Source: Branchiostoma lanceolatum
Taxonomy: Eukaryota > Chordata > Leptocardii > Amphioxiformes > Branchiostomatidae
DNA length: 64,000 bases
Assembly: GCF_035083965.1 (NCBI RefSeq)
Contig: NC_089724.1
Coordinates: 10,100,910 to 10,164,909 of the forward strand
Direction of reading: 5' to 3'
Made by a program: the position numbers and the translations under genes. Shown here in pieces: positions 1-64,000 of the stretch (positions are counted from its first letter, which is position 1; every line of letters starts with the position of its first letter). The notes under the pieces are model-generated. The model did not search any database and had not been told where the DNA came from. It saw nothing but the letters and a program-made list of their open reading frames with translations.

Positions 1-310
1 ACCATGCGCCATATTCCAGTTATGAACCCAAGGGTCACACAAATCCGATTTCGGTCGCTGTACGGTCCCTCAGTCATCGATCGTTAGTTAACTCACGGCG
101 TCCATTTGTTACCCGGTCCCGCGTTGATTTTGTGTCCAAATTAAAATGATTCGGGGTCCCGGCCGGGCCCAAAGATAGCCCGACAGCCGTAGGAGTCACC
201 CCCGAAAATGCCCCCAAACAGCCCTGAACTACCAGGCAGGGCCAATTTTTCCGATTGGGACCTAAACATAACTTGTAATGGTTTATGATAACTTGTGAAA
301 ATATACCAAC
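1..310. other. Intron of gene A with a dispersed repeat
   Basis: No coding segment is seen. Positions ~1-90 resemble ~9245-9330 in gene B intron 1 (shared order: CCATATTC, AAGGRYCACAC, CGGTMSCTCAG, ATCG). The two are either a dispersed repeat or intronic sequence retained since the duplication of the two genes. Confidence 0.5.
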
Positions 311-2570
311 CTTTATCACAGTGTTCCCCCGTCCAGTCCTCGTCACACAGACATGTGTAGTTCTTCAGTCCGTGTACACAGGTCCCATGATCACATGGGG
401 AGATCTGGCACTGCCGAGCTGTGAAAGGTGTCAATTTTAATTAAGAGTGTCATTCTGTTTTCTACCTGTCAACAAGCAGCTGCAAAGGTTACTTATCTTC
501 ATTGCCAACGGTGAACCAAGCAGCTACGACGAAAAGTATTCGATGTATGTTTGTGAATATGCTCAAATTGGCAGGTATTATGAATTATTTATTGTAAGCA
601 ATATACCAGGCATTCGAGCATTGTGTATAATAAACGCTATGGTTTTATAGGTTTTAGATGATAGCAAAATAGAAGTATTCTGTGTTGATTATGTTGATGA
701 AAATTTGATTCAGGGAAATCCTTACCCGCACACAGGGCGTACATGTCGTTGTAGTCGTCTCCGTTCAGTTGGCCGCCGTAGTTGTACCTGATCCCGTGGC
801 TGTAGGCGTGCCGGGGGTAGTACACAAACGTGTAGTTCAGGGCCTGACAGGTATAATCTGACGTGGTCCCACACAGCTTGTTGGCGAGAGATGTTGTAGT
901 TTTACAGTTGACTCCGGCGTGGTCGAACTTGATGCAGTTGTCGCTGTAGTAGTATGTGTGATGACACGGGTCGTGGCCTGTGTACCAGCAGGGGTAGCTC
1001 ATCCCTACCCGCTCACACGTGGCCTGGATGTTGGCATTCATCATCGTGCCTAACACACGGATTTTAAAAAAGGCCCACCCGTCCCAGGTTGTCAGGTACT
1101 CCTGATGGCCTTGTAAAGAGGAAAATACAACTTAGATTCTAGAACTTTCCGAGAGTGTCGGCATAGCCACCCTTCCGCGTAACACCGGCAAAACAACATC
1201 TAACATATCAATCAACGCAATCATGGTAAGGAGAATTTTTCCGTTTTGTGTTTTCTTTTATATCGTATTTTTCGTTCACGCAAGCTACCCGGTCGGGCCC
1301 CGCTTTAAAATGTGACCCTAGCATAACCGGTATGTAACACATCAATCAACGCAATCTTCCACATATTAGTAATGGTTCTTACCAAAATTGTGAATTCTGT
1401 TCTTTGCAGAAAAAACATCTGTTGTATCATAGTCATAGACATTTCCTTGATATCATGCAAGAAATATTCTGCATGTTACCCAATATCGTAGGCATTGCTG
1501 GTGAAACATATACAAAATTCCTTCAACTTGACGCTTTGTAAATGGTTACATGTATGCCACTAACGTTACGCTATTGCATCACATAAGCGTATATTTCGTA
1601 TGTTTGTATGAATAACCAGTCATCCTTACTTGCACACAGAGCGTACTTGTCGGTGTAGTTTGCCCCTGTCATTCCCCAGTGGCCAGTGTCGTAGTCAAGG
1701 CCGAAGGCGCTGTCGTCAGTCTGCCAGCCGGGGGAGTACACGAAGGTGTCGTCGAGCGGTTCGCAGGTGTGGGCCTCGACGGTCCCACACAGCAGGTCCG
1801 AGATCGCGTTCAGGGTACGACAGCTCGCGCTGCCGCCGTCAAACGCCACACAGTCCGCCCTGCCGTGGCTGCACGCCCCGTGGCCGGTGTAGGAGCAGGG
1901 GCTCCACATCCCCGCCTCCTCGCACGCGGCCTTGACGTTGGCGTTCGTCATGGGGCCGACAGTGGGCACTTTGTGGAAGTCCCACTCGCCAATAGTGGCC
2001 AGATACTCTTGCTGGCCTGTCAGATTTTAGAAAAATCATAATTTAGTATCTAGTCACATTTTTAAAAATAAATGGTCCCAGGAACCTTTAGTGGCGTCGT
2101 GTTGACGTAACGGTTAGGCTGTTTGGCCCAGAACCCAGACGTCCTGGGCTCGAATCCCACGACATGCCACCGATGTTGTGCACTGGGGAAAGGCACTTAA
2201 CACGACTTTTCTCACTCCACTCAAGTGTGAAAATGCGTACCTGACTTCGGTTGTGGAGGTAAAAGGCGGCGATGAAGAGGGGTGGGCTCCGCCTTCCAAT
2301 ATCGCGCACTAGACACAGTGGATGACAGCCCACTGCCCCTACAGCCTCAAAAAAGGCTATTTACCTGCCTGTCTATACCTTTATTTCGAATTCTTTTATC
2401 ATATTCAATCCACCCAAAACATGATGAGAGTACATTCTCTCTACAATTCAAAGCTTTATGAATATGTTGGATCTTGTCTTTTGTTCGATCTTTTCGAATA
2501 TAGCATACCCACCTGTGGAAGAGCCCGTCCACGCGACGCAAACCGCCACAAAAAGAAGAAGCCCTGCCAT
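311..2570 (-). CDS. Gene A: secreted 8-Cys module / EGF protein, 5' part only
   Basis: Exons read 5' to 3' on the minus strand: 2570-2513 (signal peptide), 2016-1630, 1109-726 and 418-311, followed by a GTTGGT donor, so the gene continues past the left edge. The first exon reads MAGLLLFVAVCVAWTGSST, a typical signal peptide. The next two exons each encode one ~128-residue module (QEYL..., NANVKAACEEAGM, LCGT, DDTFVY, YALCA) with eight cysteines. The fourth exon is an EGF module (CQISPCDHGTC...CLCDEDWTGEHC). All introns are phase 1. By comparison with B and C the missing part should hold more EGFs and a lectin-like domain; that is inference. A secreted or extracellular-matrix role is likely. 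The ligand is unknown. Confidence 0.8.
2091..2345 (+). repeat. tRNA-derived SINE-like element in gene A intron 1
   Basis: The head looks tRNA-like: a box-A-like stretch (GTAACGGTTAGG, ~2107-2118) and a good box B (GGGCTCGAATCCC, 2146-2158). It is followed by a non-tRNA body containing TGGGGAAAGGCACTTAACAC, similar in style to the conserved central motif of several animal SINE superfamilies. The acceptor ends do not pair perfectly and the body continues without a Pol III terminator after the tRNA-like part, so this is a SINE or relic rather than a tRNA gene. The family is not assigned. Confidence 0.55.
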
Positions 2571-2662
2571 CCTTGCCGCCGGTCAGGTTAGAGTCCGACT
2601 TTCTATGGTGTCGTGTACGGTAATCCGTCCGTATGTGTATGTTTACTCCTATACCTCGTCCC

Positions 2663-2682
2663 TAGGCCATGGGAACCACACA
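2663..2682 (-). promoter_or_regulatory. Shared upstream motif of gene A
   Basis: On the minus strand this reads TGTGTGGTTCCCATGGCCTA, 93-112 bp upstream of the gene A start codon. Nearly the same word occurs at matching distance upstream of genes C and D. A TATA-like GGTATAGG lies just downstream (~2646-2655). Confidence 0.55.
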
Positions 2683-3127
2683 CATGACTGGGGGATGGGT
2701 GTTATATTTATGGAACAGCGTCACTGGTAATCAGGTCATCTGTAATATTGTGTACTAACCCTGGTATATCTTTGTATGAACAATACGCGTCCATCATACG
2801 AGTGCAACCTTAAAGCTACTAAACCAGATAAAAACTTTGAAGGCAAATCTCTTTTTACTAGGTGCCGAAAAACGTGGTTTCCTCGTAACATAAGCTTTAT
2901 ATAAAAATGAATGGCCACTGTACTGCAAAGTTAGCACATAACAGGACATGTACGCAATGGCAGTACTTGAAGCGCTAGATAAACATGAATGTGTGTATTT
3001 TATCTAAAGGGTCACGACCCTACATCCGTCCACCTGTATACCTTGAACAATCAGTAACTTCATATAATCTGTCTAACTGTTATGGAGCAATAAAACTGTT
3101 ATTCAACCAAAAAAAACGGACTAGCCA

Positions 3128-3202
3128 GAATTTTCGGCTGAATCGCTCAGTCCTCTTAAAGTTATCTGATCAAAGAGGACTGAGCGTTCCAGTCGAAAAT
3201 TC
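3128..3202. repeat. Hairpin-forming inverted repeat (MITE-like)
   Basis: The arms 3128-3158 and 3172-3202 pair at about 28 of 31 positions (GAATTTTCGRCTG... CGCTCAGTCCTCTT). A related end, GGAATTTTCGACTGG, recurs at ~50371 in the last CNDP2 intron, suggesting a dispersed inverted-repeat family. Confidence 0.55.
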
Positions 3203-3933
3203 CAATGAGTCCAGTCTTAGAGTCGGATAACAGTTGGTTCTATAATGCAATTCTCCATCTCAGATTAACTCTCATTCTAACTGTTAGAATTTCTGTTGAA
3301 GGTACCGCCCGAGATGTGGTAGATGTTAACTACTGTATGTATTGCAGCAAGAACAGACAACCCAAACATGACAACACCACTAAAACTTCATGGACCTAAG
3401 ATTGAACCAGGAACGGCAGAGGGGTCGCATCTCCTCCTGTTGTTTACCACCATTCTCCCGGTTGCTCAGCTGTGTGATTCTCATAGCCTTGTGGCTCAAA
3501 AGAAATGTTCACTTTTGACCAACTTCTCCTCGTCAGCAAGATATTAGGTGATGGCTGTCTTCTCATGGCTGGTGAAAAAAAGTTTTAAAAAAAAGAAGCT
3601 AATGCAAACAAAGCAGAACATTCATACCTGGGTGAAATGTACAAGTTATTGTCAGAAAGCTGGGAGAGCGTGTGAGTGAAATTGATGGCAACCAATCTAT
3701 GACAAATCTGAACACAACATACTTCTTTTCTCCCTTCTCGACCTCTTTTCGAGCCACAATAAAACAATCAAAGAAGCCGGTATTTTCCACAAACCTTTTT
3801 TATTCATTTTGGTCTTCTTCCATGACAAATAACAGCCGTTAATAAGACATAAGCTTCCTGGGTTTTATCTGGTAATTTGCATGTACCGAGGGCAAGCCGT
3901 TTAGATAAATCTGATGAAGGTTATGATCACATG

Positions 3934-6900
3934 TTAGTCACTAAGACAGTAGTACCCAGCAGGGCCATTCTCCTTACACGTGAGACCCGGTCCACAAGAG
4001 GCCTCGCCGCAGAAACCTGAACTGGTGAGCCTCTTTTCAGATGGTACTGCCGAGGAAGACAAAAATGTATTAGATGACATGCCAATGTCGTGCTTTGTCT
4101 TTAATGAATAGTCATGTTTGGTCAAAGATGAAATGGAAATCTCTTTCAATGTCGACTAGACGGACCAGCCTCCAGGGCGTACAACTTATCCAGCATTGGC
4201 CACCATACTGAATCTACTAAAATAACTCTTTACCAATACTGACATAGTATCATGTGTATGTACGGGATGAAAACACTTGTGGCACTGACTACTCTCAACA
4301 AGCCATTGATTCATCATACATGCAGGCATATCAAAGGATATCAGAGAAAGAGGACTTTGGTTTACACATGGAAGCTCTTATACAGAATTTCGAAAGCCGG
4401 TAACTGGCAAAAAAACGTACCTGCACAGTAAATCCCGCCATTTTGGTTCACACAGGCCCAGTCCAACGGACATGGATTAGGGTCGCACCAGTCAACTGTG
4501 AGTACGATAGGAAATGTTGATATTGAATACAGATCGCCTGTGTAGGCGACTACTCCAATTAGTTTACAAAGAAAGAAATTCTGTTTGCAAGGATCAAGAG
4601 TCAAGAGTTAACAACCCCAGAGCACATTGGAAATCGCTAAGATGGCGACATGTCCCCCCTGGATGAATAAAGAATATCAAATGAAATGAAAATGAAACAC
4701 ATGACAGCCTACGATAGATGAAATGCAAAAACCATGATGAAGCATTTCTCAATCTAAAGATCATTCCAGCAGAAGGATCGGACAATAGATTTTGTTTGCT
4801 ACAAAAGATTGAAAACTGAATGTAAGTTTAACTGTTCATGGGGGTGTGTGTGTAAGGAAGAACGTGTTACCTGTCTCACAGAAGGTACCGGTGAATCCTT
4901 TACGACAGTCGCAGAAGACAGTTGAATCACCAAAACAAGAGGAGCAGTTCCCTCCATTTTGGCACTCGTTGATTCGGCATGTCACAGCCTCTAAAGAACA
5001 ACAGAAGAGAAACATTTAGCACCGGCGATTTTATCAACATCATTTGCGATACGCTCTAAAATATTTGCTTTATATCTTTATATCTTTATACATCAGTGTA
5101 GTAAGCTGTACATGGAATAGGTACAAGTACTGTTATGTGTTTTCTTAATCCCATTATTTGTTTATCCCTGAAAGTAGACAATCTGATTAGTTAAAGGCAA
5201 CGTTAAAGGCACTGTTAATCAGACTTACCTGACTGGCAGACGTAGTTGTGCTCCTCTGCGCATGCCTGGTAGGTTCCCGTGTAGCCTACGTCACTATCAA
5301 GCAACACGCACATGTCCAGGTCCGCAGTCGAGTACATCCAGGATGACGTCACTACAACGCATGATTCAGAAAACGAAATAATCACAATACAGACTAATTT
5401 TTAATGCTTAATGTTTAGGTCAATGGGAACAATCCAAGGGACCGACAAAATGGCCGCTATGCAAAGGTGACTGCTTATACAGGTTTGACTGTACTCGCGA
5501 CATTTGTAAGATGCCAATTGGTTAATGATACACCAAAAACTGTCTCTATGTGCTTCATTAGATAATACTAGTACAGTATCAGTTGTGAGAAAAAGCTACT
5601 AAGGTGACCGTTATGCCTGATGAGAAAAGTAGTGCGTTATGGTCTAACTTGAACATATAACACTAATATTGCATGGAAGTCAAAAGTAATATGTCATTAG
5701 GCCATTGTTAATTTGATTATATGGATGACATCCTCTGGGAACCTTTAATAAATGCATGCGAATAAAAAAAAAAGCTTTGCAATAAAAAGCTACCTCCATT
5801 ATGAAATCTACGTGGTCAGGAAGGTTGAACATATGACTAAACACACAGAGTATGGCATACCGAATAATCGATTCTTCATTTTCGTTCTTTCACATCTTCT
5901 TCTTTGACTTTGGCATTCTACACCATTAGCATCCATTCTCCGAAATATATTTTGGCAATTTACGGCATGTATTTGCTCATTCTGTAGCTTCTTTGTACAA
6001 TCACCAGTATGGTTCTTTTGTGTGTGTGTGGTAACGGACGACATTTGATGCGCGCGGATGTCATCCTTACAATCAAATCAACATGTCCTTACCGGAAAGG
6101 GGTGTTCCATCCGCGCATGTGCACAGAGACATGGGCGAGATCTTGTTCGATGTCCAGTACGAGACGTTCCGTCCGTCGTCCAGATAGCTGGCGAGCACCT
6201 GTTGGTCAACGGGTTCGTTGACTTTGGCCAGATGACCTTCCATGTTCAGGCACGCCATAGAGGCCTCCTGGTTGGGCAGAAGGTCAGCAGAGATCCAGTA
6301 GCACTTGTCGGTATGGAGCACTGCAGTGGACAGAAATTAAATGCAAGAAACAAGCATGAATATACCTAAAGTAGATCCTCACAAACATCTAGATATCTAA
6401 ATCCCAGTGTGATATGTTAGTTTTCGTAGTTACTGACAAAAAAACAAAGGGGGAAATGAAATTTGGTTCCAACTTGATGGATTCACGAAATGTAATAAAA
6501 AGAGGTTAAACGAAGTTCCTTGAGGCGATTCTTACAATGAATGTCCATCAGTTTTTACACTGACTGTATATGTAAAGAAATATGGGCAATGCTGAGCTTT
6601 ACAGGAAACTTCCCTCCTGTAACCCTTATTCCAATACCTGTAAAATGTGACATTTGGAAGATAAGAAAGAGTATACGTAGAGAGACTACCTGTTTCACAG
6701 CTGTTTCCGGTTGTTTGTGGAGGACAGGTGCAGCTGTAGCCACTCTCCTCATCCACACAGGTTCCCCCGGATAAACACGGATTACTGCTACAGCTGTCAG
6801 TCACTGGGGAAAAAGTAAACTACTCAGAAAACTATGATAACAGCCTTGACGTAGTTAGCTTGAAGGTGGAAGAAAATCATCTAAGCTATTCTACGATCGG

Positions 6901-9754
6901 CCTGTAGTAGATAGATGTACAAATATTATAAGTGTGACAGGTCGTTCACAGCAATATAACCAGCTACTACCGCGCCGCGTGAATCTACCGGCTATATGCT
7001 CGATTTACACACAAGTTTTGAGAGTCGACTAGAGGCTGTGTGTGAGGAGCTTTGGGCTGGATTTTTTCTACTAGAAAACGATACTTCAGTGTCTCGGGTT
7101 CTCCTTGCACAGTCCTGGCTCGACTCCAAGTCGACTCAACAATGTGTGTGTAAACCTGGCCATAGATAGGCTGGAGAGACTGTTCACTCACATGTATCAC
7201 AGTGGGGTCCACTCCACCCGGCGTCACACAGACAGGTGTAGTTCTTCAGGCCTTGCGCACAGGTCCCGTGAACACATGGGGAGATTCCGCAGTGCCGGGC
7301 TGAAAAATCACACCAACTTTGTCATTTTGTCACACCAAGTTAGAGAAAGCCACTTACCGATACAATGTTGACTTCTTCAAGTACAAGTTATCAATCTATC
7401 AGGGAAATTTGATTTCCAGCTAAATAGGCACATTAAAGTTTTTTACTTGGAAGCAATGGGTGGGAGTAAAACGAACTACTGTTCAGAGAATACTAAATAC
7501 TTCATCAGTTAGCCACAACCACAGAATATCACTGAATACGTGAATGCTCGACAATTTTAGCGAAAATCATTTAAGCTGTTCGGAATGACCACTCATCCAG
7601 AGTCGCGACTAACCTGTACACAAGGCGTACATGTCGTTCTTCCTGTATCCGCTCGAATCGAACCCGTTCTGAACCACGCCGTAGGCACTATCACGATAAG
7701 CGGCGGGATATTTGACATACGTGTTGTGCAGAGCCGGACAGCGGTACGCGTACGCGATGTCACACAGGCGAGAGGAGAGGAACGCCAGGGTGTTCTGGCA
7801 GGTGCTGGAGGTGAGGCCGAAGCTGACACAGTCGGCTGACCAGTGGGAGGTACACGTACCCAGGCCTGTACCGTAGCAGGGGTAGTCCATCCCCGCTAAC
7901 TCGCAGGTGGCCTGTAGGTTAGCGTTAGTCATCGAACCTTTCACACGAACTTTGTAAAAAGGCAGTGTATCCCAGGTGGTCAGGTACTCCTGTTGACCTT
8001 GTAGATGAAAAGAAGACATTGAACAATGTTAATGATATACAACTGTATTCCATGCTTACTACTACTTTTGATATTGTTGATAAATATGTACATCGAAATA
8101 TATAAGGAGTTGGGTAGTGGGTGTGATCATTCCATGTTGAAGATCCACCAATATAATTTGAAATTGGAAAATAAAAACTACACAACATCGAAGTGTAGGA
8201 GTACGCTTGTCATCTGCGTAGCGTTATTGTTTGAACCTTTGTTTATCAATGAGAAGCTCAAATAGGCATGCAGGTCGATTTTCATTGAGGTCATGAGGGA
8301 AGAGGTAAGGGTCAGATAAAATATAACAGAGATACAGATTACATCATTATTGGTAATTTGATATCAAATAAGTTTACGTTTACATCAAAGGAAACTCAAA
8401 TATCCTCACCTGCACACAGAGCGTACTTGTCGGTGTGATTGGCCCCCTCCATGCCCCAGTGGCCCGTGTCGTAGTCGACTCCGTACGCGCCCTGGGAGCC
8501 TGGCTGGTACACAAAGGTGTCATCTAGAGCCTTGCAGTCGTGTGCATCCGCGGTCCCACACAGCGAGTTGGACAGAACGCTCAGGGTACGACAGCTTCCG
8601 CCATTGGAGCCGTCCAACGTGACGCATTCTGACGTCCAGACGCCGGTACACGTCCCGTGGCCCGTGTAGTAGCATGGGTGCCACAACCCCTCGGCCTCGC
8701 ACGTGGCCTTGACATTGGCATTGGTCATCGGCCCTGAAGCACGAACCTTAAATAGGTCCCATCCTTCAAGGGTGGTGAGATATTCCTGTTCACCTGATTA
8801 TGAAATAAACAAATGAAAAATAAGGGAAACATGGAAAAATGAGAAAGTGACAGGACGGCTTCTATTGTTTGTATGGCATGATTATGTCGCCCTTCATAAC
8901 ATTATTCGAATCATACCATAGATCTAAACAGCACATTGGTACATATCTGTTAAGTGATTATTAATATATTCTTAGGATAGTAATAGTCAACATTAAACAA
9001 ACAACGTCGAGACACAATTCAAAACCTTTGATCTTAGAATAGTAACACTAAATACACATTAAGCACAATTTGACAAAACTCCTACTACAGACGTTAGTAT
9101 GTTACAAACCACTCGCTCCTAACTTTTCAGGTAAACTCTAATGTTCCTTACACCCTCTTCCACAAGAGGCTGGGACCGCGCTGCGACAACTGAGCACCCA
9201 AAAACTCAATGAATTCCATTTTTTTAGATCATACTTTAACATCGTACACCATATTCTAACTATAACATCAAGGACCACACACGTCCAATTTTGGTTGTTT
9301 TACGGTAGCTCAGCAATCGCCGTCTATAGTGGAAAGGGGTACAACGCATCATGTAAAATATATCATAGTTCGTTCTATTAACCATTTATGCTACCCTTAG
9401 GCTGGTTTATCACAATGATTGTATATGGAACTCGTAATGGGTTACTTCAGTCATGATCAGAACAGAGTTGTCTGTTGTTCTTTATCTGTGAAAAGGAATA
9501 TTGCAATTTGCATGAAACACATACCTAGGTGATTGTTACTATTCAAAGAGCTAATAAAGTCATCTCAGTTCAATTCTGTGACATGACAGGAGTTGTGCAC
9601 TTTTCAAAGCGTAGGCAACACGTAAAGTGTGTTATGTATTTTCTAGATTCTTAGTAACTGTTCTGATAATGACATTAGCACTGTACCCACCTTGTGAAAA
9701 AGCCGGCCACGCGCTGAGAGCAGCGACAAACGTTAACAGGACGAGACTCCACAT
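3934..9754 (-). CDS. Gene B: secreted 8-Cys module / EGF / C-type-lectin-like protein
   Basis: Ten exons, all introns phase 1: 9754-9691, 8793-8410, 7997-7614, 7299-7192, 6803-6690, 6320-6093, 5351-5229, 4990-4871, 4495-4421 and 4046-3934, giving 570 aa. Order: signal peptide (MWSLVLLTFVAALSAWPAFS); two 8-Cys modules; EGF (HCGISPCVHGTC); EGF (CSSNPCLSGGTC...CPPQTTGNSC); C-type-lectin-like domain over two exons (CYWISADLL, MACLNMEGHLAKV, then WMYS...MCVLLDS...CAEEHNYVC); EGF (CQNGGNC); a 25-residue motif (CDPNPCPLDWAC); Cys-rich tail (FCGEASCGPGLTC) ending LSD. The lectin domain has the framework cysteines but no EPN, QPD or WND motif, so calcium-dependent sugar binding is doubtful. AATAAA lies ~130 bp downstream. 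Role unknown; extracellular. Confidence 0.85.
5401..5491. mobile_element. End fragment of TA-target inverted-repeat transposon
   Basis: In a gene B intron, this matches the right end of the element at 10039-11173 (AATGCTTA..GTCAATGGGAA, GGGACCGACAAAA, GGCCGCTATGCAAAGGTGA) and ends in CAGGTTTGACTG followed by TA. The left end is missing. Confidence 0.65.
6934..6995. repeat. Dispersed repeat shared with LIPT1 intron
   Basis: GTGTGACAGGTCGTTCA...TAACCAGCT followed by a ..GGCTATA segment recurs at ~57150-57250 in a LIPT1 intron. No terminal structure was defined. Confidence 0.45.
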
Positions 9755-10038
9755 CTTTGCTGCCCGTCGGGTCCAGACTACGTAATGTGTGTAAGGCTAT
9801 TACAAACGCTGCGGTACATACCCCGTGACAAGGTCGTGAGAAGCGTACAGCTGACTCACAGACAGAGGTGCTATTTTTGTGGCTGGGCATCGTACCGTAA
9901 CGAGATCCCTCTCATACATTTTCGGACACAAAGGTCTAAGCTAGCGAAGAATAGCATCATTCACTCTTTCGTTACGTGCTGATAAAACAAACAAACAAGC
10001 AAACAAACAAACAAACAAACAAACAAACAAAGACAGTA

Positions 10039-11173
10039 CAGTCAAACCTGCCTATAGCGGTCACTCAAGGGACTGGCCAAAATCGACCGTTATGGACAGG
10101 TGGCCGCTCTATAGAAACGGTTGATTTCACGAGCAATAAGTGGCACATGTTTTCTGTACCCACTGAGAAACATTTATTCACATCATAAAACCTCCTTGTT
10201 CACATACATGTAATCAAACTTGGTCTACCGACCACTTCCACAAGACGACCCGATGCTCGGCTCAAGATGACTGCTTTCGGTAGGTCCGGATTTTTCCACA
10301 AGCAATTTATAAAGTCCAAGTCGATCCATCGATCCGCCCCCAATCCCGGAGCACATGCGACCAAAATGTTGCCGAAGACAACCGTGTCATTTTCAATTGC
10401 GCGGCGACATCATTTATCAGCAAATAATTGCGGAATTTCACGGTAAAATCAGCCTGTTTGGGTCGGATTCCTTGCCGGGAGAAAAAAAAACAAAACAAAA
10501 AACAGCTGCAAGATGGCTCCTGTGAGGTCAAAGGGTCATGGGATAGTCTACTGTAATGTGGGTGCAGCTGCAATGTGTGAGTTATGATTTTACTCTACAT
10601 TAGATAGTACAAAATGTAAACTTATTTCGTCAAAGAAGTTCTTTGAATAAAGAGAACAGAATATACAAAGAATGGATGACTTAATAACCTTTTCTTAGAG
10701 GATAAAAGGCATCTGTATTTTTTTAACAAACTGCTCGCCCATGGTACTACTAGTGAAGTAACCCAAGTAAACAAAGCGTCCCGCTAGGACCACGCGCAAG
10801 AGGCTCTGTTTGTCTGCAAATTTCTGGCGTCTTTAGCGGTTTTGGAAATTCAAAACCCACACCAGGAGCAAAATAAAACCATGCACAACATTTTCATGGG
10901 TAACACTGCAGCTATAATGACAATTTTTTTTCTGCCGAGATTTGAAAGAAGGTTCCCGAATCTTGCGGCGACCATGCGCCGGGACCGTTATCGGCAGTGT
11001 TTCCAGACCCGCGGGACCGAAAATCGTGTGGCCGCGACCGCGTTGGACAGGTGACCGCTATAGCCAAATTCTTAATGCTTATGTCAATGGGAAAAATCGA
11101 AGGGACCGACAAAAGTGACCACTATGGGCAGGTGGCCGCTATGCAAAGGTGACCGCTAATACAGGTTTGACTG
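10039..11173. mobile_element. Non-autonomous TA-target DNA transposon
   Basis: Terminal inverted repeats CAGTCAAACCTG / CAGGTTTGACTG are flanked by TA on both sides (10037-10038 and 11174-11175). A TA target duplication with a CAGT start is the pattern of the Tc1/mariner/pogo group. Similarity continues inward (CTATAGCGGTCACTCAAGGGAC on the left, GGGACCGAC...GACCGCTA on the right). No transposase frame is visible over 1135 bp, so it is a deletion derivative or MITE. Confidence 0.7.
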
Positions 11174-11544
11174 TAGTAGATAAAAATCAGACGATACCAC
11201 CAGCTGGATATGTTATGTTTTTCTAAAACGGCCACTCAGAGAAGTAGGGTACCTCTTCAACTCGGCTTTTATTGTTTGTTCGGGAATACAAGGTATATTA
11301 CAGGTAACGTTAGCCTTCGTCGCAGTCTCTCGCTCTTAAACCTTTATTTAGTCAGGCTAACGTTACAGGCAGGAAAGCAAAAGCATGTTCCTCTAGGGGG
11401 AGCCAATTTTCAGTTTTGATAGATACCAAATTGTCATTGACTGAGAAATTAGAAAGTTTGTCGCAAGGGCCAAAATGCCACCGGCTTTTCGTACGTCGGC
11501 CACGGATACAGTTGGTTGGGCCTGCCTCAATCTGATGCAAATCC

Positions 11545-11620
11545 AACCGGGACCGCAAGAGGACGCAGTGCAGAAGCCAGAAAAGGGCAGTCCTTACTGG
11601 AGTTGCTCAGTACCACCATG
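11545..11620 (-). pseudogene. Relic of a gene A-D family terminal exon
   Basis: On the minus strand this translates to SGFCTASSCGPGWICI, closely matching the terminal exon of gene C (SGFCTESSCGPGRTCM, 12221-12109) and gene B (SGFCGEASCGPGLTC). The DNA around CTTCTGCAC..CGTCCT..GCGGTCCCGG is also similar. After that the frame diverges and lacks the AGYYC ending and nearby stop. It looks like a duplicated, decayed last exon, possibly left from an unequal crossover that removed the rest of a gene copy. Confidence 0.6.
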
Positions 11621-12108
11621 GAAAAGTTTTATAACGTTACCGACAGTTAGTTAGTGGGTGAGTGTGATAACGCCAGCTTACACCATCCATTACATAAATA
11701 AATGTTGATTTTGTTTTCTTTTACGCCCTGCTGTGTGTGGAGATGTAAAAGCCAATGTAGAGAAAAAATAACCCTTGAATCAATGGTGTGCGGATGTGTA
11801 AATAGTGTCATAGATTGACCTTAACTCTTTAACACCGGTAGTTACTTTGTCAACTAATCGATTCCGTAACATTGGCACGTTCCTCTGAAGCAGCCTGAAG
11901 CATATTTATTTAATGGTTAGACAGTCTACGCAAAGAGACAACAGAGAGGGGATGGTTCAAGTTGTACTGTTTAATTGGTAAAGCAAGAAGTGTTGAAGGC
12001 CAATAGATGCGCCTTTGGGCCATATTTGACATAGACCATACATTGTGCAGAGCAACTTGTCACTTGGCCATGGGTCGCTTCTGGCTTGCAGTGGCCCCTG
12101 GTCCCACA

Positions 12109-15100
12109 TCAGCCACTGATGCAGAAGTACCCAGCCGGGCCGTCCTCCATACAGGTCCGCCCGGGACCGCAGGACGACTCGGTGCAGAATCCAGAAAGGC
12201 CAGTTTTCATTCGGGTTGGTACTGTAGTGGAAGAAATTCAATGTATATTGATACTGTCTATTCGGATGAATCAAAACTTTTCACAATTAAAGGTCACTTT
12301 CCTTATATTGCAAACGTTTAAGCCATGACTGAATGTCAAGAGACATAGGATGTCAGTGGTTCTTAGGCAGTGAGTTCAGCAGACATACACGTATCCATAA
12401 CTTAGACTTTACTCGGCCACAGCAAGTGAATTTTATGAATGACATCCTGCATGTCAGTGCATTCGTAATCATTGATTCTAGCCTGATTTTGAAATTAAAG
12501 AATAATATTTGTTCCGCTCCGGAGATGTTTAACATGCGAAAAAATATCGAAAATGGGAAAATATGTCGGATAGTAGCCTTGAGCGTACTTGTAGAAGTGA
12601 CTCTTTTGGGGCAGCTGTAATTTAGGCAGAACTTGATAAAATTTAGGCATTTTTTTTCACACATCTTATTTTTTCTCACACTGTCGCATTAGATTCGGAG
12701 TCTGCAAAGGATATCATCAGATTTACTTGCTGTGGCCTAACATACGAAAGCACAAGTAAACACATTGATATATATATATATATATGTTTGTTTGTTTGTA
12801 CTGTCATCAAAAGATCTTATACCTGTGCAATGGGCCGCTCCAATATGGACAATGCAGTCCCAATCAAACGGACAGGGGTTGGGGTCGCACGGGTTGACTG
12901 TGGGAATGGAAGGATTATAAGGCAAACTTGTAAAACCATTCTTTCAACATTTGTATATGAGAAACGCTATGGGTACAACACATCAAGTAAAGTCATACTG
13001 AAAGCATCAAAATTTGAGAAATGGTCTGTAATTTGCATATGTAAAGGCATTACCTGTCTCACAGTAGGTACCGGTGAATCCTTGAGGACAATCGCAATGG
13101 ACAATGGAATCGCTAAAACAAGAGGTGCATATTCCTCCGTTCTGACACAAGTCCGGCTGGCATTGCAAAGCGTCTGTAGGTACATGAAAGACATGCTTTG
13201 AGCAAACAGTTTATACGTGAAGTATTGCTGACAAATTCCTGAACTTGAATTACTTTTTTAGGTTTTTGGTTTCATGACGTTGTCGCAGAAATACTTAGTC
13301 TACCAATGGGCAACACAGTCGATTTCCCATGACCGTATCGACCTGGATGTTGTAATTAAATGCATGCATCTACTCACCGGATTCACAGATGTAGTTGTGT
13401 TGCTCCAGACAGGAATGGTCGGTCCCCATATAGTTCATAGAGCTGTCCAACAGCACACAGTCGTGGTACATCCAGGAGGGCACTTTAACAAATAGAGCAT
13501 TCAAGAGAGAAATTCAGTTTTAGAATTCACCCACGACTCAATTGACAACATAAACCTTTCATATCTTTTGCGTCCTATCTCTAATGATCTTTATGAACTT
13601 CATTGTTTACTTGCATTTAAAAATCTCAATTAACCGCTAGTACCAGATCCTCCTGCGACGTTGGCGATCCAAAACGATACGTCATGCACATGGTTGAGGG
13701 AGCTGACCAACATCTGCTGTTGTGCAGTTTCCTGAATATTCACTAGGTGCCCCCCCTTATTGTGACACACAGTAGAGGCATCCGGATTGGTCATGCTGTC
13801 GTCAGAGAACCAATAACACGTGTCACCATGAAGAACTAAGAATAATGAAACAAAAGAAGGTATTCGTTACACAGCGAACAATAGAAAGATACGGGTTTAA
13901 ATACACTGTTTCTTCATAGGCATCACTGAAAAGGCAATGTGTTACATCTTAGGTGCGGAGAAATTTGTTTGTTCCTAGACGCGAGTGAACGTTCCTTGTA
14001 ATTCGTGAAAAGTATCATATGGACACACTCAAAACCAATGGCAAACGGACATGTTTTAAAAAGACAATGAGGAGTACGTATCAAAGAGAAGAAAGAAGGA
14101 AAATAGTACTTCATTTCAGAGATAGGAGTATCTCAATTCAGGCAAAAATGATATCGAAAATAAAATAATAAAAAAATAAAAAATAAAAACAGACGAGTTG
14201 ATGAAGGCATTTACCTATTCCACAGTTCCGTCCTGTTGTCTGTGGGGGGCAGGTACAGGTGTAGCTGTTCAAAGCATCCTGGCAGGTCCCTCCTGACAAA
14301 CAAGGATTGTTCGCACAGCTTTCAGTCACTACAGGAAAGGAAAGGTCAAGAAAAAAGGTCATTTCACTGTGTTTTCTTGGATGCTATCTACTTAATACTG
14401 GTACTGCGAAACGTGGCATAAGACACGCCACTTGCAAAGCTGCAGCGAATCTTTTAAAACTTACAATTAGTAAAAAAACCCACAAATAATAGTATGGAAG
14501 GAAGCATATGTCTGAAGTGTCTATTATCGTATACGTAAGGGCCCTGTCACACTTGTGCGTGTATACAAGTCTGCATGAATTGCGTATAAACAGTTTTTTT
14601 TAAGGGTTAAGTTTGCAGCCGAAGAAGTAATTCCCTAGGTTCGATAACTAGGCTGCACAGCGGTGGGTCAAAGTAGAAAACAACTTCTTTCCTGCAAACT
14701 TTATATAAACCAAAAAAAGTTCATGCGCAACTCATACGCACTTGACTATACGCACAAGTCATTACAAAATATCCCTTTAACTTATCCATTTGCAGGATCT
14801 AGGAGACGTCATGATGTATGTCGTCAGTTTTTTTCATAATTTCGCATCAAATTCATAGTAGACTGCATTACTACATAGAACAAGCTGGTGCAAATGGAAA
14901 ATATGATATATACAAGGATAACTGTAAGTTCCTACATACAACGAATTTGTCAAACAAAACATGATAAACGATTTCTTAGAACAGAATCGAAATCGAATGT
15001 GCCATGATTATAAATCACCATACATCTATCACAGTAATCGCCTGTCCAGCCATCATCACACCAACAGACTGCTAAACTGCTGCTGTACTGGGCGCAGCGG

Positions 15101-18100
15101 CCATGGACACACGGGGAGGCAATGCATTCCGCGACTGAAGAAAAAAAAAAAGAAAGTAATGTTCATGCGCTCTGTTCTGTTCCAACTATTTTTAAACATA
15201 TGTGCCTCAATACTGAATTGACTATGACTAGTTTTCATCCACATCCCATATGACTTTGTGAATCATACCATTATTGATGAATAACCGAACAATGCAAAAA
15301 AAAAGCACCACCTTATTCCAGGGGATCATTGCTAAAGCAAACATACATTTCGGCCATGTTTACAATGCGAAATCAACGTCAACATAAAACACATGCTCGA
15401 TATATGGACAGTATTCGCGTGAATTCTAGATGTCGGCGCAAAGCTCTAGCAACTCGTCGTCCACGTTGTACCTGTAATAGCCACGAAGCTGTCATCGAAA
15501 TATCATCTGAAGTTCTAGGTTTTGTTAACAATTTTATTCATACTTTCATCATGTACAATTTATCATTTTTCAAGACTTGCTTTGATTATTCACTGACACA
15601 TGCAGAAATTCTATTTCAACTTTGCAATAAACAAGAGTCAGAATAATTAACTGTCATAAGATCTATTTCATCAGATAAAGAGACCTCTACCTGTGTGACT
15701 TGTTCGTAACTTCCTTCAGCTTAGTTTTGAGAGAAATTTCCTACATGTGCTGTATGTGGAAGTTTACACAAATTGTTTCTTTACCTGCACAAAGAGCGTA
15801 CAGGTCGTAGTATGATTCTCCAGACACCAGGCCGCTCTCTCCGTATATCACCGCTCCGCTTTCAGATCTTGCGTGGTACACAACAGTGCCGTTCAGAACC
15901 AGGCAGTCGGAGGCATCGGTGGTTCCGCACAGGTGGTAGGAGAGAATCTCTGTGGTTCTACATGTGATATCTGCATGGTCGAAACTGATACAGCTAGAGG
16001 AATAGTAAAGTGATGAATCACATGTCCCATGACCTGTGTACCAGCAGGGATAGCTCATTCCTGCATACCCACAGGTGTACCGGACTTCAGTATCCGTCAT
16101 CTGCCCGTCAGCACGAACTTTGTAGAACATCCATCCCTCATAGGTCACCAGGTACTGTTGGTGTACTTTGGAAAGAAATATTTCAGTAGTGGTAACGTAG
16201 CACTACCAGTCATGATGCACCACCAATTATCGTCCAATTTGGGTCATACAAATATGACCAGGTGTATTATGTAAAATTGAGTTCCCATGAGCAATAAAGA
16301 ACGACTGGTATGATCCTTAGTTGCATCTCCTTTATACAAAATAATGGAATGTCTGAAGTCGGGACAAGTTCCCTGGAATCGTTATGCATGACGTATTTCA
16401 CATGTAATTCGACACCACGCACTGCATGTTTTTCTAACTCGCACAATAGCTATCATATTTCAAAAGTAGCTGACGTTAAACCTTTCTTTGATATTCAATA
16501 TCTATTGCGATTCGAGGCATGAAACTCTTACTAGTTTTACGAAGGTTTGGTACAACCAAGCGACCCATTCACCTACGCTACATTTTCGCACGTCAAAACA
16601 TTATTGCAATGCGTTTATCACGTGAACTTCACGTGCCACTCGGCGTGGTTGAAATTGATTGAACGATATTATTATCTTTAATAGCATTTAGCAAGCGATG
16701 GGACAAATAGAGTTCGTCTGTAGACTACTTTGAACAATTTATGTGCATTTCGTTATTAGACATGTTCTTCAAGTAGATCGCTAGAAGCAGAAAGACTCAA
16801 GTGAACGATTATGGGTAACCCTATCAAAGTTATTCATCGTTAGACCTCTGTATAAATACATGCTCGCACGGCGTTATACAGGTGGAGAAAAGGTTACAGA
16901 AGATTTTCATTTTAAAAGAGCTGATATTTCGACCACCGCCCAGCTCCCGACCACCACCCTGCACCCGATCACCTCCCTGCACCCGACCACCGCCCTGCAC
17001 CCCACCACCGCCCTGCACCCGACCTCCGCCCAGCTCCTGACCACCGCCCAGCTCCTGACCACCGCCCTGCTCCCGACCACCGCCCAGCTCCCGACCACCG
17101 CCCTGCACCCGTCCACCGCCCAGCTCCTGACCACAGCCCTGCTCCCGACCACCGCCCTGCTCCCGACCACCGCCCAGCACCCGTCCACCGCTCTGCTCCC
17201 CACCACCGCCCAGCTCCCGACCACCGCCCTGCACCCGTCCACCGCCCTGCTCCCGACCACCTCCCTGCTCCCGACCACCGCCCTGCACCCGTCCACCGCC
17301 CTGCTCCCGACCACCTCCCTGCTCCCGACCACCGCCCTGCACCCGACCACCGCCCTGCACCCCACCACCGCTCTGCACCCGTCCACCGCCCAGCACCCGT
17401 CCACCGCCCAGCTCCTGACCACCGCCCTGCTCCCGACCACCGCCCAGCTCCCGACCACCGCCCTGCTCCCGACCACCGCCCAGCTCCCGACCACCGCCCA
17501 GCTCCCGACCACCGCCCAGCTCCCGTCCACCGCCCAGCTCCCGACCACTGCCTAGCTCCCGACCACCTCCCAGCTCCCGACCACCGCCCAGCTCCCGTCC
17601 ACCGCCCAGCTCCCGACCACTGCCTAGCTCCCGACCACCGCCCAGCTCCCGTCCACCGCCCTGCACCCGTCCACCGCCCTGCACCCGACCACCGCCCTGC
17701 ACCCCACAACCGCTCTGCACCCGTCCACCGCCCAGCACCCGTCCACCGCCCAGCTCCCGTCCACCGCTCTGCTCCCCACCACCGCCCAGCTCCCGACCAC
17801 CGCCCTGCACCCGTCCACCGCCCTGCTCCCGACCACCGCCCTGCTCCCGACCACCGCCCTGCACCCGACCACCGCCCTGCCCCCACCACCGCTCTGCACC
17901 CGTCCACCGCCCAGCACCCGTCCACCGCCCAGCTCCTGACCACCGCCCTGCTCCCGACCACCGCCCTGCTCCCGTCCACCGCTCTGCTCCCGACCACCGC
18001 CCTGCACCCGTCCACCGCTCTGCTCCCGACCACCGCCCTGCACCCGTCCACCGCTCTGCTCCCCACCAACGCCCAGCTCCCGACCACCGCCTAGCTCCCG

Positions 18101-21100
18101 TCCACCGCCCAGCACCCCACCACCGCTCTGCACCCGACCTCCGCCCAGCTCCTGACCACCGCCCTGCTCCCGACCACTGCCCAGCTCCCGACCCCCGCCC
18201 AGCTCCCGACCACCGCCCTGCTCCCGACCACTGCCCAGCTCCCGACCCCCGCCCAGCTCCCGACCACCGCCCAGCTCCCGACCACCGCCCAGCTCCCGAC
18301 CACCGCCCAGCTCCCGTCCACCGCCCAGCTCCCGACCACTGCCTAGCTCCCGACCACCTCCCAGCTCCCGACCACCGCCCAGCTCCCGTCCACCGCCCAG
18401 CTCCCGACCACTGCCTAGCTCCCGACCACCGCCCAGCTCCCGTCCACCGCCCTGCACCCGTCCACCGCCCTGCACCCGTCCACCGCCCTGCACCCCACCA
18501 CCGCTCTGCACCCGACCACCGCCCAGCTCCCGACCACCACCCTGCTCCCGACCACCGCCCTGCACCCGTCCACCGCCCTGCTCCCGACCACCGCCCTGCA
18601 CCCGTCCACCGCCCTGCTCCCGACCACCGCCCAGCTCCCGACCACCTCCCAGCTCCCGACCACCGCCCTGCTCCCGACCACCGCCCTGCACCCGTCCACC
18701 GCCCTGCACCCGTCCACCGCCCTGCACCCTACCACCGCTCTGCTCCCGACCACCGCCCAGCTCCCGACCACCGCCCAGCTCCCGACCACCGCCCTGCTCC
18801 CGACCACCGCCCTGCACCCGTCCACCGCCCTGCTCCCGACCACCTCCCAGCTCCCGACCACCGCCCAGCTCCCGACCACCGCCCTGCACCCGTCCACCGC
18901 CCTGCTCCCGACCACCGCCCTGCTCCCGTCCACCGCCCAGCTCCCGACCACCGCTCTGCACCCGTCCACCGCCCTGCTCCCGACCACCGCCCAGCTCCCG
19001 TCCACCGCCCTGCTCCCGACCACCGCCCTGCGCCCGTCCACCGCCCAGCTCCCGACCGCCGCCCAGCTCCCGTCCACCGCTCTGCTCCCGACCACCGCCC
19101 TGCTCCCGTCCACCGCCCTGCTCCCGACCACCGCCCAGCACCCGACCACCGCCCAGCTCCTGACCACCTCCCAGCTCCCGACCACCGCTCTGCTCCCCAC
19201 CACCGCCCAGCTCCCGACCACCGCCCAGCACCCGTCCACCGCCCTGCTCCCGACCACCGCCCTGCACCCGTCCACCGCCCTGCTCCCGACCACCGCCCTG
19301 CTCCTGACCACTGCCTAGCTCCCGACGTTAAACGTTAGCAGGTGAGAACAATACTTGGTTGTGTACAAAGAACCTCCTATATCCTGTACATCAATGATAT
19401 CGACAAAGGCATAACATCCAAGCTACGTCTCTTTGCAGATGATTGTCTAATATATCGCCCCATACACACTGACATAGACCAACAAACTCTCCAAAGCGAC
19501 CTAGACAGTCTGTGCGCCTGGTCAGATACCTGGCAATTAAGATTCAATGTAAAGAAATGTTGTATATTGCATGTACACAAACCCAAAAGGTCACCACATC
19601 ACACGCCGTACACAATGTTTTCAGAACCGCTTGTGACCAACAGGCAACACTCCTACCTAGGGATTATACTTTCACAAGATCTCAAGTGGACAGCACATGT
19701 CAACTCCGTCACCTCCAAAGCAAACAGAACACTGGGATTCTTGAAGCGTAACTTAAGGGAGGCCAACAGACAGGTAAGGCCTAAAGCGTACACCTCGCTA
19801 GTTAGACCCCAACTAGAATATGCCGCTACAGCCTGGGGTCCCCAAAAACGACAGCAAGCACAAACAAACGTATCACAGGAGAAGTTAGAATCTGTACAAA
19901 GACGGGCAGCCAGGTGGGTACATAATGATTACAGATACAGCACCAGCGTCACACAACTCATGCATAACCTAGGGTGGCCGTCACTACACGACCGCAGAAC
20001 ATTTGCACGCTTGGTTCTTTTCTAAAAAGCGCTCAACAATTTAGTCGCCATTCCCCTACAGGATTATGCCACCCATAACACCAACAACATAAGAGGCCAT
20101 CCGCTCCGATACCAGACTCACTACTGCAGAACTGACTCATATAGAGGCAGCTACATCCCAAGAACAATAGTAGAATGCAACATTTTACCTCCCAACTTAG
20201 TCACAACATCAACACTACCGAAGTTCAGGTCGGGATTGCCCAACATATGGGCCTTCCCACCTCCCAGTAGCCCTTTTTGTTTGCTAAGGCACTTTTATAC
20301 TATATTATTTTTCACACATTAGTTTAGACGTATTTCACTTTTTTGCATTGTTTTGTTTTGTTTTGTTGAGCACCACTTCCACCACCGGCCGCACTTAGCC
20401 ATGCACCCTAGGCATGATGCCCCATATTGTTTTTTTCCCCAGTATATTTAATACTAATACTAAGACTAAAGGAGGCCTACGGGAGGAACTTTCTGGCACC
20501 TGAGCCCTCGCCCTACCACCCCCGCGAGCAGACAAAGCGCACATCTAATCAAACTTCACAGTTTTTGACGGGTAACTTAAGCATTCGCCTTTTTTTACAT
20601 AGTTTTAATTGCATATGTCACCAATATACAATGACACTAAAATACTAATTACTGAAATCCCGAAAGGTAGTGGATGCTACCTGAAACGTGACCGTTTCCA
20701 AATCCACCCGGATGCTCAAGGAACCGTTTATTGCGTATCCTCTTACCTGGATGTCTAACCTTCATCGACGCAATTTTTCGGTATTCATTCAGCACTTAAT
20801 CAGCAATACATAGTCATCTATTCAAATAGGAGCTAGATGTGATAGACTGTATCTGCACTTGTAATTGTATGGGAATGTTAGAAGCAGCCTGCAGCAGTTA
20901 CTGCTCACCTGCGCACAGTGTGTACTTGTTGGCGTAGTTTTTCCCGTCTATGTCCAATTGGCTGGTCTCAAAGTCCACACCCAAGGCGCCATCGTCAATG
21001 TCAGTGTAGCGGTTTTCTGGGTAGCGCAGGAAGATGTCGTCAAGAGGCTGGCAGTGTTGGGGTTGATTGGTTCCACACAGGGATTGAGACAGGACGCCCA

Positions 21101-22670
21101 GTGTACGGCAGCTGATGATATCAGGAACATCAAGTTTGACGCATGGTGATGCCCAGTGATCGTTGCACGTTCCATAACCTGTTTCATGGCACATAACCCT
21201 CATCCCGATATTCTCACAAGCGGCCCTGACATTGTAATTTATCATATTTCCTGGCACACGAACTTTGTAGAAATCTGTTCCGTCCACTGTGGCCAAGTAC
21301 CCTTTGGATAAAAAAACAAACCATCTATAAGTCATTTCATTATTGTCTGAATTCAGAAAACCTTGCTCCACAGACATGCTTAGTATCTCTGACAGTAAAT
21401 TTATCTTTGAATATCCCGGCAGAGATCGAACTTTTCGACGGCTTATTGCCTCAATACAAATTCTTGTTAGGTTTCGGGCTGTCTGATATCCATAATGGCG
21501 ATATCCATAAAACAAAGGAGTGTCATAAAACAAAGGAGTGTGAATTTCCGAAGGGTGGGCGGCGTCACTCAAAAAAGTGGTCATTTTCGTTTTTAATCAA
21601 AATAATCCATTCTTGTAAATATGTTGCTGATATCACCGAGAGATCAAATTCAGATCACGATTAGATTTAATACGGCTTTTAATGTCCTCCTTTGTTTTTG
21701 GTCGTGTGAAGGTCGGGGGGGGGGGAAATTCGCCTCAAAGTTTCAGTTTTCAATCAAAGTTTTGAGTTTGTGGAAAGGAATCTGTTGGTGTCATCGGCAA
21801 AGAGTATAGAATAAAGTATTGCTATGTTACGGACCAAGTGCACAGAATAAATGAGTGTGCTTCGTAAGACCGGGTCAAGTATGTGACGTTACAGATCAGG
21901 TGAGCAGAACTAAGCGTGAACTTCGTATATCGTGTTTCTTTTTGAGCTACAGTTCAATTTTTCTGGAGATATGACGAGTTTGGCCCGCTTGGATGTGATT
22001 ATGACGCGGTACCCTGTCATTTGCATCTGAATGTCAGGCGTAAAAACTTGAGTCACTTCTTGCCACCTGCACCCAACGTTGAACGACCAACGAAATAAAA
22101 ATGAACCCGGGGACAAAGTCGGGCTTCACGAGGCCCCCGGCAATGATTGTTCTTGTCATTATTCCATATGTAAATATACTATGCAAACGATGCCTTTGAT
22201 AGACGACGTTGAATAGCATCAGCATTACATGATGATTTGTTTTCCTTTGCTGGCAACTATTAAAGAGGACTTAAGCTCTGCCCAAAAAACGACAATATAA
22301 TTTGTGTGACTGTGTTTACAAAGCTTGAGCCCCGGCCCCTTCACACTTGTGTGTATATTCAAGTCCGCATGAGTTGTGTATTAACACTTTTTTTTGGTTT
22401 ATGTGAAGTTTGAGGCCGAAAAAGTTATTTCTTTGCTTTGCTTCGATAACTACGCTGCACAAAGGTGCGTTAAAATAGAAAACAACTTCTGTCCCGCAAA
22501 CTTTACCTAAAGCAAAACATATCAATACATACACAACCCATGCGCACATGCAAATACGGACAAGTGTAAGAGGGCCGGCCCTTTAGCCCTTATGTTCGTA
22601 ACATGTACTTACTTTCCACAGAGGCTGGTAAGGCGTTGGCGGCCCCGATGAGGAGAAGGAGTGCCCACAT
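12109..22670 (-). CDS. Gene C: secreted 8-Cys module / EGF / C-type-lectin-like protein
   Basis: Ten exons, all introns phase 1: 22670-22613, 21301-20909, 16165-15785, 15134-15024, 14328-14215, 13835-13635, 13482-13378, 13173-13054, 12897-12823 and 12221-12109; 556 aa. Same order as gene B: signal peptide (MWALLLLIGAANALPASVE), two 8-Cys modules, two EGFs (CIASPCVHGRC; CANNPCLSGGTC), split lectin-like domain (CYWFSDD, VCHNKGGHLVNI, then CVLLDSS...CLEQHNYIC), EGF (CQNGGIC), 25-residue motif (CDPNPCPFDWDC) and Cys-rich tail. Several exon lengths equal those of B (114, 120, 75, 113 nt). No classic calcium/sugar motif is seen. The intron between the two 8-Cys modules is ~4.7 kb and holds the minisatellite and a LINE. 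Joining the first two exons to the rest across that intron is inferred from phase and paralogy; two separate loci is the alternative. Confidence 0.8.
12768..12786. repeat. AT microsatellite
   Basis: A short run of alternating TA in a gene C intron, followed by a TTTG run. Confidence 0.8.
14539..14762. mobile_element. MITE, family with the copy at 22329-22582
   Basis: The left end GGGCCCTGTCACACTTGTGCG is mirrored by a right end ..CGCACAAGTC. The body shares order and words with 22329-22582 (AAGTTTG.RGCCGAA.AAGT, GATAACTA.GCTGCACA, GAAAACAACTTCT). Both copies lie in introns of gene C. The right boundary is approximate. Confidence 0.6.
16930..19324. repeat. 18-bp GC-rich minisatellite, ~133 units
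   Basis: The unit is CCCAGCTCCCGACCACCG with a few recurring variants (TGCACC or TGCTCC for AGCTCC; GTCC for GACC). It lies in the large intron of gene C. A block with the rare variant CCACTGCCTAGCT followed by CCACCTCC appears at ~17541 and again at ~18332, an offset of 791 bp (44 units minus 1 nt, matching a 1-nt loss near 17880), which shows higher-order duplication. Because the unit is a multiple of three without stops, long open frames arise by chance; they are not genes. The gene C sense strand is the G-rich one. Confidence 0.95.
19342..20330 (+). mobile_element. 5'-truncated CR1-type LINE fragment
   Basis: The plus strand encodes the C-terminal part of a reverse transcriptase: ILYINDID, FADDCLIY (motif C), YLGIILSQDLKWTAHV, TSLVRPQLEYAATAW, RRAARWV. 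This style fits CR1/Jockey-group LINEs. A TAA at ~20023 interrupts the usual LVLFYKALNNL stretch, and coding similarity resumes after it (SYIPRTIVECNILP) to ~20270. It abuts the minisatellite on its left and lies antisense within the gene C intron. Inactive. Confidence 0.8.
22329..22582. mobile_element. MITE, second copy of the 14539-14762 family
   Basis: Left end GCCCCGGCCCCTTCACACTTGT and right end, read in reverse, GGGCCGGCCCTCTTACACTTGT form imperfect terminal inverted repeats. It lies in intron 1 of gene C, just downstream of the signal-peptide exon. Confidence 0.65.
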
Positions 22671-22750
22671 TTTTGCTGTCTGTTGAGTTGATTTCAGAAG
22701 CTTGATGTGTGAGCGGTTTGGTCTGTGTGAGACCATTTATAACTAGTTCC

Positions 22751-22770
22751 AAGGGCACGGGAATCACACA
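22751..22770 (-). promoter_or_regulatory. Shared upstream motif and TATA box of gene C
   Basis: On the minus strand this reads TGTGTGATTCCCGTGCCCTT, 81-100 bp before the ATG. GTTATAAATGG (~22734-22744) just downstream is a good TATA box. The leader ends ACTCAACAGACAGCAAAA before the ATG; gene D has almost the same leader (ACTCAACAGACAGCAGAG). Confidence 0.65.
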
Positions 22771-23895
22771 GCTGACAGGATTTATTTTTATCAACTATTT
22801 AAAAGACTTTGAGCAACCGCTCGGTTGGCTGACCGGGCAAATTTAGTCACGGATGACCGATGACCGATGACTTACATTTTGGTGTCAAGACTACAGAGAC
22901 TTAAGAAACCACATAAAGTCACCAAAAATCTCATCAGGCACCAGCAACATGTTTTGATATATGTCTCAAGCATATTTCGGGAGTAAACAGCACAAGTTCT
23001 TGGGAATTCTACAGAAATGTTCATGGTTTTATGTTCATGGTTTTCGCGGCAACCATCTCACCGCGAACTTAAAGCCACCGCAAACATCTTTGTCCAATAC
23101 TGTAGCAGTATGTGACTATAGCGCTGTCACGAACTTAAAACAACCGCGAACGCTTCAATTTCGCCTTAGCGCTAGATAAAAACCACGCGAACCTAAATGC
23201 ATTTCCAGCTTCAAGATTATGACACACGCCTTGAAATGTTAATAGACATAGTTTTTAGTGCCAGTGCCGTCTGTCATGCATTCCCTAAGCATATAAATGT
23301 CCTCCGAAGTATAGAATAATCTAAAAGTGAAAGAAACTGTCACGCCATCGCTGGAGCTAGCTAATCAAATTTCACATGGCCTTTTATCTGCCGCATTTCT
23401 TTATGTTCCGACATTCTCTTCCCGACATTGTTTGAACAGTAGGTATCCGAATATGTATCTGATGCTAAACATGGACTTAGAGTGTTTAACACCGGTAGCC
23501 TCCTTTCTATTGTCAACTGATCGATACCGCAAGCGTACATTTTGCTTGTGTAACGTCCGGGAGGAGAGATAGATCAGCTATATGGTGACATTGCCAAAAA
23601 CAAAATTGTCTGGAAATTTATACAGCTGTATTGAACAAAATTTGAGATATCTTAAGACTGTCCTATACATGTAGGACCTGTTGTAACATGAAATATTTTT
23701 ATATTAAACAGGTCTGTAATTTCTGCAAATGATTAGGAAACTAAATTATCAGGTATACATTTTCATTATGTTTGTAAAGTTTATTTACAAGATGAACAGT
23801 TTATTTAACAAGATGAATATTATTCTGAAGTATGGCTTCGCATTTCTCTACACTGTGGAACACATTCAGTTCTAAGTCTGACTTAAAGAATGAAA

Positions 23896-24115
23896 TCTTA
23901 AGTCAATCTATATCACTGGATTATGATTTGAAAATATCAAAAGTTTCAGATTTCCATCCGACATCTTTCAACGGTGATGAAAATAAATGTTTACCAAAGA
24001 CTAACGGAATATAGCGACATATGTATGTGCTATTTTCATCACTAATGAAAGATGTCGGATGGAAATCCGAAACGTCCGATATTTTCATATCATAATCCAG
24101 TGGTATGGATTGAAT
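23896..24115. repeat. Imperfect inverted repeat with ~85-bp arms
   Basis: The left arm (from CACTGGATTATGATTTGAAAA through CATCCGACATCTTTCA) is repeated in reverse complement on the right (TGAAAGATGTCGGATGG..CATAATCCAGTGG). Arms are ~23900-23985 and ~24030-24110. Likely a MITE or foldback element; no clear target duplication. Confidence 0.65.
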
Positions 24116-24845
24116 TGAAATTCTATTCAATTCCCTGGATGACTAATATTCACAAACGTAAGTCTGACATAAGTACCCAGAACATGTAATCTGATTATTT
24201 GTATGATAACAAAATTGGAATAGTACTCAAAATTACCCTTTTGCTATGATAGAAGCTGTGGGCCTTTTCCCTGCCTTTGGATAGGACTACCCATTTCAGG
24301 AGTAGCCAAGAATGAATTCTCCAAAATGTAAATGTACCAATTGAAAATGTTAAAAGGTACAGACATCGCCAGGGTGTATTTTTAACTCCACCCTTATTGT
24401 GACCGGACATCATGGCATGACGAGATCATCCACTCACTCTCCATTTTCAGACACATAGACCTAAGTTCGTCAAACGTCAAATCACTCTGTATATTCTTAC
24501 CCTTGTCAATTTGTGTTTATACAAATTACAGGCAACACTTCACAGCCACAAATCAATATGTTGATAACGTCGATAGACGTATCCATTGTGTCATGGTGAA
24601 AATGTTTCGAACCTAAAGCAAGGGGGAATTCTCTTCTCTGGAGCTAGTATATACGTAGTAGATAATACATAAACAAGTGTATTGTGAAAATACAAAGTGA
24701 AGAAATGTAAAGTTTATTTCCATGCATTGATATGTAAGATTTTGTTTGCTGGCGCTGTTAACGTAACTCTGGGCAAATTTCAAATGACTTCTGAGATAGG
24801 CAGATGTAACTGGATATGTTTGCAAATATGCGAGTGGCTCCTAGT

Positions 24846-24975
24846 CTCCAACCAGACCCAATAGATTGCAAAGACCGTATCCAACTGGAAGAAGGAGCTT
24901 GTAATGCAATCTCCAACCAGACCCAATAGATTGCAAAGACCGTATCCAACTGGAAGAAGGAGCTTGTAATGCAAT
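24846..24975. repeat. Recent 65-bp tandem duplication
   Basis: Two essentially identical 65-bp copies, 24846-24910 and 24911-24975, starting CTCCAACCAGACCC and ending GTAATGCAAT. Confidence 0.9.
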
Positions 24976-26029
24976 CTAAGGTTGGGTTGCGAAACGTACT
25001 TCCTCTGCCAGTTTGATACGGTCTTTATGCAACCTATAGATCTGCTTGGAGATTAAGTGGCTCCCTCCCCTCTGAATATTGCCGAAGAAGCAGAAGTTTG
25101 ATGCCATCTTGAAATACCGTTATTATGACAAGGTTATGCGTTACGAATTATAATGATCTAAATTAAGAATCTACAGTTCTTTTCATAGCTTATTGGAGCA
25201 AATTGGGTCACAAAATCAAGTGAGTACAACTTCTTCTTTTTTTTACCAAGGAATAGCGTTATTCGTCTATCACAAATATAATTAAACTATAGAAATGTTG
25301 TTCAGTAGTGACACCTAGAGACTTCCCCGGTACTGCTGATTTCAATGTTTTAAACAGATGACATCATCCTGAGAGCGACACGCGGCATATCTAAGTCTAG
25401 AGATCTCAAATGATCTGACTTTGCTGCACTAATAATGCATTCAGTCCGACACAATATAGTACACGCGTGAGAAACACACTCTAACATGAAAGGGCATCAA
25501 ATTAAGTTGGGTACTATAAACTAGTAAATGTAGAAAGTCTACATAACAATGTAGAAATATAAACTGTGGATGTAAGGGTAAGTAGGGGTAGGAAAGTTCA
25601 GTCTAATTCAAAAAATTTAGTATTGATGATATATTTATGGATTCATAAAATGAATATTTCTGTTCATTTCTTGGGGCTTGGATGATACGGATATCGAGTA
25701 GACACACAGGTGGTGGGGAATCATACACATTAATAAGTTCACTGAGACATGTATTCGTCCGTTGACATCTCATAATAGCAAGAATTTTGTAATAGCTGTT
25801 GTTGATGGAAACCTTTACGTCGATTGCTCTCCGATGTCCTTCATTATGAAATAAATTCTGCGCTTCACGTCAGTCGTGAATAACAAGAATATCCCAATAG
25901 CTGTCAACGTTACTCAGTCTGTCCTTGATAGAAAAACAGTTATGTAGAAAAAAACATCGGCGTATTTAGAAAATTCTCCTTATGTTTTGAAGACAAGAGC
26001 TCACTTGATTTTCAAGGAATTACCTGATG

Positions 26030-26351
26030 ATGATGGACATCTAAAGATTCAGGAACAAATGTTGTTGACTGCAACAGTTATTAAAAAAGTCATGTAAAGA
26101 TCAGCCGCTGAATGCCTTTAACGTCAGAGAGGACCTTCATACGCAACAAAAACATTTTTCCTCGCTAAGATACCACGTTTTAGCCCCTGAATGATGGACA
26201 TCGAAAGCTTCAGGAACAAAAGTTGTTGACTGCAACAGTTATTAAAAACGTCAGGTAAAGATCAGCCGCTGAATGCCTTTAACGTCACAGAGGACCTTCA
26301 TACGCAACGACAACATTTTTTCCCGCTAAGATATGACGTTTTAGCTCCTGA
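26030..26351. repeat. 161-bp tandem duplication upstream of the GPCR
   Basis: Copy 1 spans 26030-26190 and copy 2 26191-26351. They share ATGATGGACATC, TTGTTGACTGCAACAGTTAT, AAGATCAGCCGCTGAATGCC and GAGGACCTTCATACGCAAC, with roughly a dozen differences. The array ends 88 bp before the GPCR start codon, so it sits where promoter or 5' leader would be. Confidence 0.85.
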
Positions 26352-26439
26352 ATTAATTAGCTATCTTTAGCCATTACGTGCCATTGAGTACGCTACTGTC
26401 TGGTTCAGCTAACTAGAAAGTGACTCTCCGCCTATCAAT

Positions 26440-27837
26440 ATGGAAGGAGAAACTGATGGTCCGTTAGAAGAAGATGGTGTCAACCATGTTCCATTTCTCG
26501 GGTCAACATCTCGAGATCTCCAGACGACATACCTCGTCTTTAGCCTAGTGCTGTCCGTGGGATCGGGGCTACTGCTCATTTTCTTGGTTTGGAAAAAAGA
26601 GCGTCTGCAAAAACCGAGCAACTTCCTCCGCTGCAACCTGGCTGTCGACGACATCATCTTCACCAGTTGCTTGATTCCCATCCGTATCTACGCACTTTTC
26701 AGGCAAGATGAGCACCTGTTTTGCTCGGCTAGATCACTGGTAGCACCCGTATTTCTTCTGTCTATGTCTAGTACCTACCTCATGATGGCGATAGATCTGT
26801 ATCATTTTGTGTGCAATCCTCTACACTACCACGACAAAGTCACCACAAAACGTGTGGTTGTGGGCATCTTGACCATTAGGGCATTCTCCTTGTTCTTCGG
26901 ACTGGCTCCCGTGGCTTTCGGCGGACTGCCCGAAAACAGCCTGTTTTGTGAGTACGACCCTGCAAACAGTGCTGCCGTATCTGCCATTTTCAGAAACATC
27001 AACTTGTTTGTCTTCTTACTTGCCACTCTCTCCGCTCTCGCGCTCTACTGCCGCGTCTTCAAGGAAGCCAGGAGACAACAGGAAAGGGACGAGAACCGCG
27101 ACCTGTGGGTCTTCCAGACCAAGGCATTCAAAACGATGGCGCCGCATGCCATTGTTCTGACTGTATCCGTAACTACTATCATTTTCCAGGTGGCCATGGC
27201 GCGAGCTTTGATCAGTAAAGAACAAATGTTGCAGTATGCCCTGATCGTCATTGATCACGTAGCCATCCTCCTGTTCCTGACGGTATCATCCATTGCCAAC
27301 CCCATCATACACAGCTTTCGGCTCCCAGAGTTTCGTCGAGCCTGTAAGGAGCTGTGTGGATTGCCGACCAAACAACCTGCAGCATCGGCACCGCGGCATC
27401 AGGACATGAGGATAGCCGCCATCGCTGGTCCCGATCGCGAGCAAGGCGCGCCGGCCACAGAATTGACGCCAGCTCGAACCTCTGCAAACAGCCTGAAGCC
27501 GACGGTGAAGGACGCACCTTCCGACCAAGCGCAAAAGCAGACACAGGCAGACATGAACCCGGGACTAGCGTATGGTACAGAGTACCGTGGCCATAGGAAC
27601 GCTTTAGAGCGACCATTCCATCTAACAGTAAGGGCAGAAGTACACGCTGAACCAACACCATGTTCCGGAGAGTACACCATGGACACTCTTCCCGAACAAC
27701 TGATCTTGGAGGCTGAATCAGCACACGTCTCTACATCAACGTTGAACACCGCGACCGAGGGGGCAACAGTACGACACACCGTGAACCGGTTCGCTTCAGG
27801 GCGCCCACTCGCGCGTCCGAAGTTGGCCTGGGAGTGA
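26440..27837 (+). CDS. Atypical rhodopsin-like (class A) GPCR, single exon
   Basis: 465 aa without introns. Seven hydrophobic segments: ~30-51, 62-87, 98-124, 138-160, 182-206, 232-257 and 265-291. Class A landmarks: LAVDD in TM2 (D70 or D71), C95 paired with C170 in the second extracellular loop, a short third intracellular loop, and NPIIH at the end of TM7 (287-291). Departures: the DRY motif reads DLY (119-121), the TM7 tyrosine is His, TM6 lacks CWxP, and the TM1 asparagine is not apparent. The C-terminal tail (~150 residues) is hydrophilic and rich in Ala, Thr, Glu and Arg. Ligand unknown. Single-exon orphan receptors are common in lancelets, but loss of the DRY arginine suggests unusual or absent G-protein activation. 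The start is the first Met and precedes TM1 by a plausible ~30-residue N-terminus. Confidence 0.85.
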   Translation: MEGETDGPLEEDGVNHVPFLGSTSRDLQTTYLVFSLVLSVGSGLLLIFLVWKKERLQKPSNFLRCNLAVDDIIFTSCLIPIRIYALFRQDEHLFCSARSLVAPVFLLSMSSTYLMMAIDLYHFVCNPLHYHDKVTTKRVVVGILTIRAFSLFFGLAPVAFGGLPENSLFCEYDPANSAAVSAIFRNINLFVFLLATLSALALYCRVFKEARRQQERDENRDLWVFQTKAFKTMAPHAIVLTVSVTTIIFQVAMARALISKEQMLQYALIVIDHVAILLFLTVSSIANPIIHSFRLPEFRRACKELCGLPTKQPAASAPRHQDMRIAAIAGPDREQGAPATELTPARTSANSLKPTVKDAPSDQAQKQTQADMNPGLAYGTEYRGHRNALERPFHLTVRAEVHAEPTPCSGEYTMDTLPEQLILEAESAHVSTSTLNTATEGATVRHTVNRFASGRPLARPKLAWE

Positions 27838-29156
27838 AATGAATTTGGACAAGTGAAGAACTACCCACGAACAACAGTGTCAGTGCAAGTATATGTCGAC
27901 GTACTTCGCAAACACATGTTGATCTGGAAAATGAAAACTGAGTAATCTGGACAATAGCTTGCCCAGCCACCTCGGGCACCTCTGCCGCTCGTTCCCGCCC
28001 GGTCAGCCCGCGCACTCCGACATCGGAACGGCCTCTAGCCCACGGGGACGGCGGACCCCCTTCCATTTCAGCACCAAGGACGTCACCCGCGGACGAATCT
28101 GCAGCGTACCATCGCCCATCCACTAAGGCAGAGGTAGGCTTGTTTGTACAAATTTAGTCAGACATTTGACATCCACAGCGCGTGGGACTGAAGACTGTTT
28201 CAGGTTATGTTGTCTGTTCATAACATGCCGTTTTAATGTTCTTGTATGAGTAACATTTATTGATGCCCTCATAACAAATACGAAGAGGGGGTTTCGGACC
28301 ATCTCAAATAATTTATTTCTCTAAGCGTACATTTGCAAGGTTTTGACTCCACTGTTCAAAAGAATCCCCAAATCTAAACTGCAGACCGCGATTTTATTGA
28401 GTTGAATATGTACTCATGCCTGTACAGAAAACTAGAACGATTCCTAGAGCTCGAGGATACACATTTAGTGGCTCCATTTCATTCGAGTTGCTGTAAGAAT
28501 TTACTGAATTTGTATAACTTTGATTGATGTACAGATAGATGTACGATTGCTTACATGCTTGTTCCAGTTCACCATTAGCGTCCGTTAACCTTTATCCATC
28601 TAATTACCATTTATTCGTCACTTTCACAAACGGTAATGATTTAAGACAGTTGCTGAAGCAAAATTAATCATATTCAATGTAAGTGTACTTTAGGAATGTA
28701 GCGATTTAATGACTATTTTCACACCTCTGTAATCTTGCACACTGCAGTTCACAGTTCTGACGTTACAATTTTACAATCTGCATGCGACTCTTGGAGGAAT
28801 CGCCCACGACGTAACGCATGATTTTTCGCGGCAATGCTTTAGGTTAAACTAATCAATAACTTGAGTAAAAATAACAAGAGTACTCCATAAAGTTGCTTTT
28901 GCCAACCTGTTACTGGACTAGATATGCCTTCCATCAATAAGAGAACTTGATACACTCTAATTTTCTCTGTGAAATGAAAACGCCACCATCTTTCATAACG
29001 GCGGCTTTCCGTGACTCCGCCATAGTTACGTAATAAGCAAGATGACTCCGCCCCCAATTCAAAATGCAAACACCCTGTTGTGCATACAATCACATGACTC
29101 AACGACAACACAAATACTGGTTTTGCAAGGGGTGGGTAAGTTGCAACAATTGAATA

Positions 29157-29930
29157 TAATAGACCAATCCCAAAGCCACGCCCCCTGTTCGATTTCGAGC
29201 ACCTCCGTCAAAAACAGGGTTTGACGGACCAAACATGGCCGCCGCGGCTAGGTTGAAAATAATGCCACTGACTTCGGTTTAGCTTTTGTGGCACTGAAAC
29301 CCTTTCAAAGAGGGCCAAATAAGAATGCTATGTCTTCTTTGTTGACGGCTGTATCCACCGGGTAGAGTTGTTTAAGGAGGGGGTAGGTGTAGTGGCGGTG
29401 AGAGCGTAATGTTTTCGGTCAATGTTAGAGCGGTATGCACCGCATAGCTTTCCCTTGTTGGTGGACATCAGGGCCCAGTTTCTGACAAGCAGCCGATGCA
29501 CGTGTAAAACAGGGTTCGTATATCTGTGACAGGGTTCCCACTGTATTGACTGCATGCATAACAGCTGCATGGTATTTATTAACTAAGAATTAAAATGCAT
29601 CCTTTTACTTCCCTGTTCACTTTCAAGTTAACCAGTTTCACACACCAGTAACTGAAGATACGAAACTCTGCGCCAGCGGACTATGTAGTAGTCAGCATGT
29701 GGTACAAGCTTCCTATCCTTGAGTGCCCGATCTATTTTCTTTTTAAATTCGTTTTTGTTCTGAGCATGCATTCAACCAATACAGTGGAAAACCTGTCCCA
29801 GATATACGTACCCTGCTTTACACGTGCCATTTCTGCCCCGCCAACGCTGTTTTTGACGGAGGTGGGCTGAATAGAACAGGGGGTTCTATTGGTCTTCTAT
29901 TCGTTCGATATGGTGTTCGACAGGATCGGT
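29157..29930. repeat. Inverted repeat with widely spaced ~60-90-bp arms
   Basis: The left arm (~29159-29220: AGACCAAT...CCCCCTGTTC..CACCTCCGTCAAAAACAG) is mirrored at ~29847-29925 (CTGTTTTTGACGGAGGTGGG..GAACAGGGGG..ATTGGTCTTCTA). The ~630 bp between arms has no long open frame. Probably a foldback or MITE-type element. Confidence 0.55.
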
Positions 29931-31400
29931 CTATTCTGCACTGTTGGTTGGCGACAGAATACGTATAGGGCGTATTCAGTCACGTGACCCTCCCCCTAGC
30001 AACGAGTACTGGCGGCCATGTTGGTGCTCACTTGATAGTGGAGCCCTATGGAACTCTCTGTATAAATAGCAGATGTTTTCTACGCCATTCACAATTTCCC
30101 TTCGAAACGTTTTGTCTCACAATCATTGTGTTTTGCCTCGTGGTCAGATGTTTGATTGGGACTGATAAAGCACACACTGATCGGGTAACAGTAAGATTGG
30201 TTTGGCGTTTCTCGTGTAGGTAAGGGAAAATACGAAGGGACTAACGACTGAAACAAAAGTGGATTTCTGACATACGAACAGCGGATCTAAATAGTTGAAG
30301 TTTGAGAATCAACGTGAGTGTATGGAAACCTTTGTATCTGGTCGAAAAGCAAATTACAGGCCCGTCGTGTAACACAGTGGCGGCACCGTGTAGCCGTTGC
30401 TTGAGATACGTTCGTAAACTGGGGGGTCTTTCAACGTCGAACTTTCCCGATCATAACGTACTCCCTGTCAACAAAATTTTTCACGACACTCAAGACACTG
30501 TACTACGTGGTTGCAGGCCTTGGAACACTTGTATGCTGTGAACTGATTTTATGCGTACTCTGTAAACAGTTTAGCGGCCATGTTTGTAGGCAGCTGGGGA
30601 AAACCTTTCCTCGCTCGTCGATAATGGGTCATTTCCAGTAGGTGAAATTGAATTTTTGTAACGAAAAGGATGTGAGGCTGGAGACTCTTTGCGTATAATA
30701 AAACAGCGATCAGACGACTTCGCATTCCTTGGAAATTTAGAGAGCGCCGGACACCGAGACATTCTTCAGGATTCTTTCGAATCTAGAACAATGTCAGTGG
30801 CGGCATTTTTTTCGTGGTTGTGCCGCCACCTGACACCGACTTCCGGACCAGCGGCGCCCTTTAGTCTTTTCCGTAAACATTGGACTTTTATATTCTCCTC
30901 CAATATTCGTCAGAACGGTAGATTTTACTGACATTTTCACCATGCAACAAGTGCTTTTGTCACAAGTACACGAGTCAGAACTACCATATTTCACGCGGTA
31001 TTCGCCAAAATTTTCTTAAATCAAATTTGTTTTTAATCCAAAACATCCGGGAGACAGTATAACATAAACATCGAAAGTGTAAAAGATGCTCCATGATATC
31101 AGCACCTAACAGACAAAGATACTGGTTCAAAATTTTGCTAAACGGGTGCCACTTGGCTATTGCCCTGAAAAATGACAGATAAAGGTTAACGGACGTTGAC
31201 TGAAATTAAAAAAAAACAGACAGATAAATGTACAGGTAAATATGTGTGCGTCAAAATGTAATAAGACAGTAGCTCCTAAACTTAAAACTAAACATATTTA
31301 ATATCTTGACTATTACCTTAAGTCAGATTATATGACTTGACGACGGAGAATTTTAACACTATTCTAGCTCCTCGCTATTGCTATTTCAATGTAGTTATTT

Positions 31401-31636
31401 GAAAATTGCTGTTATGTTACGTACTATTGACACGTAGTTTTTCATGCAGTTGCAGTGAAATAATAACGATAATAACGAGATCCGATAATTACGCGATTGA
31501 TCAGATGTACTAATACATCAGAGGATGTGCGATATAAGGCATTTTAACGAAAAGGTATATATGATAATGATGAGAATTGTTGTTATGTTACGTACTATTT
31601 ACACGTAGTTTGTCATGCAGTTGCAGTGCAATAAAG
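31401..31636. repeat. Direct repeat, two ~63-bp copies
   Basis: Copies at 31401-31463 and ~31572-31636 share TGTTATGTTACGTACTATT.ACACGTAGTTT.TCATGCAGTTGCAGTG. The period is ~171 bp. Confidence 0.8.
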
Positions 31637-31880
31637 TTTGGTGTCAGATATTGGCTTCCTCGTATTTTGGAAAACGTGTATCATGATCGGTTCGCAGTTT
31701 TAGGCTATCATTCAATTATTTGTCAGAAGACATAAACCCTAGTGTAAAAAGTCCCGGTTACAATCGCTTTTACAAAAATGGTCTGGTACTACGCTTAAGC
31801 CCAGGTCTACAACGTCTGTGCAGTGAAGGTTGGATATAATTCATTACCTCCATGCAAAACGAGATTATATTTCAGCCAGT

Positions 31881-31889
31881 TGCGCGCGC

Positions 31890-31974
<85 letters not shown>

Positions 31975-32230
31975 CAGCCCGACAAGGCTTGGATGGATTG
32001 TTCTGAGACTTGATACGTAGGTAAGTTTTGTGATGCGGCCTCTAATTGATTAGATTCCGGGGCCCCTAGCGGCTTGTTATGATATTGCAGTCGAACCTAT
32101 TTTTGTATCTTTTGATTTGAACAATCCAGAAAGAAGTGACGTAGGTTTGGCACCCCTAGCAGCTTGTTCTGGAACTACAGGATCTAGGAGCGTTCCGAAA
32201 CCCTAGGCCAAACTAGGGCTCACTTGAAAG
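31881..32230. repeat. GT microsatellite with associated dispersed repeat
   Basis: About 40 GT units (31891-31972) are followed by a degenerate sequence (GGATGGATTGTT..GACTTGATACGTAGG, GGGGCCCCTAGCGGCTTGTT, CTATTTTTGTATCTTTTGA) that resembles stretches behind GT-rich runs at 35070-35460 and 44640-44940. Confidence 0.6.
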
Positions 32231-32983
32231 GTCTCTTAGCAATCTGACAGCCGCTTTGAAATACCGTGCTTTGTTCCAGAGTTACGCGTGTTTAAAGGTA
32301 CTGTTGGTACTTTATGTGAACGAGTCTCATAGCAGATTCTAAACTTTTAAAATGTATAGTCACCTCTTATTAGTCTGACACTGCTATTTCATTACTGTGT
32401 GTTTGCCAATCCGGCCGTACATGACAGGACACGCGCTCTGCGCAGTGCTGCATGTTTTCATTCAACAAGACTAATCAATATACGGCTTCTATTTTTTCTT
32501 TCTTCAAATATTTTCTCTCTCTCCGTACGTATATGATCGCCCTATAGTCACCCCATGTTTGATACATGTCTACGCCGGAAATTCAATGTTTGTTATATAT
32601 TTATACGATTAATTAGAATTTAGGTTATGTCAAAAGCCGTTTTAGAATACTGTAAGACAATTGTTTGTACAAGTTTCCAACTCAAAGACATTTTTATAGA
32701 TATACACGTATTAAACTTCGTTATGGGCAGTGACCCTTATTTGTGGAAATACGAACCGTCTGTCTACCTGTCTGTCTGTCTCTCTATCTGTAAGCCACTC
32801 CGGCTTCGAATGTTTCAGTTTCAAAGTATCTTTGGGCAACAACATATCAAACGTTTCTTAAAGTAACCCAACAACAGCTCAGACACTATGAATGAAGGTT
32901 TCTTGCGTAATTCTACATTTATTCGACCATCATTACTGAGCACCCTTCACGTGCCAGCCGTGGACCCCTTCATATTCGAGAAT

Positions 32984-34865
32984 TCAACCTGTGATGACGT
33001 CGATGGGGCCGTCGGGGCCATCTGTGACTTTAGGGACATCGGTTATGTCGTTACCGTCGGTGACGTCGTATCCGTCAGTGACGTCGTAACCGTCGGTGAC
33101 GTCGAAACCGTCGGTGACGTCAGTGACTTTGGGGATGTCTGTTACGTCGGGGCGGTCGGTGCCGTCCGTGACTTTGGGAACGTCGGTGACGCTGGGGGCG
33201 TCGGGGACGTCGGTGACGTCAGTGACTTTGGGAACGTCAGTGGCACTTGGGGCGCTGGTGGGGTCCACTGAAACAAGGGAGAAAAAACAGGTAAAACATC
33301 ATCTGTTACTTTGATACATATTGTGTTGTCCTTTGTTATGATTGACACTGGCTTCGCTATTAATAACCAAACATCAACCATCCACAAAATCATTTTCAAA
33401 AGCATGACAATAACGTGTAGATAACATGATTGGACCGCATCATATCTTTTACAGCCATGTACTTTGTTATTATTTGAAAAACAAAACATTTGCTGCAGAT
33501 GTTTACATCATTTCCTTCATGTCGTGTGCATATATCCGTTACTAAATGTTAGCCCACAACCGGTAATGGCTTGATTACATAGCCCTTGCCTTACTCTCCA
33601 CGTTCGGCAGCACGGAATTAAAGTAAACAGAAAACGTAAAACAATGATGGTTAGATTGATAGTAGAGCCAAGGCAAGGAAAGGGAAACGTGACGACAAAA
33701 AGACAGTTTTTTAGTCATTGTTTTTTTCTCACTTGCAACGTATTGGAATAACGTCATGTTATTGGGTAATGGATGACGGTTAAGGGCCAAATTGGCCCTA
33801 GCTTATTTTGATCTGTTCTTTGTAATCAGCAATGGCTTGAAACCTGTTATCTAACATCATTCAACTGCAATGTTGCCTATTAACGTAACATTTATTGCTA
33901 TCTTTTAAAGTTACTTATTCAAGTTAAGCTGAATGCCTTTGCTCAACACGATACAAACAATCGGTATAAAAGAGAGAGAGAAACGAATTCCATGTCGTTC
34001 AAATGCGCCAAAGCACCCAATGCCAAATACGACTTGCTTACTGCTGTACAGTACAGTTAATGTACCCAGATAGAGGCCAGTTTCCCTCACCTGCACACAA
34101 GGCAATCTTGTCGTGGTGGAAGGCCCCGAACAGGTTGGAGGCTGTCTGAAAGTCCGTTCCGTAGGCGCTGTCCCCGCTCCAGCTCCCGGGGTTGTACACA
34201 AACGTGTCGTCCAGCTGTTGACAGTACCTGGGGATGGTGTGGCCGCACAAGGCGAGAGACAGGACGGTCGGGGTGTGGCAGCTCAGGTGCCCGCCGTCGA
34301 CGTTAAAGCTGATGCATCCTGGTGTCCAGTGTCTGCCGTGGTCACAGGTTTCACTCACGTCATAGCAGGGGTAGCTCATTCCCGCTGCCTCACACGTCGC
34401 CTTGACGTTGGTATTGGACATGACCCCTGGAGAAGGAACCTTGAAGAATTCCCAACCATCTATGGTTGTCAGAAACTCCTGTCCTGCATGAAAAAGACAA
34501 ATTGCAATATCATAGGCTTTGTTTTGACCTTTCGTGCTTGATTCTGAACACATGTACACTGATACCGAACACACATGCACCGTTCCTTCGTAGACCGGTA
34601 AATATTGCGACGTGGAAGAAGTAGAGGGCGTCAAGTCATAAGTCTATAGAGTTGTGAAATTAAATTTCAACTATCTTGTATTTTGCGGGATTTTCTGTGA
34701 GGTTGTCTGTTATGATTCCCTCCCCCCGTCAAGATTCTCGCCGATCTTCTTGTTATGGTCTTACCTAAGCATCAACACGAACTAAATTTACATGATGTTC
34801 TACCGACCTTGTGAAGAGGCCGTCCAGGCCAAAGTAGCGGCGGAGAATAGCAAATGTTTCCACAT
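32984..34865 (-). CDS. Gene D: short secreted 8-Cys protein with Asp/Thr repeat tail
   Basis: Three exons, phase-1 introns: 34865-34808 (signal peptide MWKHLLFSAATLAWTASS), 34483-34091 (one 8-Cys module, 131 codons: QEFLTTIDGWEFFKV, ATCEAAGMSYPC, ALCGH, LDDTFVY, KIALCAG) and 33267-32984; 244 aa. The last exon encodes ~94 residues dominated by VTDVPKVTDG, DVTDGYDVTDG and related repeats ending in ITG. AATAAA on the minus strand at 32918-32923, 61 bp past the stop, supports this as the true 3' end. The acidic, Thr-rich tail could be O-glycosylated or bind cations (inference). Against A-C it lacks the second module and all EGF and lectin domains. Confidence 0.8.
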
Positions 34866-34953
34866 CTCTGCTGTCTGTTGAGTCACTTGATAACACGCCG
34901 TGAAGTGAGTCTGTGAGGGGCCGTTTTTACACCGACGTTTATGTGGTTGTCTC

Positions 34954-34973
34954 AAGGTCATGGGAATCACACA
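34954..34973 (-). promoter_or_regulatory. Shared upstream motif of gene D
   Basis: On the minus strand this reads TGTGTGATTCCCATGACCTT, 89-108 bp before the ATG. A TATA-like GTAAAAACGG follows at ~34921-34930, then CCTCACAGACTCAC, similar to the gene C leader. Confidence 0.65.
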
Positions 34974-35069
34974 GATGTCTGGCCGGTAGGAAGGTCACTG
35001 TGTCGCAGTCTGTTTGACACCACTAGAATGCATTTCAACTTTACAAAAAACATTATTTGTTTGTTATTT

Positions 35070-35132
35070 GTGTGCGTGCGTGTCTGCGTGCGTTTGTTTG
35101 TATGTGTGTGCGTCTCTCTCTCTCTCTCTCTG

Positions 35133-35174
<42 letters not shown>

Positions 35175-35460
35175 TCTGTATGTGTGTCTATGTGTCTACA
35201 CTTCCGTCTATTTTTGCTGGCATAACTAAAAAAACTATAGATGGATTTTAACGGTATTTGGTGTGTGGTATTGGGAAGATGAAAATGAAGATCCTTCTAG
35301 CGACTTCCCTTGGTTTTGCAGTGGCAGTTTCTGTATCTTCTGTCCCGACAAACTTATTAAGATATTGTTTGTTTTTTTGGTGGCAGAAAGCCTTTGACTT
35401 CGACAAGAAGTGGCGAGGGCTTTGGCTCTCTATATGTAGCACCTAATTTCGGAGCTGCAG
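35070..35460. repeat. GT/CT-rich microsatellite and dispersed repeat
   Basis: TGTGTGCG..TCTCTCTC..(TG)n is followed by GGCATAACTAAAAAAACTATAGATGGATTTTAACGGTATTTGG-type sequence. This parallels 44640-44940 (GCATAACTGGCACCTCTGG, GGATTACGATATTTGGTATGTGGG, TGGCAGA). Confidence 0.55.
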
Positions 35461-35728
35461 GGGTGTTTTGTTAAAAACATTGGAAAGCAGAGGAAAACTA
35501 GGAAAATTGACTGCTGCATTGTTGATTTTGAGTGTCTTCATCATTTTGATGCTGAAAAACGCAATTTACAATACTGCATACTGACACGTATTCTTTGCTT
35601 GCATTTCCGTGGGGTCTACTCATCAACTTCTAGCAATTGTTGTTTGCTGTTACCAATTGAGATTTGCTCTCTTTAACCATTCCTATAGACAGTGCACCAT
35701 ACGGGTCTACCTGAGAGTTTGTGACTTA

Positions 35729-35955
35729 AAGTCCCCTCTCACTGGACCCGCGGCACGTTGGCGGCGTCGCTGCGTCCTAAACTGGATTTGTGCTACCCTT
35801 GACTTCATAATGGGAATATCATTCAAAACGTACGAGTATGACCAAAAAGACAACAAAACACACAAAGCTTAAATTTGCCGATGAAAGTGCTTTGTCAATT
35901 CGATCGGCCGCAGCGACGCCGCCAGCGTGCCGCGGGTCCAGTGAGAGGGGGACTT
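35729..35955. mobile_element. GC-ended MITE, 227 bp
   Basis: Long terminal inverted repeats: AAGTCCCCTCTCACTGGACC.. at the left and ..GGTCCAGTGAGAGGGGGACTT at the right, continuing inward as CGGCACGTTGGCGGCGTCGCTGCG. A second, more decayed copy is at 60322-60562, sharing the internal GAGTATGACC.AAAGACAACAAA.CACACAAAGC. Confidence 0.75.
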
Positions 35956-36764
35956 CAGCGCCCCTGTGGTGTATTTGGTGTAAAAAGGGCCCTATTTGAA
36001 ATAACTGCAAAGCTCGACAAGTTCACAGTTGGTATAAAACGATCAGATTCAACTTTTTATTGTCATTAGTTTTACCTGAGTAACGTTAGTCCCAATCTGT
36101 CCTTGGGCAAAGCGTATTATGAATCTCAGTAAAATTGGCACAATAATGGTGAAAATTCAAAATGGAATGTAACGTCTCTAGCAATTAGATACAGCCTTAA
36201 ACATCTGTAGTGAATGTAAGTAATAAGTATTATTCCCTCCTACAACGTTCAGACTTTGGAAAGTTCGTAAAGGTGTCAAATGTATAAAAGGTGAATACAA
36301 AGAAATTCGTTTGTAAAGGCGCAAAGCTCCAACCGATTGATATAGTTGATGTACATGTATGCATAAAGCTGTTTGTTTTGGTTGCGCAATGACTTGGCGG
36401 ACTTGGAAAATCGCCGGGGCCAAAGGTGGAGGTGGGGTCTGTGAACCAGTAAACCAAACCAAAGTTCACATCCGGTCCAACATACAAAGCCATAGTATGA
36501 TAAAACATATGCAGTACTCAAGAAGAAAATGGTGTGACATGTCGGTGCTTTAAATTGGATGCCACAGGTTTTTGTCTATCATTCCATAGTCTAGGAATAT
36601 TCTAGAACCAGTCTCCGACATCACAGTCAGGGAATCATCTTATAAATCCTTATTCCGGTAGCGACAGCGTCGACCTCATTTGCTTCTAGTCCTACTGTCT
36701 TCAGCACGTTCCCTTATTAATGACTTTGAATTGGCCTGTGTGTAAGCCTGAGTGGACAATTTGC

Positions 36765-37613
36765 TTACATTCCACTTGTTTCATTCATCATCGTTATATT
36801 CGTCATTGTTTCATTCATGAAGAATCGAGGACACACACCGTCAAAAACATGACCAAAGGCGAGACCGTAGAGGACTCCAAGAAGGATGACATAGCCGATT
36901 CCGACAATGAGGAGACCAATGCAGAGCTTGTTGCAACCGGCTTGTGTATGGACGTTATACCCGGCAAAGACGATCTGTATGATTGCCACTAGAGGGCGAC
37001 CAATGATGGCGCACAAGAGAGCCGCAGGGTGTTCTATCTTCAGCCCCACGGCTTTCACATAGCCGTTGACGTGGTCTATGTAGGAAGCAGTTAGGGGCAC
37101 TAGTGTACCTGGAATTAAGACGTTCAGGAAGATGTAGGCCAAGACGTGATGGTCTTGTAGGGCTCCACTTCTGTATGTTGTCATCCCATCACAGCCACCC
37201 GGATCCCCACAACAGTAGGTGTACAGGAAAGTTGAAGCACGCCAAAAGGGGTGAGCGTTGAAGATTCCTTCGTATCCGCACAGACGGCTTGCTGTGGCGA
37301 TGAAGAAGAGACCAGAGAGGCCGATCCCGATGAAGTAGGTCCAACTGGTGAAGATGCAGTTCACAATGTCGTCGACGTCACCAAGCATCGCTAGATTGAA
37401 CGCCAACCCAGCGATCCCGATGATCTCAAACAACAACGCCGAACGATTTTTGCAGTTTGGAGTTCGGCAGAAAGCTCGGAGCCGTTGAGCGTAACTTTGG
37501 CCCCCCTCGCCTCCACTGAGTCCAGGGTCCTGGATATCCATGCTGGACACTCGAGCTGACACAGATGGCACTGGTCCGGACATGTTGGATATGATAACTG
37601 CAGACTTACACAA
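36765..37613 (-). CDS. Unknown five-pass membrane protein, single exon
   Basis: 282 aa from the first Met; a second Met (MSGPVPS, codon 11) is an alternative start. Hydrophilic N-terminus (~1-56), then hydrophobic segments at ~58-77, 87-112, 155-178, 197-219 and 231-255. The 113-154 region is Cys-rich (YTYCCGDPGGC) and likely a luminal or extracellular loop. The C-terminus carries three N-glycosylation sequons (NET, NIT, NET). I do not recognise the family. An odd number of segments would put the two ends on opposite sides, consistent with an extracellular glycosylated C-terminus. Absence of introns amid intron-rich neighbours could mean a retrogene or a genuinely single-exon family. No polyadenylation signal was clear. 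Confidence 0.6.
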   Translation of the reverse strand: MCKSAVIISNMSGPVPSVSARVSSMDIQDPGLSGGEGGQSYAQRLRAFCRTPNCKNRSALLFEIIGIAGLAFNLAMLGDVDDIVNCIFTSWTYFIGIGLSGLFFIATASRLCGYEGIFNAHPFWRASTFLYTYCCGDPGGCDGMTTYRSGALQDHHVLAYIFLNVLIPGTLVPLTASYIDHVNGYVKAVGLKIEHPAALLCAIIGRPLVAIIQIVFAGYNVHTQAGCNKLCIGLLIVGIGYVILLGVLYGLAFGHVFDGVCPRFFMNETMTNITMMNETSGM

Positions 37614-38914
37614 TATTACTGGAGTACTACCGGTAAAACGGTACTACGGTATATGCCTTTCACTTTCGAACACCAGTCCGACAGGCGGTGTACCATGTAT
37701 CATGATTATAGGAGGGAGAAAAATGTACATGTTGTAGAATTGAAAAATACATTGGCATATATTGATTGATTCTTCATGTCTTTTCTGCAGATGTAGGTAT
37801 GTTTAGTTTCAGGTGACCCCGAGATGTATGTTACGTACCTCTACGAGGGAATGCCAATGAGTCAAATTCACATTAGTCAACCCCGCGTAGTTGCAATAGT
37901 TCAGTCGAGGTAAGCACTTCCGGTCTGAAAGAAGCACCATATTGGTTTGAAGTCAAGGTCGTTGAACATGGCGGACAAGGCAAGAGGGTTGCGTGTTACA
38001 CTGAGTAGTCAGTATTTGTCGGCTTTCTGTCAAACCACAGAGGACATCTAGCAGATGTAAAGGCCAGTCTGAAACATGTCACGGTGGCGACCCGTGGAGA
38101 AAGGTTCTTCTAAAATGATGCACTCATTGCCGAAAATGAAGTAATGAAAGCCACGCACACATGCATGCACCTAGAGATAGAGATAAATCAGTCAGTCAAT
38201 CAATCAATCAATCAATCAATCGATAAATTGATCGATTTTATTGAGATTAGCCTGGTAGTACAAGTATGGTACTGAATTACGTTGGTTTTCAAAAGGCCTG
38301 TTGGGTCCCTTGTCAACTATAATTCGCCTACAGCGTTATTTATAAGGGTCCTAAGTCTTCTTAGGGCGAAAACTCGTGTGCTAGATCTTGCACTGTGTGA
38401 TATCTTTCTTATGACGTATTCAATGTACTCAAGAGTTTATCTTGAAGCCGTAATAAACATGTTCATTTGAAATAAAAGTTTCATGATGTACGCGTCTACA
38501 TGTGAAAATGAACAATGTTTACTCATTGATTGCAACATCGTCATCATTATTTGACAAACAAACATTATGAAATGTAACACAATCAAACTCATCATGTGAC
38601 GAATCATAGTTTGAAGCAGTGCCAACGTTCAGTGATAATATTCTGATGGCGAACAAAACACGTGCTTGTTGTCGGAGGGGGCGTGGCAATTTGGCCTGTG
38701 CCATTTACAAATCGTTGTTCTTAGACAAATTTTACTCAAATTGCAGGAACATTACATATATTTCAATCAAACATTTGAAAAAAGAGTACTTTATTGTAAT
38801 ATGTAACTCTTCTGCTACGTCTGTTCGTAACAGATTTCAGATATATAAATTTCGTCGTTTGCGGATGTTGTTTTTATAATCACCCGCACACCTCGTGACA
38901 TCCTCTGATCCAAG
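37614..38914. other. Intergenic region before CNDP2
   Basis: It contains an AATC microsatellite (~38197-38224) and a start-like GAACATGGCGGAC (~37966-37978) opening a 27-codon frame with no evident continuation. No supported gene. Confidence 0.45.
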
Positions 38915-38922
38915 ATGGCGGC
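38910..38922 (+). promoter_or_regulatory. YY1-type motif over the CNDP2 start codon
   Basis: CCAAGATGGCGGC overlaps the ATG. AANATGGCGGC near a transcription start is the classic YY1-class element of housekeeping promoters. LIPT1 has a similar word over its ATG (59725-59737, minus). Confidence 0.55.
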
Positions 38923-41900
38923 CCCCGAGTTCCTGCAGAAAATTTTCAGGTCAGTCTGCGGGCTTGTTTTTCACCATTGTAGACTACATGAAGGTACCAG
39001 ACAGGTGTGTTAGTGTGTGTAAAGATGACTTGCATGCAGAAGGAGAAAAATCAGAGAAAAATCGCGTTCGCGCCGTATCACAGCTGCGAACGTAGTGTGT
39101 GTGTGTGTGGGGGGGGGCATGCTTGGTACATAACAAGTCACAAACACTTAGTATTGTATTGGGTACTGAAAGTGAAAGGTCAGCATATGATGTCACCGAA
39201 ACTGTCAGGGCTGTTAGACAAAGAAAAAAAAAGCATTGAGCTATTCCAGCTGAGATGTTTGCTTTGCCCCAATCAACGCGGGCATTGAATTTTGTTTTTC
39301 TGGGCTTTATTGTCTTGGTTCTTATTGTTGCTTGCGTTCCTCTTGAATGATAGGATGTATGATTTTTAGAGATAGGCGAGACATAGCTCTGTCATGAAAT
39401 TGAAGACTCCCTCCTCCCCCGTGATGCTTGGAATTTTCTCGAAGATTTTAGCAGATTGAAGACGATGGGGAAACAAATACATGGCACGTAAGCTGGGGTC
39501 CACCTAGCCGTGGCGACTCTTTAATCGGGTATATTTTGCTGTATGTCTAAAGACTCTTTTACATTACCCTCTTGTGAGGGTAATGTAAAAGAGTCTTTAG
39601 ACATACAGCAAAATATACCCGATTAAAGAGTCGCCACGGCTAGGGTCCACCCACCTCCAACCTTAGCATACAACAGATGTTATAGGTTGTGCAGTGGTTA
39701 ATATGTAACCATCCTCATCTTTAGCAATGATGATGATGATTCACTGTGTTCTGCGGCTCAGAGGTTGAGGAAACAGCCTCTGTCTGCATTCAGTCTTTCT
39801 TCATTTCTTTCCACTGTGCCTTCTTTCCTGCGAGCTGCCGTAGCTCTCTGAGTTTCTTTGCTGTTCTTAGGTCTCCAATTCCTTTGTTCTTGAGGTCTGT
39901 TTTTAGGACACTTAGTAGGTTTGTGCAATGTCTTCCTTTTCTGGCCTTGTATTTGTTGCACCCCACTGTAGCAAATTCTAGTGCCTTTTGTACTGGAGTG
40001 TCTTCGGGCATGCGGAGGATGTGCCCTAGCATGCACCACCTTAGGTGGTGAACTTTCACTGACAGTTGGGTGGTGTTGCACATCTTATATAGTGCTTTGT
40101 TAGAGATCTTGTGGGGCCATTGGTACCCTGTGATTTTGCGCAGGTGTTTCCGATGACATGCATCAAGTTTGTCCAATGCTGCCTTTGGCACTGCCCAGCT
40201 GTTGCAGTTGTATAGCATTATGGAAACACAAGTTGCGTTGTATATTTGCAGCTTTTTAGTCAGGGGAATCTTTGACCTGCGGATCCACAGTTTCCAAAAC
40301 GATTGGAAGGCGATGTTAGCCATGATGCAGCGTGCCTCTATGTCTGAGGAGCTGCACAGTTGCGATCCCAGGACCTTACTCTTCCTCCAGCTCTCCACTC
40401 CTCGGAGAGTTTCGTCATTTTCTCCTGTTTCCTGAGTGTCAGCCAGGTAGATGTGTGTAAATTCTGTCTTACCCTCGTTGACAAACAGGTTTGACTCTTT
40501 GAGGGTTTTGGCAGCTATTGGGAGGAGTCTTTGTAATGTGTCCTTTTCTTCATCAATGAAGTCCACGTCATCCGCATATTCCATTTCTAGTGGCATGCCT
40601 AGGCCGGAAACTGGAGGGTCTGGTCTTGATGAACTCCTCCGTATAGATGACAGTGCAGAAGCAAGGTAGCAGGTGAACAACACCGGGGATAGACTATCTC
40701 CTTGTGGGGAGCCAATAGTGGTTTCAAAGTCTGCTGAGTAGGCATTTTTGACTCTGACTTTCAGCTTGGTTCCTGCCAGTAGTAGTCTAACCAGTCGGAG
40801 TTCATCATCGTTGCATCCTGCTTGATCTAGCACTTCCAGGATTTTGGACCTTTTGATGGTGTCAAAGGCTCGGGACATGTCTATGCCCATCTTGTAGAAG
40901 TCCCAGTGCTTGGTCATGACCACAGAAACTAACATACGTTGAGCCCACACAATATCTGCGCAGCTGCGTCCCCTCTTGAACCCACTTTGATAGGGTCCGG
41001 TGAAACTGTCTATTTTGTCCCTTGTACGATGCAGAGCAACAGTAGACAGGATTTTCCTTATGCTGTTGAGAAGGACAATGGGGCGAAGGTTCGCAGGTGG
41101 ACCAGGTGTTTTTTGGGGTTTGGGCAGGGCGATCAGGGTGCCTTGACCAATGGATTCGATTGGATGGTGGTGTTCAAAGGCATAGTTAATGGTGGAGGCA
41201 ATGATTGGTGATATGACATCACTCCCATACTTATATAGTTCATTGCTAATTCCATCTGGCCCCTCTGAGCGTCCGTTGTTAAGGGTCTTTATGGCATTTC
41301 TAACTTCCATCTCTGTGATCGGTGCTTCCAGTGGTCTCGGCTCTCCCAGGAACGGTTCTAGTTCTTCCCCATCTGGGTCAGAGAACTGTTTCTGAAACCA
41401 TTCCCTGATTGCTTCCGCCTTTCCCATGTCTGTTGCGATGAACTGGCCTTCTGTGTTGTGCACTGATAATGTTGGTTGAGGGAGTCCAACCTTGAGGGCA
41501 CGGACGGCTTTGAACATCTTTCGGCTTTCCTCTGTGGAATACTAGCAATACTACATACAAAAAGTAACTCCTCAGCTAAGGAATGTCTTGCAGCTGTGCC
41601 AGGTAATAGTAACTTAATGTAGGGGAACAAGGCAGAATCAAACAAAATGAGATCAAGTATTAGCAAGAGGAGTGAGGTACAAACATGCAGTGTGGTTTAA
41701 TGAGGGTCTGCATGCTCTTTTCTGTAAGGCACAGGCAGCCGTTTTTTATGTCCCGTAATTCCTCAAATTTCACGCCACACGCTCAAATTTCAACCACGTA
41801 ACACCCGGACAGACTCCTACAAATATTCATACTAGTACTTCCCCCGCACAATCCCCGAGTGGAACGCCCTGCCTGGCACGGTTGTTACGGCTCCCACCGT

Positions 41901-44900
41901 TGAGTCATACCGCGCCAGGCTGGAGGCCTGCCCGCCTTAGCCTGGGACCTCCTCCCCCCCTACTTTGCCCCTCGCGGGGTTATCTGGGGGTAAATCAAGT
42001 TGAAGTTGAATTCGTAGGGAAAGCTGTCTTAGTCACATGATTTGTAGCGAGGCGACTCACGTAATTTGTATGGGGGGTGACTTGAAGTCTTTGACTTATG
42101 CAGACCCTCTTATTTAATAGATCTCTTAAATATATCTGGGCCCTCACCACTTCAATGCTGTTGATTTTGTGTAGGTAGAGATATGGCAAACAACCAATGA
42201 AATACTAGTATGCTTGTACCAACCTGTTGGTACCACATGCTGGTAGAGCGGGTGTGAGTCTGGATGGATTCTCCACATGTACAGAACCCATCTACATGTT
42301 GCTCCCACTAGGGCACACCCACACTGACTTCAGGAACTGTTAAGAAAGTGGCTTTGATTTATTTAGAAGGAACCTTGGTTCATCAGAAAATCCTACATAC
42401 TTAGTGATGTATGTTTAGTGCTCTAAATGTGGTCTGTGTAGCATTACACAAAGTTCCACCAGAATGCTTCAGAACATTGTATACTACAACATAAATGAAG
42501 TAGCTGCATAACTCATGTCAGAAGTTTTTCCCTTACATGATGTAGACAATACTGTACAAATTTCTAAGCACAGTAATATGGAGCAGAGAGAGCATTTGAT
42601 GGAATTTGTCAAGGATATGGCATCCTTAACTCTTGAATCTGAGGAGAGATTCAGACTACAGTACTACTAGTAAACCTAATCAGACTTTCATCCTGGTTTT
42701 GGCTTGACAACCTTCATTCTTTCAAAAAATGTTACATACATTGAAAGCAGACATATTCTTCAAAGCATGTCATTCCTTGATGACTGCAGTTCATCAATCG
42801 AAAATTTGGGTAAGCCCTGGAAATTCTTGTCAGAAATTGCAGTTAATTTTGATACAGGATATTATATTTGCGCAGGTGTGTATTTCCTAACCCAGAACAA
42901 ACACAAAGCTGTACACAGTACTGGTCTTATCATGTTGTGTGCCTCTAGTGTTTATCGTAGCTGTACAACACAAGAGCCTAGACACACATAGGCAGGTGTG
43001 ATCATACATGTATGTGTGAGAGTCAGTATGATACATGTAATGGTGTAGCCGAGGATGTTAAACTTGCCAGATGCTTCACTATAATTTGCAATATCCTCTC
43101 CCTTCATCCTTTATTAGCAAAAATATAATATCCTGAATATTTTCATAGTAGGGCAAGAAGTCCACAATGGTTTATCAAATGTATGGTAGTCTAAAAGAAT
43201 CTTATATCATAATGCTGTGATTGTCTGGATGAAATGATATATATTAATAGAGTGATGAAAACAAGTTTCAGTTTTAGTGCATACAGCTTGTTTTGGTCCA
43301 CTGATGCCGGTTGGTCTGAAAGAGTGACCTCATGTCTTGGGCATGTTCCAAGCTGATCCAATGTTGGTATTACTTTCAGTTTCAAAGAGTTACAGTAACA
43401 CACTCCACACAATGTTGTTATGTAAGTCTTTTCACATTTGGTGTATGGAAATCTTCTCTAAGAGAAGAATATACTTTTAGAACTTGGTACCGTATATTAG
43501 CAATAGGGTATCATCATCATCATAATCATCAGTAAATCAAATCATGATGATGTATGATTCTATCTTTCTCAAAGTCTTATGATCATGATGTAATGATGTC
43601 TTGTTGAAATTGATATTCAGTACATGATTTACAGTAATACCTTTTCTGCAACACCATCTTTAAGATGTTTATACTTAGTCATAGCCAGACTTAAACTAAG
43701 ATGTAAAATAGGTTACTCTTCTTCCCTGCAGTTACATTGATGACCACCAGGAGGAGTATGTGAAGCGGCTGTCAGATGTGGTGGCCATCAAAAGTGTGTC
43801 TGCCTGGCCGGAGGTCAGGGGGGAGGTCACCAGGATGGTCAAGCACACAGCCAAGGTACATGTATGAAAAGGATCATACTAGTAGATATCTTGTAAAATA
43901 TCATAATAGATCGTACATTTATTGACCTTTGTACTTAGTACTTCTGTTTCCTGTAGAAAACAGTAGCCAAACATTTCTGTGTCTTTGACCTTGGCATATC
44001 AAGGTTACCATCTGCATTTCCACGTTTGAAAGTGGGTTCCCTATGGTCTAGGGCTGTCTCTATATGACCTGTCCCTCTGGCCCAGGACAGAAATTTTCCA
44101 AAAAATTTGACCCTGTTAGTCCATAAACTTATAATAATAAAGTCTGAACTTCATGACATGAAATTGATGAAGAAGTATTTTCCGATTTTACACTGAAAAT
44201 TAATAACATGGGCTCCCAAACAATGAATGGGACAGTCCTTCTGCTGTGTCAGGAATGCATGATATTGTCTTGTTTTTTGCACAGAGTTGTATACATATTT
44301 GCCTACATAGGTAGATATATGAACAGGACATGATGATATCATATTTATATCTCAGTCTGTAATGTGATACCATGACTCCTGTAGGAACTTGAAGCCCTGG
44401 GTGCCACAGTAGAGCTCTGTGACCTCGGGATGCAGAAACACCCGGACGGCTCCGAGATCCCCCTGCCGCCATGCATTCTGGGATATCTGGGCAAGGACCC
44501 CAAGAAGAAGACTGTTGCCGTATATGGTCATCTGGATGTGCAGCCTGCCCACAAGGTGAATTTTTACCATTATTTTTACCTTTACTACCTGATACACCTG
44601 TCCACTATATTTATCTCCATGAAAAATGGTGATATAGTTTTTGGCGTGTCTGTGTGTGTGTCTGTGTGTCTGTTTGTGTTTCCAGACTCTTGTAGTCAGC
44701 ATAACTGGCACCTCTGGATGGATTACGATATTTGGTATGTGGGTAGGTGTTGGGAAGGTCAAGGTCGATTTTGGGCCCCCTGGTATGTGACCTTGGTACT
44801 GCAGCATAACTTTTTGTATCTTTTGACCTGGACGTACTATGGTCTTGATTTTTTTCGTGGCAGATAGCTTGTGATGTAATGAAGAAGTGATGTAGGTTTT

Positions 44901-47900
44901 GGCCCCCTAGTTTGTAAAAGTTTCTCCCATACTTCCACATTATTAGATCAAGTCAATAGCATTTGATGATTTCTTACATTGTATTTTCTTAAAATCTAGT
45001 TGTGATTCAACTGCACTTACATTAGGGCTGAGGAAACAAAATGTCTGACAGATTTCTTTTTCCCCCTATGATTTTGTCCAGGAGGATGGGTGGGACACTG
45101 AGCCGTTTGTTCTGACAGAAATCGATGGCAAAATGTACGGCAGGGGCTCCACAGATGACAAGGTGCGTTGTGAAATTGTGTATGGATAAAGGTTTGTAAC
45201 ACAAACAAATCAACCAGAAACTCTGTATCAATGATTGCATCTTGTGTCTGAAAAATAGGAAATACTTCTGTGAATTTGTACACTCTTAGCTACATTGGGG
45301 ATGAAAAACAGAGCTAAGCTTAGCCCTTCATTTGAGTAGTAGAAAATGTAAATCTGTAAGTCATTATTATTAAGAAAATGAACCTTGTATGACTCTTTCA
45401 GGGTCCTGTGCTTGGTTGGTTGAACTGTATCGAGGCCTACCAGAAGATCGGACAGGAACTCCCAGTTAACCTCAAGGTGTGAATCTGAGAGACTGTTCTT
45501 TTACTAATCCTCTCCCTGCTGCAAGCTCATGTATAATATATTAAATGTCTGTTGACTGAAGGACTAAGTATAGGGAAAGGTTTTAGATCCTTCAGGTTTC
45601 AGGGTCTTAGTAGATCAATGTTTCACCTTGCACCAGTGCATTGACATGATCAGTCTTTATCATATCAAACTATCAGTGCACCAGTCTAATTTTGTTGTGT
45701 ATTATGCCTGAAAATATAACACAATGGACTGCTGTCAGAATGTAAACTGTTTCACAGATAAAACTGTTTAATTTTAAACATGATAGATTCATGTCTTCAT
45801 GATAATTGACTCACAAATGAATCTCTTTTCATGATCAGTTCATCTTTGAGGGGATGGAGGAGTCAGGGTCGGAGGGGCTGGATGATCTTCTGATCTCTAA
45901 GAAAGACAGCTTCCTCAAGGTATGGACAAGCAGGCAAAGGCACACAACAGATACAACACATAACCCATGACTGTATCCTATCTCCTTTAGATATGTGTGT
46001 CCTAATCTCTATACAGAAGTTTCTCACATGTTAGGTGTGATTTGAGACGTGGTGCATATTTGAAGTTTTACTTACAATGACTGCATGTCCTAAATGTGGC
46101 CACTTATTTACATGCCAACATTTTTTCTGTTTTTGAAATGTTACTCTTTCCTAGGATGTGGACTATGTGTGCATTTCTGACAACTACTGGCTTGGGAAGA
46201 ACAAACCCTGCATCACATATGGACTCAGGTGGGTCAAAACAGTCCCTGAGATATTATGTCAATTACAATGTCAGTCTGATGTATACCACAAATATAATGA
46301 CAATTGGTAGCAAGTATCTGAGAACTTCCAGCCAATTCCTGTAACTGGAATATTTCTGCAGTTAATTTTTGTGGTAACATAAACATAGCCTCTGACATTG
46401 ATATGTTTTAAGTTTGGCTTTTTACAACTAGCTCTCAACATGTCTTCTTCTATTATAGTTAGATGCCATTGTGAGAAGAGATATCAAAAGCCTATCTTTG
46501 ATTGTTTCTGTACTTTTTCTATCCTGCAGGGGAATCTGTTACTTCTTCCTGGAGGTTCAGTGTGCTACTAAAGACCTGCACTCTGGAGTGTTTGGTGGAT
46601 CTGTGTAAGACTAACATCTCTATATTATTTTTTTGAAAGAAGATTTTCATAGATAACAACTCACTGAATATCATCTATTCTTAACAAGTAAATAACATCA
46701 GAGCATTGTACCAACAACCATGTGTGTGTAGATTGCTTGATGATATATTCTCTGAAAGCAGCAAAGGACAATTTTTCTATCATTGCTGGTATTTTAACTG
46801 GTCGATAGGATTTCCTACATAAGTGCATCATAGATCCACTGTGGTAGTTAAGACACTTTGTTCAATAGACGAATTTGAACGACACAAACTGATGTCGTCA
46901 TAGGGGAGATTTAACTCACAAACTGTCTATGCAATTGCGCATGTCTGTTAAGAATAGAATGTGTTTGAACGACAGTCCCCGAACCCCGGCCTGTGTCATG
47001 GAGCATGGTGTCTCCCGGCTATTCACTTCCTGTGGGCGGTCTGGTGCCTGCACACATGCCGTCAAACGTTTCCAGATATCGCTATACAATGTCGATAACT
47101 ATTCCCTTTTTCCGTTCAAATTCGTCTATTCAGTGACTACTGTATGAACTATGATATATGTTAACTAGGAAAGCTGATAACTAGGAAATGTTCTCCCCCC
47201 CACCCCCCATGTGCAGTCATGAGGCCATGACTGACCTGATAGGTCTGATGTCCAGTCTGGTGGACACCAAGGGTAACATCAAGGTGCCAGGTATCAACGA
47301 GATGGTCACCACGGTAACAGACGAGGAGTTGGCATCATACGAACCCATCGACTTCGACATGGTCAGACTATCAGGATATTCTTTCAACTGTGGACTCTTC
47401 CTTGATCTTGTGATTTTTAGAAATTTCTTTCCCACTTGCTTTCTTTTTGAAACACACATTTATTTAGTAATTCGTAAGTTAAGTTAACAATAGCAGTCTG
47501 TTCATCTTATGTCATGATTATGTATATATACGTTCCTTTTAATATTGCAATCTGTATGTATGTCTGTTTGTATTTGTATGTAAGATTAACCCTGTAAGAT
47601 ACGACTAAAGGGTATTGTAATAAATGAAATGAATGAAGCAATGGAGTTTGAAGCCTCATTTATAAGAGTTTCATGGGCCAAAAAATCTACCATCAGTTGA
47701 ATTTTTGTCTTCCCTTTCAATTTCACAACGTTGAAATAGTATTGATTCTAAGTTGCCATGAAACCTCAACATCAAATGTAAGAATCTTTTATACCTACAT
47801 GTATAGGCAATACAGAGATGATTCTTGTAAACATGGAAGTATGGTACTATCTGATTATGCATTTGAAGACTTGTGTCATGACCTTGGTTGTCCTCTGACC

Positions 47901-50553
47901 TGAACAGGAGACCTACAGGGCAGACTTGGGGCACAAACGTCTCCTTCACGACACCAAGGCAGGAATCCTCATGCACCGCTGGAGGTTCCCCACCCTCTCC
48001 CTCCATGGTACAGTCCAGTAGGATTTCACAGCTTACATTTGTAGACTGATATCACATGTCATGCATGTCCTTAATGATGGAGTGTAAGCATCTAAAACTT
48101 AATATTTATGAAAATGGCAAATGAGGCACGAAGACAACAAATACAGCCAAAAAGAAATAGCTACATCAGCAAACTGAAGATACATGGAAACATGTGTGTT
48201 GTAATAAAAGACTGGCTCCATACCTTTTTTCAGTTGGATGATCATGATTTGATGTTCTTTTTTTTTTAACGATCTCGCTCAATGCAAGGCTGTAAGAGGC
48301 CACTTCTCGGCATTGAACTTGTTCATATATTTTGCTAAAGATTGCAGTGGAGGTTATATATCATCATCAGTCGACGTGCTTACGGGTTATACAGCCCCTT
48401 ATGGGGTGACATACCCTTTCGTTGACTGATACAAGATGGGGATGCACCGGCACTATAACTACATGTTGTATTTGTCACCGCTGCAGGTATTGAGGGTTCG
48501 TTTGACGGTGCTGGTGCCAAGACTGTCATCCCGCGGAAGGTGATCGGGAAGTTCTCCCTGCGCCTGGTGCCGGACATGCTGCCTGACCAGGTGGAGAAGT
48601 GTGTGGTGGACTACCTGAACAAACTGCACAAGAACAGCGGCAGCCCCAACGAGATCAGGTAAGGAATGTTACATGCATTTATCTGGAAAGAAATTCTTAA
48701 GTAAAAGTCCTCATGTTAGCTTCCTGGTGAGCCACCAAAATGCTGGACAAGGGGTGCGTACATTAATGGGGTTTTCCCCTTGAACGTTTTAGCTCCCTTG
48801 GTCAGGTCTGCGATCACCCCCAAATTGTGAGTGCATACTTTATAGGGGATGCATACTCTATTGGAAACTTTACAATAATAAAATTTTGAATTGAAAGGAA
48901 TATGTCCCCAATCAGGTTTCTTCTTTAAAATCACATGTGACGAATCCTTTTTAAAAATCTTAAACCTTTTTTAAATCTCATTTGTAACTGAGTTGCTGTC
49001 AGTTACTCTAAAATCTAAATCTTTTAAACCTTTTTTAAAATCTCCTTTATAACTGATCGATGAGTTGCTGTTTTTAATTTCCCTTTTGTAAAAAATGTTG
49101 CTATTTTTAGTTTCTGTTTAAAATTTCTCTTTTTTCCAGTGTTACCATGGGGCATGGGGGTAAGCCGTGGGTGAGTGACTTCAACCATCCTCACTACATC
49201 GCAGGACGTAAGGCAACCAAGACTGGTGAGCTAAATACTGAGAGGATTGTGTTGTACATTCTGACAAAAAGATATCGAGCTCTTGCTTGAGAACTTACCC
49301 AAAATCTTTATTACATTACATGTTTACTCTTTCCCCAAATCAACACTTAGGAAACTTTAAGGTACATTCACTTGATATTTGATGTTGATACCATCTATTG
49401 TCTACATCTAGATGAGCTGAGCAACGTATATGTTAACATCCTTTCTGATCCACAATCTGAACAGTTTGGAACTGTGAGCCTGACTTGACTCGCGAGGGTG
49501 GGAGTATCCCCGTGACCTTGACCTTCCAAGAGGTCACCGGCAAGAACGTTATGCTTCTGCCCATGGGCGCCTGCGACGACGGCGCACACTCCCAAAACGA
49601 GAAATTTGATCGGAAGAACTACATCCAAGGGGTACGTAGATCATGCCTTATTGATTATGATTGTGTATTTTCTATTTCATCCATTAGTTTGGGGCGTGGA
49701 GCCAGATTTGACGAGGGATGGATGTAGTATTCCAGTGACGTTGACATTTGCGGATGTGACAGGGAAAAACGTGATGCTTCTCCCAATGGGTGCATGCGAT
49801 GATGGGGCCCATTCCCAGAATGAAAAGTTCAACAAGAAAAACTATTTTATGGGGGTAGGTCTAAAATGTTGACTAAAGTTGTTGATTGCAATGGTATTGT
49901 GGATAAAAGATATCCTGCAAGTACTGATCAACATAGTACACAGAACGTACAACAAATTTTTAATCTCTAATATTAGGATTTTACAGACCTGTATAATTGC
50001 TATTTCAAGAAGAATACTATATCTCAGCAATTATAGATTTTTAATTGATTTCCAACATAAAATTTCAAACTCTGACCCAAAACTGGCATCAGTAATTCTT
50101 CACTTAAATGTTTATATTTTAACTAACGTGATGTAGGTTTGTTCCAGCATCTTGGAGCAAAAAGCCCCAAATCATGTTGAGCAGCTGCCATATAATCTTC
50201 AAACCAGCAATGTAATAACTTTCAGCAGTCCTATGTATGTATAAGTAGTTGTTTGAACTTCTTCCTTTTATGATCATAGACATGATATCCAGTTCGGAAA
50301 AAAACACTGACATGTCAACATATTACAAAGAATTAAAGTGTTCTCCAGCTCAAAAATATGTACTCACCGGAATTTTCGACTGGTTCTAACAGTCTTCTTC
50401 AGCTGATTACATTTTTTATGTTGGAGAACAGTTTAATTCTTCATAATGAATTTTACGAGATGAACTTTCCTGCTAATGTCAACATTTCTTCATCCCCTCC
50501 AACAGACCAAACTGCTCGCTGCCTACCTCCACGAGGTTTCCCAGCTGGAGTGA
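38915..50553 (+). CDS. CNDP2: Cytosolic non-specific dipeptidase (M20 metallopeptidase)
   Basis: Exons 38915-38949, 43732-43855, 44385-44555, 45082-45162, 45402-45476, 45839-45919, 46155-46228, 46530-46604, 47217-47361, 47908-48007, 48487-48658, 49140-49225, 49465-49631 (or 49688-49854) and 50506-50553; 477 aa, against ~475 in vertebrates. The enzyme hydrolyses dipeptides such as Cys-Gly with a two-metal centre. Visible ligands and catalytic residues: H102 and D104 (GHLDVQPA), D135 (GRGSTDDKG), E169/E170 ([11 protein letters not shown]), D198 (ISDNYW), H231 (LHSGVFGG) and H448 ([10 protein letters not shown]). Termini match the family: [11 protein letters not shown] and [15 protein letters not shown]. 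The start is the ATG in the YY1-type motif. AATAAA at 51586-51591 is a candidate polyadenylation signal. Intron 1 (4.8 kb) is full of mobile elements. Confidence 0.95.
39504..39643. mobile_element. Perfect 68-bp palindrome with 4-nt loop (foldback MITE?)
   Basis: Arms 39504-39571 and 39576-39643 are exact reverse complements, with a TTGT loop. The outer ends are CTAGCCGTGGCGAC / GTCGCCACGGCTAG. The palindrome is flanked by the direct repeat GGGTCCACC (39496-39504 and 39643-39651, overlapping the last stem base), which fits an 8-9-bp target-site duplication. In CNDP2 intron 1. Confidence 0.8.
39730..41541 (-). mobile_element. 5'-truncated LINE with open reverse-transcriptase frame
   Basis: A minus-strand open frame of 575 codons (41517-39790) continues upstream in frame a few codons to a TAG near 41541, probably the truncation point. 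Reverse-transcriptase motifs: [21 protein letters not shown]-type [24 protein letters not shown], motif [10 protein letters not shown], motif [14 protein letters not shown], motif [11 protein letters not shown]; then [24 protein letters not shown] and [14 protein letters not shown], a C-terminus typical of LINEs. The N-terminal endonuclease is missing. The 3' end has an ATC-repeat tail (~39730-39745). Clade not assigned. It lies antisense in CNDP2 intron 1. The long uninterrupted frame implies a fairly recent insertion. Confidence 0.85.
41730..42010 (+). mobile_element. 3' end of a CR1-type LINE
   Basis: The plus strand encodes [13 protein letters not shown] followed by [14 protein letters not shown] and a stop, the usual C-terminal end of CR1-like reverse transcriptases, with a TAG in the preceding YKYSY segment. 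A short 3' region ends in AAGTTGAAGTTGAA. Same general group as the fragment at 19342-20330. Confidence 0.7.
44049..44238. mobile_element. hAT-like MITE copy (CNDP2 intron 2)
   Basis: It starts TAGGGCTGTCTC and contains GGCTCCCAAACAATGAATGGGAC, the reverse complement of a segment in the element at 57253-57478. One end is eroded. Confidence 0.6.
44640..44940. repeat. GT-rich dispersed repeat (CNDP2 intron 3)
   Basis: An imperfect GT run (GTGTCTGTGTGTGTG) is followed by GGATTACGATATTTGGTATGTGGGTAG-type sequence and TTTTTCGTGGCAGA. Related stretches lie at 31881-32230 and 35070-35460. Confidence 0.5.
46864..47130. mobile_element. MITE in CNDP2 intron 8
   Basis: Exact 18-bp terminal inverted repeats AATAGACGAATTTGAACG / CGTTCAAATTCGTCTATT surround ~230 bp without an open frame of note. 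A target duplication cannot be fixed because the flanks (TTC / CAG) are short. Confidence 0.7.
49688..49854 (+). CDS. CNDP2: Alternative penultimate exon of CNDP2 (exon 13b)
   Basis: 167 nt, the same length and phase as exon 13a (49465-49631), with its own acceptor (TTAG before TTTGG) and donor (GGGGTAGGT). It encodes [15 protein letters not shown]...[29 protein letters not shown] and matches 13a at about 45 of 55 residues, including the metal-binding His. Codon third positions differ widely, so the duplication is old and the protein is under constraint. The 56-nt gap between 13a and 13b is very short for an intron, and including both exons (334 nt) would shift the frame. Confidence 0.85.
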
Positions 50554-52526
50554 GGACCAAGGACAGTCCAGGAAACATAACAACATTTCCACTACAACCA
50601 CAGAAACAGGACCAGGCTTATACATGCTATATCAAACTGCTGTTCTTTCTTTTCAATGCCTTCCCCTTTCTTTGGTATCATTTTGTCAAACAGATCAAAT
50701 TCAGTGTTGCAGGTTTACAGAATATTGTTTTCTTCAATGCGATTTTTGTGTAGAAGAATAAGTCGTAAATCAGATACTTAGTTGATTATGCTGCTTTCTC
50801 TTCTGTCTTAATCATTGAATTTGCTTTGAATGATTATTGTTACTTAAGATTTGTGAATCTTCTGTAAATTTTGTGGAAATATCATATCAGACTTTATTCA
50901 GCCATTAAGTGGCAAGATATTCATCATCAAATCTAAAGGGAATATTTATAACGTATTACCTCAAGATGGCAATGTTGTCGATCTTAGATTGATTCAAAAA
51001 TCTCCATTGGACCAAATAATGCTGAAAGGCACGGATAAAATGTTTTAAAAAATGGTACAGCTCTTGTATGGTCTTATTTGCTGTCAGTCACAAGGAGACT
51101 CCCTGTTTCTTTTATTGTGCATTACAGTTGAAATAGTCTGTGTAACACAAACTCTGCTATCCGAGGCTGTAATAGCCCCTATAAGCGCAATGTCAATCAG
51201 GCTACAGTTGAATAAGTTGATGTTGTGCATTACAGTTGAAAAAGCAAAATAACAGTCAAAGCTTACTCATTTCCTATTCCAATATCGGACTCTTGTAACC
51301 TGACCGCCTCTCAAGCTTATATCTTCAGACACATTGGTAAATACCTTACACAGCTATGCTGCAACTTTGCAATTTGTGGGGATTTACCATGCAATTGTAT
51401 GATTAAGGATGGCCAGGTCTTAGAAGTGACTGAATCATCAAGTGCCTTATTGTAGCCAAAGCCTGCTCTTACATGTACATGTAAGTCGACTCATATTAAA
51501 GTTGTCAGAAAATGTCGATCAAGCTATATGAGGCCCATGTAAAAGTAACAGACAAATTCGAGGACTGTAAAAATTTAGAGTTGTGAATAAAAGTTCTCTT
51601 GCTTCACTTTGTTTCAACTTACAATGTTGTGTTTGTATATATACAGTCTGATGGAGGACCAATACTATATGTATATATGTGAGCAAATGTCAAATTGAAT
51701 TATTTACATCTTCAATACAATGGTTTCAAATTTATCACCCCCCTGCCTTTTTATCTCTTTCCATTAAATTATTCAAGAACCATTAATCTGTTTGCAAATT
51801 ATATTTTAAACCCATTATTGAAAACAAAATTCGGATGTGAAATCAGTAATTGACACGTTCACATGTACAGTATGGCCCTCAGCAAAACAAACTGCCTGTG
51901 TATTGCTGACTAATAGACAATGTCAGGCTCAATATGTTAATTTCTTGAATACAAGGTGCATGTGTCCCAATCACATTACAAAGCACTAGTCATAATGGCT
52001 CAAAATAAGAACGATGCTGGTCATGCATTCTGTGATGAATTAAAAGCAGCTGGAACTTAAGTAACAAAAATTATCTATTAATTAAGGACAGGAAAAGATG
52101 TCCGTGTTACTGAGATATAAACACTTGAGATTTGCCTAACCAAACCATTTAATTCTAGCATCTATACTGTCTCACTGGTAAAATATAATTCTTATGCAAT
52201 TTTTGTGCAACATTTGCAAATCTAATCCTGGTTCAGCCTATCCAAAACCAGTCGCTTGTACAAAAGAAGTATAAACAGATCATTGATTAAGATGAGTGAG
52301 AGGGTCACAGAATAGGAAGTACATTCATTTTTTTGTAAGACTAGACAGCAACAGAAAGGAAAATAACACTCATGTAGAAAAAAGCCTGCTTGCAGGTACA
52401 TGAGTAGTTTGTAAATTGTCATTTTGTATTATAATAATCATTTCAACAATGCTGAGGTTTTAGAAAAGACGAATTGTGAGTCTGCGCAAGCTGAATTTGT
52501 CAATCAAGTTTAAACCCATCTGGTCC
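50554..52526. other. CNDP2 3' region and spacer
   Basis: The CNDP2 3' UTR probably extends to ~51600 (AATAAA at 51586-51591). The rest is AT-rich with no recognisable gene before the convergent small gene. Confidence 0.5.
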
Positions 52527-54042
52527 TCAATTCAAGAAGTCCTCCCAGCCTCCGCGGTCCTTTGCTGGCTGAATCCACAACAAACAGATTTTGTTAATGT
52601 TCAGTTTTGACTATCCAACAAACAATACAGGCAACAGTTTCTGGTACATATAATTTCTACAGATTCAGTGTCATTTATAAAGTTTGAAGAAGAAATTTTC
52701 ATCAAATATACAGCAAAAACAATACTAGTTCATCAATTGAAAATGAAAATTTGAACTGAATGCTTTTGCCTAAACACAAAAAGAAATAACTCAGTAAAAG
52801 GGAAGTAACTACAAGTCACCTACTTTCTCTGGCTTTTTCTTCTTTGCCTTTTCAATCATCTTCTTTGCATACTTGTCAGATTGTCCGTTCGCTTCCTAAG
52901 CAAGGACAGATGTACAATAATTGTTCATCAGTCAATAGAATACTTAATGATACATGTTTCACCTTCCATGTATGCCATTCTTTGATTGTAACTTACAGTA
53001 CTTTCTTCATTAAAGATAAATTATTGTGTATCATATTTCTCATAAAACAACTGTACCTTCTCATAAAACAACTGTACCTTCTCATAAAACAACTGTACCT
53101 TCTTATAAAACAACCTTCTTACAAAACTGTACCTTCTTATAAAACAACTGTACCTTCAGCTAAAATGATACACGTTTCACCTTCCATGTTTGCCATTCTT
53201 TGATTGTAACTTACGGTACTTTCTTCATTAAAGATAAATTATTGTGTATCATATTTCTCATAAAACAACTGTACCTTCTCATAGAACACAGCTACCTTCA
53301 GCTAAAATGATACAACCTACATGATAAGAAAGTCATGACGTTCTAGAGCTGAATTCAATATTGCGTAAGCTGGATTTGTGTACCAAATTTCGTATTCAAT
53401 TCCTCGGAAGAAACAACTGGAAAATATCAGTCTTTGAGTCAGGGTTATTTCCTGTGTGATCATACTCACATCTTTACTCTTTGACTTGCCCTCCGAGCCT
53501 TTGAGTTTCTTTATCAGATCAAATAGTCCACCGCCAACTCCTGATGCTTTAGGCTGCTGTTGTGTTTCCTGTGACTCTCCCTGTGATGTTTCCTGTAGAT
53601 TGTCTGTGGGCTTTTCTTCAGATATTTCTTCTGGCTTTACCTGTATTTCCTGCAATGGTTCCGCAGCCTATCAGAAACAACAGGTTCATGGAAGGATTCG
53701 AACACCCATAGACATGAACTTCTTATTGATAAGTATACCTTTTCGTAGTAAAATTGTTTTGAAAAACAACCACACAGTCAAGACTGCTATATCTTAAGAC
53801 TAGTATCAAACAGGAAATGTTTTAGTGACCACCATCATATAGTCAAGTTTATTGCATAACAGGTACAATGTACGGCAAATAACATGCATTGGAATAACAA
53901 CTACGTATATACTGTACTAGCTCCTGTATTTCAACTTTGGTCATCGGTTTTAAAGCAGCTTAAATATCAGGCAAGAAATTTGTAATGCATCATTCTTATT
54001 CAAGTTAGCAAGAAACTTGGAAGTTGAACCCACCTCTGCCAT
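52527..54042 (-). CDS. Small charged protein of unknown function
   Basis: Four phase-0 exons: 54042-54034 (only MAE), 53667-53470, 52895-52824 and 52568-52527; 106 aa. The N-terminal half is Glu/Gln-rich (EEISEEKPTDNLQETSQGES), followed by a short hydrophobic-basic segment (GGGLFDLIKKLKGSEG), a Lys-rich helix-prone stretch (KYAKKMIEKAKKKKPEK) and the ending DRGGWEDFLN. No signal peptide or membrane segment, so probably intracellular. I do not recognise the family. Good splice sites and a consistent phase support the model; a missed exon in the 574-bp intron cannot be excluded. It sits 0.7 kb downstream of LIPT1 on the same strand. Confidence 0.65.
52948..53300. repeat. Tandem repeats in an intron of the small gene
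   Basis: A ~110-bp segment (AATGATACAYGTTTCACCTTCC...CATATTTCTCATAAAACAACTGTACC) occurs at ~52948-53060 and again at ~53164-53280. Between them lie about five copies of a 21-bp unit, CTTCTCATAAAACAACTGTAC. Confidence 0.85.
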
Positions 54043-54740
54043 GTTCAAGTGCCTTGGAATGTGGATGAATCTTGATGATGTCCGACGGTGAGTGTTGCTC
54101 ACCTTATGTGTTAGCATACACAGGTGTCATACAGTTGCGCATGCGCGTTTTAACTCGACAAGTGAAGCACATCTCATCGTTTAATCATGGTCATCAAGTA
54201 TTCATGCTTTCCGGCATAAAATGAGTAACGTGATATTTCATCACGTTGAATGATGATCGTAGCAAGATGCCTTATGCTGGCCCATTGTTTCCTTAGCAGC
54301 TAAAGAACCTGTACTTGTTTGTGAGACTGTAGCCCTTATCACTGAACCCTCTTGAATGGAACATTCACAGAAACGTTGCTTTCAAATGTGATGATTGGGT
54401 TGGATAAATAATTAGGAGGGTTGGTCTCCTGGTTGAATAACCTTGTTTTATAGATCAGGGGAGTTTTATGTGTTCCACTATTAAACAGGCCATGTGGTCA
54501 TGTCTTGTCTAGTCACTGTGCATACAGCTGGTTTGTATCATGGTAACTAATCCTGTTTCTTACTGTTGATTATGTTCGTTACACAAGTGTTCTACTTCAC
54601 ATAGCAACAAGACGCAAGAGGAAACATACAAGCTAAGTGACCAGGCACCATCCACTCCAAAATCATATTTTATTCATCTCACTGGCAGACCATCACCTCA
54701 AGAATTGATTACAAAAATGGAGCAGAGATATTTGTCACTA
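54043..54740. other. Spacer between the small gene and LIPT1
   Basis: It contains the LIPT1 polyadenylation signal near 54669. No coding segment or clear promoter box seen. Confidence 0.5.
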
Positions 54741-57700
54741 TCATACTAGTTTGTCAACAATAAATTGACAGAGTCTCTGGGCAAACTGTCTCTCTTTGTC
54801 TGATATTCTCCTGTAGGATTGTAAAGACTTCTCCAGGCCTGCCTGAACATCCACAGAACTGAATCTTTTTCCTGCATGGGGGATATACAATAGTTAGTAA
54901 CTTAATTCACTTATTACACTGTTTAGTTATGTGTGTGGACATTTAATACAATACTTAATTGCAGTGTTATATATAACATTACAAGTACATGTAGTTGTAA
55001 TAGTTTAAAACTCATTTTATGAATCACAAAAAACAGACCATACTATCAAAGAATTCGTTTCACCTTACAAAATTTGTTCAACTTCATAAAATCTACCAAG
55101 GCTGTAATAATTTGTTTCCATATATAGAGCTTGTAATTCATGCTTTAGCACACATGATTAAAATTGGTATCAGACAATAGTATTAGACAATATTCACCAT
55201 ATGGTAGTGGCATTATAGGGCCCCCATGCTGCCTTGTGGAACCCTTTCAGATAGAGTAGCTGTGAAACATATGCAAATTTCTGCCGTACCTCTCATGGAG
55301 TACCCTATATCCTGGATGACTCCCTCTGACACCCACAGTAAGGGACACTCCAGGTAAGAGTCCACTATCACTCCCTTCTTAACCTTCATGTACACGCCTA
55401 GGGGCTGGAGTAAAACAGAAGGTGCTTTATAACATTTCTGATAGCAACTAAAATATGTTTCAAAAGAGAAACTAGTGGGTTGGTTAATATGATGAATACA
55501 AATGTCAATATTTGAAAGTGTGTAGCTTACCACAGCTAGTCCATCAACAGGTTTTCTTAAACAGATATTGAAAGGAGGCGTTTTTCCATAAATCCACTCC
55601 CAAGACTGGAAAAGAAATGGCGTTATCAGATTAATATCATTTACATGCTTTGCCTTAGGCATCATCATTCGACATACTACAACTGTACAATGTAAAAAAC
55701 TTTTACTTCATGAAAAGCACAAATCCCATCCCTGGCATGCTCCACAAGCTTTCACCATTCTAGAGATGCTCATTAGCAATTAGTTACTTCAGAATCTATA
55801 GTCCATTATACAGTCAGTTTTGTGAATCATTATAATGTTTCTCAATATTTCAGGCAAATCCAAATAACCTAGATTTTTTTTAGTACTAAGACTTTGGGCT
55901 CTAGCTTTGAAGGGAGATGTTAACTAGAACCCCATTCCAAAACACATCACTTCATCTCACCTTCAGCTCTTCTGTAATTTTGCCTACACCTGGGTACAGG
56001 GCCTCACTAGTGGGGTCCACATCACATACCTGGGAAAAAAAGGAAAGGCACACTTTATGTATGCTCAAGGCTGAACCAACTTGCTTCATGAAAAAATTTA
56101 AAAATGCAAGTAAAAATGATAGATCAAAGAAATTGGACCTCACCTGTTTCATATCCCCCTGATGATTTCTAATGAAATATTCTGCTATGGTGCCCCCTAA
56201 AACTTCAGTGTCAATGGTAGGGTCCACTTCTTTTAAGTTGATGACCTCTGACCTTATACTTTCAGTAGCTGTGGTCTCCAAGCCATCCTGAAGTGCAGAC
56301 AACAAACAAAACATTTACCGTGTTATCAAATACAGTTAAACCTGTCTAAGGTGACCACTCAAGGGACTGAGCAATAGACAGGTGGTCTTAATAGACAGGT
56401 TACTGCCAGACCAAGGGTGAGAGGACATCTCTCTTGAAGCACTTTAATCTGAGATCGCAAGGGTGGGTGAAAAAACAATTGCCAAGGACAAAAACCCTAG
56501 AAAGAAACATAAATGCAAATTGGCAAATTACACCACTATTTCCCCACAGTTATTACTGTGGCCACATGCTGGTATAAGTGGTAAATTGTATGGTCAGTTT
56601 AGGCAGTGAAAATGTAACTTTTATGCAGTCACCAAACCAAGCTGGTCACGGTGATGTTAGTCTTTAATGCGGGTGTCTAGTTCCATTAAAAAAATTTAAT
56701 GGGACTAAGAAAAAGTCAGATCAAATTGAGCAGGTGATTGGCCTACCAGGTTTAAGTGTACGTACAACTATTTTAGATATTAGAAAGTCTGAAAGCAAAT
56801 TGCAATGTAAAGAATTGAGGTAACCTAATACTTTTGTCATTACATAAGTCTTTGTTTGGAAAAAACAATGAAAAGTAACGTAAATGGATAACCCACAAAT
56901 CCAGACACCAGGATGTCCTTCAGAACCTGTGTGTTGACATCGCACAGTAAGGTGCAGTGATGGTAGGCTGTCTTACGGCCCAGCTTCGCAGCAGTTCCTG
57001 ACAGCTACACGACAAGGAGAAAAATGTAAATTTTAGACACAGATCTTTAAGGTTATGGGAATATGCTTATGTCATTTTTTTCAACTTCTTTCTTTATATA
57101 TATGTAGCTTTAAACAATGCTTGCAGCTATATGTGCAAAGGCTTAGGTGTGACAGGTCGTTCAATGTAGTATACTGTAACCAGCTGCTGGCATGCTATAT
57201 GCCTGCGAAGTTGGTGTGATATGTTAAGGGCGGTTATACCGGCTATACAGATCAGGGCTGTCTCCAGCTTTGAATTTTTTCCGTCCCACTCATTGTTTGG
57301 GAGCCTATGTTTTAAATTTTCGTTGCCAAATTTGTCATTTTAAGCTTACAAAGATACCTTTTCATCAATTTCAAGTCATAAAGTTCAGAATTTGGGACGG
57401 AAAGGGTGAATTTCTTTTCCGTCCCAAGAAGCAAATTTCTGTCCTGGGACGGAAGGACGGGTCCTGGAGACAGCCCTGATACAGATACAGACACAGATAT
57501 AAAATCACATATCAGATATCTATTAAGAACTACATTTGCATAAGACTACTGTTACAGTTGTACCTTGTATCTGTCGTTGAGTACTAAGTCGTCCCTCTTG
57601 TTGACAGACAGGTCCAGACTTGGCCACCTCCCCTTGAGGGCTGTCACCAGGTCCTGTAGGTTCTGTTTCCTCCTGTACGTGTCCCTGGAGGTCAGGAAGG

Positions 57701-57819
57701 TCACGTTCAGGTTTCCCAAGTCCTGATTAGATGAAAGAGAGGGCTTAATCAGTTGTCCAAGGGCAAATTCCCTCCTTTTTATAGCTTAAACCAGGTCTGT
57801 TCATCCACATACACAAATA

Positions 57820-57859
<40 letters not shown>

Positions 57860-58648
57860 TACAAATGCTACCCAAAACAAAACCTTCTTGGCGAAGGTAA
57901 TACGGGTATACTGTGGTCTTCTCTCATTGGGGCTGTTCCACTACAAAAAGGGGAAAATATCTTTTTTTTTCTTTTATATATGGCTGCATCAAACTACCTT
58001 GGGTGCGAGCCTTTTTAGCTTTCCGGCTAGCATCAACCTCTTCTTTTTTAGAAATCAAATAAATGATTTAAATAGAAATTGAAAATGTTGAACCTGCTCC
58101 CCTTACATGGTAGACTGTTCCCCCTCCACTCCTCCTCCTGGCCAGCTGGATGCCCAGCTCCTGCAGTCTCTTCACCTTACACTCAGCCCACGGGTTCTGG
58201 TGACGACCAATCACAACCTGGGGATCAACACACAGAGGACAAAACTTTTCCAATACCATTGTTAAGAGCAGCACTGTAATATTGTTAATGAACATGTTAA
58301 TAATATGTCTATTTCAACAATATCTATTTTATATCAGCATCTCGGATGTCCTTGCTCAGTAGACGTATAAGAAAAAGGATAAAATGACTACAGGTATCAT
58401 GATTGATAAAAACAATATGAGATGAATATGAAACATGCCTACATCAATGTTTTTGATAGTCATCTCTGAAAAGGAAACTCTTCCATCTACTACTACTTAC
58501 AGTAGGTTCATTTCTCCAGAGTAGCAGAATGTCTGTGTCTGTGAAGTCTTGGTTCTCGTACAACCTGAAACATGTTATCATAACATTGGGAGAAGCCTTG
58601 TCACTCATCCATTTATTCACTCATTCAATCAGTCTCTCAGTCACTCAG

Positions 58649-58679
<31 letters not shown>

Positions 58680-59095
58680 ATGGATGAGAAAAAATGGAGT
58701 TTCACTTACCAGTCTTCAAAAGCCAGATTTGCAAATGTATCTGTTGAGGTAGATTTGTACACAATTCCCTGTAAAGTATGATGGTAAGATGGTACAATGT
58801 TTTTGTCAGGGTTTAAACTAGCTTGGTATACATTTCGTTGTAAACAGGCACAATTATCTAGTTCTGAAACTTATCAACTTTGGTATGACAACATCCTAAT
58901 GCTTAAATGACATCATTTTATAAGAAGGCAGGTTTTTTTTTTTTTTGGCATGTGTGTGTTTGGGGGTGGCAGGGGTTCTGCCTTTCTCTCAACAAAGGTA
59001 CACACATGTTGTGTAAGTGTGTGTGCACGAGTGTGTGTACATGTGCGTGACACATGCATAATGCAGGTGTATGAGTGTGTGCAAAAACAATGTGA

Positions 59096-59128
<33 letters not shown>

Positions 59129-59732
59129 AGTACATGTACTAGTATCTGCATATCTGTATACTATGTGTGTGTTTGTTTGTGTGTGTTTATGCATATGTGT
59201 GTGCGCGCACGTGTTTGTGTGTTGAAAAACATTTGTAGCACATATTAGTACATTTTTGTCTGCTCTACCACAGACACGCCCCCTTCCTGTGTGCCATAAA
59301 CACTTCATTAAATTTAAAGAAGTGTTTAATTCATTTTAGATAACCTAATTTGCTGCTTTTTAAATTATGTGTCAGTCTGTGATAGCGCTATTAATCGCTT
59401 ATCATCACAACAAATATCAAGGATTTTAATTAACAAACGTCAGTAACATTTACCTTTGGTTTCGGTCGAGTGTCTGAAGTTACGTCAAAGCCGCTGTCCG
59501 GGGTAACAGACGAGAAACACCGACGGTGGGCGGTGGTTCTTTCGGTAAGCTTTCTGCACCTAACCTTCCAGTTTCTTCCCACTATCTCTGTTTTAGTCAC
59601 TCTAGAAATGTTTAAGGAGCGTTCTGATGTCAAAGTCAATGTTTTTAACGAGCGAAACAGCGAGAGATAGGTAGGAAAGCGTCGTGTTGAAAACGTAAAC
59701 AGAGCCGTGCCACTTCTACAGGGCGCAGCCAT
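54741..59732 (-). CDS. LIPT1: Mitochondrial lipoyltransferase 1
   Basis: Exons 59732-59454, 58768-58710, 58564-58501, 58217-58107, 57722-57564, 57004-56897, 56287-56144, 56029-55961, 55605-55531, 55404-55290 and 54871-54741; 437 aa. Transfers lipoyl groups to the E2 subunits of mitochondrial 2-oxoacid dehydrogenases. Hallmarks: [45 protein letters not shown] (lipoyl-adenylate site with the conserved Lys), ADP-type [21 protein letters not shown]. The first ~90 residues are basic and Ser/Thr/Arg-rich, fitting a mitochondrial targeting peptide, and make the protein longer than the ~373-aa human one. AATAAA at 54669-54674 (minus) lies ~70 bp past the stop. The start ATG lies in a YY1-type motif (59725-59737). 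Introns contain MITEs and CA/GT repeats. Confidence 0.93.
56333..56404. mobile_element. Miniature copy of the TA-target transposon (LIPT1 intron)
   Basis: It starts TA-CAGTTAAACCTGTCTAAGGTGACC and ends near AGACAGGTTACTG. The ACTCAAGGGACTG segment matches the left end of the element at 10039-11173. Only 72 bp remain. Confidence 0.5.
57253..57478. mobile_element. hAT-like MITE with intact 8-bp target duplication
   Basis: Terminal inverted repeats CAGGGCTGTCTCCAG / CTGGAGACAGCCCTG are flanked by exact ATACAGAT copies (57245-57252 and 57479-57486). An 8-bp duplication and a CAGGG end are hallmarks of hAT elements. It is 226 bp, non-coding, and lies in a LIPT1 intron. A relative is at 44049-44238. 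Confidence 0.85.
57824..57855. repeat. CA microsatellite
   Basis: About 16 CA units in a LIPT1 intron. Confidence 0.9.
59097..59126. repeat. GT microsatellite
   Basis: About 14 GT units within a longer GT-rich stretch (58955-59225) in LIPT1 intron 1. Confidence 0.9.
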
Positions 59733-60150
59733 CTTGGATTGTCCCAGTGGCTTCTGGGATATTTCACTTCACCGGGGGTCATGGGTTGACCCAATACTTT
59801 TGTATGTAACAAGATGAGCAAAACTTAACGAAGACATTCCATGAATTAGTCGAAACAGCGACAGATTTCTATGACTTGAAAGATTGATCATGCAAAGGAT
59901 TGCATTTCGAGCCCATTGATTTCTACTCCAAAACAGCTAATGGAATACGTATGTAACGTTATATTCCTAAAGATAAAAAGCTACGCTAAACGATGAACAG
60001 AAATAAAGACACCGACACTCTGAATATCAAGACGTCAAGTTTATTTTCAGTGTAAGATCATTGACACAATTTTAATATCACAACTGATTTTCTTTTGGAG
60101 CCTCTCGGTGAAGCCGCAGCATCGTTAGATCGGCACAGTTGATTGGACGG

Positions 60151-61840
60151 CTATGGAAGGCTGATCAAACAGGTGTCATAGCGGTAGCGACGGTCCCTGG
60201 GGAGGAGGAACAACACAACCTTTTAAGCGTAATGTTACATCATTATAAGCACAGATCGAATCGTACAGTATGACAGTCATGTAACAATACGTTTTGTAAA
60301 GTTGTAACATAACAGAACGTTAAGGGGCATCTCACTGGACTGCGGCACGTTGGCGACCTCGCTGCGTCCTAATTTTTTTTTTGTTACCCCTGACTTTGTA
60401 ATGTGAATATCACGCAAAACGCACAAGTATGACCACAAAGACAACAAAGCACACAAAGCGTAAAAAGATTCGTTTCTTATCGACGAAATTCGTTGAGCGC
60501 TCTGTAAAATCTCTCGGCCGCAGCGAAGTCGCCAATTGCAATGTGCCGCAGCTTCAGGGTCCTTCACGAAATAGGGCCAAACTAATATTCGTCTTTCATT
60601 TGAGCAAATATATAGAAAAACTGACAGCGACAGCCACAGTGTCCATTTACATTCAAAATTTCACAAGAAATTATCTCGGTAAAGTTCTCATTTTTCTAGC
60701 TCTGTTTCTTTTATCAAAGTGTAAGATGACGAGCATAACAATTATACCATGATAAATTGTGTTTATTTACCCGTAGTCGTCGCCATGGTAACTGTGCATG
60801 CCCCTCAGGTAGAAGCCGTCAGAAACGTTGTAGTCGCCCGGCTGGGCAAGTTCATTGGTGTAGTTGGACAGGACGTTGTTAAACGTGATCATGTCGTAAA
60901 CCTTGGAACACCTGACCTGTGGTTTTAGGCGAGAATGGTACAATAAGTATCATTTATAGCTATTAAAAAATTATATGACCAAACGCCACTGACTATTTCA
61001 TATTTTCACAAACTACATGCATGTTGTGTGTAATTGAAAAAAATGACACGATTATATGGACCATGCAAAGCAGTGTGTCTTTTTCAGCTTTATTTCTACG
61101 TGTGTTTACAAAGCGATTTTAATTTTGCTTGGAAACCATGATATATCAGAGTCTAGCGCGTTATAAAGTGACCCAATTTCACAAGTGAACTTTCAAATTG
61201 ATGGGCTTACTACAAAGCACCGAAGAAGGCATTTTTCTAAACTTTCAGGATACTTTGAAATAGCAAGCTTTGCAAGGCAGCCAACTTAACAGTAGGATTG
61301 CTGAGACAGACTGGTAGAGGGTTTTTTTTTCGCAAAGCGCTCTCAAACAAAAGCGCTATATTTCAAAATCTATCAAAATGCACAGGTAACAAAAATCTTA
61401 AGAGCGAACAAACTCACATTCCACCTGCGGTCCTCCCTGCCGTTGCTGTGCTCGCTCTTGAACCCCGTGATGATAGCGTTGAACGGACACTGGTAGTTCA
61501 TCACGCGGTCGTAGTCATTAATCCAGCCCGACCAGAACAACTCGTGGAACACGGACACACCCGGGATCGACTCGCAGTCGAACCGCCAGACCCTGTCTTT
61601 AGCAGCGTCGCAGTAGGCGCTCCGGATGCGCCTGATGACCTGGAAATCCGGGCACAGGAACGTGAACGTGCCGTCCCAGGTGGTCTGGGCGCCCGGTAGA
61701 ACGTCGGCGGGGTCCGGGCAGCGGGGCGGGGGACGGGGTCGGGGGCGGCTGCGACGAGAACCCCGCCGGAGCCAGAAAGCGTCGTCCAGCCCGACCAACA
61801 GCCCCACCACGGCGATAGTCAGGAGAGCACGGAGGAGCAT
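60151..61840 (-). CDS. Dermatopontin-family secreted protein
   Basis: Exons 61840-61418, 60916-60771 and 60196-60151; 204 aa. Signal peptide (MLLRALLTIAVVGLLVGLDDA), then a basic Arg/Pro-rich stretch, then the dermatopontin-type core with repeated D-R-x-[WY]-x-[FYV]-x-C motifs: DRVWRFDC, DRRWNVRC and DRRYRYDTC. Between them lie CPDFQVIRRIRSAYC, CPFNAIITGFKSEHSNGREDRRW and FNNVLSNYTNELAQPGDYNVSDGFYLRGMHS. Vertebrate dermatopontin is an extracellular-matrix protein; invertebrate relatives include agglutinins and shell-matrix proteins. Extracellular matrix or defence binding is inferred. AATAAA on minus at 60040-60045, ~105 bp past the stop. An NYT sequon is present. Confidence 0.85.
60322..60562. 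mobile_element. GC-ended MITE, second copy (dermatopontin intron)
   Basis: It starts AAGGGGCATCTCACTGGAC, CGGCACGTTGGCGACCTCGCTGCG, and near the right end has CGCAGCGAAGTCGCCA..GTGCCGCAG. Internal words match 35729-35955. The right end is eroded. Confidence 0.65.
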
Positions 61841-63149
61841 GTCGAGAGTAGCCGGTCTGTGTCTTGGACTGATCGAATATCTTCAGAACCTATATAGCCA
61901 TGAATACACAAGTACTTGCCAGGTTTCTTTCCGCATTCTGAGAAGGAGTATATGTAAATTTTCTGTGTGGCTGGCAATACTGAGTTTTTATAAGGAAACG
62001 ATAATTAATTTTTTTTTTTTGCACTGTCTGCAAGTTCAATGACTCTAAAGCTAACATCCGGTGTCAATCCTAGAGATGCCTTTTTGGCAGCAAAGCCGTT
62101 TCTGTGTCACGTAGTCGCCTTTGGAGTTTATAATCTGTTATTACATATTTGTATGGTATGTTCTTCATGTTAATTCTCTGTTATCATCCTTACTGACTTT
62201 AATGTTGACATTTTCAAATACTACCTTGCTATCTTTTACCGAGCTACCCTACCACATGTATATTAAGATAACCGGACGGAGACTATAGTCACTAAACGAT
62301 CTTTGTGAAAGCTTTTCCTTCTTAGTTACGGTATCAACTTAAGCATGCTCACAGAACAGATGTCAACAAAAGACATTTCACAAATCCATGTTTGCAACGG
62401 AAAACATCTTTATTAAAAACTGACCACAATTGAATATAAACTAAAAGGTACAGTTTCGCAACTGTATAGCAGCAATGGACGATTTACATGACGGGCATCT
62501 AATTATCGATATAAACTTGTCACTCAAATGTACAATTTACTGGCATGAAGTCCTGATCAACGATGTACAGTACAAAACAAAAACAACACATATTTGAAAA
62601 ATGAACAATATAGATTCACGACGTATCAGGCTAACTACGTAATACGCCTTAACGTGCACTTGGAAACAAAATACATTGCCACCGCCCATTATTAGCATTC
62701 AGATATATGATTCCTTACAGTCCCGGTGGAAAGGCAACTTTACGTCGTGGCATTCTATATCGCAAGCGTTAGCGGCTGGTCAGATAAGTGACGGTCAGAA
62801 AAGGCTGACGATTTACAGCCCTAAACATCTGTATAAAAGTTGCCATGCTTATTACTAGAAATACTATCGCTATGCATATAGGATACAGCTCAAGTTGATT
62901 ATAAAAAACTGTGATAAATCCTTGCAGGTAAATACTACGAGCCCTGGTTAGCCTGCCTATGAAAAATGCAATACAAACACCATAAATGGAAGAACGAAAT
63001 ATTTTGTTGTTGGCGCCGCACAAACATTAAAAAAATGAAATAAAAACTTGTGATACAAAATCTAAAATTGTTATACAAAAATACAGACTTCACAAGATGG
63101 TCATGGAATGCAGCATTTTCACCACTTTTGCAGAAGGTGTCGTCTGGAC
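61841..63149. other. Spacer between the two dermatopontin genes
   Basis: AT-rich. No coding exon, promoter box or clear repeat recognised. Confidence 0.5.
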
Positions 63150-63777
63150 CTAGGGCAGGTTGATCAAGCAGATCTGGTACTGGTAACGCCGGTCCCTGTG
63201 GAGATTGAAGAACAAGATATCGTCAGAGGTCGCAAACAAAGTAACAAACAAACAAGTAAGCAAACAAAAAAATCAATAGAATTACGGCCTCATCGGTGAC
63301 AAGAAACTGATAATACATAGTAATAAAATTCCCATCATTTACCACCATAGAATTACAGTATCTTCTCATTAATTTTTCAAATTAGGCCTTCATTTGCATA
63401 ATTGATACCTACCAATATTCATGTCTTTCTCAGTCACATATGTCACATGTTTGAGAGTCCTATCTTTGAATGCATTATTTCAAGGTCCCAAAGACCTACC
63501 CACAAACCAAGTATGAAGACAATCCATCTAGGCATTCTTGAGTTATCGTGTTCACACATGTACACACACAGACACACACGGACGTTGACGAAAACAGCGA
63601 AGGTAATGAAAGTATCATTTTTAATAGTTACCCGCGTCTGCCGTCATGGAAACTGTGCATGCCCCTGAGGTAGTACCCGCTGGGCACGGTGTAGTCACCG
63701 GGAAGGTCGAACTCATTTGCATAGTTGGACTGGGCGTGGTTGAATGTCGTCATGTCGTTCACCTTAGAGCACTTCAG
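63150..63777 (-). CDS. Second dermatopontin-family gene, last two exons
   Basis: Exons 63777-63632 (146 nt) and 63195-63150 (46 nt) have the same lengths and phases as exons 2 and 3 of the gene at 60151-61840. They encode LKCSKVNDMTTFNHAQSNYANEFDLPGDYTVPSGYYLRGMHSFHDGRRG and DRRYQYQICLINLP with a stop. The first exon, with the signal peptide and first repeats, lies beyond the right edge. It is a tandem duplicate of its neighbour with clear amino-acid divergence. Confidence 0.85.
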
Positions 63778-64000
63778 CTGTAGAGGAAATTTGAAATCAT
63801 GTTTGAATACAACATCCTGCTCTTTGATGGAAACAGCGTGATTTACATAGAAAATTCTTAATACCTTTCTTGCGGTGTAGTGATGATAGTGACGTAAAAG
63901 GCATGTGTGAAGCTACTGTTATATAGTCTAAAAATCAAACAGCAGAGTGCATATCCGCGTTGGCTTTCTTAAAATATCAACATTTCTGTACCCCACAAAT

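Follow-up and report, generated by a model that had tools for sequence, protein, structure and literature searches.

A tandem exon pair, very probably spliced mutually exclusively, in a CNDP2 gene of the lancelet Branchiostoma lanceolatum

The penultimate coding exon of a lancelet CNDP2 gene was found to be doubled, and the two adjacent copies, 13a and 13b, each of 167 nt, very probably represent an old tandem exon duplication that is spliced mutually exclusively, with one copy in each mRNA. Judged from the DNA sequence, the gene probably makes two full-length enzyme forms. The original prediction had described a duplicated exon with equal lengths and equal phases, and its coordinates proved correct: both copies are entered in phase 1 and left in phase 0, and both have ag and gt borders. 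The pair and the intron between its members are listed below, with residues in CN2 numbering, as throughout.

49465..49631, + strand: exon 13a, with the CN2-like substrate loop REGGSIP and with G406N, V407C and N452D relative to CN2 (exon and protein comparison)
49632..49687, + strand: spacer intron of 56 nt, gt...ag, with a pyrimidine-rich 3' end (sequence scan)
49688..49854, + strand: exon 13b, with the altered loop RDGCSIP and with E414D, G416C, Q425A, E426D, R453K and I457F relative to CN2 (exon and protein comparison)

The two copies agree at 45 of 55 complete codons, in line with the predicted figure of about 45 of 55, and at 46 of 56 residues when the split Val codon shared with exon 12 is counted. 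The ten residue differences (13a/13b) are N/G at 406, C/V at 407, E/D at 414, G/C at 416, Q/A at 425, E/D at 426, D/N at 452, R/K at 453, I/F at 457 and Q/M at 458. The metal ligand His445 is kept in both copies, as had been claimed. A tblastn search (E up to 1) of the window, which is the whole 64,000-nt stretch of DNA that was analysed, placed exon 13 at two positions and every other CNDP2 exon at one. Neither a third copy of exon 13 nor a second doubled exon was detected in the window by tblastn, the only extra match covering just 10 residues (E 0.28).

The pair belongs to an intact CNDP2/CN2-type gene on the + strand (38915-50553), which contains 15 exons, both exon 13 copies counted, and reads from ATG to stop as 477 amino acids with either copy. 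The other exons are as follows.

38915..38949, + strand: coding exon 1 with the ATG start (complete 477-aa frame; weak alone, tblastn E 0.094)
43732..43855, + strand: exon 2 (gene model and PDB match)
44385..44555, + strand: exon 3, with the His99 equivalent, residue 102 (gene model and PDB match)
45082..45162, + strand: exon 4, with the Asp132 equivalent (gene model and PDB match)
45402..45476, + strand: exon 5 (gene model and PDB match)
45839..45919, + strand: exon 6, with the Glu166 and Glu167 equivalents (gene model and PDB match)
46155..46228, + strand: exon 7, with the Asp195 and Tyr197 equivalents (gene model and PDB match)
46530..46604, + strand: exon 8 (gene model and PDB match)
47217..47361, + strand: exon 9 (gene model and PDB match)
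47908..48007, + strand: exon 10 (gene model and PDB match)
48487..48658, + strand: exon 11 (gene model and PDB match)
49140..49225, + strand: exon 12, the common upstream exon, after which the following exon begins at phase 1 (gene model and PDB match)
50506..50553, + strand: last coding exon, common to both forms, with the stop codon (gene model)

The best PDB match of the product was mouse CN2 (2zof, E 9.1e-239), with residues 7-476 aligned to 8-477 (470 against 470), followed by human CN2 (4ruh, 9.1e-236), human CN1 (3dlj, 1.7e-167) and yeast DUG1 (4g1p, 4.1e-147). Both isoforms contain the Pfam domains Peptidase_M20 (PF01546) and M20_dimer (PF07687) above cut-off. The metal ligands of CN2 are His99, Asp132, Glu167, Asp195 and His445, and its catalytic residue is Glu166 (PMC6271292); all of them were found in both isoforms, at the CN2 number plus 3. 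By these matches the gene is one that codes for CNDP2 (cytosolic nonspecific dipeptidase, M20), and its enzyme activity is predicted.

Intron 1 of the gene contains a 583-aa open frame on the minus strand (39793-41541) with a LINE-like reverse transcriptase domain (RVT_1, 4.5e-23) and, beside it, a near-perfect palindrome of 142 nt (39503-39644) that is 97% identical to its own reverse complement. Elsewhere in the window, an 18-nt minisatellite (16930-19326, 133 copies) has long open stretches in several frames on both strands, and a partial RVT_1 match (1.8e-6, 28.2 bits, under the 29.6 cut-off) directly follows it at 19339-20022 on the + strand. A single open frame of 474 aa with a rhodopsin-type GPCR domain (7tm_1, 6.3e-25) occupies 26413-27834 (+), and a dermatopontin domain (DERM, 2.2e-24) was matched in a frame at 61376-61882 (-). 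Exon-like frames that start alike (QEYLTT...NANVKATCE-like) recur on the minus strand at 640-1131, 1574-2026, 7612-8028, 8399-8797 and 15744-16202. They form a repeated domain family near a weak C-type lectin match (6076-6336, 20.7 bits, under the 22.6 cut-off) and EGF-like cysteine patterns, and the frame that was scanned, 1574-2026, had no Pfam match.

Every combination of the two exons was translated, and the 477-aa frame was obtained only with 13a alone or with 13b alone. Joining 13a to 13b shifted the frame, as the original prediction had stated, and translation then ended at the eighth codon within 13b, at a stop 143 nt upstream of the last junction. When 13a, the retained spacer and 13b were read together, the stop fell 127 nt upstream of that junction; the spacer itself has no in-frame stop, and therefore translation enters 13b out of frame. 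Skipping both exons removed His445 and caused the normal stop to be read through. Since both copies, neither copy, or both copies with the 56-nt spacer break the frame, a productive mRNA needs exactly one copy of exon 13.

The spacer is 56 nt long; the remaining 13 introns of CNDP2 measure 235-4782 nt. Branch-point-like yUnAy sites occur in it at A19, A23 and A48, the last of which is only 8 nt from the 3' end of the spacer. In vertebrate OGDH, a distance of less than about 50 nt between the 5' splice site and the branch point enforces exclusivity (PMC7969005), and A19 and A23 are below this steric limit, which was set for the vertebrate gene. The claim that the exons are too close to be spliced together thus fits the vertebrate threshold, but no figure for the minimum intron length of lancelets was found among the listed matches in the open-licence literature. 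Some animals remove introns of about 56 nt. Among human introns, non-canonical ends drop sharply at 70 nt (PMC5435141), and a study of U2AF1 lists steric interference, secondary structure, decay and trans-acting factors as the means by which duplicated exons are repressed (PMC5224494). We consider steric exclusion the likely means by which 13a-13b joining would be prevented, any branch point in the spacer being too close to the 5' splice site of 13a, with frame loss and decay as a backup. Any RNA with double inclusion or a retained spacer, carrying its early stop, would then be cleared by nonsense-mediated decay.

The 3' splice sites of the two copies were different in pyrimidine fraction (0.82 for 13b and 0.53 for 13a, the lowest of 14), and their 5' splice sites were alike and middling (2.26 bits for 13a and 2.85 bits for 13b on a human matrix, on which the other 12 range from -1.72 to 7.42). 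RNA pairing among intron 12, the spacer and intron 13 (duplex z 0.85, -0.41 and -0.58) and local folds at the exon borders (z 0.36, 1.80 and 0.25) did not go beyond shuffled sequences, folding of a single species being a weak test in both cases. Because pairing was no better than in the shuffles, exon choice by a regulator protein or by plain competition appears more likely than choice by a docking-site structure. A strong hairpin in the last intron (50322-50447; arms of 35 nt at 50322-50356 and 50413-50447, 83% complementary, fold z -8.31) was discounted as a candidate splicing regulator. It is probably a repeat element, since related sequence recurs at 3080-3235.

The coding sequences of both copies bear the marks of selection on protein. 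They differ at 53 of 168 nt, distributed over codon positions 1, 2 and 3 as 9, 5 and 39, and the excess at third positions (39 of 53) is significant (binomial P 2.5e-9). There are 31 synonymous and 10 replacement codon differences, 16 of 21 fourfold sites differ, and no stop or indel is present in either copy. The NG86 method gave a dN of 0.139 and a dS that was not computable, and in a maximum-likelihood codon model dS was saturated (at least about 3) and omega did not exceed about 0.036 within the supported range: at dS 3.0 (omega 0.036) the likelihood fell more than 1.92 units short of its maximum, and at dS 4.8 (omega 0.024) it was inside that margin. The dS figure is rough because the two exons differ in GC3 (0.73 and 0.54). 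The likelihood ratio against omega = 1 was 93.6 in this pairwise test, which averages over the 13a and 13b lineages. When 53 random differences were introduced into 13a in 5000 trials, a mean of 23 of 56 residues remained identical (maximum 32), none of the trials reached 46, and a stop was acquired in 79% of them. The saturated dS, together with an omega of at most about 0.04, means that both copies are old and constrained, and by sequence both look functional and conserved as protein.

These measurements bear directly on the idea that one of the copies is a relic, dead or seldom used, that persists by chance, which we regard as quite unlikely. The low pyrimidine fraction at the 3' splice site of 13a could be read in its favor, as could the uneven divergence from CN2, with 6 changed sites in 13b, 3 in 13a and one unpolarised, but a relic is hard to reconcile with the low pairwise omega, the intact frames of both copies and the simulation. 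Another reading, that the exons are not strictly exclusive and that double inclusion or spacer retention yields a poison RNA which regulates the level of CNDP2 besides the two isoforms, draws on the positions of the stops upstream of the last junction in both products and on the passage of translation through the stop-free spacer into 13b. It would, however, require that a 56-nt intron be either spliced out or retained, and we judge it to be similarly improbable. It is scarcely credible that the pair is an assembly artefact in which two alleles or a misjoined haplotype were placed in tandem: nearly a third of the nucleotides differ with synonymous sites saturated, intron 12, the spacer and intron 13 have no mutual similarity at E 0.01, and the doubling is confined to exon 13. 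Mutually exclusive use of two apparently functional copies is the reading that we prefer.

Six residues common to 13a and 13b are found neither in CN2 of mouse or human nor in human CN1 (F405W, A427V, V437M, A440C, L451F and Y454K), of which Met437 is also present in yeast DUG1. Because the copies have these six residues of their own in common, the exon duplication, although old, most simply appears to postdate the split from vertebrates, a dating drawn from four outside sequences.

The differences between the copies were compared with 20 relatives from outside the window, namely the four PDB chains together with 16 prokaryotic homologues carried on plasmids, the latter chosen for diversity among 40 listed of 340 matching records. 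Position 416 is Gly in 18 of the 20 (CN1 has Ser and one other has Ala), and position 406 is Gly in 19 of the 20. Because each of these positions is near-invariant in the relatives, 13a, with Asn406, departs from them at Gly406, and 13b, with Cys416, at Gly416. The other eight of the ten near-invariant columns, His445 among them, are kept in both copies. The second change in the 13b loop, Glu414 to Asp, lies at a position occupied by Glu in CN2 and DUG1 and by Asp in CN1; the 16 prokaryotic homologues have neither residue there. Scanning of genome contigs produced 11 pattern matches and two loci at 32-34% identity, both to the first half of the protein only; among 195 genomes of the phylum scanned, a match at 1e-20 was present in one, the starting genome itself, and a scan of viral contigs found no relative.

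Published models of the pocket give these loop positions some context. Docking of bestatin to CNDP2 placed Gly416 with Tyr197 in one pocket, a contact of Gly416 that was not kept in molecular dynamics, and Ser417 formed a hydrogen bond with bestatin that persisted there (PMC12655758). The discussion of that study terms Glu414 and His445 hot spots, although the energy terms it lists for a second ligand, that of Glu414 among them, are small penalties (PMC12655758). Models of CN1 show Ser423 in contact with the peptide bond (PMC11173852), and the offset of 7 between His452 and His445 places this residue at position 416. The original prediction of two isoforms with ten differences beside the active site held for the two full-length frames and the ten differences, but the published substrate loop contains only those at 414 and 416. 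Two of ten differences within loop 414-419 is no enrichment (P 0.29), which counts against an active-site focus, and the sites changed in 13b were likewise not enriched there (2 of 7, P 0.16). The examples given earlier, WNCE/WGVE and YIQG/YFMG, are real, but they are not the differences with published substrate contacts, and E414D and G416C had been overlooked. Similarly, the placement at the metal site is accurate where the exon is concerned but does not hold for the majority of the differences, the metal ligand being unchanged.

The enzyme made with 13a would be expected to resemble ordinary CN2, and that made with 13b to carry an altered substrate loop (Asp414 and Cys416), which may shift substrate range or regulation with metal binding kept. 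We tentatively entertain, as an unlikely extension, that the 13b form is a functionally distinct dipeptidase, either through CN1-like remodelling of the pocket by Asp414 and Cys416 or through a thiol or redox sensitivity based on Cys416. If the pocket were remodelled, exon choice would supply what vertebrates obtained from two genes, CN1 being separate. CNDP2 acts in the turnover of Cys-Gly and glutathione (PMC12655758) and in the formation of Lac-Phe (PMC12519243), and redox sensitivity at Cys416, if true, would make the breakdown of Cys-Gly, and through it the supply of glutathione, dependent on the cellular thiol state. The proposal that 13b is simply CN1-like was weakened, because its changes are not concentrated in the columns that diverge between CN1 and CN2 (2 of 7, 2.75 expected, with 22 of the 56 exon 13 columns different between CN1 and CN2). 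Exchangeable exons in which a metal ligand lies together with part of the substrate pocket offer a clean natural experiment. Only ten positions distinguish the isoforms, and therefore one pair of assays would show how the substrate range of CNDP2 is set by residues 406, 414 and 416.

Exclusive exons that arose by tandem duplication are a familiar arrangement, and CNDP2 is apparently new as a gene that bears them. In human genes, 236 tandem duplicated exon substitutions have been annotated, half of them internal, and CNDP is absent from the main text of that survey (PMC9741552). Among the matches listed in the open-licence literature, no report of a duplicated or exclusive exon in a dipeptidase, carnosinase or lancelet CNDP2 was found, nor was an open-licence paper on carnosinase in amphioxus or CNDP2 in Branchiostoma. 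Judged by their titles, none of the listed papers treated the splicing of CNDP2, and none of those listed on exclusive or duplicated exons in amphioxus dealt with this gene. Exons 4a and 4b of vertebrate OGDH likewise form an exclusive pair in a metabolic enzyme; they concern another enzyme and were tested in cells, with isoforms unlike in Ca2+ sensitivity (PMC7969005), whereas the CNDP2 pair is known from sequence. The exon 10 pair of the Crassostrea virginica alternative oxidase is also a duplicated enzyme exon that gives isoforms of the same size, with one copy conserved and the other changed around key functional sites, but it is a last-exon pair in an unrelated enzyme, with proof at the mRNA level and a response to stress (PMC5589949). 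The CNDP2 paralogue CNDP1, the human serum carnosinase (3dlj), has Asp414 and Ser416 where 13b has Asp and Cys, but it has Thr at 417, where 13b has Ser, and it is a separate gene rather than a swapped exon. The exon pair therefore allows exon duplication to be compared with separate genes (CNDP1 and CNDP2) as routes to enzyme diversity.
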